The notes beneath the pieces were generated by a model, which worked only from the letters and a program-made list of their open reading frames with translations, did not search any database and was not told where the DNA came from. Of a DNA stretch of 64,000 nt, positions 1 through 64,000 are shown in pieces (position 1 is the first letter of the stretch; each line of letters begins with the position of its first letter). The position numbers were made by a program, and so were the translations under genes. The stretch lies in NCBI GenBank assembly GCA_943788815.1, contig CALSRS010000001.1:1487501-1551500 (forward strand), in the 5' to 3' direction. The stretch comes from an uncultured Gammaproteobacteria bacterium (GTDB lineage: Bacteria; Pseudomonadota; Gammaproteobacteria; Eutrophobiales; Eutrophobiaceae).

Positions 1-619
1 AATCATTTCCATAGTAATCTTCTATAGCTTCAATGGCCTTGCCATTTAGTATAGATCCACCACGGGTTGTAATCAGAACCGGATTGTTGGGTGAAACGGC
101 ATCAACCCTGGAACGATTGATCATATTTTGATTCAAGGCAGGTACTGATATAGGAGGAGGGCCCATCACGACTCTGATCCATTTTCCATCATCGACCTGA
201 CGTGCTCTAGCTTCAATAGCCTTTACAACATTATCAGCAAGTTCTTGTGGTTCATTGCCGTTGACCCTGAGTTCAAGTAAATCTGGTATAGAATTAACAA
301 CCCATGGAAACCCGGTAGCGGTTTCATAGATATGATTATGGGTATCGATATATCCAGGAGTAACCGTATTCCCCTTGGCATCAATCACCTCTGTCCAGTC
401 TGCAACCAATGCCCTGATTTGAGCATTAGTACCAACTTCAAGAATTTTATCACCCTGAATCGCAATGGCTTCAGCTATGGTGACCTGAGTAGGATCATCA
501 CTGTCTGCGGTAATGACCTTACCATTTAATATCACAACTTCTGCATAAGGTGATGTAGCAGCAATTACCTGCCCGACGAATGCAAAAGCCAGTAATAATG
601 TTAATAAGAATTTCATCAT
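1..619 (-). CDS. YtcJ-like exported amidohydrolase, N-terminal part (runs off window start)
   Basis: Reverse complement from the cat at 617-619 reads MMKFLLTLLLAFAFVGQVIAATSPYAEVVILNGKVITADSDDPTQVTIAEAIAIQGDKILEVGTNAQIRALVADWTEVIDAKGNTVTPGYIDTHNHIYE..., closely resembling the ORF at 9922-11898; no stop before the edge. Confidence 0.88.
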   Translation of the reverse strand, partial: MMKFLLTLLLAFAFVGQVIAATSPYAEVVILNGKVITADSDDPTQVTIAEAIAIQGDKILEVGTNAQIRALVADWTEVIDAKGNTVTPGYIDTHNHIYETATGFPWVVNSIPDLLELRVNGNEPQELADNVVKAIEARARQVDDGKWIRVVMGPPPISVPALNQNMINRSRVDAVSPNNPVLITTRGGSILNGKAIEAIEDYYGND

Positions 620-921
620 GTCCCCTTCCTTAAATTTTCAATCAAAAAAAACAAATATTCAGTCGGTATTTTACTTCATATCCCGATATCGTCTACTAGA
701 TTAAAATTAAAATTCTCATTTTATTCATAAAAGACCGCTGACAGAGCTACTTTTGCCCAATTCCCGAATAAAAACTCCCATTATAGAAATGTTCACCCTA
801 TTTTATTGCATATCATAGCTTTCGTAGACTCTATAGACACTGCGTATTTCCTCAACCGGTAGCCAGGGATTTACGCGGTACTTTGGAAGCCTTCTCTTAC
901 AGGGCTGAATCTAAAGCTATT

Positions 922-2403
922 TTATTCTAAAAAATACCCACCTTTAATTGCATCGTCCCATTGCAAAAATACTGCGGGTCCAACACCAAATGGGACACCT
1001 TCCACGTGTTCTCCACTCATATAACCATGGGTACCTAGATCAAACTGCGTGAGTGAGACCTTGGGTGCCGGTTGCATCTTTTTAAACATGGGAATTACGA
1101 CTTCTTCGTAGACTTCTCTGCTGTGGTCTCGACTATGAGCTGTAATTTGAAACATAACCGTTGGAACCGGTTTTACACCTCTTCCCTTCAACTCCCGAGA
1201 TAATCCGATATAGCGATCAACCAGTTCTTCTGTTTCTTCCTTATCGAGATTCATGCGCTTTGCTGTCACTGTTGCCGCTTCTCTTAGAGATTCTTCTATT
1301 CCATGAGTAACTACATATTCAGCCTTGAACGAGGCATATCTTTGGGTATCACCCCAATCTTCCAATATCTCCTCCATGATCATGGGTAGTCGCATTAATG
1401 CTTCAGGACCCTCCTGACCTAAAAGCTCAGGACCCTTGTAACGAGCATCGTCACGCCAGCTTCGGATATAGAGTTCATTAAAAGGATCCGAACGTGACGG
1501 TAACAATATCTCTTCGTCTTGTACTCTCGTGAATCCTTCTATCTTACCAAGCTGACCACCCCAGGCTGCCTGAGCTCGATAGATATAACCAAAAGAAGAG
1601 TTTTCGATTGCCAGGATGCCGCGAATATTGGGTACCCGCTGTGACAACATCATGGTGAATGGACCTCCCGTAGAGTGACCATGCACATAAATAGAAAATT
1701 CATCTTCTGGAAAATGTTTCTTCATGGCCTCAATCCCACCCTTTTCAAAGGCCATGGGCCAACCCGCCATTCGATAGTAAAAGTTCGTTCCTGGTTTGGC
1801 ACGGGCGAGCGTACGGATTCCATAACGTGGACGCTGGCCATAATCCTTGACGACCTCATACTGATCCCGGCTAATGGTTTCACCACGAAGCCAGATAGGG
1901 GTGCGTACATCCAATGAGTACTTGTGGTGATCATAAGCTGTGACATTACGCCCAGGCCACACTCGGTCTGGGGTATGAAAAGCATGCCGACCGGGGTAAC
2001 TCATACTGATGACCTTATAACCCAACTTCTTTGCCATTAGGTCAGCACGTTTATGCATGGTCTTAAAGTCACCACTACCACCATGCAACAAAAAAATACC
2101 TATCTTTTTGCCATCAGCCCCTCGGGCGATTTTAGAAGAATCTACCGGCTCATGAACCGACATACCAATATCCCACTCCATATCAACCGCATTGATGCGC
2201 ATAATATCTTCAACGTAACCCTTCTCTCCTTTCAACGGAATATCAGGTTTACTCATGAAATTACGAATCATGGGGATAATCTCTTCTTCAGGGACATCCG
2301 ATGGTGGGACATAATCTGCAATAGCAGAAACCGACCATGACATGACAATAAGAATGAATGGTTTAATGAGAAATTGTATATATCTAAATGAATAGTTATT
2401 CAT
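922..2403 (-). CDS. Exported alpha/beta-hydrolase family protein
   Basis: 493 aa; N-terminal signal peptide; FLLHGGSGD oxyanion-type motif and GHSTGG nucleophile elbow. Confidence 0.75.
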   Translation of the reverse strand: MNNYSFRYIQFLIKPFILIVMSWSVSAIADYVPPSDVPEEEIIPMIRNFMSKPDIPLKGEKGYVEDIMRINAVDMEWDIGMSVHEPVDSSKIARGADGKKIGIFLLHGGSGDFKTMHKRADLMAKKLGYKVISMSYPGRHAFHTPDRVWPGRNVTAYDHHKYSLDVRTPIWLRGETISRDQYEVVKDYGQRPRYGIRTLARAKPGTNFYYRMAGWPMAFEKGGIEAMKKHFPEDEFSIYVHGHSTGGPFTMMLSQRVPNIRGILAIENSSFGYIYRAQAAWGGQLGKIEGFTRVQDEEILLPSRSDPFNELYIRSWRDDARYKGPELLGQEGPEALMRLPMIMEEILEDWGDTQRYASFKAEYVVTHGIEESLREAATVTAKRMNLDKEETEELVDRYIGLSRELKGRGVKPVPTVMFQITAHSRDHSREVYEEVVIPMFKKMQPAPKVSLTQFDLGTHGYMSGEHVEGVPFGVGPAVFLQWDDAIKGGYFLE

Positions 2404-2692
2404 AACAGAGATTCATCCTCGTTCTAGTTATATAAATTAGTGTTTAAAATACGAATAATACCGTTAAAAATTAGCATATACCGCCCATCTCAATGCGTCA
2501 AATTCCGAGGAACTAAAGGGATTATGGTCATTTTTTCTTAATAGCAATCTTGGATCCATCTCAAAATAGGAGATTTTATTTTTAGACGAGGCCAGAGCCT
2601 TCCAAAAAATGGCGTTTACATTTCAGTAAAGATACATTTGAGCAAGGAGATAACGAAGTATTAAAGATAATAGATCCCTTTTTATAGAGGCT

Positions 2693-4834
2693 CTAAAAAC
2701 TACCGCTAACTGAGAGGTTAATCCTTGCACCGTTATGAAAGGTTTGAACCAGGCTACTATCCACTGCAGTTAGATCTCTCTGGCCAACGTAAAAGGTCCT
2801 TTCCCTGTTTTCATCATAATTGAGGATATTGATCCCTTCCACACGTATTCTGAGACCAAACCATCGAGATGTCTCGGCAAACATATTGAACCACACCCCT
2901 TCTGAACGGATATCCAGTTCATCTACCTTAAATCTAGGTCGCTCCGCCTGTTCACCTACTTCACCACCCCAGGAGAATTGAAGTTCCTTGATATCCTGAC
3001 GGAATTTTATCAAGTAAGACCAGTTGTTTTCATTGGCAAAGGAAAAACCGGGATCCAGACCACCTACCCCTGAAAGTACACGCTTTTCACCAGTGACCGG
3101 ATCTGTCACGGTCGAATCTTGCAACCTGAATCTGGCATCCAGGCGTGCGCCTTTAAGACCAGTCCACTCAAGGGGAATTGTTGCCTCGAAATCTGCGCCC
3201 CAACGCCTGCCGTTACCAATATTTCCTGGTGCCTCAAGGGTCGGGCTAAGTGGGAGTAAATCTTCTACGTCATTGATCCAGTCATGAAACAATGACACCG
3301 AAAAAACACCAAGGCCACCAAACCGCCTTTCATGAGTAATCTCCGCCTGCCAGGTTCCCTGTGGCTTCAAGTTTGGATTTCCGCCCGTGACATCATCATC
3401 CCGTTGAGTCACCGCACTGACGAAATCATTAAAATCCAGTTGCGATACGTCCCGGGCAAAACGTAAGCGGGTCTGATTACCCTGCCTGGGTGAATAACTG
3501 ACATTGACATACGGTTTTACAAAAAAGAAATTTCGATCCAGTTCTACGTCCCCGGTTTGAGAAATATCAGACAACTCGGCACCCAGTCCAAGTTCCACAC
3601 TGATTGCGTCCATGGTCCAACTATCACTCAAGACAAAATCACCGCGTACTTCCTTAACTTTACTATCTGAACCCGGGATATCAACTATGCTGACTATCCC
3701 CCCTGCATGTTCGGTCTGTAGTAGTGAGCTATCCAGAGAATTAAATGCACCCTCCACATTCAACTGTACCGAATGGTTCTCCCATCCCGCGTAGGTAAAC
3801 TCCAGCCGGGTAATGGCCTCCAGGGTTTGCTTGTCGATATCATCAACCGTTAATAACTCCATATCACCGTCAGGATTGAAATCCCTTCTGCCATTAGATG
3901 GACCCTGGTCAAGATAATATAAAAGGAATACTCCTTTTCCGATCATATTCTCACTGAGCAGGCGTTCTGCATCCAGCCCAAGAGCAAACGACAGGTTGCG
4001 GCGCTCTGTATCAATTACAGTAGTACTGGTCTGACCACCAACAGGAGTGACTGTCCGCTCAAGTAACTCGTCCCTAACAACGGCACTCAACTTGGTATTG
4101 AGTGTCACATAGTTCTCACCGATGTAAGTTGAACCGTTAAGATACGTATTGACATCGAAGCCATCAAAACCCGGGCCACCATCATCGTCAAAACGCGACT
4201 CTGTCAGGTTACCGTTTGCATCAAAGATGTTTTCTTGACCACCATCACCGAAATTGCTGTACCTGGCATCGGCACCAATGTTGTATTCAATGTCACCAAT
4301 ACGATCAATCATCGAAATACTTCCACCGGGGGCCAATCCATGCCCGAATGTTTGTCTGGTGAATGCCTCCCAACGTACTGTTGCCGGGATATCTTGCCGC
4401 AGGATGATATTGGCGACGACAGTCTGCCCCTGCAGGTCGATACCACGGACCTGACCACGGATGAGTTCAATGTACTCTACACTGGCCGCCGGGATTCGAG
4501 TCAGTATGGCTGATGGTGAATCCTGCTTGGCACTGGGGCGGCGATCATTAATGAATATGTTACCCAGCGAAGCGCCAAAACCTCTCCTGCCACCTTCCTG
4601 TTGAGCGTTCAGGCAACTGAGACAATCGCTGATAACAAAACCTGGTATCTGCTTGACCATGTCCAGGGCATTATTGGGATTATATTGCTGAAAAAAAGCT
4701 GCCGGATAATTGATGATTTCCTCTGAGGATGTTGCCTCTTCTGCGCCTCTTTGTGCACCAGCAGTTGATCTCTGTTGTGCGATTGCGCTGGTCTGGAGAC
4801 CAAGTAAGACTAAAAATATAATCCTGTATTTCAT
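2693..4834 (-). CDS. TonB-dependent receptor
   Basis: 713 aa; signal peptide, plug-like region (IPGFVISD...GNIFINDRRPSAK...IELIRGQ), long beta-barrel-like C-terminus ending in NLSVSGSF. Confidence 0.82.
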   Translation of the reverse strand: MKYRIIFLVLLGLQTSAIAQQRSTAGAQRGAEEATSSEEIINYPAAFFQQYNPNNALDMVKQIPGFVISDCLSCLNAQQEGGRRGFGASLGNIFINDRRPSAKQDSPSAILTRIPAASVEYIELIRGQVRGIDLQGQTVVANIILRQDIPATVRWEAFTRQTFGHGLAPGGSISMIDRIGDIEYNIGADARYSNFGDGGQENIFDANGNLTESRFDDDGGPGFDGFDVNTYLNGSTYIGENYVTLNTKLSAVVRDELLERTVTPVGGQTSTTVIDTERRNLSFALGLDAERLLSENMIGKGVFLLYYLDQGPSNGRRDFNPDGDMELLTVDDIDKQTLEAITRLEFTYAGWENHSVQLNVEGAFNSLDSSLLQTEHAGGIVSIVDIPGSDSKVKEVRGDFVLSDSWTMDAISVELGLGAELSDISQTGDVELDRNFFFVKPYVNVSYSPRQGNQTRLRFARDVSQLDFNDFVSAVTQRDDDVTGGNPNLKPQGTWQAEITHERRFGGLGVFSVSLFHDWINDVEDLLPLSPTLEAPGNIGNGRRWGADFEATIPLEWTGLKGARLDARFRLQDSTVTDPVTGEKRVLSGVGGLDPGFSFANENNWSYLIKFRQDIKELQFSWGGEVGEQAERPRFKVDELDIRSEGVWFNMFAETSRWFGLRIRVEGINILNYDENRERTFYVGQRDLTAVDSSLVQTFHNGARINLSVSGSF

Positions 4835-5149
4835 TATCTACCCCAACATTAGTTCGATGACTTTAAAAACAGCACCCAAAATGATTGCTTTGTTTTAAAA
4901 TATGGTTCTAAAAAACGAGGCACATCATTACATAATAATATGTAAAAATCATGCAATATCACACGCTTATATAAGAATTAAATAATAATTTTAAATTTTT
5001 ATAACAGACTTGGATAGCGTCTACACCCAGCAAAAATTTTTGACAGTTTGTATGGAAGTCATGACAGTACTTCCCCGGTAATCTGAAATATCTAAATTTG
5101 AACAAATCTGATAAAATTTACGGCTGAATCAAGCAAAGAGGTATTAAAT

Positions 5150-5773
5150 GTGAAACAGGATAAATTGGCCAGCGGTACTAACTCCGCGGCAGCAGCGGAA
5201 ACAGAGAGCGACCAGCCTGCTGGTTATTACCATAGTAAAAAAGACCGAATTTTTGTTCGAGCCATCCAGGGCGCCTACAATATGACTGAAGAACTGGACC
5301 GTCTTCGTGCCATGCCTCGGGTCCGTAAAGCCAAAGACATCAAGTTTGTGGATGGACCTCAGGCCTATAGCCGCCACTACGTAGAACCTAAAGACGGGAT
5401 AACCCAAACATTTCATTTACATCTGGAAGAATATGGACCGGGTGGACAATCGCAAAAACACGGGCATGTAAACGAAGCCGCATTTTATATCCTTGACGGC
5501 GTTGGTTATGAGATTCATGACGGAATAAAATATGACTGGAAGGCTGGTGATGTGGCTATCGTCCATAACAACTGTGTCCATCAGCACTTCAATGCCAGTG
5601 ATACAGAACCAGCACGTGCATTGGTCATTAAGACCAAGCCCATGTTCATGTTTATGAACATGCTGTTTCAGAAAACGGTTATTCCAAGGAAAACTGAGGC
5701 TGCCCCAGGAGGAGAAAATTTCGATGCCAGAGAAGAAGAAGACGATTTTAACCATCCAGAGGGAGGATATTAA
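5150..5773 (+). CDS. Cupin-domain protein (single cupin)
   Basis: GTG start; cupin motifs GGQSQKHGHVNEAAFYILDGVGYEIHDG and HNNCVHQHFN. Confidence 0.8.
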   Translation: MKQDKLASGTNSAAAAETESDQPAGYYHSKKDRIFVRAIQGAYNMTEELDRLRAMPRVRKAKDIKFVDGPQAYSRHYVEPKDGITQTFHLHLEEYGPGGQSQKHGHVNEAAFYILDGVGYEIHDGIKYDWKAGDVAIVHNNCVHQHFNASDTEPARALVIKTKPMFMFMNMLFQKTVIPRKTEAAPGGENFDAREEEDDFNHPEGGY

Positions 5774-5775
5774 TC

Positions 5776-6375
5776 ATGGCCTGGGATGAATCTTCAGTCT
5801 GGATAACAGGCGAAATCAATGATCCGCTTTATCAGAACATGCTTGATGATGCCAGCAGTGCACCTGAACGCAATGCAAAGCGGAATAAAGTTGTTACAGC
5901 GGAAGAGATGCCATGGGAGATGTCTCGTCAAGGCCTGTTAAAACACCTGCTTAACGAACAGATGAATACCCGTATGGAAACGGTTGATGCGTATATGCAA
6001 ATCATACCTCCCGGCAGCCATTCGGGAAAACATCGCCATCTCGCGGAAGAGTGTCTGTATGTTCTTGAAGGACATGGTTACGACCTCCATCAAGACTGCG
6101 ATATTGAAATTACCGATGAGTATTTCTGGAAACCACAAGAAGAAATAAAAAGGTTTGAATGGGAAGCCGGTGACATCATCTATGTACCACCCAATACCAT
6201 ACACCAGCACTTTAATGGTGACTCGGATAGACCTGCCCGATTGATATCATCGACTAACCGTATTTTTAAACACTCCGGTCTCAATGATCTCGAGCAAATA
6301 GAGGATGCGCCTGAATATAAACCAGACATGAAGTTAACGCCTGAACTGGTTCGTACCTTTCTCCGTGGAGAATAG
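5776..6375 (+). CDS. Cupin-domain protein (single cupin)
   Basis: PPGSHSGKHRHLAEECLYVLEGHGYDLH and PPNTIHQHFNGD cupin motifs; begins 2 nt after the preceding cupin. Confidence 0.8.
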   Translation: MAWDESSVWITGEINDPLYQNMLDDASSAPERNAKRNKVVTAEEMPWEMSRQGLLKHLLNEQMNTRMETVDAYMQIIPPGSHSGKHRHLAEECLYVLEGHGYDLHQDCDIEITDEYFWKPQEEIKRFEWEAGDIIYVPPNTIHQHFNGDSDRPARLISSTNRIFKHSGLNDLEQIEDAPEYKPDMKLTPELVRTFLRGE

Positions 6376-6424
6376 GGTATTTATCCTGGCAATGGTTCTC
6401 TGAAAGTCATTTAAAGTATAATTC

Positions 6425-7396
6425 ATGCTGGGAGCCCTCTTAGCGCTTGCCTCAGCAGCTACATTCGGCCTGAATAATGCGGCTGTGAGGCGCGGCGTAC
6501 TAACGGCAACAGTGTTACAGGGAATGGCAATAACAGTCCCCATGGGACTGCCTTTGTTCTTGCTTGCATGTCTATTATTTGGTGGCTTCCACGCACTTAG
6601 TGAATTCTCAACATCCCAATGGTGGTGGATGGCCAGTGCCGGGATAGTCCATTTTATCATCGGCAGGTACAGCAATTACCGTTCCATACGCGCCATGGGC
6701 GCAAACCTCTCCAGCCCGATACAACAGCTCAGCGTTCCTGTCTCAATCATACTCGCGATGATCTTTTTAAATGAGGTGATAACCCCGGTGCGAATCCTGG
6801 GTTTCATACTCGTGATGATAGGTCCTGCCATTATGTTGAAAAGAAAAAAAGGTGCCGGGACACAAAAGTCAAAATCCGGCTTTGAACCACAATATGCTGA
6901 AGGTTTTCTCTGGGGGGGCGTAAGTGCCGTTGCCTATGGTGCCAGCCCCTTATTTATCATGATGGGGCTGGAGTCTGATGGCACGATGGTTGATAGTATC
7001 GCCGGAGGATTAATATCTTATTCCTCAGCTACACTGGTAATTATCGTCCTTATCCTGGTCCTGGGTGGTCGTAAATACATGACTGGTATGGGTGAAACTG
7101 CCCCTAAATGGTTTGCCCTTTCCGGCTTTATTGTTTTCTTTTCACAAATCTTCCGCTACATGTCACTGGCGATTGCACCAATAACGGTGGTTGTCCCCAT
7201 ACAAAGACTATCACCTGTATTTCGGGTCATTTTTGGATGGTTAATCAATCGTGATCATGAGTTTTTTGGTTTCTGGGTGTTATTTGGCATCTTCCTTTCC
7301 ATGTTTGGTGCCATTTTACTGGCTATGAGCACCGATATCGTAATTGCTATATTACCGTCGAGCTGGGCAAGCTTCCTACAGCTAAGTTGGCCATAA
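6425..7396 (+). CDS. EamA/DMT-family transporter
   Basis: 323 aa with about 10 hydrophobic helices; repeats such as SSPIQQLSVPVSIILAMIFLNEVITPVRILGFILVMIG. Confidence 0.8.
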   Translation: MLGALLALASAATFGLNNAAVRRGVLTATVLQGMAITVPMGLPLFLLACLLFGGFHALSEFSTSQWWWMASAGIVHFIIGRYSNYRSIRAMGANLSSPIQQLSVPVSIILAMIFLNEVITPVRILGFILVMIGPAIMLKRKKGAGTQKSKSGFEPQYAEGFLWGGVSAVAYGASPLFIMMGLESDGTMVDSIAGGLISYSSATLVIIVLILVLGGRKYMTGMGETAPKWFALSGFIVFFSQIFRYMSLAIAPITVVVPIQRLSPVFRVIFGWLINRDHEFFGFWVLFGIFLSMFGAILLAMSTDIVIAILPSSWASFLQLSWP

Positions 7397-7484
7397 TACT
7401 TGCACTTTTTTCGGTAAATTCTATATATATTGACAATTTGCGGATAGACGCATAAGGTCTTTTTTCCGGTTAAATTCCGAAATT

Positions 7485-9503
7485 ATGAAGTACTTGATAT
7501 CTTTAAAATGGAAGGGGGAACACATGTTTGAATCCAAACATTATCAGTTATTCGTAAATCGTTTGTTTTTTACGATATTTACATTTTCGATCTGCATCAC
7601 CACTCAGGCAGGCGTTGCGCCATATGCAGACAGTATCATATTAAATGCTAAGGTTATTACCGCTGACAATGATAATCCAGATCTCATCACCATGGCAGAG
7701 GCAGTTGCCATTCGTGGAGACAGGATTATGGCAGTGGGTAGTAATGAAGATATCCGGCAACTAATTGCAGATTGGACAGAAGTTGTGGATGCCAAAGGCT
7801 ACTCTGTCATACCAGGTATGATTGATTCTCATAATCATCTTTATGAACATACTCTTGATTTTCCCTGGTCACTCAAGCAGATCCCTGAAATGCTGGAAGT
7901 ACGTATTGGTGCCAAGGGTGAGGGCGAAGGGATGACCGTTGAAGAATTTACCAATATAGTTCTGGGCGCCATCAAAGCAAGGGCTGCCCAGTTACCAGAT
8001 GGGCATTGGATACGGGTAAATGCTCGTCCTCCCGATGTTGCCGTGAAGGCCTTTGGTACCACCATCACCAGAGATATCCTGGATGAAATTACCCCTAATC
8101 ATCCATCTTACGTCACTACCCGTGGTGGTTCGGTAGTTAACAGTAAGACTATCGAGGCCTTTGAATCATTTTATGGTTCAAGAATGCCAGAAGATTACTG
8201 GCTGGTCTCAAGAGAGCTTGGAACCTCAGGTGAATATAACGACTTTGACCGCTGTGCCAAGATTGACATTATAAACACTCAATTTGGTACTTTTGACCGA
8301 TATATCAATGCCTATATGCAATCCATGCAAGTCAACGCACAAATTGGTGTCACCAGCTACAAAACACATCTACAGTGCGAGGGTGGATTCAGTGCTTCAT
8401 CTCACCTCGATCGTAATGACCTGATGCCGATACGTCTGGCATGGGGACATCGATGGTGGCAACCTTTTTCCTCCAATATTCATGAGATGTATAGACGCAT
8501 TGGTGACTTCACAGGTTACGGATCAGATTTTCTCTGGAGTATAGGCAGCAGTGTCGGTGGTATAGATGCCGGTGGTGTAGGCTGGTGCAGCACCATTCCT
8601 GCCAGTGATTCAATAAAAAGTCGGGAACAATGTCCACCTCTCATTAATGACATTGAAATTGATGATATTACCGAGACGAATATTGTTCCAAACCGTGGAC
8701 GACGACTTGAACACCTGGACACTCTTGCCGAACTAGCTGGTGAAGGCAGGCTGTCTGGTATACCTGGCTGGCACGTTGCAGGTGACGGTGCCGTGGATGT
8801 ACTTCAAAAAACCTATAGAAAATATATGTCTGATGACCGCATTAGTAACCTGAGAATACAGGCAGACCATTGTTTTGGAATTCGCCCTGACCAAATCCAG
8901 ATGGCCGCGCGTCTGGGGCAGACATTTGCATGTAATTTCGATACCGAGAACACTCGCATCATTGAGAAAGATTACGGTGAAGAATACCTGGCATGGAATG
9001 CCCCTGTCGCGAGTATGTTAAAGGCGGGTGTAAATACCGTACTTGGTTCCTTTGGCACCTATGGCCGTGAGCGTTATTCACCTTTTGAAGATGGCGTAAA
9101 TTGGCTGACACGTGAAGATGATGAAGGCGTTCCCTGGGGCTTAAAAGAAGAAGCAGTGCCTGACAGACTGACGCTACTATTGATGATGACCCGTTTTGGT
9201 GGCCATCCCCTGTGGAGAGAAAACGCACTAGGTTCTATTGAACCAGGAAAACTCGCTGACGTTGTGATTTTAAACGGGGATTACATGGCCGGTCCTGTGG
9301 CAGACCTGGAAAAACTCACTTCCATCTTCACCATGGTTGGCGGAAAAATCAACTACGAAGATCCATTACTTCGTGGCAATACCCTGCGATTTAACAGCGA
9401 CACTATTGATTGGACTTTTGATATGCAAACCCCAACCAAGCTGTGGCGCTGGTCAGAAACCCCCGTAGCCCCACCATTTCTGAATGGTGCAAACGGATTT
9501 TAA
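7485..9503 (+). CDS. YtcJ-like exported amidohydrolase
   Basis: Metal-dependent hydrolase motifs MIDSHNHLYE, signal peptide and C-terminal GSIEPGKLADVVILNGDY. The ATG at 7524, after AAGGGGGAACAC, is a more likely start. Confidence 0.87.
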   Translation: MKYLISLKWKGEHMFESKHYQLFVNRLFFTIFTFSICITTQAGVAPYADSIILNAKVITADNDNPDLITMAEAVAIRGDRIMAVGSNEDIRQLIADWTEVVDAKGYSVIPGMIDSHNHLYEHTLDFPWSLKQIPEMLEVRIGAKGEGEGMTVEEFTNIVLGAIKARAAQLPDGHWIRVNARPPDVAVKAFGTTITRDILDEITPNHPSYVTTRGGSVVNSKTIEAFESFYGSRMPEDYWLVSRELGTSGEYNDFDRCAKIDIINTQFGTFDRYINAYMQSMQVNAQIGVTSYKTHLQCEGGFSASSHLDRNDLMPIRLAWGHRWWQPFSSNIHEMYRRIGDFTGYGSDFLWSIGSSVGGIDAGGVGWCSTIPASDSIKSREQCPPLINDIEIDDITETNIVPNRGRRLEHLDTLAELAGEGRLSGIPGWHVAGDGAVDVLQKTYRKYMSDDRISNLRIQADHCFGIRPDQIQMAARLGQTFACNFDTENTRIIEKDYGEEYLAWNAPVASMLKAGVNTVLGSFGTYGRERYSPFEDGVNWLTREDDEGVPWGLKEEAVPDRLTLLLMMTRFGGHPLWRENALGSIEPGKLADVVILNGDYMAGPVADLEKLTSIFTMVGGKINYEDPLLRGNTLRFNSDTIDWTFDMQTPTKLWRWSETPVAPPFLNGANGF

Positions 9504-9509
9504 TCATAC

Positions 9510-9543
9510 AAAAAAAGGAGGAACACAGTTCCTCCTTTTTTTT
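9510..9543 (+). terminator. Rho-independent terminator after amidohydrolase
   Basis: AAAAAAAGGAGGAAC-ACA-GTTCCTCCTTTTTTTT; perfect stem ending in a T run. Confidence 0.88.
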
Positions 9544-9640
9544 ACTCTGTAATGACTGTTCAGATTAATTTTGACTAATTGTTTTCGAAATTTTTTCAGA
9601 ACTTAATCTGTTAATTGCAGGGATACCACTCTATGCAAAA

Positions 9641-9870
9641 TCTAGCATTATTGATGGAGAGTAAATGAGTACTCCGATAGAAGATCTGGATTATTTATAA
9701 TGATTGATGGCAAAACTGCCCAGAAATCTCCTGGATTTTGTGGAAATATCTTGCGTTTTAATACAGACACTGCACAGTGAACAATTAATATGCAAATACC
9801 AACTATTTTATGGCGATAGCTAGAACCACCTGTGATTCCGCCGTATCTACAAGGTACAAACGATTTTTTT
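9641..9870 (+). pseudogene. Relic of a YtcJ-like amidohydrolase C-terminus
   Basis: Reads IIDGE*MSTPIEDLDYL (frame 2) then MIDGKTAQKSPGFCGNILRFNTDTAQ*TINMQIPTILWR*LEPPVIPPYLQGTND (frame 1), aligning to VILNGNYMDTSNEELDQL and ISGKAAYEAPELRGNTFRFNTDSADWTINMVTPTSIWRWTDVPAVPPFLNGANGY. Stops at 9662-9664, 9778-9780 and 9817-9819, plus a frame change near 9700. Confidence 0.88.
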
Positions 9871-9921
9871 AGTACAGTATTTAAAAATATAACGGTAAAA
9901 ATAAGTTATTAAGGAGGGGGC

Positions 9922-11898
9922 ATGCAATACATCAATAAAATTCTAATTACTATTTTCACTCTTACGATATTTGGTCATAGCTATGCAGGAGTAGCGCCTT
10001 ACGCGGATACTGTTATTATCAACGGCGAGGTTATTACTGCTGATTCTAATGATCCCGAGCAAGTTACCATTGCACAGGCTATCGCAATTCAAGGAGATAA
10101 GATCCTGGCGGTAGGCAGTAATGCTGAAATCCAGGCCCTCGTTGCTGACTGGACTGAAGTGATAGACGCCAAAGGAAATACCGTCACACCTGGCTACATC
10201 GATACCCACAATCATATCTATGAAACCTCTACGGGTTTCCCCTGGGTTGTAAATTCAATTCCGGATTTACTGGAAGTCAGGGTCGGTGGCAGCAACCCCG
10301 AAGAGATGGCAACGAATGCCCTCAATGCAATAGGCGCCAGGGCCAGACAAATACCAGAAGGAAAGTGGATACGGATAAATATGCGGCCTCCTCAGGTTGC
10401 GGTACCCATCCTGATAAACAATATTATCAACCGTGACATACTCGATAATATCTCTCCTAATCATCCCGCCTATGTTACTACTCGTGGTGGAACAATACTA
10501 AATAGCAAGGCGCAAGAAGCCTTTGCACATCATTATGGAAATCCATTGCCGGATGATTACTGGATGGATGGGGGACCAGAAAGAGGGTGGTCAGGTGAGT
10601 ACACTGACTTCGGACGTTGTTCCAGCCTTGATCTTATAGGCATGCAAGACCAGGAAACTTTCAATAAATATATTCAGGGTTATTTTGAAGTCATGCAGGC
10701 AAACGCACAGATAGGTGTCACCACCTATAAAAGCCATATTCAGTGTGAATCTGGGTTTAGTGCAACCAACCACATGGATCGCAATGACATGATGCCTATC
10801 CGTATGGCATGGGACCATCGATGGCTGCAACCTTTCTCAAACAGTATCAAGGAATCCTATCGACGTATAGGTGACTGGGTAGGGCACGGCTCTGACATGT
10901 TCTTTAGTACCGGAAGTAGCGTCGGTGGTATTGATGCAGGTGGTGTCGGCTGGTGTACCGCCATGAAGGCCAAGAGTGCAGAAATAAAAGCCCGGGAACA
11001 GTGTCCTCCAGCACCAGAGGGTATTGAATTAAATGCGTGGCAAGGAAGGACGCTTGAAGGTGGTGGTATAGACGGAGGAATTACAGCAAACCGAGGTAGA
11101 CGCACAGAGCATCTTGTAACCTTAGCTGAATTGGCAGCCGAAGGACGCATAAGTAACATACCTGGCTGGCATTCATCAGGAGATGGCGCAACTGAAATAA
11201 TGATGAAGACTTATCGTTCGTACATGAGTGATGAGCGGATCCGTATGCTGCGTACCACTAGCGATCATTGTCACTCAGTAACACCGGAGGAAATAGAAAT
11301 AGCCTCACGGACAGGTCATACCTTTTCTTGTGATGCCACAGAAGTACCCACACAGATCATTAAGGAAGGTTATGGTGAAGAATATTTAACCTGGAATGCA
11401 CCTCTTGCCAGTATGATAAATGCGGGTGTCAATGCCGTCATCAGTCAGTTTGGGATTGAAAGTGGATTGCGAGATTCCCCATTTGAGGATGGCGTCATGT
11501 GGCTGACGCGTAAAATAAATGGCGAAACCTGGGGTGTGCCTGAAGAAGCTATACCCGACAAGATGTCACTGATGTTGATGATGACCCGGCGCGCTGCCTA
11601 TCCCATTTGGAAAGAAAACGCATTGGGATCCATAGAGCCCGGAAAGTTTGCAGACATCGTAATATTAAATGGCAACTACATGGACACATCCAATGAAGAA
11701 CTTGATCAACTGACTTCTATCCTGACCTTGATAAGCGGAAAGGCTGCATATGAAGCACCTGAGTTACGCGGTAATACTTTTCGATTCAATACTGATAGTG
11801 CTGATTGGACAATTAACATGGTAACGCCAACATCAATATGGCGATGGACAGATGTGCCCGCAGTCCCGCCGTTTCTCAATGGTGCAAATGGTTATTAA
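9922..11898 (+). CDS. YtcJ-like exported amidohydrolase
   Basis: 658 aa; signal peptide, YIDTHNHIYE, SIEPGKFADIVILNGNY; paralog of 7485-9503. Confidence 0.88.
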   Translation: MQYINKILITIFTLTIFGHSYAGVAPYADTVIINGEVITADSNDPEQVTIAQAIAIQGDKILAVGSNAEIQALVADWTEVIDAKGNTVTPGYIDTHNHIYETSTGFPWVVNSIPDLLEVRVGGSNPEEMATNALNAIGARARQIPEGKWIRINMRPPQVAVPILINNIINRDILDNISPNHPAYVTTRGGTILNSKAQEAFAHHYGNPLPDDYWMDGGPERGWSGEYTDFGRCSSLDLIGMQDQETFNKYIQGYFEVMQANAQIGVTTYKSHIQCESGFSATNHMDRNDMMPIRMAWDHRWLQPFSNSIKESYRRIGDWVGHGSDMFFSTGSSVGGIDAGGVGWCTAMKAKSAEIKAREQCPPAPEGIELNAWQGRTLEGGGIDGGITANRGRRTEHLVTLAELAAEGRISNIPGWHSSGDGATEIMMKTYRSYMSDERIRMLRTTSDHCHSVTPEEIEIASRTGHTFSCDATEVPTQIIKEGYGEEYLTWNAPLASMINAGVNAVISQFGIESGLRDSPFEDGVMWLTRKINGETWGVPEEAIPDKMSLMLMMTRRAAYPIWKENALGSIEPGKFADIVILNGNYMDTSNEELDQLTSILTLISGKAAYEAPELRGNTFRFNTDSADWTINMVTPTSIWRWTDVPAVPPFLNGANGY

Positions 11899-11911
11899 TT
11901 TGATCTGGAAT

Positions 11912-11944
11912 ATCACACCCGGTACAACCGGGTGTGATTTTTTA
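11912..11944. terminator. Putative bidirectional terminator between convergent genes
   Basis: ATCACACCCGG-TACAA-CCGGGTGTGAT followed by TTTTTAAA; lies between the amidohydrolase stop and the convergent gene stop. Confidence 0.78.
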
Positions 11945-12901
11945 AATCATTAGACGGGCAAAAATTAAGGATATCGTCAAAAAAAGACCTAGTAGTATTG
12001 CCGCTGTCTTATCAATATCCCCTATACCAGAATCGGCACCACCAATAAATTGTAACATCCTGTTGACTGAATCTGGCGATTCAGCCCTGACGTATAAACC
12101 CCTATGTGAATCGATTTGTGATAGCTGCATCATAGTATCGACATTAGGGACCGTAAATAACTTGCCACTCATGGGAGTGAAGTGCAAAAATTCACCGAAC
12201 TCACCATACTCTGGGACACCTTCATTTTCCCCAAGCAAACCTGTCTGCAGGGTGACCATGTCAAATGTACCCGCCTCTACTTTTTCTACGGCATATTCCA
12301 GATAAGAATAAGGCAAGGTATCTTCACCATCAGAGATAAGAATGCCAATCTTATGGCTTTTATCTCTTAAGTTCTGGGGTAATGTATTAAAAGAACCTGC
12401 CAGTGAATTGATTGCAGCCTCAATACTTGTGCCGGTGCTGGTGAATAATTCTGGCGAGATCACAAACTCCAGCATTTCTGTAATTTGTGCAATATTACTT
12501 TCCCACCCAAGTATAACCTGAGCTTTTTCTGTAAATCCAATCATGGAAACAATGATATTTTCCTGACGATCTTCCAGCTCCTGGAAGAGTTCAAACAACC
12601 TCTTTCGACCGCGTTCAAATCGTGTTTCATTTTCTTCATTTAAAGATGGCTCTGGAATCGCAAGCATGCTGGGTGAAAGATCAAATGCGATTGAAATTGC
12701 AATGGGGTCTTCATTCAGACTGTAACTATAGTTGGGTCGATCATTTAATGTTGACCAGATAATTAAACCCAATCCAGCTATAACAAGACCCAGGACATAC
12801 TTCGAAGGTTGATTGTAATTTAGATCTTCTGACCTATAGGTTAATACTAGCCAGTATATAACTATCGCCAAACCTGCAACGATTGTAGCTCCAACAATCA
12901 C
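11942..12901 (-). CDS. mxaL: VWA-domain membrane protein, MxaL-like
   Basis: MIDAS motif DLSPSM, N- and C-terminal TM segments; last gene in a MoxR/DUF58/x/VWA/x/VWA array matching mxaRSACKL order. Confidence 0.65.
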   Translation of the reverse strand: MIVGATIVAGLAIVIYWLVLTYRSEDLNYNQPSKYVLGLVIAGLGLIIWSTLNDRPNYSYSLNEDPIAISIAFDLSPSMLAIPEPSLNEENETRFERGRKRLFELFQELEDRQENIIVSMIGFTEKAQVILGWESNIAQITEMLEFVISPELFTSTGTSIEAAINSLAGSFNTLPQNLRDKSHKIGILISDGEDTLPYSYLEYAVEKVEAGTFDMVTLQTGLLGENEGVPEYGEFGEFLHFTPMSGKLFTVPNVDTMMQLSQIDSHRGLYVRAESPDSVNRMLQFIGGADSGIGDIDKTAAILLGLFLTISLIFARLMI

Positions 12902-12916
12902 AACCTTACCTCTTTC

Positions 12917-13834
12917 CTAGAAATTTGGTGGCGCAGATGAAATAACTCCTCTTTCTCCCTCTGCTTCACCAGAGCCATCCCCGGCGACCGGGGCATTCAC
13001 TTCCTGTGAACCTCTATCCAGAGACAACAAGTATTCAAGAAAGAGTTTAGGCTGACCATAGTCAGGATTTCTTCTCAGGCTTTCTTTTAGTGCCTGTATT
13101 GCTTGTTGGTAATAATCAAACTGGCCTTCGGATTGAAATGCATCAAATAACATTCTTGCCTGGGCATAATGGACTACTGCCAGAAACTCATCATCTACCT
13201 TCATATTTTCAAGGTCATTAAATAAAGCATTAGCTGAGCTTCTGTCGCCAACCAATGATAGATACACACCATGATTAAACATTAAGTTCTTCTCTAATGA
13301 ACTACCTCTTTTAAGAAATGCAGCCGTGGGCTGCAGATACAAAGGAGGACTGTCAAGCCTGTCAATTATGGGTTGATACTGATCTGAATATAATATTTTT
13401 AAATCAGATACACCTTTTTTTAATAAGGCCAGGGATTCTTCACCCAGAGGACCCTCTGGTGCATTCAAAGCATCAGTTATTCGAACGAATTCCTCTATTG
13501 TTGCAATCTTATCTTCCAGAAATTCTCCTATAAACCTTTCATATATCTGCACAATCTCTTTTTTGTAATTTTCATCTTGAGATATACGTCTAAGATCACC
13601 AAGATCATTCAATACTTTATTTGTAAAACCATTTGTTGCAACCTCATCAACCAGGTGATCAAGACTCTGATTTGCTGAGTCCAATTGTGGATTGAAATAT
13701 GAATAAAATCCGTAAGCCTGAAACCCGGCAATGATAGTTATTATTCCCAGGGCTCTGAGTAAGCTTGGGGATTTCTCAACAATACCACTACGAAATGAAC
13801 CTGCATCATTCCCCGTGTTATCCGAACTGTTCAT
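12917..13834 (-). CDS. mxaK: MxaK-like membrane-anchored protein (TPR-like C-terminus)
   Basis: One N-terminal TM then helical repeat-like region; lies between the two VWA genes. Confidence 0.55.
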   Translation of the reverse strand: MNSSDNTGNDAGSFRSGIVEKSPSLLRALGIITIIAGFQAYGFYSYFNPQLDSANQSLDHLVDEVATNGFTNKVLNDLGDLRRISQDENYKKEIVQIYERFIGEFLEDKIATIEEFVRITDALNAPEGPLGEESLALLKKGVSDLKILYSDQYQPIIDRLDSPPLYLQPTAAFLKRGSSLEKNLMFNHGVYLSLVGDRSSANALFNDLENMKVDDEFLAVVHYAQARMLFDAFQSEGQFDYYQQAIQALKESLRRNPDYGQPKLFLEYLLSLDRGSQEVNAPVAGDGSGEAEGERGVISSAPPNF

Positions 13835-14880
13835 AAATTGCCTCCCTTAAAATATTTCCGGCCTGTACTCGGATGAAAAAACGTTCCCACTAGAAACAAC
13901 CACAGGATGATTAGAACCTGTGCAGACTGAAGAAACGGCCTGGAAAGGTCTATCCTCTCACGTCTGGTTTCTTCATAACTGTATCCTTCCAGCCTACTTA
14001 TGTCTCTTAGTGTATTTTCCAGATTGCTGGCATCTAGATTTTCTATCGTAACCACATTGCCAACTGTTCTTGCAAAACTTAGAAATTTTTCTACTTCTTC
14101 ATTGGACATATCATTTTCATCTGTTGTAATCCAAAGTAAATAAAATGAAATGCCCATGTTCGCAAGTCTTGTTAATTGCTGTTCAACATCTTTTGTGTAC
14201 GCAGCTTCAGCATCTGTCAACAAAATAACCGCTTTTTTGTTTTGTTGTGGATATCGATCAAACAAGTTCAGACCTGTTTCCATTGCCAAGGCTATGTCCG
14301 TACCCCAATTAACATATTCATCCATAGAAGCAAGTTGCTCCACAACAAAATCAATATTTGCTGTCGGTGCAGACATAGTAAATGCATTATCATTAAAAAA
14401 TATCATGCCTACTCTGTCCTGGGCTTTCCTTTGAGACAGAAAACTCAGCAAGCTTTCTCTCGCCAACTCATACCTTGCCAACATTGGTAGAGAATTCGGG
14501 TCATCTACCGCCGTAGAAAAAGTTCCAGCACGTCGCTCAAACATCAGCTCCAGATCTTCTCTATTCACATTAGTATCATGTCTCATTGAACGTGAGGTAT
14601 CAAAAATCACAAGGAAATCCCTGGCACGCTGATCTACAGTAATGCTTCTTATTACTGTCGGCTTCATCAACACAATAATTATTAGACCGAGGATCAGTAA
14701 AGTAATAATGACCGGCAACTTGTCCAAAATACCTTTATTAGTAACTGTGTTACTTATCAACATCATGTCTGGAAAATGTGCGGGCTTTTTATAAAACCAC
14801 AAACTGATGAAAACAATAGTTGCAATAACACCTAGCCATAATGGCCATATTCGATCAAAGGATATACTTTCCCAATCCAC
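13831..14880 (-). CDS. mxaC: VWA-domain membrane protein, MxaC-like
   Basis: MIDAS FDTSRSM, three TM segments; 4 nt overlap with the next gene. Confidence 0.65.
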   Translation of the reverse strand: MDWESISFDRIWPLWLGVIATIVFISLWFYKKPAHFPDMMLISNTVTNKGILDKLPVIITLLILGLIIIVLMKPTVIRSITVDQRARDFLVIFDTSRSMRHDTNVNREDLELMFERRAGTFSTAVDDPNSLPMLARYELARESLLSFLSQRKAQDRVGMIFFNDNAFTMSAPTANIDFVVEQLASMDEYVNWGTDIALAMETGLNLFDRYPQQNKKAVILLTDAEAAYTKDVEQQLTRLANMGISFYLLWITTDENDMSNEEVEKFLSFARTVGNVVTIENLDASNLENTLRDISRLEGYSYEETRRERIDLSRPFLQSAQVLIILWLFLVGTFFHPSTGRKYFKGGNL

Positions 14881-14893
14881 CAGCCTGATTCTC

Positions 14894-15904
14894 CTAGCCT
14901 CGAGAATTAACGGAAGCTGAAGTTATAGCTGAAAATCGGCTAACATATTCCTGACGTTTTTCTTTATTGATTCCTTCCTGGTTCAGCACATCAATAAAAA
15001 ATTCACGAAATTTCTGGTTCTGATTACCTGCTTTTTGGTCGCTGATCCATTCATAAGGGTTTTCGCCCAGCTCATCCAGGCTGTACCAGGTTGCACTCCG
15101 TCTAAGCAGGTCGGAATACTCCTCGTCTGAAATATTATCACTGGCAGAACTAATCCGATCCAGAATACTCTCCCAGCGTGTATTCATACGGTTTCTGGAT
15201 TCAGTTCTTCGCATCCCATTGCTGTTTGTCAGTAATACTGGAAAGAAACTCACCAAAAGAATCAGGCCACCAGCAAATATAGGCCACATACTCGCTGCTT
15301 CATCTTCAGGCACGCCCATAGACGTTGGATAACCACTGTTCCCCAGGTAAGCAGAAAGTTCGTCCAGACCACCTTCACCCCTGATATCCAGGGCCTGCAT
15401 TACGACGATATGAGATGGAATTGTATTAAACCTGACTGATTTGTTATTAACTACGTTGCCACCACCATCAATTATCTGGTATCCAACAGAAAAAACTGGC
15501 AGCTCATACAACTTATTACCTCTGCAGCTGGTTAACTCTCCTGGACAATCCAACACCTGGAAGTTAAAAGTACTGCGAACAATTGATTTCCCATCAGCCA
15601 GGTTTTCCTGAGTTACCTCAGGTCTATCAATTAAACTAATTCCTTTTTCTGAGCCCCAGCTCCTTTCAAATAATTGTTCATCCAGATTTTCAACAATCAC
15701 TTCGCTTGCAAGAAATTCAGCTTCTATGGTCAGCGATATACTGTCTCCAAGATTAACTGGTTTTTTTCCTGCCTCTGCAATTCCTGAACGAACTATAATA
15801 TAGTCATCCTCATAAACTTCGGGGACATATTCGTAAGCAATCAGGTTTATGGAAAATAACATCAATATAGATAAAACAATTTTCTGTTTTGTAAAAGTCG
15901 CCAT
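14894..15904 (-). CDS. mxaA: MxaA-like exported/membrane protein
   Basis: Signal peptide, beta-rich periplasmic region, one TM and cytoplasmic tail; assigned mainly by position. Confidence 0.55.
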   Translation of the reverse strand: MATFTKQKIVLSILMLFSINLIAYEYVPEVYEDDYIIVRSGIAEAGKKPVNLGDSISLTIEAEFLASEVIVENLDEQLFERSWGSEKGISLIDRPEVTQENLADGKSIVRSTFNFQVLDCPGELTSCRGNKLYELPVFSVGYQIIDGGGNVVNNKSVRFNTIPSHIVVMQALDIRGEGGLDELSAYLGNSGYPTSMGVPEDEAASMWPIFAGGLILLVSFFPVLLTNSNGMRRTESRNRMNTRWESILDRISSASDNISDEEYSDLLRRSATWYSLDELGENPYEWISDQKAGNQNQKFREFFIDVLNQEGINKEKRQEYVSRFSAITSASVNSRG

Positions 15905-15906
15905 AA

Positions 15907-16818
15907 TTAATTTTTCCTACGTCTTCTTATTCTTGCTAATTGTGCTAATTGCGGATAAATGTTTCGTTGATTATTAATAACCATACAATCCATACCAACT
16001 GATCTAAATGTATTCTTTAAGGCCTCTACCCGTTGTTTCTCTTCTAAATTAATTTTTCTTACACGTGACGATGAAAACCAGGTCAGCCTTCTTGTTTGTC
16101 TTTCCGGGTCCCATACCTTCAACATTCCGCCAATCCCAGAACCAACCTCAAAACTTATAATTACCGGTATCAAATTGTGTCGCAAACGGTTTATGACCTG
16201 TTGCAATTTTGCATCGAGGTGAAAATTTTTATTCTGCATAGACACAAAATCCGAAACCAGAAATATTAAATCTGGCACATTTCGACTTACCTTATGCATG
16301 TAGTTTTTCAATACCATTGAAATATCTGTCTCATTGTGCACGACAATATTTGAAAGTGACCCACTTAGTCGATCCATTTGTGTTTTAAGATTTGCAGCTT
16401 TAATCTCGTTATGCAATTCTGAACTGAACAGGATAGTCCTGACCACATCGCCAGCACGCCACAGTGAATAAGTTAATTGCATGATTGCCGCATTTCTTAA
16501 TGAAGATTTAAATGGGATGTCCATTGATGCAGAGGTATCGGCCAGAATTGTTATGGAGGATTGAGCCTCTTCTTCCCACTCTATGACCTGCCTGTCCCCA
16601 GGCGGACTGAATTTATCAATATCTCTGGGATTATCTTCACCTTGCAGGAATTGACGTGTCCGTAGATACCTTAATCCGCTACCTGCTCTCCCCAGTGGGT
16701 GCCGACCTGGTAAAAATTTCAGAGGCGACAACTTTATAGGCATTAACACGCCGAGTGCAAGTAGTGCGTCTCTGTCTATAACAGACGGGTCACGTTTATG
16801 CCGAGGTGTTATATGCAT
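15907..16818 (-). CDS. mxaS: DUF58-family protein, MxaS-like
   Basis: GSGLRYLRTRQFLQGEDNPRDIDKFSPPG and MIDAS-like LADTSASMD; downstream of and overlapping the MoxR ATPase. Confidence 0.7.
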   Translation of the reverse strand: MHITPRHKRDPSVIDRDALLALGVLMPIKLSPLKFLPGRHPLGRAGSGLRYLRTRQFLQGEDNPRDIDKFSPPGDRQVIEWEEEAQSSITILADTSASMDIPFKSSLRNAAIMQLTYSLWRAGDVVRTILFSSELHNEIKAANLKTQMDRLSGSLSNIVVHNETDISMVLKNYMHKVSRNVPDLIFLVSDFVSMQNKNFHLDAKLQQVINRLRHNLIPVIISFEVGSGIGGMLKVWDPERQTRRLTWFSSSRVRKINLEEKQRVEALKNTFRSVGMDCMVINNQRNIYPQLAQLARIRRRRKN

Positions 16819-17815
16819 ACCCTCTTTCAGAAAGAATCATATTAATAACATGGGACATATCAACCGGGTAAGTGGTCTCCAGTCTATGGTTAAGTATTGG
16901 TACCGCAGAAGCAAAAACATCGTATGGAACAACGTGTTTTCTTCCATGAAAAAATGCATGGGCACGTAAAAATGGAGGCCAAAAACTGGTTGTCCTTGAG
17001 CTTGCCCCACCAGCAGGACTAATTACTTCTTTACCAAGCCCTGAATTATCGAAAACATCTGAAGGATATGATGGATCACTCCGTCTAGTTGCAACTGTAA
17101 TCGCATTCATCAGGTGAACTATTGAATCTGATATTTCAATTTCGTTCTGGATCATGTCCTGAATTTCAGCAAACTCATAGCGAGAAATAACAGGACTGAT
17201 ATTTTTCAGGTTCTCCTGCAAAGAAGCCTTTGCCTCACGTGCAATCTGGAATTCAATTTCACGAGGTGAGAATGTCCATTCAATCTTTACCATGAACCTT
17301 TGTTTAGCAGCGGCATCCAGTTCCCAGGTACCTTCGTGTGATAAAGGGTTTTGTGTTGCAATAACATGGAACGGTTGAGGTAATTTATGTGAGCTACTCC
17401 CGATAGTAACCTGATGTTCCTGCATGGCTTCCAGTAATGCGGACTGGGTCCTGGGGTCAGTTCTGTTTAATTCATCAAACAAAACGATATTGTTAAATAT
17501 TGGTCCTTTTAAAAGTTCAAATCGATCCGCACCTTCTGATGCAATTTCTGCACCCAGCAAATCTGAAGGCTTCAAGGTAGGTTGACCCGATATCCTGCCT
17601 GCCGACATGCCATCGATCGATGCTGCCAGTGTTGTAGATAAAAGTGTCTTTCCCTCGCCTGGGACTGATTCCAGAAGCACGTGGCCTTTTGCCATTAATG
17701 TAATCACCAGGAGATCAACCCCCGTTTCGTGCCCTTTGACTACCTTTCCAAGGTTATCTCTTAAATCATGGGTTAATTTAACTGCACTATCAAAGTCCAT
17801 ACTATTCTCTCTCAT
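16796..17815 (-). CDS. mxaR: MoxR-family AAA+ ATPase, MxaR-like
   Basis: LLESVPGEGKTLLSTTLA Walker A, NIVLFDELNRTDPRTQSALLEAMQE Walker B, FHVIATQNPLSHEGTWELDAAAKQRFM. Confidence 0.8.
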   Translation of the reverse strand: MRENSMDFDSAVKLTHDLRDNLGKVVKGHETGVDLLVITLMAKGHVLLESVPGEGKTLLSTTLAASIDGMSAGRISGQPTLKPSDLLGAEIASEGADRFELLKGPIFNNIVLFDELNRTDPRTQSALLEAMQEHQVTIGSSSHKLPQPFHVIATQNPLSHEGTWELDAAAKQRFMVKIEWTFSPREIEFQIAREAKASLQENLKNISPVISRYEFAEIQDMIQNEIEISDSIVHLMNAITVATRRSDPSYPSDVFDNSGLGKEVISPAGGASSRTTSFWPPFLRAHAFFHGRKHVVPYDVFASAVPILNHRLETTYPVDMSHVINMILSERGYAYNTSA

Positions 17816-18338
17816 AGCTAAAATTTAGAATTTTACTTATGTCGTGGATATTGTCAGGTATTGTAATTTTTTTGTGTAATTTTTTTGATTAAATAATGAA
17901 ACGTAAATAATTACACGTATTATTCATGCTTACATTCAGAATAGTGATCAGGCCAGATTTTTTAAATTAGTATATTTAAACCTGATCAACAAGAACCAAA
18001 AACTTCCTCCCCCCGTACCTGATTTGATGGAATATTTATCATCGTGATTACAATATAATTGAATTCACCAGGAAAACCACAAATAGATTTATAGATATCT
18101 TACCAGTAAAAAAATGGGAAGAAATTAAGAAATATTAACCAGAATTCTCGTAAAACTATCTACGGTTTCGTCCTGCATAGTACAATTTTACGGATCAGAA
18201 GGCAATTATCAGAAATCGATATAAGCTATTGTAATATATAATTTTTAACCGATTGAATGTGCAATAAATTCGAAAGTTTTTATGATCAGGTATTCATATC
18301 CCAAATCATAGAATTTGAATTCTGAAAATAGCATTTTA

Positions 18339-19682
18339 TTAGCTTATGATTATTGGTTCCAGCTTTCTTCTTCCCAACCTTTGTGCGCCATTTTCAGTAA
18401 TTAATACGCCATCTCCGATCTGTGTACTGGGTGTTTCAAGACCTGGTATAGGTACACGAGGCTTAATGGAGAACACCATTCCCGGTTCAATAACCAGATC
18501 ACTATTTTCGTCATCACGTGACCATCCCATCCTGGGCCCATCTCCCAAAGCGCCACCAGTGTGAAACACCACACCTACATAAGGTTTACCACCAACCTTT
18601 GCAATACGCTTGTCGACTTCTTCTTTGTAAAAAAGACTGTAGTCAGCAAATGTCCTGCCCGGTTTTGCCCAGTCAAGCAGTGATTCAAATAATTCCATGT
18701 TATATCGGAAGGTGGATTCCCAATTTGCTGGTTCTGGACGACCAACACACATAGTCTGATTGACCTGCAGGTTATAACCTAATACCTGAGCAGAAAGGGT
18801 CTCACTTAAAATTTGTCCTGATTGAATAATCTCGTTTAGTGGTTTTCCATTTGCGGTATTTCCCTCTGCACCTGCACGAATAGTAATCCTTCCGGGTTGT
18901 TCTCCGGATGCATCCAGATAAGCCTTTGCAATAGCGAACCAAACATCTCTTTGTGGCACGCCAGGCGCCGCTGTCTCCACCGACGCTTTTATTCCCAGCT
19001 CTGCTATCCTGTTGGACAAACGTAATGCCTGAATTTCCTCTGGACCACGGGATAATTTTATCCGCATTAATAGATCCGAGGCTGATTCAAACCTAATCCT
19101 CGGAAATTCCTGCTTCAGGCGATTGATCGTTGTATAACTCGCGCCACCTTCATCGTTTCTTAATGTTCCTGACAGATTTCCGACGCCAATGCGGCCACTG
19201 CTTATCCCTGCTTTTTTAATAGCATTAATAATCAGTTCAGAACGATTGAGCTAACCAATATCAACTTCAATATCACCCTGCATGAATCCTTCTATTTCAT
19301 CGTCTTCATCACCATACCTGTAGATGGCTGTAGGTTTACCGGATTGAGGAAAGACCACCCAGTCAGGACCCGATTCTGTCAGCCACTTCACATCCGCGTT
19401 TCCTTCGGGTCGCATAGGAACTAGCAAGGCATCAAAATCATATCGACTCATCCACTCTCTGCATTTTTTCCAACGTCTGCGCATCTCATTTAGCGAAAAG
19501 CCTTTAGGCATATTGTCTGGCGTTAATTCATCTATCCCTGAAATGTCCAGTGTGCTCCTGGCAACTGATTCTGCGCTGGTCGAATTTGAATAAATAGAAA
19601 GGCCAGTCGAAACTGAAACCGCGGCTGATGAAATTATAAAATCCCGTCTTTTAATATTATGTGAGTCATGGCTAGAAGACAT
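18339..19682 (-). pseudogene. Tat-exported M24-family (Xaa-Pro-type) metallopeptidase interrupted by one in-frame TAG
   Basis: ORFs 19251-19682 (Tat-like KRRDFIISSAA signal) and 18339-19067 are in the same frame. Readthrough of the TAG at 19251-19253 gives ...QGDIEVDIG*LNRSELIINAIKKAGISSGRIGVGNLSG...MRIKLSRGPEEIQALRLSNRIAELG..., a continuous M24 domain. Confidence 0.8.
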
Positions 19683-19731
19683 TTTGTTTCTCCAGTAGTT
19701 TTTTTAGATTACATCGAGTAACTCACCTTAA

Positions 19732-20772
19732 TCATTGAATACGAAAAACTATATAACCGTTCCTCTGTTCGAATGATGCAGTTTGGGCTTCAGGCGGCAT
19801 AATCGGAGTTAAATCAATACCAAGTATTTGACCTCGGTACACTTCTCGCTGAATATCAGGGTCATTGGGATCCAATGGCATTCCATCCATAAAAATTCCT
19901 TCAATACGATATTGAAATTTTGCAGGGCCGGTTCGCTCAAGTTGCCCTACCGTCAGCAGATTATAACTATCTCTGGATGATCGGATTTTGGCAGAAAAAT
20001 TTACATGATCTGCTCGTATATAAAATTTTGCATCTTCAATAAATGGAAATCCATCGCCACCAACCAGTGCATTCAATACTTCTTCTTGTAATAACCATGC
20101 ACCACTAAACTCTTCAGACTGGTTGAGCACTTCGCCTATGCCTAATCCTGTGATCTTTGTCTGGGCCCAATTGAAAAACAGAGTGAATGTTGTACCACGT
20201 AGCACTTCCCAGTCTTCAGCAATGCGATAAGCAATATAAGGTTCTGCGAAGGGGGATACAAGGCCGCCTGGTATTCTTGACATTCTTTCATCACGAGCCT
20301 GGGACGCTATCTTGAACGGCTCAAGTAAAGAGGCATAACGTCTTAAGGAATCCTCCTTGCCTTGTAATTGCTCGTAGGATTCTGATAGTTCTGTAAGTGA
20401 CTCCAGATCTTCGCTCAAGCGTTTTTGCATTAGTTCCGTGCTTGCCAGTACATCAATGGGATCCTGTGCCCCAGCCCAAAGCGCGCCAATTGCACTACCT
20501 GCATAGACATCATAAAACCGCATTCTTCTAACTGCAGTATCTGCCTGGTTATAGTATTCCGCCCTGGCCTGTTCCACTTCTGGCTCCAGCCGAGTAATTC
20601 TTTCACCCACACTATCCAGTTGTTGTTGTAGCAAGCGAGTACCGGCAGAAGGTTCATCCATGTCCTGGACAAAATATGCAAATACACCTGAGAGATGTGC
20701 AAATACTGGAGGTGCCGATGCTGCAAGCAAGATAAGAAAAACCAGAAATAATTTTGGAATAGACTTAATCAT
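19732..20772 (-). CDS. Exported coiled-coil protein with EnvC/PcsB-like helical N-terminus and uncharacterised C-terminal domain
   Basis: Signal peptide; long helical segment with ...LQQQLDSVGERITRLEPEVEQ...GALWAGAQDPIDVLASTELMQKRLSEDLESLTELSESYEQLQGKEDSL...; no LytM or CHAP motif in the C-terminus. Overlaps the FtsX-like gene by 4 nt. Confidence 0.6.
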   Translation of the reverse strand: MIKSIPKLFLVFLILLAASAPPVFAHLSGVFAYFVQDMDEPSAGTRLLQQQLDSVGERITRLEPEVEQARAEYYNQADTAVRRMRFYDVYAGSAIGALWAGAQDPIDVLASTELMQKRLSEDLESLTELSESYEQLQGKEDSLRRYASLLEPFKIASQARDERMSRIPGGLVSPFAEPYIAYRIAEDWEVLRGTTFTLFFNWAQTKITGLGIGEVLNQSEEFSGAWLLQEEVLNALVGGDGFPFIEDAKFYIRADHVNFSAKIRSSRDSYNLLTVGQLERTGPAKFQYRIEGIFMDGMPLDPNDPDIQREVYRGQILGIDLTPIMPPEAQTASFEQRNGYIVFRIQ

Positions 20773-21644
20773 TTATTGCTCTTTGCAATTGCCCTTTGAC
20801 TTGCCAGGCCACCACCCAGTAAACCCAGAACTGGTCCGGTCACCAAAACAATACCAATTACCATCATAGGCGAACTTAACTGGCTGGACATAAATGGCAT
20901 CAATGCAATGATTATGCCCTGTATTACTTCACCCAGATATAAAAATACCGCTCCAGCTAGTATGGACGAAAACAATCCCAGCAAAAATGCTTCAATTAGA
21001 AATTGAGCTCTTATTCCCCAGGGGCCAACACCTACCCAGTGCTGAATCTGTATTTCTACTTCCCGATTTAGTACCGCAAGTTGCATCGCTGTCAGACTCA
21101 TTAATACGGCAGCGATAAAAAAACCGATAATGAATATTATGCCGCCCCTTTGTATGCCGTTTGAAATCTTGTACAGGATCTGGGCAAATCCCTGACCCCA
21201 TACGACATCACCAACACCCTCCAATGTTCGAATCTGTGAGACGGTCTCATCTGCCTGATCTGGATCTTGAAGTTCAGCGGAAAGGCTGTCAGAAAATGCG
21301 TCAGCAGGTAAAGCATTCATCAGTGTTTCGCGCCCAAATACCGGCGCAAGACGTTCATAAGCTGATTCACCGGCCAAAATCTCCACACTACGAATACCTG
21401 ATAGTGATTCAATTAAGGGAGCCAGTGTTGTAGCCGGAGTTCCTTCAGCAGGAAATATTCTTATCTGGACCTGACGTTCAAGGAGGCTTGCTACCTGTGC
21501 CAGGTTGGCGTTCAACCAGAGAAAACCTCCAAACATTAATAATGTAAGTGTCAGTAATACCACAGTCGCGATACTTGCCCAGGTATTTCTTGCAATCCCC
21601 TCTCTTGCTTCTCTGAGGCGGTAAAAAATGGCCCACATATTCAT
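20769..21644 (-). CDS. FtsX-like ABC transporter permease
   Basis: N-terminal TM, extracytoplasmic domain (QVRIFPAEGT...GIRSVEILAGESAYERLAPVFG), three C-terminal TMs; FtsX topology. Confidence 0.78.
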   Translation of the reverse strand: MNMWAIFYRLREAREGIARNTWASIATVVLLTLTLLMFGGFLWLNANLAQVASLLERQVQIRIFPAEGTPATTLAPLIESLSGIRSVEILAGESAYERLAPVFGRETLMNALPADAFSDSLSAELQDPDQADETVSQIRTLEGVGDVVWGQGFAQILYKISNGIQRGGIIFIIGFFIAAVLMSLTAMQLAVLNREVEIQIQHWVGVGPWGIRAQFLIEAFLLGLFSSILAGAVFLYLGEVIQGIIIALMPFMSSQLSSPMMVIGIVLVTGPVLGLLGGGLASQRAIAKSNK

Positions 21645-22343
21645 TCCTTAGTCTCCTCGCCTTGCTCAGACCAGTAACCGCCGGTAGCATCGCTGATCAC
21701 ATTTCCTTGTTGTAGTCTGATTACCCTTCTACCTAAGCGGTTTACAACATCCACGGCATGGGTTGCAAATAAAACCGTCGCCTTATGCTCCTGATGGAAG
21801 CGATCGAAAATATTGAGGACCCTATCAGTATTTTCTGGATCCAGATCACCTGTTGGTTCGTCTGCAATGATTAATTTAGGTTCATTGATCAATGCCCTAC
21901 CAATCGCGACACGTTGTTGCTCACCGCCAGACAACTGTCCTGGCAACCTGTGTGATTTATCTGCAAGACCGACAAGATCCAGGATCTCCTTGGTCCTTTT
22001 CCTGACTTCCTTGGGCGGCGTTGCTAACACTTCTGCGCCGTATGCAATATTTTCAAACGCGGTTTTTTTCTCAAGCAATCTGAATGACTGGAATATAATT
22101 CCCATAGATCGTCGAAGACGACTACCATGGATATTAGACGTATCCATTCCACCGACCAGAACCTTGCCTTTATCGGGGACCTCTTCCTTATAAAGGAGCT
22201 TAAGTAATGTTGTCTTACCCATGCCTGAGGCACCAACCAAAAATGCCCAGTCTCCGGAATCTATTTTTAGAGATACATCATCTAAAGCGGTAAAACCGGC
22301 GGCCTCATAACTTTTATAAACATGATCTAGTACAATTTCGATG
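21641..22343 (-). CDS. FtsE-like ABC transporter ATPase
   Basis: Walker A GASGMGKTT, signature LSGGEQQRVAIGRAL, Walker B LIIADEPTGDLD. The frame extends upstream of 22240 as IEIVLDHVYKSYEAAGFTALDDVSLKIDSGDWAFLVGASG; start codon non-canonical or uncertain. Confidence 0.83.
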
Positions 22344-22367
22344 ACGGCTCACTCCCTTACTTTAAAA

Positions 22368-23246
22368 TCAGGATCGCTTACTCCTGAAAAACAGTATTAC
22401 TCCCAAAACCAATACTGCAGCAATCAGGCTATATAATAGTGTGTGATTGCTTGCGACCTGTGTTTGAGACCCATTTGAATTATCCAGTACAGCTGATGCT
22501 GTTGTACCCGTTGCTGTCACTGCTTGCACTGGTTCTGCTTCAAGGTATATCCAGAGGGTAAAATCACCCAGCTGTTTTAAAAATGACCTACGGACAACCC
22601 TTCCACTCCACTGAATCAGGTCTGTAGGACCATTGGCTACGCGACCATGTGTATAAAGCGGAAAGGTTTCGTTCGCCACTGTAATATAGTAGGAACTTCC
22701 TCCATCAGGATTTAATCGAGACTCTACCTCAGAGATTTCTCCTGTAGGCCCAACACGCATACCTCTGCGGTCCAGTAATGTTTCACCATTAATGTCTGAA
22801 GTTAGATTGTTGGCAATAAAATTTGCGGCCTCTTCTTTAGATGGGACAGCTTCAGTATTTTCTGGTATCAGCTGCCCTTTAAATAAAACATTATTAATAT
22901 CCTGATAAGTTGCACTACCTTCGATCTCTTCAAGCAGCCCCTCTGTCAGAGCAAGCTCCGAGAGTTTTTTCATATCAGGCGTTTCCCCACCTTCGGCAAG
23001 TCCTGAAGCCAGAACAGCCCAGGCGGCAAGGTCACTTTTACTTAACTCAAGATCCGGTTCAAAAACAGGTGTTTCAGGAATTATTCCGGCGCCTACCAGC
23101 AGAACAATTTCAAATTTTGAATCTGAAAACTCAATATCCGGGAATTGACTAGACTCATTTTTTATATGCGCCACAGTGCTACATGAAAATAAAAATAATA
23201 TTATTGGAATCATGTCCCTTAATAAATTTTTAAAACCAAAGACCAT
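22368..23246 (-). CDS. SLH-like exported protein with C-terminal TM anchor
   Basis: SLH-like FPDIEF...FEIVLLVGAGIIPETPVFEPDLELSKSDLAAWAVLASGL; C-terminal TM and RSKRS tail; paralog of 23305-24042. Confidence 0.6.
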   Translation of the reverse strand: MVFGFKNLLRDMIPIILFLFSCSTVAHIKNESSQFPDIEFSDSKFEIVLLVGAGIIPETPVFEPDLELSKSDLAAWAVLASGLAEGGETPDMKKLSELALTEGLLEEIEGSATYQDINNVLFKGQLIPENTEAVPSKEEAANFIANNLTSDINGETLLDRRGMRVGPTGEISEVESRLNPDGGSSYYITVANETFPLYTHGRVANGPTDLIQWSGRVVRRSFLKQLGDFTLWIYLEAEPVQAVTATGTTASAVLDNSNGSQTQVASNHTLLYSLIAAVLVLGVILFFRSKRS

Positions 23247-23304
23247 CTAATACATCATCCTTTATTATTATAATTACTTAGTTATATTTGACTTACTTGA
23301 ATGA

Positions 23305-24042
23305 TTAATGCCCAACATCCCCTGCCTCTAGAAAAACCCATAATTGAAACTGCCCCAGGTTGCGAACCACGCTTCGTCTCACCATTTTTCCTTTCCACTG
23401 TTTCAGGTCTACAGGACCATTGGCCAGTTTACCATGAGAGTAAACAGCATAGGACTCCTCTCCTATAGTCAGATACATCGTACTTCCTCCGTCCGGATTC
23501 ATTTTAGACTGAACATCTATCACCATGCCGGTAGGCCCTAAATGCATCTCCCTACGAGACAGTAGTGATTCTCCGTTAATACTAACTTCAAGATTTGCAA
23601 CAATAAATTCTGCGGCTTGTGTACGTGTTGGCATGGTTTCAGGAGAGTCAATTTGTAAGCCTCCATCAAATAGTACCTGGTTGATATCGTTGTAACTTGC
23701 ATTACCGTTAAGATTATCAATTAAGCCTTTATCCATAGCAGTTGATGCTATTCCCTTGATATCCACTGCTTCTCCTGGCGCAGGAACTACCAGCCCATGT
23801 GCCAAAGCTCCCCACACTGCCAGATCGCTTCTGGAAAGATTTGTATCTGGATTAAACTTGTCAGTTTCTGGCACGATACCTATCCCTACAAGCAGGATTA
23901 CATCAAACCGTGCACTTGATCCTTTAATGTCCGGGAATAATGTTGACTCATTGGTAGTATGCGCCAGACCTGAAGTACTAAAAAAACTTAAAAATAAAAT
24001 AAAAATTAAGTTATTAAAAAATATATTTGAAGTTTTCATCAA
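23305..24042 (-). CDS. SLH-like exported protein
   Basis: FPDIKGSSARFDVILLVGIGIVPETDKFNPDTNLSRSDLAVWGALAHGL; collinear with the adjacent paralog; overlaps the HEAT gene by 4 nt. Confidence 0.6.
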   Translation of the reverse strand: MMKTSNIFFNNLIFILFLSFFSTSGLAHTTNESTLFPDIKGSSARFDVILLVGIGIVPETDKFNPDTNLSRSDLAVWGALAHGLVVPAPGEAVDIKGIASTAMDKGLIDNLNGNASYNDINQVLFDGGLQIDSPETMPTRTQAAEFIVANLEVSINGESLLSRREMHLGPTGMVIDVQSKMNPDGGSTMYLTIGEESYAVYSHGKLANGPVDLKQWKGKMVRRSVVRNLGQFQLWVFLEAGDVGH

Positions 24043-25586
24043 TCCTGGCTCCCAATCTGATTTATTTTTTCGAGCGCATCTTCTGCGGCACGACTAACTG
24101 CAGGATTCTCATCATCCACAATCTTCTCAATTTCACCTTTCACAGAAATCGACAGATTCCCAAGATTGCCTAGTGCAATAACTGCGGCTTTTCTAACTGG
24201 TGCCTGCTCATCTGATAAAGTTGATACCAGAGAAGTAATCACATTGGTATTTCCTTTTTGATGTTGCCCCAATGCCAGGGCGGCGACACCTCGTACCTGC
24301 CATTCATCATCATTCAAAGCCTCTACTAATGGTGCTATTGCAGCTTCATGGTCTGATCCCACAACTCCAAGGGCTCGCGCCGCTGCCCAGCGTACAGTCC
24401 AGCCAGTGGCTAACAATATTTTCTGGGATGCCTCACTCTCTGCATCAATCACTTCGCAAAAACCAGCATCGACTGCTGTTGCAGCTGTTCCCAGGGCATC
24501 AACTGCTTCATAGGCATCCGATCCCATCTGCTCAAGGGCAAACGCAGCTGCCTCACAGACCCTTGAATCACCATCTTTAAGTGCTGAAGCAAGAGCTGCA
24601 ATACTCTGTCTTCTTATCTCTTGATTATCTGTACCCAGGGCACCCAATGCGCGCGAGGCAGACCATCTTACCACCCAGTCGGCATCATCTAATGCAGCAG
24701 TAAGAGAAGCAATGGTCTGATCGCTAATATCGCTATTACCCAGGTCTTCACCTATGGCCCATAAGGCCCTGGCAGTAGACCATTGCACCTGCATTACGTT
24801 ATCAGCCAGTGCCATAGACAACGCTGGAATGGCATCTACCGCGCCAGCACCCATTGCACCTAAAGCGCGGGCAGAACCCCATCGCACCGGGACTGAATCG
24901 TCTAGTAAGCCATCTATTAATACGGGAACAGCGGGCGTTCCGATTCTAGATAGTGACTCAACCACCTGTTCAATCACTCGCCAGTCTGGATCGCGTAATT
25001 GTGATGCCAGTGAGGACACTGCAGATTCAGCATCATTTCCAAGCTTACCAAGGGCATGTGCAGCCGCAGCACGCATCTCCCAATCTTGATCTGTCAATGC
25101 TTGTATAAGTTCTGGTAAGGCTATTTTACTATCCGGCGCTAAACCTGAGAGTGCAAGCAATGCTGCTTTTCGAGTATTCGGTAATTGGGAAGATAATTTT
25201 TCTTTGATGTCAGATATAGATCCCGCTGCAGTCGATCTAAGTGTGCCTAATGCCAGCGCTGCCCTTCTGCGAACGACCCAATCTGTATCATCCAATGCTG
25301 TTATCAAAGCAGATATAGCGTCAGGAGATCCTTCCCCTACGCCCTCCAGAGCTCGCACACTTGCCCGCTTTACTTCCTTATCGACATCTGACAGTAACAA
25401 CACCAATTTTGGAATCGCCTTACTTCCTTGCGTCCCGGTCGTTGCCAGGCTTTCGGCAGCATCTCGACGGGCCGTCCAAAGCGGATGATCAAGCGCTACA
25501 ATCAGCCTGTCGACATCGACTTCTGCGAATACCGGCTGAAATGACAGCAGCAAAATTATGGTTAAGACTGATCTAATATTAGTCAT
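24039..25586 (-). CDS. Exported HEAT/PBS-lyase-repeat protein
   Basis: 515 aa, signal peptide, many repeats such as DDTDWVVRRRAALALGTLRS, DQDWEMRAAAAHALGKLGN, DDEWQVRGVAALALGQ. Confidence 0.85.
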   Translation of the reverse strand: MTNIRSVLTIILLLSFQPVFAEVDVDRLIVALDHPLWTARRDAAESLATTGTQGSKAIPKLVLLLSDVDKEVKRASVRALEGVGEGSPDAISALITALDDTDWVVRRRAALALGTLRSTAAGSISDIKEKLSSQLPNTRKAALLALSGLAPDSKIALPELIQALTDQDWEMRAAAAHALGKLGNDAESAVSSLASQLRDPDWRVIEQVVESLSRIGTPAVPVLIDGLLDDSVPVRWGSARALGAMGAGAVDAIPALSMALADNVMQVQWSTARALWAIGEDLGNSDISDQTIASLTAALDDADWVVRWSASRALGALGTDNQEIRRQSIAALASALKDGDSRVCEAAAFALEQMGSDAYEAVDALGTAATAVDAGFCEVIDAESEASQKILLATGWTVRWAAARALGVVGSDHEAAIAPLVEALNDDEWQVRGVAALALGQHQKGNTNVITSLVSTLSDEQAPVRKAAVIALGNLGNLSISVKGEIEKIVDDENPAVSRAAEDALEKINQIGSQD

Positions 25587-25660
25587 GTTTATTTTAGATA
25601 TATAAAATTACGATACGTTCGATAAATTATATCAACTGTCTATGCGTAAAAATATCTGCA

Positions 25661-26524
25661 TTATGGCTTTTCATATATCCTTGAATCCACTGAGTTACTA
25701 AACTCAATTTTAGAAAAAAATGATTCATAGTGAATATTGCCATCCGGCCTAAACAGGGTCCGTATATGCTCACGGTTAATTCCACCAACCTTTTTTATAT
25801 TTTTATATAGCAGGGTTTCATAGGTCCCATCTCCGTGGTGTGAAAAATAGACTTTTACAAGATCTCCATTTTCTGCAAAGTGAAAGAAATACTCCTCACC
25901 ACCATGGCCATGTCCGCCGCCATGTTCACCCTCGGCCTGATGCTCAGAATTTGCATTGTGGTCATTCCCTGAAGAATGATCGCCATGCGCATCAGCATGT
26001 CCTGAAAAATATCTGTCAGCCGGTCCCTGATCATAGGTAATTTTCAATACCTCTGTTTTCTTTCCATAATAACTGTCGGTCCCTGAGTACTCTAAGCCAT
26101 CTAGATCACTTTCCAGCACAAATGGTAGTGAAAATCTGAAGTAGGCATCTGAGATGACTCTTCTAGCCTCGCGAACTTCGTCATCATCACCTGGCTTACC
26201 ATCAACCGTTGCCCAAAAATCCATTCCATCCCAACCATAAACAAGAGTTCGCCCTTGCCTTGATAGCTCAATGCGGTAGCCACTGCCATCCGTATTCATG
26301 GTGTGTGTCAAGTCGACGACGACTACCCCACCCTCTTCATAACGTTTTTGAAATTCATGAACAATAAGGGCGCCATTGTCATGCCAGGTTGACCCTCCCC
26401 CTGCCTGAGAAATAGCCTTATTAATGATCGATTCAACCTGGTCATGAGATTGCGCGAACACACTTGAGAATGGCACCAGAGAAACGAAGACATAGATGCC
26501 TAACTTTAATATTTTATCTTTCAT
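25661..26524 (-). CDS. Exported protein, possibly LolA-like fold, with His-rich insertion
   Basis: Signal peptide; HADAHGDHSSGNDHNANSEHQAEGEHGGGHGHGGE in mid-protein. Confidence 0.5.
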   Translation of the reverse strand: MKDKILKLGIYVFVSLVPFSSVFAQSHDQVESIINKAISQAGGGSTWHDNGALIVHEFQKRYEEGGVVVVDLTHTMNTDGSGYRIELSRQGRTLVYGWDGMDFWATVDGKPGDDDEVREARRVISDAYFRFSLPFVLESDLDGLEYSGTDSYYGKKTEVLKITYDQGPADRYFSGHADAHGDHSSGNDHNANSEHQAEGEHGGGHGHGGEEYFFHFAENGDLVKVYFSHHGDGTYETLLYKNIKKVGGINREHIRTLFRPDGNIHYESFFSKIEFSNSVDSRIYEKP

Positions 26525-26559
26525 AATATTCCCCTCAGGTACTTGAGTCTTTTATTGGG

Positions 26560-28716
26560 TTATTTTGCTAATGGATCTGGCCGCATTTGGAAATGAACTA
26601 CCAAAGGTTTAGATCCCTTACCACCTTCATAATGAAAAGGAGTTCTATCACCACTAGGCACCCATAATCCACGCCCTTTCCAACTGGCATCAGGATCATC
26701 TATTCGTCCCTCAAACCCCTTAGTATAAAATCCCAATGGGTAAGGGACACGTAGTGTCATAAAACTCTCGTCCTTGAACACATGAATTCCATCATGCAAA
26801 TTCCCCGTTACCATGGGGACATTTTCTCCAATACCCAGTGAACCTCGCTGGTCTACCCAGGTATAGTAACTCGATTCGACACTGCTATCTTCAAGACCAA
26901 CGAAACCTGGACCCGGCAAATCATGGAAACTCCAACCTTCTGGACAATGGTCACCTGTGGCCCGGGGTCCATTCAATGGGCCCTGGCACTTGCGACGATC
27001 AAATTGCCCCAGATGACCGCTACCCATGGACAACCAAACCACACCATTACGATCAATATCAGCGCCCCGGTTGGCAAACCCAGGCATAGGTGGCCGATAA
27101 ACTTCACTTAATCCCGTTGCAGGGTCAAAGCGCACGATTCCACCTCGCCAATCACTACTCACACTGGAATACCAAACTGAGCCATCCGCCGGGTTAGGCA
27201 TCACCGCATAGGTATCTGCGATTATCCTTTTATCTTTAGCTGGATCCACTGGCTCATCGGGTTCTACCCATTCATCTACCTCACCATTTCCATTAGTATC
27301 AAGGATAAAGGGAGACCAGCCAATTGCCGCCTCAATATCACCAGTCTCTAAAAAGACCCTGGTCTTCACCCAACCCGCAACAAAATCATCACCACTGGTC
27401 CATAAGGTATTGTCCGGATCTTCTGAAAAATGCAGATGATGAGTATCGAAACAAGTATCAACAAAGGTGTATTCTCCGGTATCCGGTTCATAGAATGACA
27501 ACTGTCGTCTTGCTTCAGGAGTGGGATAAAGCTGAGCGGAAGGATGACTTGATCCTGCCTGGCAAAAATCCGGATTTTCAGGTGCCCGTATTCTTGCCGT
27601 ATACCAGACCCGCCCATCCTGATCCAGCATGGGATTATGGGCATTGGCCCTGGCATCCCATAACTTTTCGTCCCCCCAATATGCGGATGGGGCATTCACT
27701 GGATCGTCTGCCGCAGAAGGCGTGTCATCATCCCTAACCGGGGCTGTAAATGTACGAGACGTATTATTTACAGGATCCAAAATCGGAAATTCATCAGTAC
27801 TGAATTCCGGTGCACCGTAGATTTGACCATAGGCATTAACCGTGGGGTCACGGCGGTCAGTACCTGAAAGATCATGTAAATAGGCCGTAGGACTAGACCA
27901 GTCCCTGACGGTGAGCACAAGATTTCTTTCCATACCTGCCGGCCGTTCCGGTATGGTGTGAGGCAGTTCTCCAGCTTCAATACGATCAGTCCAGTCTGAC
28001 AGATATTTAAATGCAACACCTAGTCTTGCGGCCCTGGCTAGCATAGAGTCGCCGGCCTGACCTGAGGACATACGCCGCATCCAGGCTTGTTCAGTGGATT
28101 CAATATCAGCAAACATTTCCGGGATAACCCGGGTAGCCCGATTACCAAGCTGGTGGCAAACAATACATGCCCTGTTTTTCATATTAGCCATATATTCATT
28201 CAAGCCACCATCAAGATGGGCGACTTCTGCTGCACCAGGGACCTTCATCATTGAATACCAATATGCAGCTGGGTATATCTCGGCCGCTGATGCCGCATCG
28301 GGAGCTATAGGTGCTAACAGGTTAAGCTTGTTTCCTGGTGTTGTCTGAGTTTTTGCAGAATCCACCAAACCGTAACCACGCACCCATACTTCGTAACTAG
28401 CGTCAGGCAAATCCGGGATTAGAAACCTTCCTTGATCATCGGTAACGACAATCTTCGCATATCGGGTTTCAAATTCATCCGTCTCGGCTATGACCCAGAC
28501 ACCAGCCTCAGCCCCATTGGCGCTGGTCACCATTCCTGCAATATCATCACTATCAACTGGAATGGAAGGTGCAGAAACCGGATTGACTGCTTGTGATGGT
28601 GGTGAAACTGAATTCGTATTATCCATCTGGGATTCAGGTGTACCACTGTTGCATGATGCGATCGCCAAACAACTACAAAGCAAAAATATTCTGTATATAT
28701 TGCAAGTTTTTACCAT
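26560..28716 (-). CDS. Lipoprotein with carboxypeptidase-regulatory-like domain, CxxCH heme motif and beta-propeller-like C-terminus
   Basis: Lipobox AIASC; DDIAGMVTSANGAEAGVWVIAE...; CIVCHQLGNR heme-type motif; Vgb-like C-terminal pattern. Confidence 0.65.
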   Translation of the reverse strand: MVKTCNIYRIFLLCSCLAIASCNSGTPESQMDNTNSVSPPSQAVNPVSAPSIPVDSDDIAGMVTSANGAEAGVWVIAETDEFETRYAKIVVTDDQGRFLIPDLPDASYEVWVRGYGLVDSAKTQTTPGNKLNLLAPIAPDAASAAEIYPAAYWYSMMKVPGAAEVAHLDGGLNEYMANMKNRACIVCHQLGNRATRVIPEMFADIESTEQAWMRRMSSGQAGDSMLARAARLGVAFKYLSDWTDRIEAGELPHTIPERPAGMERNLVLTVRDWSSPTAYLHDLSGTDRRDPTVNAYGQIYGAPEFSTDEFPILDPVNNTSRTFTAPVRDDDTPSAADDPVNAPSAYWGDEKLWDARANAHNPMLDQDGRVWYTARIRAPENPDFCQAGSSHPSAQLYPTPEARRQLSFYEPDTGEYTFVDTCFDTHHLHFSEDPDNTLWTSGDDFVAGWVKTRVFLETGDIEAAIGWSPFILDTNGNGEVDEWVEPDEPVDPAKDKRIIADTYAVMPNPADGSVWYSSVSSDWRGGIVRFDPATGLSEVYRPPMPGFANRGADIDRNGVVWLSMGSGHLGQFDRRKCQGPLNGPRATGDHCPEGWSFHDLPGPGFVGLEDSSVESSYYTWVDQRGSLGIGENVPMVTGNLHDGIHVFKDESFMTLRVPYPLGFYTKGFEGRIDDPDASWKGRGLWVPSGDRTPFHYEGGKGSKPLVVHFQMRPDPLAK

Positions 28717-28939
28717 GATCTCTAATCCCGTTATTAGTAATGATTATTTTTGAGCAGTCACTTGCTGTGTTCCTAAAGCTACCTTCAGCTTAGCAAAATA
28801 CCAATTGATAATTATGCAATAACATTGATATTTCAGGGAGTTTTTTTGACAGTTTTTATCGATAAACCACGTGATTTCCAACAATACCATGATTGATCGC
28901 AAGAATCGGGTGGGGTGTATGTATTCAATATGCTAGGTT

Positions 28940-29773
28940 TTGGACATGAATGACTACATTATGATGTCACAGGTAATCCACTACCTGGTGCAAAACAGCC
29001 GAAATCAGCCTTCATTAGAGCAGCTTTCCAAGGTGGCTGGCTTAAGTCCCTATTATTTTCAACGTAAATTCAAGACATGGGTAGGTGTTTCACCCAAGGC
29101 ATTCTTACAATACCTGACTTACATGAATGCAAAAACCAGCTTGAAAATTGGCGAAGAAATATCCACTGCCGCATTTAACGCGGGGCTTTCCGGATCAGGA
29201 AGACTTTATGATCTTTGCGTCAAACTTGACGCTGCCAGTCCAGGGGAAATTAAGCTGCATGGACAGGGAATTGATATCCAGTTTGGATTTGGGCCTACGC
29301 CTTTTGGTAGAAGCATAATCGGAATTTCATCTCGTGGAATTTGTTACCTGGCATTTATTCATCAGCAGACGAATCAAAATGCTATTAAGGAATTACAGAT
29401 GACCTGGCCAAAAGCCCTGCTTACACATAATCCGGAATTGGCCATGAATAAACTGCAACAAATATTTTCGTTTAAAAACAGATCTGAAAAACTGGATGCA
29501 TTTGTCACTGGGTCTGATTTTCAATTAAAAGTGTGGCGAGCATTATTAAACATACCTCCAGGTGATATTATCAGTTACGGTTCACTTGCAAAAACCATAG
29601 GCAGTCCCGGTGCAGCACGAGCCGTTGGATCAGCCGTTGCCAAAAACTATCTTGCCTATCTTATTCCCTGTCACAGGGTAATCAGAACTAGCGGTGTTAT
29701 AGGTGATTATAGATGGGGTAGTGAACTGAAGAAAAAGATGATTGAAATTGAAAGTGCAATCACATCATCATAA
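28940..29773 (+). CDS. AraC-type HTH / methylated-DNA-protein-cysteine S-methyltransferase fusion (Ada-like, no N-terminal Zn domain)
   Basis: HTH QPSLEQLSKVAGLSPYYFQRKFKTWVGVSPKAFLQYL and active-site IPCHRVIR. Confidence 0.88.
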   Translation: MDMNDYIMMSQVIHYLVQNSRNQPSLEQLSKVAGLSPYYFQRKFKTWVGVSPKAFLQYLTYMNAKTSLKIGEEISTAAFNAGLSGSGRLYDLCVKLDAASPGEIKLHGQGIDIQFGFGPTPFGRSIIGISSRGICYLAFIHQQTNQNAIKELQMTWPKALLTHNPELAMNKLQQIFSFKNRSEKLDAFVTGSDFQLKVWRALLNIPPGDIISYGSLAKTIGSPGAARAVGSAVAKNYLAYLIPCHRVIRTSGVIGDYRWGSELKKKMIEIESAITSS

Positions 29774-29784
29774 GCAAGCGAGTG

Positions 29785-32700
29785 TTATGAAGTAGCCGGT
29801 ATGATCTCTCCGGTGGCATCATAAGTTTCAGATCGATGTTGTTTGGCGATTAACATGTAAAGTGAAGGCACCACGAAAAGTGTAAAGATAGTACCGATAG
29901 CCATTCCTCCTACCAGCACCAGGCCTATCGAGTTTCGTGCCGCGGCGCCCGGCCCTTCCACCAGCGTCAGGGGAAAATGCCCGGCGATGGTGGCAACAGA
30001 TGTCATTAATACTGGACGGAACCGTGTTTGTGATGCCTGCCTTATAGCTTCAAGTTTTTCATAACCACTTTCCTGTAATTTGTTGGCAAATTCAACAATC
30101 AGAATACCGTTCTTTGCAATCAAACCGACTAATGTCACTAACCCTACCTGTGCATAAATATTCATGGTTGTGGTCCAGCCATCTGTCCAGTAAGGCATAT
30201 CGGGATTGGGAAGTTTCAACACAGTAAATATCAGTGCTCCAAACATGGCAAGCGGCACGGAACCTAGAAGAATAACGAAAGGCTCGCGAAAAGAATTAAA
30301 TTGCACGGCAAGAACCAAAAAGATCATCATTACTGCTAATCCCAATGCAGGAAGAAATTTTCCTCCCTCTGTACGTAACTGCCGGGATTCCCCAGTATAG
30401 TCAACACTATATCCTGGGGGCAGGATTTCTCTTGCCGCTTCTTCCAGAACCTTTAACCCAGAGTCAAGCTGGGCCGTCATGCCGGATAATTTAATCGAAT
30501 TCAATTGTTGAAAACGATTCAGGGTACGGGGCACAGTTTTGTTTTCTATAGTGGCAAACGTACTTAATGGCACTAACTGGTTTTGCGGACCACTTACATA
30601 AATGTCACCTAGTTGTTCCGGGTTAAGCCGTTGACTCCGGGATATTTGCGGAATGACCTTATAGGCACGCCCATCAATATTAAAACGATTTACATAATTT
30701 CCACCGAGTGCGGCACTTAGATCTGCGCCCACCTGTGCATTATTCAAACCTAGTGCTGCAACCTTGTCATAGTTGATAATAATCTCTGATTCTGGCTGAT
30801 CATATTTAAGATCAATTTCGGGGGGAAAATAAAATATTCCGCTCTCCATGGCTTTGATCTGTAATTGTTCGGCATACTTCAGCATATTCTCAGGGTCGTC
30901 TGTGGAAGTAATAACGAATTCAATCGGAAAATTACTACCACCAGGCAAAGCCGGTGGCATTCCTGCAAAAACCTGTAGTCCAGGAATTCCCGCCATCTCT
31001 CCTTGCACAGCGCGACTGATCTCCCGCATGGAACGATCTCGTTGGTTCCAGGGTTTCACCACCATCCCGCTGAAACCACCCACTCCAAGCGCAGCCGAAA
31101 AGGGTTCGGAAGGTGAAAATAATAGCTGGAACGTAATTTCACGTTCCGGTTGTGATAAAAATACCTGCTCAACTGCCCGGCCATAATGACTCTTTTGATC
31201 GGCAGTAGCGTTGGCAGCACTGTTGATAATTCCAAACATAAATCCCTGATCTTCCACGGGCGCCAACTCACTTGGAGAAAAAATATACATGGGAACTATC
31301 ATGATACTTAACACAGCCCATACCGCATAAACTGCCGGCCTGGCGTTCAAGGTCCTGTCCAGACCATTCCCATAAGCTTCACGAAGCGCATAAAATTTAG
31401 TATCGACCCAATTAGAAAATCCTTTCTTATTATCAGATGAGCGTAACAATTTTGCTGACATCATAGGTGATAGAGTTAAAGCGACAAATCCAGAGATGGT
31501 CACCGCACCTGCAAGAGTCAGGGCAAATTCCCGGAATAACGCACCCGTTAACCCACCTTGCAAACCTATAGGTGTATAAACAGCAGCCAGGGTTATAGTC
31601 ATCGCGATTACTGGACCAATTAGTTCTCGCGCTCCCAGTAGAGCCGCTTGCAAAGGGGATTTACCTTCACGTATATGCCGGTCAACGTTTTCAGTTACCA
31701 CGATTGCATCATCCACAACCAGGCCAACTGACAAGACAATGGCCAATAGAGTAAGCAGATTTAGTGTAAATCCGAATGTCTGCATCAGGAATATCCCGCC
31801 TATTAATGAGACAGGTATCGCGATCACCGGGACAATGACTGAGCGCATGCTCCCAAGAAAAATGAAAATTACAAAAATAACTATAAGTAATGTATCAATA
31901 AGGGTGCGGACAACTTCATGTATTGCATTGTCGATATATTCTGAAGCATCGTAACCGAGAGAGGCTTCCAGGCCATCCGGCAGATCTTGCTTGATTGACT
32001 CCAATTCGACACGAACACTTTGAATGACATCAATGGTATTTGCATTCGGCAAAGGGAATATTCCCATAAAAACCGCCGTTGTACCATTGAATCTGACCTC
32101 GGTATCATAATCTTCTGCACCCAGTTCCACATCAGCGACATCAACAAGCCTGACAATGACACCCTGTTCTTCTTTTATCACCAATTGCTTGAATTGATCA
32201 ACAGTATGTAAATCAGTATTTGCAGTGAGGTTAACACTGACAAAAGAACCCTTGGTACTACCGACGGCGGCGAGATAATTATTGGCGGCAAGTGCAGATC
32301 TTATTTCCGCAGGACTGATATTTAATGCCGCCATGTCATATGGCTTTAACCATACCCGCATAGCGAGGTTACGCGCACCGATAACCTCACCTCTTTGTAC
32401 CCCTGTAACAGCGGACAAACGAGGTTGCACCGACCTGACCAGATAATCAGTAATCTCAGTTTGAGATAAGGTTTCTGATGAGAAACTTAAATAGGCGGAG
32501 GCAAATTGTGAATCTGCTGATTCAACACTGATAGAAGGTACCTCGGATTCTGCAGGCAACTCATTACGAACCTGATTAACCTTCGCCGTAATATCTGTTA
32601 AAGCCTTGGTGGGATCATGATTTATTTTTAATCTTGCCGTTACCAGCGATAGTCCCGATAAACTCTTAGACTCAACATATTCAATACCATCCACGGACGC

Positions 32701-32916
32701 GATTGCCCGCTCTATTGCCGTTGTGATAAATCCTCGTACCACATCCGCACTGGCGCCGACATAAACCGTTGCAACAGTAACCGATGCATTTTCACTTTGT
32801 GGATATTGTCGAACGCTTAAAGAATTCCAGGCCTGCAAACCAGCTATGATAATCACAACATTGACCACTATTGCCAGGACCGGTTTTTTTACGAAAATAT
32901 CTGTAAATGCTTTCAT
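29785..32916 (-). CDS. RND-family efflux permease (AcrB/MexB-like)
   Basis: 1043 aa; GLVVDDAIVVTENVDR, TMTSVATIAGHFPL-type motifs, RND topology. Confidence 0.92.
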   Translation of the reverse strand: MKAFTDIFVKKPVLAIVVNVVIIIAGLQAWNSLSVRQYPQSENASVTVATVYVGASADVVRGFITTAIERAIASVDGIEYVESKSLSGLSLVTARLKINHDPTKALTDITAKVNQVRNELPAESEVPSISVESADSQFASAYLSFSSETLSQTEITDYLVRSVQPRLSAVTGVQRGEVIGARNLAMRVWLKPYDMAALNISPAEIRSALAANNYLAAVGSTKGSFVSVNLTANTDLHTVDQFKQLVIKEEQGVIVRLVDVADVELGAEDYDTEVRFNGTTAVFMGIFPLPNANTIDVIQSVRVELESIKQDLPDGLEASLGYDASEYIDNAIHEVVRTLIDTLLIVIFVIFIFLGSMRSVIVPVIAIPVSLIGGIFLMQTFGFTLNLLTLLAIVLSVGLVVDDAIVVTENVDRHIREGKSPLQAALLGARELIGPVIAMTITLAAVYTPIGLQGGLTGALFREFALTLAGAVTISGFVALTLSPMMSAKLLRSSDNKKGFSNWVDTKFYALREAYGNGLDRTLNARPAVYAVWAVLSIMIVPMYIFSPSELAPVEDQGFMFGIINSAANATADQKSHYGRAVEQVFLSQPEREITFQLLFSPSEPFSAALGVGGFSGMVVKPWNQRDRSMREISRAVQGEMAGIPGLQVFAGMPPALPGGSNFPIEFVITSTDDPENMLKYAEQLQIKAMESGIFYFPPEIDLKYDQPESEIIINYDKVAALGLNNAQVGADLSAALGGNYVNRFNIDGRAYKVIPQISRSQRLNPEQLGDIYVSGPQNQLVPLSTFATIENKTVPRTLNRFQQLNSIKLSGMTAQLDSGLKVLEEAAREILPPGYSVDYTGESRQLRTEGGKFLPALGLAVMMIFLVLAVQFNSFREPFVILLGSVPLAMFGALIFTVLKLPNPDMPYWTDGWTTTMNIYAQVGLVTLVGLIAKNGILIVEFANKLQESGYEKLEAIRQASQTRFRPVLMTSVATIAGHFPLTLVEGPGAAARNSIGLVLVGGMAIGTIFTLFVVPSLYMLIAKQHRSETYDATGEIIPATS

Positions 32917-32950
32917 ACGAAATATCTATGAGATCAGTGGAGCTCAGCTA

Positions 32951-34090
32951 CTACGTATTTTCGGGTTCTGGATTAAATGAAAACTCAGGGGCAAGCACAG
33001 TGTCAATCACAACTCGTGTCTCTGGTCGAATTTTAAATACTCCCGTAGATATGACCCGATCACCCGGCTTTAATCCATTAATTACTTCAATAAAATCACC
33101 TCTGGAAATACCTAACTCTATAACTTGATGAATTACAGCCAAGCCTTGCATGCCTTGAACATTTTCCGACTCTTCATCAATCACAAATACATATTCACCG
33201 ATTGCACTGTATTGCACAGAAGAAGCGGGGATGAATAATTTTGATTCAGACCTGGCCAAATCAACCTGCACATTTACAAACATTCCAGGTTTTAAATTTC
33301 CGTTATTGCTTTCCATGGTCGCCTGCACCAGCACATTTCTGGTTGCCATATTGACCTGAGGTTCTATGGCTGTAATCTCACCCTGAAAGATCTGTCCGGG
33401 ATAAGAATCTGATGTTACTGACACTTTCAGTCCCCGGGATAACGCACCCAGACGCTGCTGAGGTAAAGAAAATTCTACATAGACTGGATCCTGAGTCTGC
33501 AATGATACAAGCTGGCTACCTTTATCAAGAAATTGACCAATACTAATTCTCCTAATACCTAGTTGCCCTGAAAATGGCGCCCTGATTGTCTTTTTATCTA
33601 TTACAGCATTGATATTGTCTACCTGCGCATTAGCTTCTTTAAGGGCAGTATCTGTTGAGGAATAATCAGCCTCGGAAATACTGTTGGTTTCGAACAATTC
33701 ACTGGCCCTTTTAAAAATCCGCGCCGCGCCTTCTGCCGTAGCTTCGGCAAAACGAAGTTGCGACAACTCTATATCCACATCCAGTTGAACAAGCAGGTCC
33801 CCTGCATTTACTGCTGAGCCAGCTTCGAAATGTATTTCACGTACCACACCTTCCATCTCATTTCTGACTACTATCCCCTGCTTTGCGACCACAGTACCTA
33901 CAGATGTAAACTTGGGTTGCCAATCCTGCTGACGCACAGCTTCAACATTCACCGTCTCTGGCGGCATTACCTGCTGTGCTGCTGCATCTCCCATTGCCTT
34001 GAACTGCATAATCTTAATTCCGACAAGGCTACCAGCAATAGGTATTGCTATTAGCAATCCCATGAACGTATATAAAATTCTTTTAAGCAT
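32951..34090 (-). CDS. RND efflux periplasmic adaptor (MFP) protein
   Basis: VRNEMEGVVREIHFEAGSAVNAGDLLVQLD lipoyl-like motif; KKTIRAPFSGQLGIRRISIGQFL. Confidence 0.9.
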   Translation of the reverse strand: MLKRILYTFMGLLIAIPIAGSLVGIKIMQFKAMGDAAAQQVMPPETVNVEAVRQQDWQPKFTSVGTVVAKQGIVVRNEMEGVVREIHFEAGSAVNAGDLLVQLDVDIELSQLRFAEATAEGAARIFKRASELFETNSISEADYSSTDTALKEANAQVDNINAVIDKKTIRAPFSGQLGIRRISIGQFLDKGSQLVSLQTQDPVYVEFSLPQQRLGALSRGLKVSVTSDSYPGQIFQGEITAIEPQVNMATRNVLVQATMESNNGNLKPGMFVNVQVDLARSESKLFIPASSVQYSAIGEYVFVIDEESENVQGMQGLAVIHQVIELGISRGDFIEVINGLKPGDRVISTGVFKIRPETRVVIDTVLAPEFSFNPEPENT

Positions 34091-34131
34091 AATTATTACC
34101 TTGTCCTATATCTGTACCGATTATGCCTCTA

Positions 34132-34797
34132 TCAGTTTAGATACACTTTCGCGATTTGATTATTCTCCAGATCGCCCAGGCCCAGAACCCCGGCTACCAT
34201 GAATTGAGTAATAATCTTTATATATTCATCAATATCTACTTTTTCCAAACCACTATAACCTGTCCATACAGTGTCCACAGAACCATCGAAACAAGTTTTC
34301 ATACAGTAATAGAGCTGGCGAACATTTGTTCTGGGGATTTCATTTTTCTCCATGCCCGTGGAAAGGATGTCACCCACAAGATTCCGAAATCGAGAGTCCA
34401 GTTTTTCAAAAGCATTACAGATCTCTTCGGAATGATTCTTCTTAAAATCTATTCTTTTGCAATACTGTGTTACACGTCTAAACTCGGGTTGACTTAAATG
34501 ATAATGAAGTGCCACCTTAAATATATCCCCTAATATGGATATAGAAGATCGGTTCTGATCGATACGTTCCAATTGTTCCAGCAAACCGTAGTAAAAATCC
34601 AAAGTCAGCTTGGCGTAAATTTCTTCCTTACTGGAAAAATGTTTATAAATTGTCCCTTTTCCAATCTCGGCAGCATCGGCGATTTGATCAACAGTCACAG
34701 ACAGCCATTCATCACAATCAAACAAATTTAATGAAGCCCCTAAAATGACTTGTTCCCGATGCTCAAAATCTCTTTTTTTACGTTCTGTTATACCCAT
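34132..34797 (-). CDS. TetR-family regulator
   Basis: N-terminal HTH VTVDQIADAAEIGKGTIYKHFSSKEEIYAKL. Confidence 0.9.
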   Translation of the reverse strand: MGITERKKRDFEHREQVILGASLNLFDCDEWLSVTVDQIADAAEIGKGTIYKHFSSKEEIYAKLTLDFYYGLLEQLERIDQNRSSISILGDIFKVALHYHLSQPEFRRVTQYCKRIDFKKNHSEEICNAFEKLDSRFRNLVGDILSTGMEKNEIPRTNVRQLYYCMKTCFDGSVDTVWTGYSGLEKVDIDEYIKIITQFMVAGVLGLGDLENNQIAKVYLN

Positions 34798-34820
34798 GAT
34801 GATTACCTTTAAGCCTATAT

Positions 34821-34853
34821 ATGACTATTTGTCATTATATGACCAGCAGTCAC
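34821..34853. promoter_or_regulatory. Tandem operator-like palindromes upstream of tetR
   Basis: ATGAC-TATTT-GTCAT (34821-34835) and ATGAC-CAGCA-GTCA(C) (34839-34853), same half-sites, 18 bp centre to centre. Confidence 0.65.
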
Positions 34854-35027
34854 TTTATTCAAGTAATAACACTATTTTTCGATGTATTTGAAAAGTTTAC
34901 TTAATTCATGACCATGCAGATTAATTCCCTGTAAAATTCTGGTTTCGCTTTTGCAGATGCTGACTTCAATAAAATTATCTGTTTTTTTATATCATCAATT
35001 ATAACAATTTCATGGAGAAAACGGCCG

Positions 35028-35582
35028 TTGAGTAAACAAATACCACGATTAGAAATGGATGATCTTGATCCGCAGCTCCGTGAAACCCTACAACCCAGAG
35101 TAGATAGACTGGGATACCTCGGTGAATTTTTCAAATGTACCGGGCATGCTCCAGATGTATTACGACACTTCATGGAAATGACTGAGGCATTAAAGAAGGC
35201 CGTTCCTGAGAAAATCACTGAAACTGTAGCATTAACCATTGCAGTTAAAACGGGTAACGACTATGAACGCAATCAACACGAAAGATTATCTAATAAACTG
35301 GGGTTTGGTAAAGACTGGATTAGCGCCGTTGAAAAGCTCGACCCTGAAAATCAGGCATTACTTTCAAATAGTGAACGCATAGTTCAACAATATACTTTAG
35401 TAGCAATAGATCGAAATGGTAATGATTGCCAGATTGAATTTGAACAGGTGCTGGACGTTTTAGAAATATCGGAAGCCATCGGTGTATTAATGTTAATCGG
35501 CAGATACATGACCCATGCAATTGCTGTCAATACGCTTAATCTCGTTCCACCAAAACCGTCTATATTTGAGGAAGAAACATAA
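35028..35582 (+). CDS. Carboxymuconolactone decarboxylase/AhpD-like family protein
   Basis: TTG start; LGEFFKCTGHAPDVLRHFMEMTEAL...ETVALTIAVKTGNDYERNQHERL pattern typical of CMD proteins. Confidence 0.62.
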   Translation: MSKQIPRLEMDDLDPQLRETLQPRVDRLGYLGEFFKCTGHAPDVLRHFMEMTEALKKAVPEKITETVALTIAVKTGNDYERNQHERLSNKLGFGKDWISAVEKLDPENQALLSNSERIVQQYTLVAIDRNGNDCQIEFEQVLDVLEISEAIGVLMLIGRYMTHAIAVNTLNLVPPKPSIFEEET

Positions 35583-36580
35583 TGTCTGATACTGATGAAG
35601 CTTTATGGATCAGCGAACAGGATATCGTAGACCTGATATCCCTAAAGGAAGCTGTGCCTGCTCTTGAATCTGGCCTGCGGCTTGAGCATGAAGGTAAAGC
35701 TCAGAATATGAAAAAAACACATGCTGTATGGAATGACAAGAAAAGTTCATTACACGCACTAGGCGCTGTCTTTGATGGGGCGGGACTGGTTGGCACAAAA
35801 ACCTGGTCACACACCCCAGGAGGCGCCTGTCCATTATTAATTCTATTCAACAGTGACAATGGAAAATTACTCGCAGTCCTTGAAGCATTTGCCCTGGGAC
35901 AAATGCGTACTGCGGCTATTTCCGGGGTTGCTACTCGATATATGTCTTCACCAAACGCAAACGATATGGCTATTATTGGCACTGGCAAACAGGCACTTGC
36001 GCAAGTGGCTGGCGTTAATGCCGTCAGAGATTTAAAACGCTTAAGGGTTTACAGTCCAACCGAAGCAAAACGTATTGCATTTGCGGAGAAGGTCAGAGCT
36101 AACTTCAACTTTGATGTTGAGGTTTGTAATAATGTTGAAAGTACTGTTAAAGATGCAGACATCGTAACACTGGTTACCCGAGCTCAAGAATCTATACTTA
36201 GTGCTGACATGCTTACAAATGGATGTCATCTTAATGCAGTGGGTGCCATTACCCCTGAACGTAAGGAATTTTCACAGGACATCTTTACCCGAACCCGATT
36301 AATTGCAGTGGATACAGTCGACTCCGTTCGCCGCTTAAGCAGTGAATTTATTGAACAGTATGGTGAAGATGATACAAATTGGGAATCAGTCAAACCACTG
36401 TCTTCCCTGGTTTCATCTGGAACTACCCGACCTGCTGATTGCGAGATTAGCCTGTTTAAAGCTATGGGTATGGGACTGTCCGATTTATCCATGGGATCTG
36501 AGATCTTAAAACGGGCCAGGAAAAATGGTACTGGTCGCGCAATCCCACAACCTGAGAAAAGGCCATTAAATTACAATTGA
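35582..36580 (+). CDS. Ornithine cyclodeaminase / mu-crystallin family protein
   Basis: MAIIGTGKQALAQVAGVNAVRDLKRLRVYSPT Rossmann motif with upstream QMRTAAISGVATRYM. Confidence 0.82.
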   Translation: MSDTDEALWISEQDIVDLISLKEAVPALESGLRLEHEGKAQNMKKTHAVWNDKKSSLHALGAVFDGAGLVGTKTWSHTPGGACPLLILFNSDNGKLLAVLEAFALGQMRTAAISGVATRYMSSPNANDMAIIGTGKQALAQVAGVNAVRDLKRLRVYSPTEAKRIAFAEKVRANFNFDVEVCNNVESTVKDADIVTLVTRAQESILSADMLTNGCHLNAVGAITPERKEFSQDIFTRTRLIAVDTVDSVRRLSSEFIEQYGEDDTNWESVKPLSSLVSSGTTRPADCEISLFKAMGMGLSDLSMGSEILKRARKNGTGRAIPQPEKRPLNYN

Positions 36581-36734
36581 TAAGCCAGCATTAAACGGTA
36601 GAGTATCTACTGGACTATAAGTTTTTTACGTTTAAATAGTCTATTAAGCTATATAATGCAAGTTATATCGTATTAGATGAGATTTAATGCATTATATTAC
36701 ATTTATTTCATATAATTGAATTTAGGTAATCACT

Positions 36735-37856
36735 ATGTCCTCAAGCGCTAATGACCTGACTGAAAAACCCGGCTTTAATCCATTCATCGATGCGACAGGG
36801 GAAAATCATGTCGCCCCGGATTTATGGGAACCTTACCTAATACGAAAGGAACAGATTGATGACGAAATTGAGCGACTGGTGAACTCACCAAAGCCAGAAA
36901 ACGGCAGACGTCGATCCTATTTCGTACATCCATTGTCACAAAGCCCTGGACGAGGGTTGGCAGCTGGGATAACAGTCAGTCTGGATGTCTTATTACCAGG
37001 AGAAAGTACTTCTCCAATCCGTCATAACTCCACACAGGTAAACTTTTGTATACAAGGAAGTGGACATACCTTCGTCAATGGTCAACGATTTGATTTTAAG
37101 CAATACGATGTCTGGAACCATATCTCATTCGCAACTTATACCCACCATAATGATACTGATGACATACAGGTTAGATTAACCTATTCAAATGCGGCTCTTC
37201 TGGAAAAAATGCATGTCCATATTGTAGAAGAAGATCCCCAACATGCTGACATTAAGGTTGTAACAGACGTCGAAGATGAAGATCCAAGAAAACAAAGTCC
37301 TTATGGATCTTTTCAATTAACAAAAGAAGGCGCCTGGTTAATGCCCTACGAGACTCTGATAAATCCACCGAGTGTTGAATCTAAAAATCTTCACTGGCCC
37401 TGGGAGATGGTAAAAGAGAATCTGGATAAGCTCGCTGCACTAGGCAAAGACTATATTGGTAGAAGATTATATTTGTTGTATAACCCCATGACGGGTCGCA
37501 CCAATGGCATTACACCAAACTTTTTTGCAACCATGACTATTAGGCCACCGGGTATTATTGATCGCCCACATCGACATGTTTCTGCTGCAATCAATTATTA
37601 TTTCAAGGGTTCTGGTTATTCCATAGTTGAAAAGAAACGTTATGATTGGAAGGCTGGTGATCTTATGCTGTCCGCACCCGGGTGGGCGATACATAATCAT
37701 GCCTCTGATGAGGAATCCGTATATGAGTTAACCGTACAGGATCAACCGTTAAATATAATCATGGAAAGCCTGTTATGGCAGGAGGCGCTAAATAAACCCG
37801 CCATCATTCTTGGTCAGCATTCTGGTTTTCAAACCAACAGGGACAACAAAGTATGA
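36735..37856 (+). CDS. Two-cupin (bicupin) protein, gentisate-dioxygenase-like architecture
   Basis: Two cupin halves: STSPIRHNSTQVNFCIQGSGHTFVNGQ and DRPHRHVSAAINYYFKGSGYSIVEKKRYDWKAGD. Confidence 0.72.
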   Translation: MSSSANDLTEKPGFNPFIDATGENHVAPDLWEPYLIRKEQIDDEIERLVNSPKPENGRRRSYFVHPLSQSPGRGLAAGITVSLDVLLPGESTSPIRHNSTQVNFCIQGSGHTFVNGQRFDFKQYDVWNHISFATYTHHNDTDDIQVRLTYSNAALLEKMHVHIVEEDPQHADIKVVTDVEDEDPRKQSPYGSFQLTKEGAWLMPYETLINPPSVESKNLHWPWEMVKENLDKLAALGKDYIGRRLYLLYNPMTGRTNGITPNFFATMTIRPPGIIDRPHRHVSAAINYYFKGSGYSIVEKKRYDWKAGDLMLSAPGWAIHNHASDEESVYELTVQDQPLNIIMESLLWQEALNKPAIILGQHSGFQTNRDNKV

Positions 37857-38743
37857 GTCTGGAAAAAATAAAGGGGTCTATCCCACCGGTCATCACCCCA
37901 TTTAGAGGTAATGATGTGGATTATGATGCCTATGCTGTGCTAATAGAAAGGCAAGTTAGTGAGGGCTCACATGGCGTATTAGTCAATGGTACAACTGCTG
38001 AACCTAGCACTTTGACCATTGAAGAGAGGAACAAGCTGGTCGATATCGCCATTGAAGTTGTTAACAAGCGCGTGCCCGTCGTTGCCCAGACTGGATCACA
38101 AAATTTGGCAGATACCCTGATACTAACAGAACACGCCAACGGCGCTGGCGCGGATGCATTGCTGGTAGTGACACCCTACTATATTCGTCCACCCCAACGC
38201 GGGCTGGTGGCCTACTACAATGAAGTCTGTGGCCGGACTGATCTACCGGTAATGATTTATCATATACCAGGTCGCACGGCGATCAGCGTCACTATCGATA
38301 CTGTTTCCAAGATTCGAGACAAATCTCCTAACCTTATCGGTATGAAGCATGCCGTGAATGACCTGGGTTTCTGTTCAGATCTACTGAAACAATTTGGGAT
38401 GGATTTTCGTGTCTTTGTGGGACTAGAAGAGCTCAGCTTCCCGATGATGGCGGTAGGCGCTTGCGGTTTGATGAATGCCGTCAGCAACCTGGTACCTAAA
38501 GCTGTGGCTGAAATGTGCGAAAGAGTATTCGATAATGATCTTGAAGGTGCGCAGAAAGTGCATTATGACCTGTTTGATTTAAACAAGTCGGTATTCTTTG
38601 ATACCAATCCCATTGCTATTAAATACATGATGAAACGCATGGGGATCATCCCTGACAACTCACACCGCTTACCCATGTCACCAGCCACACCAGAACTAGA
38701 AATACGTCTGGATAAAGTACTAGAGGATGCGGGATTAATTTAA
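37853..38743 (+). CDS. DapA/N-acetylneuraminate lyase superfamily aldolase
   Basis: GSIPPVITPFRGNDVDYDAY, GVLVNGTTAEPSTLTIEER, VTPYYIRPPQRGLVAYY, PVMIYHIPGRT, GMKHA; TIM-barrel Schiff-base family. Confidence 0.88.
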   Translation: MSLEKIKGSIPPVITPFRGNDVDYDAYAVLIERQVSEGSHGVLVNGTTAEPSTLTIEERNKLVDIAIEVVNKRVPVVAQTGSQNLADTLILTEHANGAGADALLVVTPYYIRPPQRGLVAYYNEVCGRTDLPVMIYHIPGRTAISVTIDTVSKIRDKSPNLIGMKHAVNDLGFCSDLLKQFGMDFRVFVGLEELSFPMMAVGACGLMNAVSNLVPKAVAEMCERVFDNDLEGAQKVHYDLFDLNKSVFFDTNPIAIKYMMKRMGIIPDNSHRLPMSPATPELEIRLDKVLEDAGLI

Positions 38744-38765
38744 GCTTGAGTTGTAAACAGAATGA

Positions 38766-38972
38766 AATAGGACAGGATAAAACAGGATTTTTATTCTATT
38801 AAAAAAATTACTGAACATAATTTATCCAGTACATTTTCAATTTCACTAATTTTAGTTCATTCAATAAAATCATTACAGTTTTATACCAACTGCTAATTTA
38901 AAAAACTCAGAATCAAGCAGAATTACTTTTTGTCCTGTAAATCTTGTTAAATCCTGTTAATCCTGTCCTATT
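38766..38972. repeat. Inverted repeat with tandem (T)CCTGTTAA units
   Basis: Arm 1 AATAGGACAGGATAAAACAGGATTT (38766-38790); arm 2 AAATCCTGTTAATCCTGTCCTATT (38949-38972) is its reverse complement with one gap. Arm 2 is preceded by TCCTGTAAATCTTGTT units. Confidence 0.75.
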
Positions 38973-39018
38973 CCCTGCTATCAATTTCTCATCCTTACCC
39001 GAGCACCCCATAACAAAA

Positions 39019-40089
39019 CTAAACTTTAAAACTTGCTTGCACCTCAGGTGGAAACAGATCTTCGGGTTCTAAATGGCGACTGGCAACACCCTGGTCATAC
39101 GCATATCGACAAAATGCCTCCAGGGTCGCACGGTTTTTCTGTATCCCGTATGACCAAAACTCATGACCGAATTCTGATATCACCTCCTCAACAAATGCTG
39201 ACTGCCAGGGCAAGGGGATACTGGACGCGGTAATGTCATTAATACGTTCCATGCTCCTTTGTTTCGCTTCATCAAATGCCTTATAGAGATTCATGGCCAC
39301 CCATCGGTTTGATTCATAAACGTCACGACGTATGGCGATGACATGCATTATTGGGAATATCCCGGTCTTTCTGAAAAAGTTTTTTTCTTCATTTCTAGAG
39401 TCTGTAAATAACCGTACCACACCAGATCCCGCTTGCATGAATGAAAGCGGCGGACGCGCAGTGATAGCTACATCAATCTCACCAGACAGCAGTAATTCGT
39501 TCAGACTGGCACCCTCTCGAGTTGAGTAATTAATCCCTTCAGGAAGCTGTAATTTAACTTTTTCCTTCCTGCCGGGCTGGTTGACACCTGCCTGCACCCA
39601 GTTAATGGAAGTCAAATCAACATCGTAAAACTCACTAAGCAATCCTCGGACATATACCCCGGCAGTTTGCGCCCATTCAGGAATGCCTATGGTTTTTCCG
39701 TTTAAATCCTGAGGTGATTTAACTCCACTATCCTCTTTGAGATAAATTGCAGAATGTCTAAATACTCTGGAAGGGAACACGGGGATCGCAACCATAGGAG
39801 CACTGCCCGCTGCTGTTAATGAAACATACTTTGCAAATGACATCTCTGATACTTCCCATTCCTGGTGATAGGTAAATCTGTAAAAGATCTCTTCCACCGA
39901 AAAAATCAATGGCGTCAGCACTATCCCTTCCGGTCTAACCACACCCGTCACCAGATCACGAAGATGATCATAATCATTTAGCGCAATGGTTAGTTGCAAC
40001 TGTGATACACCATCCTTTTCTATGTAGTTTGGTGTAGAGGCACTCTCATTTTCCGAATTCATTTCAAAATCCTTAACTGGTAATTTCAT
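39019..40089 (-). CDS. Periplasmic-binding-fold protein resembling 4,5-dihydroxyphthalate decarboxylase (Pht5-like)
   Basis: SQLQLTIALNDYDHLRDLVTG...EEIFYRFTYHQEWEVSEMSFAKYVS...IPVFPSRVFRHSAIYL...IGIPEWAQTAGVYVRGLL; no signal peptide. Confidence 0.65.
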   Translation of the reverse strand: MKLPVKDFEMNSENESASTPNYIEKDGVSQLQLTIALNDYDHLRDLVTGVVRPEGIVLTPLIFSVEEIFYRFTYHQEWEVSEMSFAKYVSLTAAGSAPMVAIPVFPSRVFRHSAIYLKEDSGVKSPQDLNGKTIGIPEWAQTAGVYVRGLLSEFYDVDLTSINWVQAGVNQPGRKEKVKLQLPEGINYSTREGASLNELLLSGEIDVAITARPPLSFMQAGSGVVRLFTDSRNEEKNFFRKTGIFPIMHVIAIRRDVYESNRWVAMNLYKAFDEAKQRSMERINDITASSIPLPWQSAFVEEVISEFGHEFWSYGIQKNRATLEAFCRYAYDQGVASRHLEPEDLFPPEVQASFKV

Positions 40090-42038
40090 TCGATATTTTT
40101 AGACGCTCGCGTAATTTTAATTAATAAAATACTTCCGGCAATGATCATTAAGGTAACACCGAATATCGTTAATGTCATACCACAGATTGCTGCCAACACA
40201 AAAACCAGTCTTTCAATATTTGTCAGGTTTGCGATCATGTATCCTTCAATCCCTACAGACAGCATGATGATAGCCACACAGGTCACGATCGTCACACCGC
40301 AGATCATTATTATTGTGTCGTCCATTAAAAGCGCTGGTGAATAGACAAAAATAAATGGCAGAATAAATGCAACGACAGCAATTCGAGTTGCATACGCAGC
40401 TATTATCAATGGGTTCTCTCTGGCGATGGCCGATGCTGCGTAAGCTGCTACGGCAACTGGTGGAGTTATGGCTGATAAAACGGCGTAATAAATCAAAAAT
40501 AAATGGCTGCCCATTAGTGAAAAACCTAATTCGGCCAATCTGGGTCCAATCAAGACTGCTGCCAGAATATAGGCACTGGGGGTTGGCATTCCCAAACCAA
40601 GCATGATAGTCAATAGGCCGGCAAACACCAGGGTAATAAATTCATTTTGCCCAGCAACAATGATAAGTAAACTTGAAAATTTACCTGCCAATCCTGTCAT
40701 AGATATTGCGCCTATCACCAGTCCTGCTGCGGCACAGGCACCGGCAACCCCAACCATACGCATCGTCGTTTCAGATAGTAAATCAAAAGTAATATGAAAA
40801 AGATTTTTCACAATCGCAAGGAAACCTTGTGACCAGCGGATCTTTTTCACATTATAAATTATTGCTACCAGTGCGGTTGCAGCTACTCCAAACAAGCCTG
40901 CATAGGTGGGTGTATAACCAGTCAGCAGGCCCCATGTAACAGCCACCAGGGGAACAACAAATAATCCCCCTGAAAATAAAGTTTGTTTTAATGGGTTTAT
41001 CTGCTCTGCATCAATACCTTTAAGACCCAAACGTCTGACACGGACATCTACCTGCATAAAAATTGCCAAATAGTACAATAGTGCTGGGATAATTCCGGCA
41101 ATAATAATGTCTCGATAAGGGAGGCCTGTATATTCGGCCATGATGAATGCTGCAGAACCCATCACCGGCGGCATCAATCCACCGCCAGCAGAAGCGGCAA
41201 CTTCAACTGCCGCAGCAATACTTGGCCTAAACCCAGTCTTGATCATCATGGGGATAGTGATACTGCCGGTTGTTACTACGTCTGAAGTTGGGCTTCCTGA
41301 AATCATCCCATAGACACCGGATCCAACTACGGCAACCTTTGCCTGACCTCCGGCTTGTCTGCCACTAATCCAGGCTGCAAGTTGAAAAAAGAAATCAGAG
41401 CCACCAGTTCGAGCGAGAATAGTGCCAAACATAACAAACAAAAAAACATAACTGCCTGCAACCCGGATAGGAATACCGAATAAGCCATCAGTAGTATATA
41501 AAGAGATATCCAGAAAATGATTCAGCGAAATTCTACCGTGTCCCATTACGCCAGGAATTACGTGGCCAAAAAGATTATAGGCAATAAATATTAATACTAT
41601 ACCGGTTAAACCTAAGCCTACTGTCCTTCGCATGGCTTCAAGAGTAAGCAAGACAATGATAATTCCAGTGATAATATGTCCTGTAGCAAGTGGATCAAAT
41701 AATGCTACCCGTGTTTCTATTTCATCTGCATGTAAAACAAAAAATACTCCACATAAAAATGAAGCAATGGCGAGTATTGTATCGTATATACCTATATCAG
41801 CTGTTTCATCACAAGAAGATGACGGCGTCACGGCAAGAAACGTTAACATTAACATCTGTGACAAAAAAATGACTGTCAGTGTCAATACGCCTTGAACAGA
41901 TATTGTATTTGAATAAATCACGCTAATGGCAATCAAGGCGGCAAGACTTTTAACCACATTAGCTTGCCAACCGGAAGATTCCCTTGCTTTGCCGGTATCG
42001 ATTGATAGTGCAATGAGATTTCTGTAATTACTCACCAT
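40086..42038 (-). CDS. TRAP transporter fused 4TM/12TM permease (TAXI type)
   Basis: 650 aa; SGSPTSDVVTTGSITIPMMIKTGF, GGGLMPPVMGSAAFIMAEYTG, MLGLGMPTPSAYIL. Confidence 0.88.
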   Translation of the reverse strand: MVSNYRNLIALSIDTGKARESSGWQANVVKSLAALIAISVIYSNTISVQGVLTLTVIFLSQMLMLTFLAVTPSSSCDETADIGIYDTILAIASFLCGVFFVLHADEIETRVALFDPLATGHIITGIIIVLLTLEAMRRTVGLGLTGIVLIFIAYNLFGHVIPGVMGHGRISLNHFLDISLYTTDGLFGIPIRVAGSYVFLFVMFGTILARTGGSDFFFQLAAWISGRQAGGQAKVAVVGSGVYGMISGSPTSDVVTTGSITIPMMIKTGFRPSIAAAVEVAASAGGGLMPPVMGSAAFIMAEYTGLPYRDIIIAGIIPALLYYLAIFMQVDVRVRRLGLKGIDAEQINPLKQTLFSGGLFVVPLVAVTWGLLTGYTPTYAGLFGVAATALVAIIYNVKKIRWSQGFLAIVKNLFHITFDLLSETTMRMVGVAGACAAAGLVIGAISMTGLAGKFSSLLIIVAGQNEFITLVFAGLLTIMLGLGMPTPSAYILAAVLIGPRLAELGFSLMGSHLFLIYYAVLSAITPPVAVAAYAASAIARENPLIIAAYATRIAVVAFILPFIFVYSPALLMDDTIIMICGVTIVTCVAIIMLSVGIEGYMIANLTNIERLVFVLAAICGMTLTIFGVTLMIIAGSILLIKITRASKNIE

Positions 42039-42123
42039 TGAAATATCCAGGATGCAATGACTGCAATAAGAAATTAGTGTTACAGCAGAACAGTATAAAG
42101 TATTTACAAAAGCAACATTCAGC

Positions 42124-43113
42124 TTATTCGATAATTCCTGAAGAGGTGTACACTTCGTTTGCTCCAGGGTGATAGGGAATTGTTTTTGATGACACCATTA
42201 ATTTGGTATCTAATGGCGCCATCGCCGTATGGACTGATTTCAAGCTATCTATATTACTTATGAGTGCCGTTGTTATTTTACTTACAATTTCGTTTGAGTA
42301 AGTGTCAAGGGCGAATAGATGTGCTGACAAAGATACCGTCAGGACATCAGAATCATTCCATTCATATGCGCCTTTTGGAATTGTATATATAATAATTCCA
42401 AATTCTTCGGCTACCTGTTTAGCCGTTTGTTCTGTTACCGGCAATAACACAACATTAACTGCATCTGCTATTTGCAAAATAGAACTATGTCCCACAAAAA
42501 GAGAGTTAAAAATTGCATCAGCACGCCGGTCGCGGATCAAGTCACCTTGCTCATCGGATGCAGCAAAGGTAACACTGCCACCCCATTGTTTTATTTCATC
42601 AAGAGTTGCACCGGCTGCATTTATGAGTGCCTCACCCACCTGGCTCGAAATATTTCCCCGACGGTTTAATAAAATACGTATGGGAACTTATTTTTGAATA
42701 ATTTCCTCCAGGCTAGACACCTGGTATTCTTCCACGAAAGATTTACTGACTACCAACTGCATAGGCGCCCAATTATACAGTACTGCAATAGTGCGTAAAT
42801 TCGTATGTGACTGAGTGAATGGAGCTTGCCCGTTATTTGCTATTTTGGCCTCGGCATCATGCACCAGTGCAATTTCGCACCTCCCCTCTGCCAGACCACG
42901 AACATTAGCAAACCCACCACCAGAAGTCTGATAAGTAATTGTTGAGTTGGGATAAGATGACTTGATGGCAGCATCTATCCCGGTTCCCAAAAGCGACCAT
43001 AGGCCACTGGGGCTGGCACCGCACAATGTAATGTTTCTACTTTGCTCAGGTTCTAATTGAGAACAAGCAGACAAACCAAGCAGTATAAAAACTAAATATC
43101 TAATATTTTTCAC
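42124..43113 (-). pseudogene. TAXI-family TRAP solute-binding protein interrupted by one in-frame TAA
   Basis: ORFs 42688-43113 and 42124-42639 share a frame (48 nt apart). Readthrough of the TAA at 42688-42690 gives ...SSLEEIIQK*VPIRILLNRRGNISSQVGEALINAAGATL... Confidence 0.8.
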
Positions 43114-43204
43114 TCAGAATACCCGGTGTCTGGCACATCGCCATCTAACATATACAAGTAAATATAATAATGTATTTATACTAATATCGCTCATTATCGT
43201 CATG

Positions 43205-43705
43205 CTATTTCATGCTTGCATCAATTAAATTGATTAAATACCTGCTTATAAAATTATTTTTCATGGATATAGGAACATGTAAGAAAGCAAATTTAACATT
43301 GTTTTTGATTGAATATTCGCTCATCAGGTACATGGAAAAATTACATACATAAGTACCCGCATCATATGTTTTGGTGGTTCCCTGGATTAAAGGTAAACCC
43401 AGGTTGCAAAACAGATAGTCCGGACCAACATCTCTAATCCTGCAACTCTTTTGATTCTCTGTTTTGTAAAGATTCCTGGCCTTTCTTTCGATACGCAATT
43501 TTCTTGCTGTTGGATGCTGCCCCAGACCAATGATTAAATCTGGACGATTTATCTCGAGCGCCGATAAGAACATTTCATAATTAAATTCAACATCAAATAC
43601 TTTTTTAGCAATATTCGGACTGTTAGGAAATTCAGAAACAATCTTTTCTGTGATATTTTCATTGAATTGCCTGTAAGGTTTAAACCCGTAAATAAATGTT
43701 TGCAT
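43205..43705 (-). CDS. Pyroglutamyl-peptidase I-like (C15) protein
   Basis: YGFKPYRQFNEN, PDLIIGLGQHPTARKLRIERKARN, AGTYVCNFSMYLMSEY, FLHVP. Confidence 0.7.
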   Translation of the reverse strand: MQTFIYGFKPYRQFNENITEKIVSEFPNSPNIAKKVFDVEFNYEMFLSALEINRPDLIIGLGQHPTARKLRIERKARNLYKTENQKSCRIRDVGPDYLFCNLGLPLIQGTTKTYDAGTYVCNFSMYLMSEYSIKNNVKFAFLHVPISMKNNFISRYLINLIDASMK

Positions 43706-43818
43706 TAGAGAATCGAAATTAATATAAATATAAAATACAATTTAAGTGTACCTTCACGCAATTCAAAAGAAGATATCAATAGCTATCCAGTAAATATAAG
43801 TAGAAAATTACCATTACC

Positions 43819-44076
43819 ATGCCGGATAATTCACCTAAGATAAATCACGATGAGTACCTCGATGCAAAGGGATTGAACTGCCCTTTGCCGGTACTAAAGA
43901 GCAAACTCGCCTTAAATCGGATGAATTCTGGTCAAATTCTGTGTGTCGAGGCAACAGATCCTCATTCAATTATTGATTTTAAAGCATATTGTGCGAGATC
44001 TGGCCATGAAATTATTAATTTAATTGAAGCTGACAAGGTCATTACCTTCTATATCAGGCACAAGCTCAATAAATAA
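43819..44076 (+). CDS. TusA-family sulfur-carrier protein
   Basis: DAKGLNCPLPVLKSKLALNRMNSGQILCVEATDP with conserved CPxP. Confidence 0.9.
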   Translation: MPDNSPKINHDEYLDAKGLNCPLPVLKSKLALNRMNSGQILCVEATDPHSIIDFKAYCARSGHEIINLIEADKVITFYIRHKLNK

Positions 44077-44175
44077 CATCAAATTATTCCTTACATATAC
44101 TTCATTTGGGGGATACACACGAATCTGAATATCATGTATATCTACCAAGCTTATCAAATTAAATTTTGGTGAATT

Positions 44176-45195
44176 ATGTCTGGAGAAAAGATCCTAATCG
44201 TCGATGATAGCCCAACGACCAGTGACATGATTAAAATGTATCTGGAGACTTTAGATTATGAAGTCCCATGGATGACAGACAGCGCAGAATCTGCAATTGG
44301 CCTGGTAAAAGAAAATTCCCCCGATCTGGTCTTAATGGACATTAATCTTGGAGAAGGGATGGATGGGATTGATGCCGCAGATATTATGATGAAAGAATAT
44401 AAAATCCCCGTAATTTACGTCACCGCTTACTCCGACAAAACAACCCTGGATCGAGCCAAAGATACAATTCCTTTTGGTTTTATTAACAAACCATTTCGTA
44501 TGGACGATTTAAAAGTAAATATAGAGATTGCACTAATGCGAAATATCATTACTCAGGAAGAAAGAGATCGTAACATCGAAGAAAAAATTTACCAGGATCA
44601 TGTAAGCAGACTTGAATTCTTTTTGTTATCAGAAGCAATGGACCATCTGGTGTCTGGTGTTGTAGTAATAGATGATAATTTAAATATTTATTACGCCAAC
44701 AAAGCAGCAAACAACATAATAGATTCTCGAAAACAATTTAAAAGCAAGAATGGAAAATTTGAGATAACCAACAGAAAGACTCGAATAGAATTTCTTGAGA
44801 AATTAAAAAAAAGAAAAAATATGGTACTGACCATAGATACTGAGAAAATAGACTTAAATATATTAATATTTCCGATAGACAATCCGTCCGCTTATAATCT
44901 TGATGCAGCTTCAAGTTTCATAATATTCCTGTTTGATTCAGTCTGTAATGCAGACAAAATTGAAGAAGTGGTGCGAACTCTCTATAAATTATCTCCCACA
45001 GAAGCAAGGGTTGCATCTCATCTGGTATTCAATCCATACCTTACTGACGTTGCGGCAAAAATGGGCATTACTTACCATACTGCACGCACCCATTTAAAAA
45101 AGATTTACCTAAAAACAGAAACCAATAAACTTCCTGCTTTGATTCAAAAAATAATTACCGGACCTGCAGGAATTTTAATTCATGCAAAAGATTAA
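44176..45195 (+). CDS. Response regulator: REC, middle (PAS-like) region, LuxR-type HTH
   Basis: ILIVDDSPTT...LVLMDINLGEGMDGID...PVIYVTAYSD...FINKPF; C-terminal LSPTEARVASHLVFNPYLTDVAAKMGITYHTARTHLKKIYLKTET. Confidence 0.85.
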   Translation: MSGEKILIVDDSPTTSDMIKMYLETLDYEVPWMTDSAESAIGLVKENSPDLVLMDINLGEGMDGIDAADIMMKEYKIPVIYVTAYSDKTTLDRAKDTIPFGFINKPFRMDDLKVNIEIALMRNIITQEERDRNIEEKIYQDHVSRLEFFLLSEAMDHLVSGVVVIDDNLNIYYANKAANNIIDSRKQFKSKNGKFEITNRKTRIEFLEKLKKRKNMVLTIDTEKIDLNILIFPIDNPSAYNLDAASSFIIFLFDSVCNADKIEEVVRTLYKLSPTEARVASHLVFNPYLTDVAAKMGITYHTARTHLKKIYLKTETNKLPALIQKIITGPAGILIHAKD

Positions 45196-45198
45196 TTA

Positions 45199-45624
45199 CT
45201 AAGACTCTTCATTATTACTTATAGTGTAGCTATGAGTTATTTTTGCTGTCTTACCCAGCATAATAGAGGCTGAGCAATATTTTTCAGCCGATAGATTTAT
45301 CGCCCTATCAACCTGCTTCTCTTTCAGATCTTTTCCGTTTATTAAAAAATGTAAATGTATCTCCGTAAATACTTTGGGTTCTGAATCTGCCCTTTCTGCT
45401 GTAATTTCCAGCTGGCAATCATTCACCTCCTGCCGACCTTTGGTCAAAATGCTGACCACGTCATAGCAACTGCAAGCCCCCATAGCCAATAATAGTGTCT
45501 CCATAGGCCTGGGGCCCAGATCACGACCACCTCCCTCAGGAGGACCATCCATGATAATCCTGTGACCTCCAGGTGATTCACCAACAAAGGCCGCGCCACC
45601 TATCCAGTTGATATTTGCCTTCAT
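45199..45624 (-). CDS. OsmC-family protein
   Basis: RPMETLLLAMGACSCYDVVSILTKGRQEVNDCQLEITAERAD...KYCSASIMLGKTA; conserved Cys pair. Confidence 0.9.
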   Translation of the reverse strand: MKANINWIGGAAFVGESPGGHRIIMDGPPEGGGRDLGPRPMETLLLAMGACSCYDVVSILTKGRQEVNDCQLEITAERADSEPKVFTEIHLHFLINGKDLKEKQVDRAINLSAEKYCSASIMLGKTAKITHSYTISNNEES

Positions 45625-45713
45625 GCATTACTCCATATAGTTGTTTAACAAGAAAAAGGGTAACATTGTAAGATGCAGGTATCTAACTATCAAAATATTT
45701 GAGTTTTATATAA

Positions 45714-46364
45714 GTGAGCAACAGTGACGTGGAAAATACATCAACATACTCTCATGAGGAATTAATTGAACGATTTCTTGAGCATTGTCACCGAAAGATG
45801 TACCCATCAAAACAATTGATTATTCGTGAAGGTGACCCATCTCGAGATCTTTATTACATTATCAGTGGCTCCGTTTCAGTTCAGGTTGAAGATGCCAAGG
45901 GGCGTGAAATCGTTTTAGCCTACCTTAACCCTGGTGACTTTTTTGGCGAACTGGGCCTATTTGATGAATCTAATAAACGCAGTGCGTTTGTACGTGCAAA
46001 GGAAAAATGTGAAATTGCACAGATTAGCTATGAGCGCCTGAAAAAATTAAATGTCGTACTTCCAGACCTGTTGCTGGATATTGCATCTCAGCTAGCCATA
46101 AGGTTACGCAAGACCAGCCGCAAAGTCAGTGACCTGGCTTTAACGGATGTAAAAGGCCGTGTGGCAAGGGCACTGCTGGACTTATGCAAAGAGCCTGATG
46201 CTATGACTCATCCTGAAGGAATGATGGTGCGCATAACACGGCAGGAGTTGGGGAGGATAGTAGGATGTTCGCGGGAAATGGTGGGTAGAGTTCTAAAAGA
46301 TCTGGAAGAAGACCACCTGATTACAGTATCCGGGAAATCAATAGTTGTATTTTGGACCCGCTAG
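45714..46364 (+). CDS. Crp/Fnr-family transcriptional regulator
   Basis: cNMP-binding fold IIREGDPSRDLYYIISGSVSV...PGDFFGELGLF; HTH ITRQELGRIVGCSREMVGRVLKDLEE. Confidence 0.9.
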   Translation: MSNSDVENTSTYSHEELIERFLEHCHRKMYPSKQLIIREGDPSRDLYYIISGSVSVQVEDAKGREIVLAYLNPGDFFGELGLFDESNKRSAFVRAKEKCEIAQISYERLKKLNVVLPDLLLDIASQLAIRLRKTSRKVSDLALTDVKGRVARALLDLCKEPDAMTHPEGMMVRITRQELGRIVGCSREMVGRVLKDLEEDHLITVSGKSIVVFWTR

Positions 46365-46472
46365 TCGATATCTGCCCTCCTAGCTTGACAAGCTGGGGAT
46401 GAGCAACGAAAATTCACAGCCTTACAAATTTCGCAGATTATCCAATTAATTTTGAGGTAATTACATCATTTT

Positions 46473-46549
46473 GGCTACGTAGCTCAGCCGGTTAGAGCAC
46501 GGCACTCATAACGCCGGGGTCGGTGGTTCAAGTCCACCCGTAGCCACCA
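46473..46549 (+). tRNA. tRNA-Met (CAU), elongator type
   Basis: GGCTACGTAGCTCAGCCGGTTAGAGCACGGCACTCATAACGCCGGGGTCGGTGGTTCAAGTCCACCCGTAGCCACCA; cloverleaf folds by eye, anticodon loop CTCATAA. Confidence 0.96.
46505..46549. repeat. att direct repeat, left copy
   Basis: 45 bp CTCATAACGCCGGGGTCGGTGGTTCAAGTCCACCCGTAGCCACCA, identical to 52943-52987. Confidence 0.95.
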
Positions 46550-46711
46550 ATACCAACGGTTTCCGAGGAGGTGCCTAAAAATTTCCTCCCATAGAATGCA
46601 TTTCCTCCCATAGAATAATACACATTGCTCCATTTTAGAGCACAAAAGTTCTCAAATGTTCTCTTATTTAGATGGCCTAATGTATCCAGTTAGACGCACA
46701 AAAGTATTATC

Positions 46712-47764
46712 TTATTTGCTTTTAAATGTATGCGGCCTAACTACTTTTGGTTTTCTTCTGTAATGTTTTTGTGTAACTGCTTTAGAAGAATGATCAAGAA
46801 GATCCGTAGCATGATCTTCTGACGTATCACTCGCTGTCTTCGCCCTAAGATCACTCTCAGCAAACTTCATTACCAAATCTGTTTCATTAATTGCTTTCTG
46901 TTGCCAACGTTGCCAGACAGAATTGAACCCTGATGTTGTCCGATCTTCTTTAATGTAAGGTTGCCCAACATTTGTATGGAATAACCACAGAGCGACAATC
47001 TTTTTTCTAATAGATTTGGCATACTCTATTGCTTCTAATAGTTCATCAGTCCATTCAATGATTATCTTCTTGCCTGTTTTGTTCTGGGTAACGTGTATTC
47101 CATCCTCTTTTAAATCTGATAATTTTATAGAGAGGATATCTCCCTTCCTTAATCCTGTGAGCTGCTTGATAGGAACATAAGCCTTGACAAGTTTACTTGC
47201 TACAGTTAACGCCTCTTCCAGTTCCCAGTCTTCCACATATCGATTTCTCGATTTAGGCCCATATTTAATAACATTTCCCTTAATTGGGTGTTGGTCAATT
47301 AACCCCCATTCAATTGCCATGGTATAAGCGTGACTCATAATTGAGATCATCCTGTTTGCTGTAGCCTCACCTCTAGATTCACCTATTTTTGTTTTGATCT
47401 GATAAGCGTGCTTGGCCTTGAAAGAATGGATATTCATATGGCCAAAAACTTTTATCAGATCGTAGATGAGTCTGTTTTCTCTTTCCTGAGTTGCGAGGGA
47501 TTTCTGTGGAATGACTTTAGATTGATATGCCTCAAGAAGATCACCTACTGATTCTGCATCCTTCTCGATTTCCAACCTGTTAGCCCATACCCTCAACGCT
47601 TCTGGATATGATTTGCTTAGTTTAAATTCCGTTTTTCCCTCCCATAAGTCCTCTTGTCCTGAAGGTACACGATAGCGATAAGCTCCATCCTTCCAACGCC
47701 AGCGAGCTGGTAACCCTGTGTTTTCTTTGTTGCGTTTCTTAGGAGGCATTTTTATGTGACCCAA
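46712..47764 (-). CDS. Tyrosine recombinase / phage-type integrase
   Basis: VPIKQLTGLRKGDILSIKLSDLKEDGIHVTQNKTGKKIIIEWTDEL...DLRAKTASDTSEDHATDLLDHSSKAVTQKHYRRK; catalytic-type R...R...H...Y pattern. Confidence 0.85.
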   Translation of the reverse strand: MGHIKMPPKKRNKENTGLPARWRWKDGAYRYRVPSGQEDLWEGKTEFKLSKSYPEALRVWANRLEIEKDAESVGDLLEAYQSKVIPQKSLATQERENRLIYDLIKVFGHMNIHSFKAKHAYQIKTKIGESRGEATANRMISIMSHAYTMAIEWGLIDQHPIKGNVIKYGPKSRNRYVEDWELEEALTVASKLVKAYVPIKQLTGLRKGDILSIKLSDLKEDGIHVTQNKTGKKIIIEWTDELLEAIEYAKSIRKKIVALWLFHTNVGQPYIKEDRTTSGFNSVWQRWQQKAINETDLVMKFAESDLRAKTASDTSEDHATDLLDHSSKAVTQKHYRRKPKVVRPHTFKSK

Positions 47765-47961
47765 TTAGGTTCTTCTTCTCTCTTATAACTATAGCCTACT
47801 CCCATCATTTGTAGGTAGTGTTGCCGAACAACCAGCGGCTTTCCATCTGGTCTTATCCTGGTTTCTAGTGCCAATTGACGAAGCACTTTTACCTGAGATG
47901 ACCAACGCTTTTTGCCAGTAATCTCCTGGATTTCTTTGTCTGTCAGATGTAGGTGATTCAT
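47752..47961 (-). CDS. Small DUF4224-like protein
   Basis: 69 aa LTDKEIQEITGKKRWSSQVKVLRQLALETRIRPDGKPLVVRQHY; lies between integrase and DUF3631 genes and overlaps both slightly. Confidence 0.6.
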   Translation of the reverse strand: MNHLHLTDKEIQEITGKKRWSSQVKVLRQLALETRIRPDGKPLVVRQHYLQMMGVGYSYKREEEPNWVT

Positions 47962-49136
47962 ACCGCTACTCCGCTACCTTCCTTATATTGTGCGGGTTTC
48001 AGGGCATATTCATCCGCTACCTGCTCATTAGGGGTAGCGCATTGAAAATCGCTGAAAGGCGCGTTATTACTAGCAAGTAGCGTAGTAGCGCTTTGTTTGG
48101 GCAAATATCGAGAGAAAGCCTCATTGAAGTCATCCAAGCGGTAGCCCTTCTTATTGGTACCGCCGATCTTTATGTCTTTTGATCGGATGCCAAATCTCTT
48201 GAGAAGCTGTGACAGGTTGCGCGAAGATAGCGCTCTCCCATTCTTCCAATCTGACCAGGCTCGTTCTTCCATACCATGTAGCGACTCCAATAGTTGATCA
48301 GTCCATATCCTGTCTGTACCTTGTTCCTCAAACGTGGTTTTGATGTCTAGTAGCAACTGGGTTTTGATTGAATCCTCATCCTCTTCGGCTTGCGTTAATC
48401 CTATTGCTGCCTGTCTGGTTATTTCTGGCCAATTCCCTCCCGCTGCATATGCAATGGCAAATAAAGGCATCCAATTATCTGCAGCCCTGTCATGGAGCGT
48501 ATCAGGTATTTTAGGATCAGCTATCCTTATTACCTCTGAGTTATCATTAAACCATCGGATACATTTACGCTTAATAATTACACCATCTAGTTCTTTTAAC
48601 CTGGATACAGATTCTCCTTCCATTTTTCGCCGCATGGGGATCAGGATAGATCTATCAATCAGGGTATCTTTTAGGGTGCCAATTACCGCTACAGCCTTTG
48701 GCGCCCAGGTTGAGAACTTCCTCGGTTCGTGGTCGTCTCCAACGTTTCGGATCACATAAGCCATATCCTTGGAATGTCCTGAATTTATGATCCCGTTAAT
48801 CTCCTCACACTTCCTCAGAAAAGTATCTGCTTCGTCTATTAGTAATGTCGGTCTCCATTTCTCGGTAGTACGAAATAGCGCTGATGGACTTATATTAGAT
48901 GCTGGAATAGGTCTATGTACTAATTTCAGTAACAGGCTCATAACTGTTGATTTACCGCACCGTTTTTCAGGAGAGGATAGCGTTAATAAGGGGCATATCC
49001 TTCCGACATCAAACGTGTATGTATGCACAATCCATAAAGCAATAGCCTCAGTTGCATGATCGGGTAATACAACATACCGCTTTAATGTCTGAACTATCTC
49101 ATCAAGTAGATCAGCGCCATTTACTTGTGTATCCCG
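47958..49136 (-). pseudogene. DUF3631-domain protein, N-terminally truncated
   Basis: Open frame continues upstream of the ORF-track start (49028) as RDTQVNGADLLDEIVQTLKRYVVLPDHATEAIALWIVHTYTFDV, then hits an in-frame TGA about 30 bp from the IS end; EKRCGKSTVM Walker A, LLIDEADTFL Walker B. The usual upstream primase-type portion is absent. Confidence 0.72.
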
Positions 49137-49215
49137 TCAAAGCATATGAGACAGAATTGAGCTGATTTCTAAGAGAGACTTCTGATAAGTTAAACTTATA
49201 AATAGGAGTCTCATT

Positions 49216-49575
49216 ATGAGCAATAATAGCGAGAAATTAGTTAAAGATATACGTCGTCGTACCCGTAAGAAGTATTCCTCTGAAGAAAAGATCCGAATTG
49301 TACTGGAAGGGATGCGTGGAGAAGAAAGCATTGCCGAGCTGTGTCGCCGTGAAGGATTGAATCAAAACGTGTATTACCGCTGGAGTAAGGAGTTCCTGGA
49401 AGCGGGTAAACAGCGTCTGGCGGGCGATATAAAACGGGAAGCAAACTCCACTGAAGTGACCGACCTGAAGAAAGAAAATGACCAGCTCAAACGCCTGGTG
49501 GCTGACATCATGCTGAAGAACGAGGTACTTAAAAAAAGTGTGCTTGGCTTGGAGTCGACCTGGGAAGACGAATGA
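49216..49575 (+). CDS. IS3-family transposase OrfA
   Basis: KYSSEEKIRIVLEGMRGEESIAELCRREGLNQNVYYRWSKEFLEAGKQRL HTH_Tnp_1. Confidence 0.92.
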   Translation: MSNNSEKLVKDIRRRTRKKYSSEEKIRIVLEGMRGEESIAELCRREGLNQNVYYRWSKEFLEAGKQRLAGDIKREANSTEVTDLKKENDQLKRLVADIMLKNEVLKKSVLGLESTWEDE

Positions 49576-50558
49576 GTCTTTCAGCAGCTGAAAAGCTGGA
49601 AGTGATCCGCTTGGTAGAGGCGTCGGAATTACCCGTGAAACGCACTCTGGCCGAGTTAGGTGTGAGCCGCAGCAGTTTCTATCGTTGGTATCGGCAATAC
49701 CTGGATGATGGTCCAGAGGGCCTGGAGCCAGATAATCGGTCCCCGAGACAGTTCTGGAATAAGATACCTGAGATGGTGAAGGAGCAGTGTCTGGAGCTCG
49801 CGTTACAGTACCCTGACAAATCGCCTCGGGAACTTGCCTGGACCATCACCGATGAGCACAACTACTTCATCTCGGAATCCAGCGTTTATCGACTGTTAAA
49901 GCAGTACGATCTCATTACCAGTCCTGCTTATATCCTGATGCAAGCGGGTGATTCGTTTCAGAATCCAACACGACGAGTCAACGAGCTTTGGCAGACTGAC
50001 TTCACCTACTTTCGTATTGTTGGTTGGGGGTGGTATTACCTGTCCACTGTTCTAGATGATTACTCCCGCTACATCATTGCCTGGAAGTTAACAACCAGCA
50101 TGGCAGCTGATGACGTGAAGCAGACGCTGGATGCGGCGATTGAGACCACGGGAGTCAACGAGATAACGGTCAAACACCGACCTCGCTTACTGAGTGATAA
50201 CGGGCCTTGTTATATCTCCTCGGAATTGAAGGATTATCTGAGTAAATATCAGATGCAACACACCCGTGGCGCACCGTACCATCCCATGACACAAGGCAAG
50301 ATAGAGCGATATCACCGCTCCATGAAGAACGTCGTGAAGCTGGAGCACTATTATTATCCGTGGGAACTCGAACATGCTATCCGGCAATTTGTACAATACT
50401 ACAATCATGAACGTTACCATGAGTCACTTGATAATATTACGCCGGCAGATATGTATTTTGGCCGCTATCATGAAATTATGGATAGAAGAACCATTATCAA
50501 ATACGAAACATTACAACAGAGGAGAAAGGAAAATTTAAGAATATATATAAATCAGTGA
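49572..50558 (+). CDS. IS3-family transposase OrfB (DDE integrase core)
   Basis: VNELWQTDFTYFRIVGWGWYYLSTVLDDYSRYIIAWKL...LLSDNGPCYISSELKDYL...YHPMTQGKIERYHRSMKN. Confidence 0.95.
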   Translation: MSLSAAEKLEVIRLVEASELPVKRTLAELGVSRSSFYRWYRQYLDDGPEGLEPDNRSPRQFWNKIPEMVKEQCLELALQYPDKSPRELAWTITDEHNYFISESSVYRLLKQYDLITSPAYILMQAGDSFQNPTRRVNELWQTDFTYFRIVGWGWYYLSTVLDDYSRYIIAWKLTTSMAADDVKQTLDAAIETTGVNEITVKHRPRLLSDNGPCYISSELKDYLSKYQMQHTRGAPYHPMTQGKIERYHRSMKNVVKLEHYYYPWELEHAIRQFVQYYNHERYHESLDNITPADMYFGRYHEIMDRRTIIKYETLQQRRKENLRIYINQ

Positions 50559-50644
50559 AACAAGACTATAATAGTTAAAAGTCTCTCTTAACATTTACGC
50601 TATTTTGTCCCAAATCTTTTGACGACTTACACTAAAGACAAAGT

Positions 50645-50685
50645 GGTCGGAGTGACTTGAGAAATATTCTCTTTTGTCTCCGACC
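50645..50685. repeat. REP-like palindrome, left of protease gene
   Basis: GGTCGGAG-TGACTTGAGAAATATTCTCTTTTGT-CTCCGACC with internal GAGAA-ATA-TTCTC hairpin. Confidence 0.8.
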
Positions 50686-50742
50686 CCATTAGTTGCTTTG
50701 ATGTCGTATAAGATACGAACGATTATTAGTGTATTTGTTTTG

Positions 50743-52266
50743 CTACTGGCAATCTTGCGCCCAGCCCGCCTTGCCATCTTCATATGTTATTGCGGCCCAG
50801 TCCGTTGTTTTCGCCATTACGAGAACACATTCCGCCGAGGTGCCAGCCAACTTCGGCCCCGCCATGCCTGGAGAGTTCGAGTAACCCCATGAGTTCACCG
50901 AAATTATAAACCCGCTGCCTGAGGACAAATCCATGGGCTGAACCCACGGTCCGCCGGAAGAGCCTCCCGAAAGTCCACAGCTCGGTAACCACCAGTTTGC
51001 AGCACCTTCGGTGATCATATCTTCGGCACAGTACATTAACTTAGGGTCCTCGCTATAGGAGTAGCCCAGGGCATGAGTGAAATCGATAGTGCCTGCACCC
51101 GGAGCTGTATCGTAAGTCGAAGGCGTTAAGAAGCTAATTGGCAGAGCACCCGCAGCTAGGATGTCGTCAAGGACGTCTGATGCGGAAGAACCCGAGTGTG
51201 CCCCAGTATCGTTCACTACATAGTAGGAGTAGTCCCACGGGATGTTGTCTGGAAAGGTCCTCGTCGCCCAGTTAACGTCCACCACCCCAAAGGAAGGAAC
51301 CCAGCAACCGAGCGGGTCATTGTTGCAGTTCACGTCTGTTCCCGATCCAGTCGTGCCAGCCTGGTTCGGAATAAACAGGACATTCCGCGCATAGGCCTTA
51401 TTGACGTCATCGTATACACAGTGCGCTGCAGTCAGGATTATCGAGCGTCCCGACGTGTCATCCGTTACGACAGTCCCCGAGCAGACATATCCAGCCCACG
51501 GTCCGTTCCACCTAGAATTCTTCGGCATCTCAAAGTAAATGCGTCCGGCTGCCGTTTGTACCGCGCCATCTGAAGTCCATTCTGCATTCGGTTCTGTATC
51601 GGTCGAATCACCACCGCCACCACCACCGCCACCGCCAGTATCGACGGTGAAGTCGAACGGCCCCACAGTCGTACTATTGCCTCTTTTCTTAGCACTATCT
51701 TTAGCTTCAATCGACCAGCTCCAGCTACCGTCGGAAAAGCCTTGCAGGGTGACACTCCACATATCGTTGGCGTCACCCGTCGCTTGAAATGTTTGCGTCG
51801 TTACACCATCAGGGTATCGGACGATGAATGAAACGGATCGGACACCGCTCTCGTCAGTGACTGTCGCAGAGAAGGTTGCCGATGCGCCGATAACATCGCC
51901 TTGTCCAGGGCTCATATCAACGATCAACGGGGCCGTCATATCACTGTCACCAGGCGAGGGTCTTTTCAATGGCCTCGGACTCCCAGAAGTTTCTTCAGCA
52001 GTAATCTGGTGGCCATACGGTTCCAGTGAACCATCAGGCCGTCGCAGATAACCGAGCCCGCGTGGATCGACAACGAGATCTCGAGGAGTTGCATCGTCCC
52101 TCCGCCCTTGGGTCCAGTGGTCGATCACTCTGGCTTTATCGGGATCCATGGACTGGTTGTTACCCGGACCAGTCTGCTGGGCCGATGAATGGCCCGCCAG
52201 CAGGAGCATTGACAACGAAAGCGCCACAATGAGAGAACCGCTTAGACAAATTTTGTTGTGCTTCAT
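50743..52266 (-). CDS. Secreted trypsin-like serine protease with N-terminal Ig-like region and poly-Gly linker
   Basis: Signal peptide; LTAAHC (His), PWDYSYYVV (Asp), CGLSGGSSGGPW (Ser); nine-Gly run after PFDFTVDT. Confidence 0.82.
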   Translation of the reverse strand: MKHNKICLSGSLIVALSLSMLLLAGHSSAQQTGPGNNQSMDPDKARVIDHWTQGRRDDATPRDLVVDPRGLGYLRRPDGSLEPYGHQITAEETSGSPRPLKRPSPGDSDMTAPLIVDMSPGQGDVIGASATFSATVTDESGVRSVSFIVRYPDGVTTQTFQATGDANDMWSVTLQGFSDGSWSWSIEAKDSAKKRGNSTTVGPFDFTVDTGGGGGGGGGDSTDTEPNAEWTSDGAVQTAAGRIYFEMPKNSRWNGPWAGYVCSGTVVTDDTSGRSIILTAAHCVYDDVNKAYARNVLFIPNQAGTTGSGTDVNCNNDPLGCWVPSFGVVDVNWATRTFPDNIPWDYSYYVVNDTGAHSGSSASDVLDDILAAGALPISFLTPSTYDTAPGAGTIDFTHALGYSYSEDPKLMYCAEDMITEGAANWWLPSCGLSGGSSGGPWVQPMDLSSGSGFIISVNSWGYSNSPGMAGPKLAGTSAECVLVMAKTTDWAAITYEDGKAGWAQDCQ

Positions 52267-52332
52267 CAGCCTATCTCCTAATTCTTCTAATATATCGGCC
52301 AGATACCCTGGGATTTTATTACTATTACAATA

Positions 52333-52389
52333 TAAGGGGTCGTAGTCAATTGTTTTTAAAAATCATTCCTAATCATCTCCGACCCCTTA
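52333..52389. repeat. REP-like palindrome, right of protease gene
   Basis: TAAGGGGTCG (52333-52342) ... CGACCCCTTA (52380-52389), a perfect 10 bp inverted repeat; shares (C)TCCGACCCC with the left palindrome. Confidence 0.75.
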
Positions 52390-52942
52390 CACAGGTATTA
52401 ACAAGTTAACTGGTTTGAAGCCGATATCAGAGCAGTCAAGCGACCTAAGTTATTAATTATTGGATGGGGAAATCGGCTTTGGTTACCGCAAAGAGAGCAA
52501 GAATTACGTTAACTTGACAGTACCTGATCAGAGGTTCACTAACTGGTTATAAAGACGTTACACATATCGTGATTATCTTGCAAATTGAACATATACGGAT
52601 ATATATTGAGACAATTAAATATTCTCTATTAGAAGCATTTTTTATATTTGTATTAGGCAGGAACGTCGAAGTTTTATCAGTAAAATTCACCAACAACCAA
52701 AATCTGCTTTGGGTCGATAGCTGATATTTAACTTACAAACCGAAAATCCTGAATATAAAGTCAGCTTTACCTTCAAAAGCAGGCATTTAGATAAAGAATA
52801 AAGCGGTGGGTCTCTATCCCATAGCACCATATCTGTTGATATATATTCAGATACTTATCTAGCTATATAGAAACCTTTTATGGGATAGTGGATACAAATA
52901 GATTGTTGATTGAGTGTAAGTTTTTAGAATTAGAATTATTCT

Positions 52943-52987
52943 CTCATAACGCCGGGGTCGGTGGTTCAAGTCCACCCGTAGCCACCA
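52943..52987. repeat. att direct repeat, right copy (3' part of tRNA-Met)
   Basis: Exact 45 bp match to 46505-46549; upstream half of the tRNA missing here. Confidence 0.95.
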
Positions 52988-53218
52988 TTATCTACCTTTA
53001 CTTTGATCTTAAAATCCAAAATTTGCAACAAGACTAAATTAAAGATTAAATTGGTGGGCATTTAATATTTCCAGATGAGAAAAAATTTAGCATTTACTAG
53101 TCTTTGGTTTCAGTAGTACGTGATATGACTCACATGGCTGATGGAAAACCTGGATTAGTATTGGTTACTATTGTCTTGGCAAATACCGTTGCCATTCATT
53201 TGTTATTGTTTTTCTGTG

Positions 53219-53704
53219 TTAAGCAGGCATCTTCAATAACAACTCATCCTTGATGGGAAGAAATTTTGATGCTGAGCTAATCAAAGAATCAGCCGTAAGC
53301 TCGGGGACGCCATACAATTCAACGGAAACACCAAAGTCATTTTGGATTTTATTGACCAATATATCAAAATCTCCATCACCAGACACCAGGATTACTACAT
53401 CTGATCTCTTTGCGTATTCCATAACATCAATCGTAATACCTACATCCCAATCTCCCTTTGCCGATCCATCATGTCTTTGAATAAATGGTTTTAGCTTTAC
53501 TTCGAATCCAATGCCTTTAAGTATATTTTGAAATTGTTTTTGCTTTTCATCGCCCCTATCTATTGCATACGCTATTGCAGTGACGATCTCTCTGTTTGAA
53601 GTTGCTTTAGCCCAAAAAGAGTTATAATCGAAATGGCAGTTGTAGATTTGTTTTGTCGTATAATAAACATTTTGAACATCCACAAATATTGATACTTTTT
53701 TCAT
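53219..53704 (-). CDS. NYN-domain (LabA/DUF88-like) putative nuclease
   Basis: VSIFVDVQNVYYTTKQIYN...KGDWDVGITIDVMEYAKRSDVVILVSGDGDFDILVNKI acidic residues of the NYN/PIN-like fold. Confidence 0.85.
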   Translation of the reverse strand: MKKVSIFVDVQNVYYTTKQIYNCHFDYNSFWAKATSNREIVTAIAYAIDRGDEKQKQFQNILKGIGFEVKLKPFIQRHDGSAKGDWDVGITIDVMEYAKRSDVVILVSGDGDFDILVNKIQNDFGVSVELYGVPELTADSLISSASKFLPIKDELLLKMPA

Positions 53705-53722
53705 ATATTTAGTCAGCCGGTT

Positions 53723-54310
53723 TTATTCTTTAGTCATACCCAATGATATTGCGATACAGATTGCAGAATGCGCATCATTTGCAGCATATAAAATCTGATT
53801 TTTTTTAAGTGGATAAGCTCCCCAATTAGACTTCTGAGCTCCTTTTCCTAGCCGCATTTTGAGTACCATTGCTACTGCTGCCCGAGCACCAATTGAATTT
53901 TCTTCTCCAAACAAGTCCTTTAGCATTACAGATAAATTCTGAGTATTAACAGTATCTATATCTAGCTTAGTCCGCAGTTCTTTAATATCGTCATTAATGC
54001 CGAACCCAATTTTTTTTATATTTTGGTTACTTAATATAGTCCTGGCTGAAGATAGGGCTGAAGAAAATTTGGTTGGAAATAGAAAAGCTTTTGATTCTGT
54101 TGCCAGCTGAATTAGAGCTGGGCCAGGACTAATCACACCTTTTCTAAAAATAGGTTTACTTTCAGTATCAAACCCAAGACACGTCTCATTGTTTAACTCA
54201 TCTAATGCTTGAGCAGCATCTTGTTCATTTTCAACAATCTTAATCTTGTCTAGCTCAAGTCCAACATACAAAGGCAACTCTCTAATCTGTTCTTTCGTTG
54301 GACGTTCCAT
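53723..54310 (-). CDS. 3'-5' exonuclease domain (DEDD, RNase D-like)
   Basis: ETCLGFDTESKPIF...ALIQLATESKAFLF...KIGFGINDDIKEL...YAANDAHSAICI. Confidence 0.85.
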   Translation of the reverse strand: MERPTKEQIRELPLYVGLELDKIKIVENEQDAAQALDELNNETCLGFDTESKPIFRKGVISPGPALIQLATESKAFLFPTKFSSALSSARTILSNQNIKKIGFGINDDIKELRTKLDIDTVNTQNLSVMLKDLFGEENSIGARAAVAMVLKMRLGKGAQKSNWGAYPLKKNQILYAANDAHSAICIAISLGMTKE

Positions 54311-54611
54311 GTTCTACCTCTTTGGTTTTTTGATTAAAGTAATGCCATAGCATTCGTATTACACCTAAATCAGTTGCCCTATAACCATGTATTAATAAGA
54401 AAATAATTATCAGTTTAGTATTCCAGGCATATTACTTCCTAACCTTACTTTTACGTATAATTTTACTCCTGAAGATTTATCAGGTTAACCCATAGCTTCA
54501 TATTTTATTCATATTATTCTTCTTAACTAAACAATCAGCTCAAACTTTACTTAAGAAGTATTTGGATTATTCAAAAGAAGTGCTATCTTTAATCTATATA
54601 GAATATATTTC

Positions 54612-55334
54612 TTGGGGGGAGAAATCATGAAATCACGGAAATACTTTTTTAGATTATTGTGTCTTGGCATAGGTGTAATCAGCATTAATATTACTTTAGC
54701 TCAGGATATGAAACCCTATCCCGGTAAAACTGATGTGTACTACAGTAGCGGTAACCGTTTGCCACCAGTAAACCGAGAAGAACTGGATGATGCAGGCAAG
54801 GCACTTTATGACACCATCGTTGCTGGTGGCCGCTCCTTTACTTATGATGATGTAAATAAAGAATATATGGGGCCTCGTGCGATTCGTATGTATAGTCCCA
54901 TCGTCGCCAACCACAACTCCAGTGCAAACCAGTATCTAAGATATGAATCTGGTATAGATCCTAAATTACGCGAAATAACTATAATGAACGCGGCCTGGCA
55001 TATGAACAGTGATTATGAGTGGACGGCCCATGAAGAAACTGCGCAGGAAGTCGGAGTACCCCAATCTACAATCGACATCATAAAGTTTAATAAACCTGTA
55101 CCAACTAAGCTTGGAGAAAAAGAAACAGCCATCATAACTCTTTGCAGGGAGATATTCAGGGATGATCGAAGAGTTAGCTCAGACACCTTTGCTAATGCAT
55201 TATCCTTATTTGGCAAAAAGCAGCTAGTTGAAATTGTTGCCTTACTGGGTGGTTATACGGGGACGGCAATGATCCTAAATACTTTTGACCAACAATTACC
55301 ACCAGGGAAAAAGTCTCTGTTACCTGGACGGTAG
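54612..55334 (+). CDS. Exported carboxymuconolactone-decarboxylase-family protein
   Basis: Signal peptide; LREITIMNAAWHMNSDYEWTAHEETAQEVGVPQSTID. Confidence 0.82.
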   Translation: MGGEIMKSRKYFFRLLCLGIGVISINITLAQDMKPYPGKTDVYYSSGNRLPPVNREELDDAGKALYDTIVAGGRSFTYDDVNKEYMGPRAIRMYSPIVANHNSSANQYLRYESGIDPKLREITIMNAAWHMNSDYEWTAHEETAQEVGVPQSTIDIIKFNKPVPTKLGEKETAIITLCREIFRDDRRVSSDTFANALSLFGKKQLVEIVALLGGYTGTAMILNTFDQQLPPGKKSLLPGR

Positions 55335-55495
55335 TAAATTAATATTTATGGCTAAATTTTGATGATTAATGTGAATTAAAACAGCAAACTATGTGTAAAA
55401 ATAGTGAAAATAAGCTATTTTTTTTAATTTTTAACTATCATTGATATAGAAATTCATCTATTTTTTAATATTGAATAAAGTTTTATCAGTAAATT

Positions 55496-55930
55496 ATGGT
55501 AATAAAAACCAACAATAAGTCATTATGTTTCTGGTTGCTTGCACTTGCGATCGGATTTAGGACGCTTATTGTTCCGGGGCTTACACCTGTATACGACGAT
55601 GATAGTCCCCTGGGTTTCAATATCACATTTTGTGAAAACATTTTTGAAAATCAGCCAAATACAGATAGCTCCCATGGCCATGACGGGCATACTCATAGCC
55701 ATGGTAATACTGACAGTGATGATAAAAACTCTGACATTATCCCATTATCAAACCACTGCAGTGTGGCATTTATGGGTGGCATCTTCATTGAGGCGCCTAC
55801 ATTTGATATCGCTAAATATGTCGATAGAACCAACGATGTATTAACTGCAGACTATTTTGTACCTTACATAGTAACACCACGTTATCAACATCAACTCTCC
55901 CGGGCACCGCCCACCTCCAGCTTGATTTAA
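55496..55930 (+). CDS. DUF2946-like small exported His-rich protein
   Basis: N-terminal hydrophobic segment; HGHDGHTHSHGNTDSDDKNSD; NHCSVAF. Confidence 0.6.
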   Translation: MVIKTNNKSLCFWLLALAIGFRTLIVPGLTPVYDDDSPLGFNITFCENIFENQPNTDSSHGHDGHTHSHGNTDSDDKNSDIIPLSNHCSVAFMGGIFIEAPTFDIAKYVDRTNDVLTADYFVPYIVTPRYQHQLSRAPPTSSLI

Positions 55931-56006
55931 TCCTACTTTTTATTGTTGTAAGCAGATGTGTCCACTTATGTGTACATGTCATGTGGTTGTTACCTGGAGG
56001 TAATTT

Positions 56007-58292
56007 ATGTTTAGTTTAAATAAATACATTGCTGTGATATCAGCGTGTCTTTTAACTGTTATGACAAATGGTTTTGTGTTTGCACAACAAACCGAATCTA
56101 TGGAAGAAATTATGGTTTGGGGCCAGGGCAGGCCCGTTGATGAATCTCATCGAAGCTCATCTACCGTTTTATTGACTGAAGAAGATCTGGTAAGCATTAA
56201 CGCCATGACAACGGAAGATCTGGTTAAATATGAACCTAGCCTGATCATCCGTCAGCGTTATATCGGAGATCCTAATGGCACCATGGGAATGCGCTCTGCC
56301 AACATGTTCCAGACGGCGCGCTCCTCTGTGTATGCCGATGGAGTACCCCTACATTATTTCCTGCAAACTGCCTTTAACGGGTCACCACGCTGGGCGCTGG
56401 TTGGTGGTAAGGAAATCGGTGCTATTGAAGTCATCTATGGTCCCTTTTCGGCAGAGTATGGTGGTAATGCCATGGGTGGCGTCGTTAATATGGAAACAAA
56501 GATCCCGAATCAGCAGGAATTTCATTTTGAAGGTTCCATGTTTTTACAGGACTTCAATGAAGTTGGTTTTGATGATAATCAAAGTGGTGGCCGCCTGTTT
56601 GGATCCTACGGAAATAAGTTTGGCGATTTTAGCCTGTATACCTCCTGGATCCATCTGGAAAACAACAGTCAACCCATGGACTTCAGGTTTTCATCTCAAG
56701 GAACACCTGATGGTAGCGAAGAAGAAGTCTCTGGAGGTATGACCGGCGTGAATTCAACAGGGTCTCCTGTCATAAACTTTGGTGATACCGGGCGTCAAGC
56801 AGCGAACACTGACCAGTTCAAGGTGAAGCTGGGATATGACTTTGGTGAGTGGTTCGGGCTGTTTAATGTGGCTTTTGAAGATCGCGATACAATCCGTGAT
56901 GCGGCCAATAACTACGTGGTGTCTAATGTTTCTGGTGAACCAGTCTGGAGCGGTAATGTTGTTCAGGACGGTATTCGGATCAATATCAATGGCAGCAGCT
57001 TGACAGAAGATGAATCTTACCGTCAAAACCTGTTATTGGCCGGCAGGTTGCAGGGACCGGTCACCGATTCCTGGTGGATGGAACTAAATTTAAGTTACTA
57101 TGAAATGCTGAAAGATGAACGCTTGAGTTCACTGCAACATCCCGATAATCCCGCCTATACCCCAGCAGGCAGAGTACGCGCCTATGATGATACTGGCTGG
57201 AAGACAGCAGATCTTAAGTTTGAGACGGACGAGTTCCTGGGGAGAGAAGATCTCGAATGGGTGTCTGGTTATTCATTTGCCACCTATAGCATGAAGTTGA
57301 CCGATTATGACTCACCCGATTACATGGCAGCTATAAAAGGAGAGCGGAGAAATTCCAGTGGCGGCAAGACCAATACCCACGCCCTATTTGGTCAACTTGG
57401 ATGGAGCCTGAACAATCAGTGGGACATGGTCATTGGTGCCAGACAGGAATTCTGGAACAGCCGTAACGGTTTCCTTTATAACTTCAGAACCAATGACATA
57501 CAGGACCATTCCAATCGATCAGAATCGCGGTTTTCACCAAAATTCTCAGTTGGCTACACTGCTGATACCGATTGGTTGTTTCGCTATTCCATTGCCAAGG
57601 CATACCGCTTCCCTATCGTCGAAGAACTGTTTGCATATGAAAGCAATACGGTGGGGACAGCACTGGCCGATGTGACCCTTGAACCCGAAGACGGTCTGCA
57701 CCACAATTTGATGTTTCAACGAAATATTGATGATGGAAATGGTTACGTTCGACTCAATCTGATGTATGAAGAAGTGGACAATGTGATTTTCATTCAAAGT
57801 GGTACTGTAGATAATATCTTAATCAGAACCTTTTTACCTGTCAGTGAGGTTACTACCAAGGGAGCTGAACTAGTCTTCACTCAAAAGAACCTTCTGGATA
57901 GCAATTTGGATCTACGCTTCAACCTGACCCTGATGGATTCAGAAATCACTCAAAATGTGTTTAATACATCCATTGAAGGCAATGACTTTCCACGTCTTCC
58001 TACCTGGCGAGGTAATGTAGTTGCGACCTATCATGTAACTGATAAATGGGACGTAGGTGGTGGGATTCGATTTGCCAGCAAGGGATTTCAACAGTTGGAT
58101 AATTCTGATATTGCATCAGAAACATATGGCGTCATGGACAAGTACACCTTCGTTAATCTGAAAACAAACTATCAGTACAACGAGCACGTCAGAGTTAGCC
58201 TTGCGGTAGACAATCTCTTCAATGACCTGGCATACGTAAACCATCCTTATCCACTACGTACTGTGTTTGTAGAAGCTGCTCTGGACTTTTAG
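56007..58292 (+). CDS. TonB-dependent receptor (OprC-like candidate)
   Basis: 761 aa; signal peptide, ESMEEIMVWGQ TonB box-like, plug ...VEVIYGPFSAEYGGNAMGGVVNMETK..., barrel ending ...AALDF. Confidence 0.85.
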   Translation: MFSLNKYIAVISACLLTVMTNGFVFAQQTESMEEIMVWGQGRPVDESHRSSSTVLLTEEDLVSINAMTTEDLVKYEPSLIIRQRYIGDPNGTMGMRSANMFQTARSSVYADGVPLHYFLQTAFNGSPRWALVGGKEIGAIEVIYGPFSAEYGGNAMGGVVNMETKIPNQQEFHFEGSMFLQDFNEVGFDDNQSGGRLFGSYGNKFGDFSLYTSWIHLENNSQPMDFRFSSQGTPDGSEEEVSGGMTGVNSTGSPVINFGDTGRQAANTDQFKVKLGYDFGEWFGLFNVAFEDRDTIRDAANNYVVSNVSGEPVWSGNVVQDGIRININGSSLTEDESYRQNLLLAGRLQGPVTDSWWMELNLSYYEMLKDERLSSLQHPDNPAYTPAGRVRAYDDTGWKTADLKFETDEFLGREDLEWVSGYSFATYSMKLTDYDSPDYMAAIKGERRNSSGGKTNTHALFGQLGWSLNNQWDMVIGARQEFWNSRNGFLYNFRTNDIQDHSNRSESRFSPKFSVGYTADTDWLFRYSIAKAYRFPIVEELFAYESNTVGTALADVTLEPEDGLHHNLMFQRNIDDGNGYVRLNLMYEEVDNVIFIQSGTVDNILIRTFLPVSEVTTKGAELVFTQKNLLDSNLDLRFNLTLMDSEITQNVFNTSIEGNDFPRLPTWRGNVVATYHVTDKWDVGGGIRFASKGFQQLDNSDIASETYGVMDKYTFVNLKTNYQYNEHVRVSLAVDNLFNDLAYVNHPYPLRTVFVEAALDF

Positions 58293-58303
58293 GAGGTAAA
58301 AAA

Positions 58304-59551
58304 ATGATTACCTATAAAACAACTAATACTTTGAGATTATTACTTGGAATCTCTGTTTTATTAGCCGGCTGTTCGCATCAGGCACATCAAGTGTCTGGTG
58401 TGATGTCTGCCTCGGAAGCTAAACCTGAGTGTACGTTTTCACCATTTAATTCTGTCCACTGTGGCAGGACACCGACTACGACAATAGATAATAAGGGCAG
58501 ACTATGGACCGCCTATGTGATCGGGGATCATGTTTATGTTTCCTACTCTGATGATATGGGAAAGAACTTTAGTACCCCGGTCACAGTCAATGCTGAGCCG
58601 GAGGAAATCTATACTAACGGAGAAAACCGTGCAAAAGTAGCCATTGGAAACAAGGGTGAAATCTACGTCTCCTGGACCGTCGTCAGGGACGGCCCATTTT
58701 TCGGAGACATACGTTTTAGCCGCTCTTTGGACGGTGGGAAACACTTTGAACCTGCACGCACAGTGAATGATGATGGACTGCAAACAAGTCACCGATTTGA
58801 AACTCTTTTTGTAGATTCCAATGAGAATATATATTTGACGTGGCTAGATAAACGTGATTTGGTTGAAAGACAACTTCGCGGAGAGACATACAACGGGGCA
58901 GCATTGTATTACACCGTGTCTCAGAATAAAGGTAAAACATTTTCCAAAAACACAAAGGTTGCTGATTACTCTTGCGAATGCTGCCGTGTTGCTTTAAGTG
59001 AAACACAAAATGGAAACGTTGCTGCATTTTGGCGACATATATTTGGTGAGAACACACGGGACCATGGCTTTGCCATACTTGCTCCAAACAAAGTTGTTTC
59101 TTTTGATGGTCGAATCACGAACGATGACTGGGAAATAGACGCCTGCCCACACCACGGACCTAGCATGATTACAGGTAATGGAGATAATTATCATCTAAGC
59201 TGGTTTACCCTCGGAGATAAAAGGAAAGGAATATTTTATGGCCGATATAATCACCAAAATAAAATACTAGATAATTTAAAAACGATCGCCACTACAGGCT
59301 CAAGCCATCCATATATCACTAAATCAAGAGATACTTTATTTCTGGTATGGAAGCAATTTGATGGTGAGAAAACCAACATAAACCTCCTTGTGTCTACAGA
59401 TGAAGGACAAAGCTGGAATGACTCAAGACTAATCTCATCCACTACAGGCGCATCAGATCATCCTTTACTTATTACAAATAATGAAAAGGTATTTTTAAGT
59501 TGGCACACCTCTGAAGAAGGATTAAGGCTGATTAGGTTAACTAACCAATGA
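58304..59551 (+). CDS. BNR/sialidase-like beta-propeller lipoprotein with CxCC motif
   Basis: Lipobox LLAGC; Asp-box-like YSDDMGKNFSTP, SRSLDGGKHFEP, STDEGQSWNDS; YSCECCRVAL and DACPHHGPSM. Confidence 0.75.
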   Translation: MITYKTTNTLRLLLGISVLLAGCSHQAHQVSGVMSASEAKPECTFSPFNSVHCGRTPTTTIDNKGRLWTAYVIGDHVYVSYSDDMGKNFSTPVTVNAEPEEIYTNGENRAKVAIGNKGEIYVSWTVVRDGPFFGDIRFSRSLDGGKHFEPARTVNDDGLQTSHRFETLFVDSNENIYLTWLDKRDLVERQLRGETYNGAALYYTVSQNKGKTFSKNTKVADYSCECCRVALSETQNGNVAAFWRHIFGENTRDHGFAILAPNKVVSFDGRITNDDWEIDACPHHGPSMITGNGDNYHLSWFTLGDKRKGIFYGRYNHQNKILDNLKTIATTGSSHPYITKSRDTLFLVWKQFDGEKTNINLLVSTDEGQSWNDSRLISSTTGASDHPLLITNNEKVFLSWHTSEEGLRLIRLTNQ

Positions 59552-60051
59552 GTATGCACATGACTACAATAATCAAATCATCAAAGATGATCGCAAGTTT
59601 TCTTGTCTTTTTTATCTCATATACAACTATGGCGGAATCACTACCTTTTCACTCCGATTCCCTTAAAGAAATAGAAGATAAATACGATGGAGATAATTTT
59701 TTATTAGTACTGTGGGAAATGAGTTGCCTTCCATGTCACGAAGAAATGGAATTGCTTGGTAATATGATTCAATCATACCCAGAATTAAATGTGGTGTTCG
59801 TTGGGACTGATCATATCGATAAAGACAAAGAACTGAGTGAGCTACTGAAAAAGCACAAGCTTACTAATGTTGATTCCTGGCTATACGCAGAGAATAATAT
59901 TGAACGACTTCGATTTAGTATTGACCCTGAATGGTATGGAGAGTTACCTCGTAATTATTTTTATGATGTTGACTCTAGTCGCCTGGGACACAGTGGCAAA
60001 CTAACAAAAGAGATATTGCTGGAATGGTTAAGATTACATAATATTTTATAG
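59548..60051 (+). CDS. Exported thioredoxin-fold protein
   Basis: Signal peptide; LVLWEMSCLPCHEEMELLGNMIQSYPELNVVFVGTD with CxxC. Confidence 0.82.
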   Translation: MSMHMTTIIKSSKMIASFLVFFISYTTMAESLPFHSDSLKEIEDKYDGDNFLLVLWEMSCLPCHEEMELLGNMIQSYPELNVVFVGTDHIDKDKELSELLKKHKLTNVDSWLYAENNIERLRFSIDPEWYGELPRNYFYDVDSSRLGHSGKLTKEILLEWLRLHNIL

Positions 60052-60068
60052 AAATAAATTTATATTGA

Positions 60069-60368
60069 TCATGTAATTCTGTTTTCGCCCGTGGCATCGG
60101 TTGCCAGTCTTTTCATTTCTTCAACCCGCGCGAGCATCTTGGGGGCAACTCGCTGCCAGATCTCATACTCCAGATCTTTAACTAATGCCTCACAGATGAG
60201 GGTTGCAATTTCATCAGCAGACCTTGAGATGAAATGTTGCTCGACAGAAGATTTCATAAGCAGGTTAAAATGTCTTTCAATTGCCAGATCGCAAAGTCCG
60301 TCCAGGTAATTAGCTTCTTTTAACATCCTGTTTTTTTCAGTATTCTCTAGATTTTTTTTATTAAACAT
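60069..60368 (-). CDS. Small helical protein of unknown function
   Basis: 99 aa ORF filling the gap between flanking genes. Confidence 0.45.
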   Translation of the reverse strand: MFNKKNLENTEKNRMLKEANYLDGLCDLAIERHFNLLMKSSVEQHFISRSADEIATLICEALVKDLEYEIWQRVAPKMLARVEEMKRLATDATGENRIT

Positions 60369-60504
60369 AATGCACCCCCAATAAATGAATAGTTTTCCTG
60401 TCTTTATCGGAACAATTCATCCTTCTTTACTTTTGTGTATAACGATTTCATCGTTTTATTAACGATACTTTAGTCCAGCACTTATTGCATGCTGAAATTA
60501 TAAT

Positions 60505-61343
60505 TTAACCCAGATGGGATGCATGAAACTGCAAATGCCTATCGATAAAGGTTTCTATAAAAAAGTAGCTGTGGTCATACCCTGGGTGACGTTGGATCTG
60601 GATATTACTTTTACTGTTGTTGGTCAGGGCCTCAAGATTTTCCAGTAATAACTGCTCTTTGAGAAATTCATCATCTTCTCCTTGATCAATCAATATTGGT
60701 GATAATTGATTGTTATTTTGATTTGAGAACAACATACATGCGTCATATTCTGACCAACAATCTTCATCCTCTCCCAGGTAATTTCTAAACGCCTTAATTC
60801 CCCATGGACACGAAGATGGGTTTACGATGGGGCTGAAAGCTGAAATAGATTTATAGCTTCCAGGATTTTTCAAGCCAATAGTTAACGCTCCATGCCCACC
60901 CATTGAATGACCGCTGATAGATTGATTACCATTTGCAGGAAAATGTGTATTAATAATTTCTGGCAATTCAAAAACTATATAATCATACATTTTGAAATTT
61001 TCTTCCCACGGTGCCTGAGATGCGTTCAGGTAAAATCCGGCACCCTGCCCCAGGTCATAAGCAGGGTCATCCGCGACACCCTCTCCCCGGGGGCTGGTGT
61101 CAGGTGCTACCAGGATAAGGCCAAGATCCGAAGCCATACGTCTTGCGCCCGCTTTTTGCATGAAATTCTCGTCTGTACATGTCAAACCTGACAACCAGTA
61201 AAGCACCGGTAATTTTTTATCCTCGACTAGTGCAGGCAGATATATGGAGAAAGTCATATCGCAATGATTTGCGATGGATAAATGCTGGTAACGACAATGC
61301 CAGCCGTTAAAGGATCTGTTGCGGCTTATCAGTTCTGGTTTCA

Positions 61344-61344
<1 letters not shown>
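60505..61344 (-). CDS. fghA: S-formylglutathione hydrolase
   Basis: LPVLYWLSGLTCTDENFMQKAGARRMASDLGLILVAPDTSPRGE; SISGHSMGGHGAL; HPGYDHSYFFIETFIDRH. Confidence 0.95.
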
Positions 61345-62471
<1,127 letters not shown>

Positions 62472-62555
62472 TTAGTACAGTTTATTAATTTTATTCAATA
62501 AACAATATCACAACCATTTTTGCGGACAACCAGAAAAAAATACCTGGTCAGAATA

Positions 62556-62587
62556 CAAAAAAAAACGACGATAAGCTAAACTTATCA
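62556..62587 (-). terminator. Rho-independent terminator of the Met/Cys-rich protein gene
   Basis: On the minus strand: GATAAG-TTTAG-CTTATC-GTCGTTTTTTTTT. Confidence 0.7.
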
Positions 62588-62620
62588 CCGTAATTTATTA
62601 ATGCAGAAATTTAATCTATA

Positions 62621-63070
62621 TTATTCGGCATTCATGCTGCCACCACCCATGCCTTCCATATTGTGGTCCATACCGCCCATGCCTTTCATTCCCCCCATCT
62701 CTCCCATGCCTGAGCAACAACTTCCACCCTCCATATTATGCTCCATGCCTCCCATAGCAGCACAGCAGCCACCACCTTCCATGTTATGGTCCATAGCTCC
62801 CATCTTATGTTCCATAGGCGCAGAACTGATGACATTTTCCAGGAGGATGCGCATTCCTTCTGCCAGTTTGCGTTCAGCACCACGATGATCGCCATTTTTA
62901 TGCAAGGCCAGGCCCTCATCCTTTAATATAATTACCTGTGACCTTTGATCGGTAGACAGCTCCATTCTTACCAGGGCTGCGTCTATAGCCTCGGCATCTT
63001 TTACACAGTGAGCAGCCATTACGCTGACCGTACTTAACAATAATGATAAAAGTAAAATTAATCTGTTCAT
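62621..63070 (-). CDS. Exported Met/His/Cys-rich repeat protein (putative metal binding)
   Basis: Signal peptide; repeats MDHNMEGGGCC, MEHNMEGGSCC, MDHNMEGMGGG. Confidence 0.7.
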   Translation of the reverse strand: MNRLILLLSLLLSTVSVMAAHCVKDAEAIDAALVRMELSTDQRSQVIILKDEGLALHKNGDHRGAERKLAEGMRILLENVISSAPMEHKMGAMDHNMEGGGCCAAMGGMEHNMEGGSCCSGMGEMGGMKGMGGMDHNMEGMGGGSMNAE

Positions 63071-63156
63071 ATCGATCCACTCCTAATGTTATGCATTGAT
63101 ACAATTTTAGAATACCTGCATTTCAACAATATGATGCAGGTCATAAAACCAGCTGA

Positions 63157-64000
63157 TCAGAACAGTCCTACGTAGTTTTCGGCCAAAGCGGTTGATGCGT
63201 GCAAAGATGTCGTCACGTGACGTAACTGTGATAATTGTAATTGTGCCTGGTATGGATCATTGTCACTAAACTTATGTAGCATATGGGTCATCGACCATGA
63301 AAAATATTGTGCATGCCACACATGAGGCAGACAATCTTTGGTATAAGAATCTAGATATGATCTATTATTTTTTTTAATTTTTTCTTCAATCGCACTACTT
63401 AGTATCCGCACATCTCTAAGGGCAAGATTAAGTCCTTTTGCACCAGTAGGTGGAACTATATGGGCAGAATCTCCCGCAAGAAATAGATTGCCAAATTGCA
63501 TGGGATCGGCAATAAACCCACGCATTGGGGTAATGCCTTTTTCCAGTATAGTACCTTCATTCAATGTAAAGCCTTCTTCCAGCTCCATTCTGTCCTGTAA
63601 TTCAGACCAGATCCGATCATCGGACCAGTTATTTACATTATCTTCTACATTACATTGAACATAATTTCTGACCAGAGATGGTGATCGCATACTGTGTAAG
63701 GCAAACCCCTTTTCATGATTGGCATAAATTACATTATCGGTTGATGGGGTGGCTTCTGCGAGAATTCCTAACCAGGCAAATGGAAATGCATGCTCATAAA
63801 TTGACAATTTGTTAGTGGGGATAGATTGCCTGGATACACCATGAAAACCATCACACCCTGCAATAATATCGCATTGAATATGATATTCGCTTCCTTCATG
63901 TAAATAACATATTTCAGGTTTATCTGTTTCTATATCATTCAGTTGAACATCGGAGACTTGAAAGTAAATCGGCCTTTTTTCTTTATCAACATGTGCCATC
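63157..64000 (-). CDS. pobA: 4-hydroxybenzoate 3-monooxygenase-like flavoprotein, C-terminal part (runs off window end)
   Basis: CDIIAGCDGFHGVSRQSIP, AFPFAWLGILAE, NLFLAGDSAHIVPPTGAKGLNLALRDVRILSSAI. Confidence 0.85.
   Translation of the reverse strand, partial: MAHVDKEKRPIYFQVSDVQLNDIETDKPEICYLHEGSEYHIQCDIIAGCDGFHGVSRQSIPTNKLSIYEHAFPFAWLGILAEATPSTDNVIYANHEKGFALHSMRSPSLVRNYVQCNVEDNVNNWSDDRIWSELQDRMELEEGFTLNEGTILEKGITPMRGFIADPMQFGNLFLAGDSAHIVPPTGAKGLNLALRDVRILSSAIEEKIKKNNRSYLDSYTKDCLPHVWHAQYFSWSMTHMLHKFSDNDPYQAQLQLSQLRHVTTSLHASTALAENYVGLF

Follow-up and report, generated by a model that had tools for sequence, protein, structure and literature searches.

The six-gene block found in the window, the 64,000-nt stretch of DNA analysed here, is a real, genus-restricted and divergent FtsEX module that likely works by mechanotransmission; the new element, as read from the sequences and their predicted cleavage sites, is a pattern of N-terminal histidines in its coiled-coil protein (CC) and in both SLH-like proteins. 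It is quite possible, and tentatively preferred here, that the product of the block is a second mechanotransmission complex of FtsEX type (type VII ABC) that moves CC and the SLH-like proteins, with a probable metal role. The more specific proposal, in which an FtsEX-type ATPase/permease would have been repurposed from the control of cell-wall hydrolases to a periplasmic metal-handling machine of histidine-brace-like proteins, is considered rather unlikely.

Table 1. Genes of the FtsEX-type block and of its conserved surroundings, in coordinates of the window
Feature	Position	Strand	Remarks
CC, secreted, predicted helical hairpin and orphan C-terminal domain	19732-20772	-	346 aa
FtsX', type VII ABC permease with FtsX extracellular domain	20769-21644	-	291 aa; PF18075 and PF02687
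FtsE', ABC ATPase	21641-22342	-	ABC_tran E=1e-34
SLH2, secreted SLH-like protein with beta-rich domain and C-terminal TM anchor	22368-23246	-	
SLH1, SLH2 paralogue without TM	23305-24042	-	
HEAT-repeat protein, secreted	24039-25586	-	515 aa; HEAT_2 E=4e-71
Orphan secreted protein with His-rich insert	25661-26524	-	conserved gene upstream of the block
M24 peptidase-type gene	18339-19682	-	not a core part of the block
MoxR AAA+ ATPase, opening the conserved operon downstream	16796-17815	-	PF07726 8.5e-45
Rest of the MoxR operon	11942-16818	-	DUF58, orphan (14894-15904), vWA/BatA-like (13831-14880), orphan (12917-13834), vWA (11942-12901)

All six minus-strand genes of the original prediction were found as open reading frames (Table 1) and its three 4-nt overlaps were located at the HEAT/SLH1 (24039-24042), FtsE'/FtsX' (21641-21644) and FtsX'/CC (20769-20772) junctions, with intergenic gaps of 58 nt between SLH1 and SLH2 and 25 nt between SLH2 and FtsE'. 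Five genomes of the genus keep the gene order, with protein identities of ~40-90%, and because of this conservation the block is not a chance arrangement. The M24 peptidase-type gene has one in-frame stop in the window, is intact in one relative (L009) and is absent from the three other genomes. The upstream gene 25661-26524, the downstream MoxR-DUF58-vWA operon and the N-terminal histidines had been missed by the earlier description of this DNA.

FtsE' has intact Walker A, signature, Walker B and H-loop motifs; no ATG, GTG or TTG start was found upstream of Walker A, and a conserved in-frame ATC (22340-22342), which follows a Shine-Dalgarno site at a distance of 8-9 nt, is its probable start codon. 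FtsX' scores above the curated cut-offs of PF18075 (34.7 vs 23.5 bits, E=2.8e-8) and PF02687 (30.1 vs 25.5 bits, E=5.5e-7). The NCBIfam equivalog cut-offs are missed by FtsE' (238 against 264.85 for TIGR02673) and by FtsX' (116 against 255 for TIGR00439 and 141 against 225 for NF038347), so that both proteins are related to cell-division FtsEX, but not at equivalog level. The best PDB match of FtsX' is 8idb (E=1e-15), an M. tuberculosis-type FtsX, and the identity to the canonical FtsX of the same genome is 23-24%. The FtsX' segment 95-121, with 23 of its 27 residues invariant, aligns without gaps to the X-lobe segment of this canonical FtsX; the X-lobe is the EnvC-binding site in E. coli (PMC7668044).

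A separate canonical set was looked for and both of its parts were found elsewhere in the same genome, in the arrangements ftsY-ftsE-ftsX-rpoH and gpmI-envC-ctpA; therefore the block is a second FtsEX, as had been proposed. A second FtsX occurs in 5/5 genomes of the genus, in all of which the block is fixed, while nearly all other genomes of the family have one FtsX; the block is absent from the 48 other genomes of the family (17 other genera) and from several hundred sampled Pseudomonadota. A gene order not conserved beyond close relatives had been named beforehand as a finding against the original prediction, and this is what was observed: in everything sampled, only one genus carries the block. 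As for ancestry, FtsE' groups in a tree with deep, long branches with Gram-positive FtsE and not with the canonical copies from its own family, and the nearest relatives of both FtsE' and FtsX' by tree, BLAST and PDB search are Gram-positive FtsEX. An origin of the block by recent duplication of the canonical ftsEX in the host was rejected on the FtsE tree, whose long branches call for caution.

Pfam, NCBIfam and PDB sequence searches with CC detected no LytM or CHAP domain, as the original prediction had anticipated, nor any hydrolase or activator domain of NlpC/P60 or other type, and they returned no homologue or other domain, the C-terminal domain included; no relatives of CC were found in plasmid and viral collections. 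A sequence homology of CC to EnvC is contradicted by an hhalign probability of 0.2%, and homology to Gram-positive FtsX partners was rejected, the alignments being no better than those of a generic coiled coil when compared with shuffled alignments. The weak matches of the CC profile within the phylum (L102, L103) were judged by inspection to be due to chance, since they correspond to a CpoB/YbgF-like coiled-coil protein and to an out-of-frame stretch over hypAB-like genes; an LmeA-like C-terminus was not confirmed by the searches.

The AlphaFold models of CC and SLH2 were built from two-sequence alignments and have a pLDDT of ~42; at this low confidence CC is predicted to form helices at residues 43-99 and 105-164, consistent with the helical hairpin described earlier, and a C-terminal domain that is beta-rich after a helix. 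Conservation in CC peaks at the predicted hairpin tip, which holds the longest invariant run (residues 96-119, nt 20416-20487), and in EnvC the hairpin tip is the site of FtsX binding. A second invariant run, 24-37 (FAHLSGVFAYFVQD), starts exactly at the predicted cleavage site, and the signal peptide is only 20% invariant. Foldseek with the CC model gave nothing at E<=0.001 (Vipp1 and PcsB coiled coils at TM ~0.2-0.3), and this search is treated as meaningless. Because the C-terminal domain matches nothing known, a remote CHAP/LytM-like or other enzyme fold is conceivable and may be present there.

Among the other secreted proteins, the HEAT assignment was confirmed by HEAT_2 (PF13646; 235.7 bits, E=4e-71, nine stretches, above the cut-off). 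The SLH-like label is weak and does not amount to an assignment to PF00395, to which 4/12 family members match at E<=1, the best at 0.0027, below the curated cut-off. SLH1 and SLH2 are paralogues (49% identity) and the SLH1 orthologues carry His-rich tails. A LolA/DUF6503-like nature of the 25661 protein found no confirmation in the searches.

Signal-peptide cleavage sites were predicted from a simple motif. According to this prediction mature CC starts at His26 (nt 20695-20697), SLH2 at His27 and SLH1 at His28, and a histidine at mature residue 1 is invariant in 5 CC and 12 SLH sequences. His26 and a second residue, His256 (nt 20005-20007), are the only histidines of the CC in the window and both are invariant in five species; similarly, just two alignment columns of the SLH family are all-His, mature +1 and His200 (SLH2 numbering). 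Next to a paralogous MoxR-vWA locus, a further family, unrelated to these two, has the same N-terminal pattern. In a background drawn from sampled 20-kb stretches together with the window and related loci, histidine was the best +1 residue in 0 of ~50 unlinked secreted-looking proteins. Conserved histidines that directly follow a signal peptide are an established sign of metal binding (PMC12537917, PMC10952591). One SLH paralogue has a CopC-CopD fusion and a MauG-type peroxidase encoded in its neighbourhood, which hints at a copper link in two genomes. The TonB copper-receptor label considered for the 56007 gene was found to be unsupported. On sequence grounds, the N-terminal histidine and one further histidine probably bind a transition metal in CC and in both SLH-like proteins, and the pattern points to metal binding, either in place of the control of peptidoglycan hydrolases or in addition to it. 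If metal is bound, the complex may serve at the envelope to load, move or sense either a metal ion or a metalloprotein; moreover, since the partners lack a cell-wall enzyme part and carry N-terminal histidines, the motor may power a process other than the cutting of the cell wall.

In the preferred mechanotransmission complex, ATP cycling by FtsE' would shift the periplasmic domains of FtsX', which would grip the CC hairpin tip as FtsX grips EnvC. The recipient of the motion would be the orphan C-terminal domain of CC instead of a LytM/CHAP hydrolase or an amidase activator; the motion would also reach the two SLH-like proteins, one of them membrane-anchored, scaffolded by the secreted HEAT protein, and the output may be the metal handling at the envelope outlined above.

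The original prediction was borne out as regards a second FtsEX, but its peptidoglycan-hydrolase framing does not cover the N-terminal histidines. A conventional FtsEX-partner system, in which a diverged C-terminal domain lets CC activate an amidase or hydrolase from another locus and anchoring to the wall is the task of the SLH-like and HEAT proteins, is somewhat unlikely: it leaves the histidine pattern unexplained, no hydrolase or LytM/CHAP domain was found in the block, and a canonical ftsEX-envC is already there, although CC is hairpin-like, the SLH-like domains suggest cell-wall contact, the Gram-positive FtsEX closest to FtsE' and FtsX' act directly on hydrolases and, to our knowledge, all characterised FtsEX complexes act on peptidoglycan hydrolysis. 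A LolCDE/YbbAP-type lipid or lipoprotein extraction, in which FtsE'X' lifts a hydrophobic substrate to the beta-rich C-terminal domain of CC and then to 25661, a secreted orphan conserved with the block, would agree with the predicted fold of this domain and with the membership of LolCDE, MacAB and YbbAP in the type VII ABC systems (PMC12646458). It is improbable in view of the FtsX-type extracellular domain (PF18075) and X-lobe-aligned segment of FtsX', and neither CC nor 25661 matches a lipid-binding family in the searches.

The MoxR operon is adjacent to the block in 5/5 genomes, with a CC-MoxR gap of ~500 nt in three of them, and N-terminal-His proteins occur at both MoxR loci. The least probable reading is a metal-cofactor maturation island in which MoxR-DUF58-vWA is a chelatase-like ATPase and the FtsEX' block the envelope half, jointly maturing a periplasmic metalloenzyme: this adjacency, the shared histidines and the known MoxR/vWA pairs CoxD/CoxE, NorQ/NorD and CbbQ/CbbO, which mature metalloenzymes, speak for it, but the gap in three genomes and the lack of an identified client enzyme speak against it, and the paralogous MoxR-DUF58-vWA set (L046-L048) lacks FtsEX', which indicates that the MoxR operon works without it.

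If the mechanotransmission reading is true, a diverged second FtsEX that coexists with the canonical one and has orphan N-terminal-His proteins as its partners would be evidence that the coupling of FtsX to a coiled coil is a reusable mechanical module; if the repurposing also holds, this would be the first mechanotransmission ABC with metal loading, transfer or sensing as its output. In both cases the block offers a small and concrete set of proteins in which to look for metal binding and for FtsX-driven motion outside cell division.

Among known systems, FtsEX-EnvC of E. coli, an amidase-activating type VII ABC, shares with the block an ATPase, an FtsX permease that has an extracellular domain and a segment of X-lobe length, and an adjacent secreted hairpin-like coiled-coil protein. 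In contrast to EnvC, CC has no LytM domain or detectable EnvC homology and carries an N-terminal histidine (predicted); the block has extra HEAT and SLH-like genes, coexists with a canonical FtsEX-EnvC, and its FtsX' is only 23-24% identical to the genome's own FtsX. Gram-positive FtsEX with PcsB, CwlO or RipC are nearest to FtsE' and FtsX' by tree, BLAST and PDB search, but here the partner lacks a CHAP, NlpC-P60 or M23 domain and the host is a gammaproteobacterium. LolCDE, MacAB and YbbAP-TesA (PMC12646458) belong to the same ABC superfamily and share the mechanotransmission principle, whereas the block has an extracellular domain of FtsX type and no periplasmic partners matching theirs. CopC, LPMO, DUF4198, DUF6702 and Ang-1/2 resemble the block proteins, as these are predicted, in combining a cleavage-exposed conserved histidine with another conserved histidine; these histidine-brace and N-terminal-His metalloproteins have no sequence similarity to them and, in the accessible parts of the sources that describe them (PMC12537917, PMC10952591), none appears with an FtsEX-type ABC.

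The block of six minus-strand genes comprises HEAT, the SLH-like paralogues SLH1 and SLH2, FtsE', FtsX' and CC, a secreted coiled-coil protein. All six genes of the original prediction are present, as are the three 4-nt overlaps, which fall at HEAT/SLH1, FtsE'/FtsX' and FtsX'/CC. Pfam recognises the HEAT repeats, the ABC ATPase and, in FtsX', both the permease and the FtsX extracellular domain; the SLH-like label rests on a match to SLH that is, however, sub-threshold (E<=1 in 4 of the 12 family members, best 0.0027). CC as a whole matches no family and its C-terminal domain alone has no match in Pfam or, by sequence, in PDB, in agreement with the proposed lack of a recognisable LytM or CHAP motif. 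In the window, FtsE' lacks an ATG, GTG or TTG start before its Walker A motif; ATC-GA-AT(C/T)-GTA is common to all its orthologues and lies 8-9 nt downstream of a Shine-Dalgarno site. The ATC, closely preceded by an in-frame stop in the window, is the likely start, a conserved non-canonical codon.

CC is restricted, among 53 genomes and 18 genera of the family, to the five genomes of the host genus, and the SLH profile has the same distribution; FtsX is present twice in all five and once in nearly all others, the exceptions outside the genus being three genomes with none and one (G316) with two. The neighbourhood of the six genes is conserved across the genus, in the order 25661-like (a secreted protein), HEAT, SLH, SLH, FtsE', FtsX', CC, MoxR, DUF58, orphan, vWA, orphan and vWA (divided between two contigs in G280), but not outside it as far as sampled: profile searches within Pseudomonadota found no relatives of CC, SLH or FtsX' in the sampled class and phylum genomes beyond two chance matches. 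A peptide-pattern scan of GTDB contigs gave one relative (90%). Fixed in the genus, the block encodes a divergent FtsEX together with a secreted partner of its own, whose gene overlaps, and literature searches of open-licence papers returned no description of such a block.

Features of the block and of related loci (L-numbers are genome stretches holding related loci)
Feature	Location	Coordinates	Remark
HEAT	window	24039-25586	
SLH1	window	23305-24042	
SLH2	window	22368-23246	
FtsE'	window	21641-22342	likely ATC start, 22340-22342
FtsX'	window	20769-21644	
CC	window	19732-20772	
M24-peptidase-type gene	window	18339-19682	between CC and MoxR, in 2 genomes of the genus only; one in-frame stop in window, intact in L009, absent in L014-L016
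Secreted protein, carboxypeptidase-regulatory-like domain and CxxCH haem motif (CIVCH)	window	26560-28716	upstream of block in some genomes, not all
EamA transporters, Amidohydro_3 enzymes	window	5150-11898	flank MoxR locus; also at L046-L048
TonB-receptor operon	window	55496-60051	no SLH-like paralogue; receptor with Q after signal peptide
Third SLH-like paralogue	L030	3150-4004	inserted into TonB-receptor operon; receptor apparently with AH after signal peptide
Third SLH-like paralogue	L031	9931-10785	as L030
N-terminal-His/C-terminal-TM secreted family	L046	4537-5217	beside paralogous MoxR-DUF58-vWA operon
Same family	L047	4483-5274	as L046
Same family	L048	13733-14500	as L046
Diverged paralogue of same family	L101	8409-9125	elsewhere in window's genome

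The host genome (3.2 Mb, three contigs, 99% complete) also contains the separate canonical set that was to be looked for, namely a ftsY-ftsE-ftsX-rpoH cluster and, between gpmI- and ctpA-like genes, a 397-aa EnvC carrying an M23 domain. FtsX' shares 23-24% identity with the host's own FtsX and has 8idb as best PDB match (E=1e-15); the score of FtsE' for the FtsE equivalog is 238 bits, below the cut-off of 265. A maximum-likelihood tree places FtsE' together with Gram-positive FtsE (100/100) and separate from the family's 30 canonical copies, in loose agreement with the FtsX tree. Because both trees carry long-branch warnings, they are read as arguing against a recent duplication of the host's own pair and not as pointing to a donor.

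FAHLSGVFAYFVQD (24-37), which ranks third in length among the invariant runs of CC, begins at the predicted signal-peptidase site, the signal peptide itself being only 20% invariant. With cleavage predicted by motif, mature CC would begin at His26, one of only two histidines (26 and 256) of the window's CC, both invariant. Exactly two all-His columns, mature +1 and His200, occur among 12 SLH-like sequences, which represent three paralogue groups. The pattern recurs in a third protein, unrelated to these and encoded next to the paralogous MoxR operon: one His immediately follows the cleavage site and one further His is invariant; its diverged paralogue keeps the first. His was the best +1 residue in none of about 50 unlinked secreted-looking background proteins, a small sample in which Gln dominates. 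Two papers describe transition-metal chelation by a conserved His that directly follows the signal peptide, used for metalloprotein discovery (PMC12537917), and the copper histidine brace formed by such a residue with a second His (PMC10952591). No relative of the third family turned up among the 320 other Gammaproteobacteria sampled. The paralogous MoxR-to-vWA operon, located elsewhere in the genome, lacks FtsEX', and the flanks common to both MoxR loci, including paired cupins in the window and L046, suggest that a larger island was duplicated.

The 25661 protein (25661-26524) carries a His-rich insert in 5/5 genomes, SLH1 orthologues have His-rich tails in three of the five, and the third SLH-like paralogue shares its locus with a TonB receptor and a MauG-type peroxidase, a CopC-CopD fusion following a few genes on. 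From the N-terminal His pattern, the His-rich insert and tails and the CopC-CopD/MauG neighbourhood, metal handling can reasonably be inferred as a putative role of the block. By analogy, the block would work by ATP-driven mechanotransmission via CC. A non-cell-wall output, possibly metal handling, is favoured over the main rival, in which the block would serve peptidoglycan by way of a partner in trans, because hydrolase domains are absent, canonical FtsEX-EnvC coexists and the N-terminal His is present.

The structural model of CC, of low confidence (pLDDT 42) and too poor for docking, contains two helices, at residues 43-99 and 105-164, then a linker helix, and its C-terminal domain is rich in beta structure; 64% of CC columns are invariant. 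The two helices as predicted are hairpin-like, as proposed for an EnvC/PcsB-like coiled coil. No homology to EnvC is detectable (hhalign probability 0.2%), and the likeness to Gram-positive partners does not exceed coiled-coil composition. In FtsX', a segment of X-lobe length is ungapped with 23/27 residues invariant, which, with the conservation of the CC turn, supports a possible FtsX'/CC contact. The longest invariant run of CC, 24 residues (96-119), falls at the predicted turn between both helices, the position at which EnvC binds FtsX, through its residues 114-128 and 141-160 (PMC7668044).
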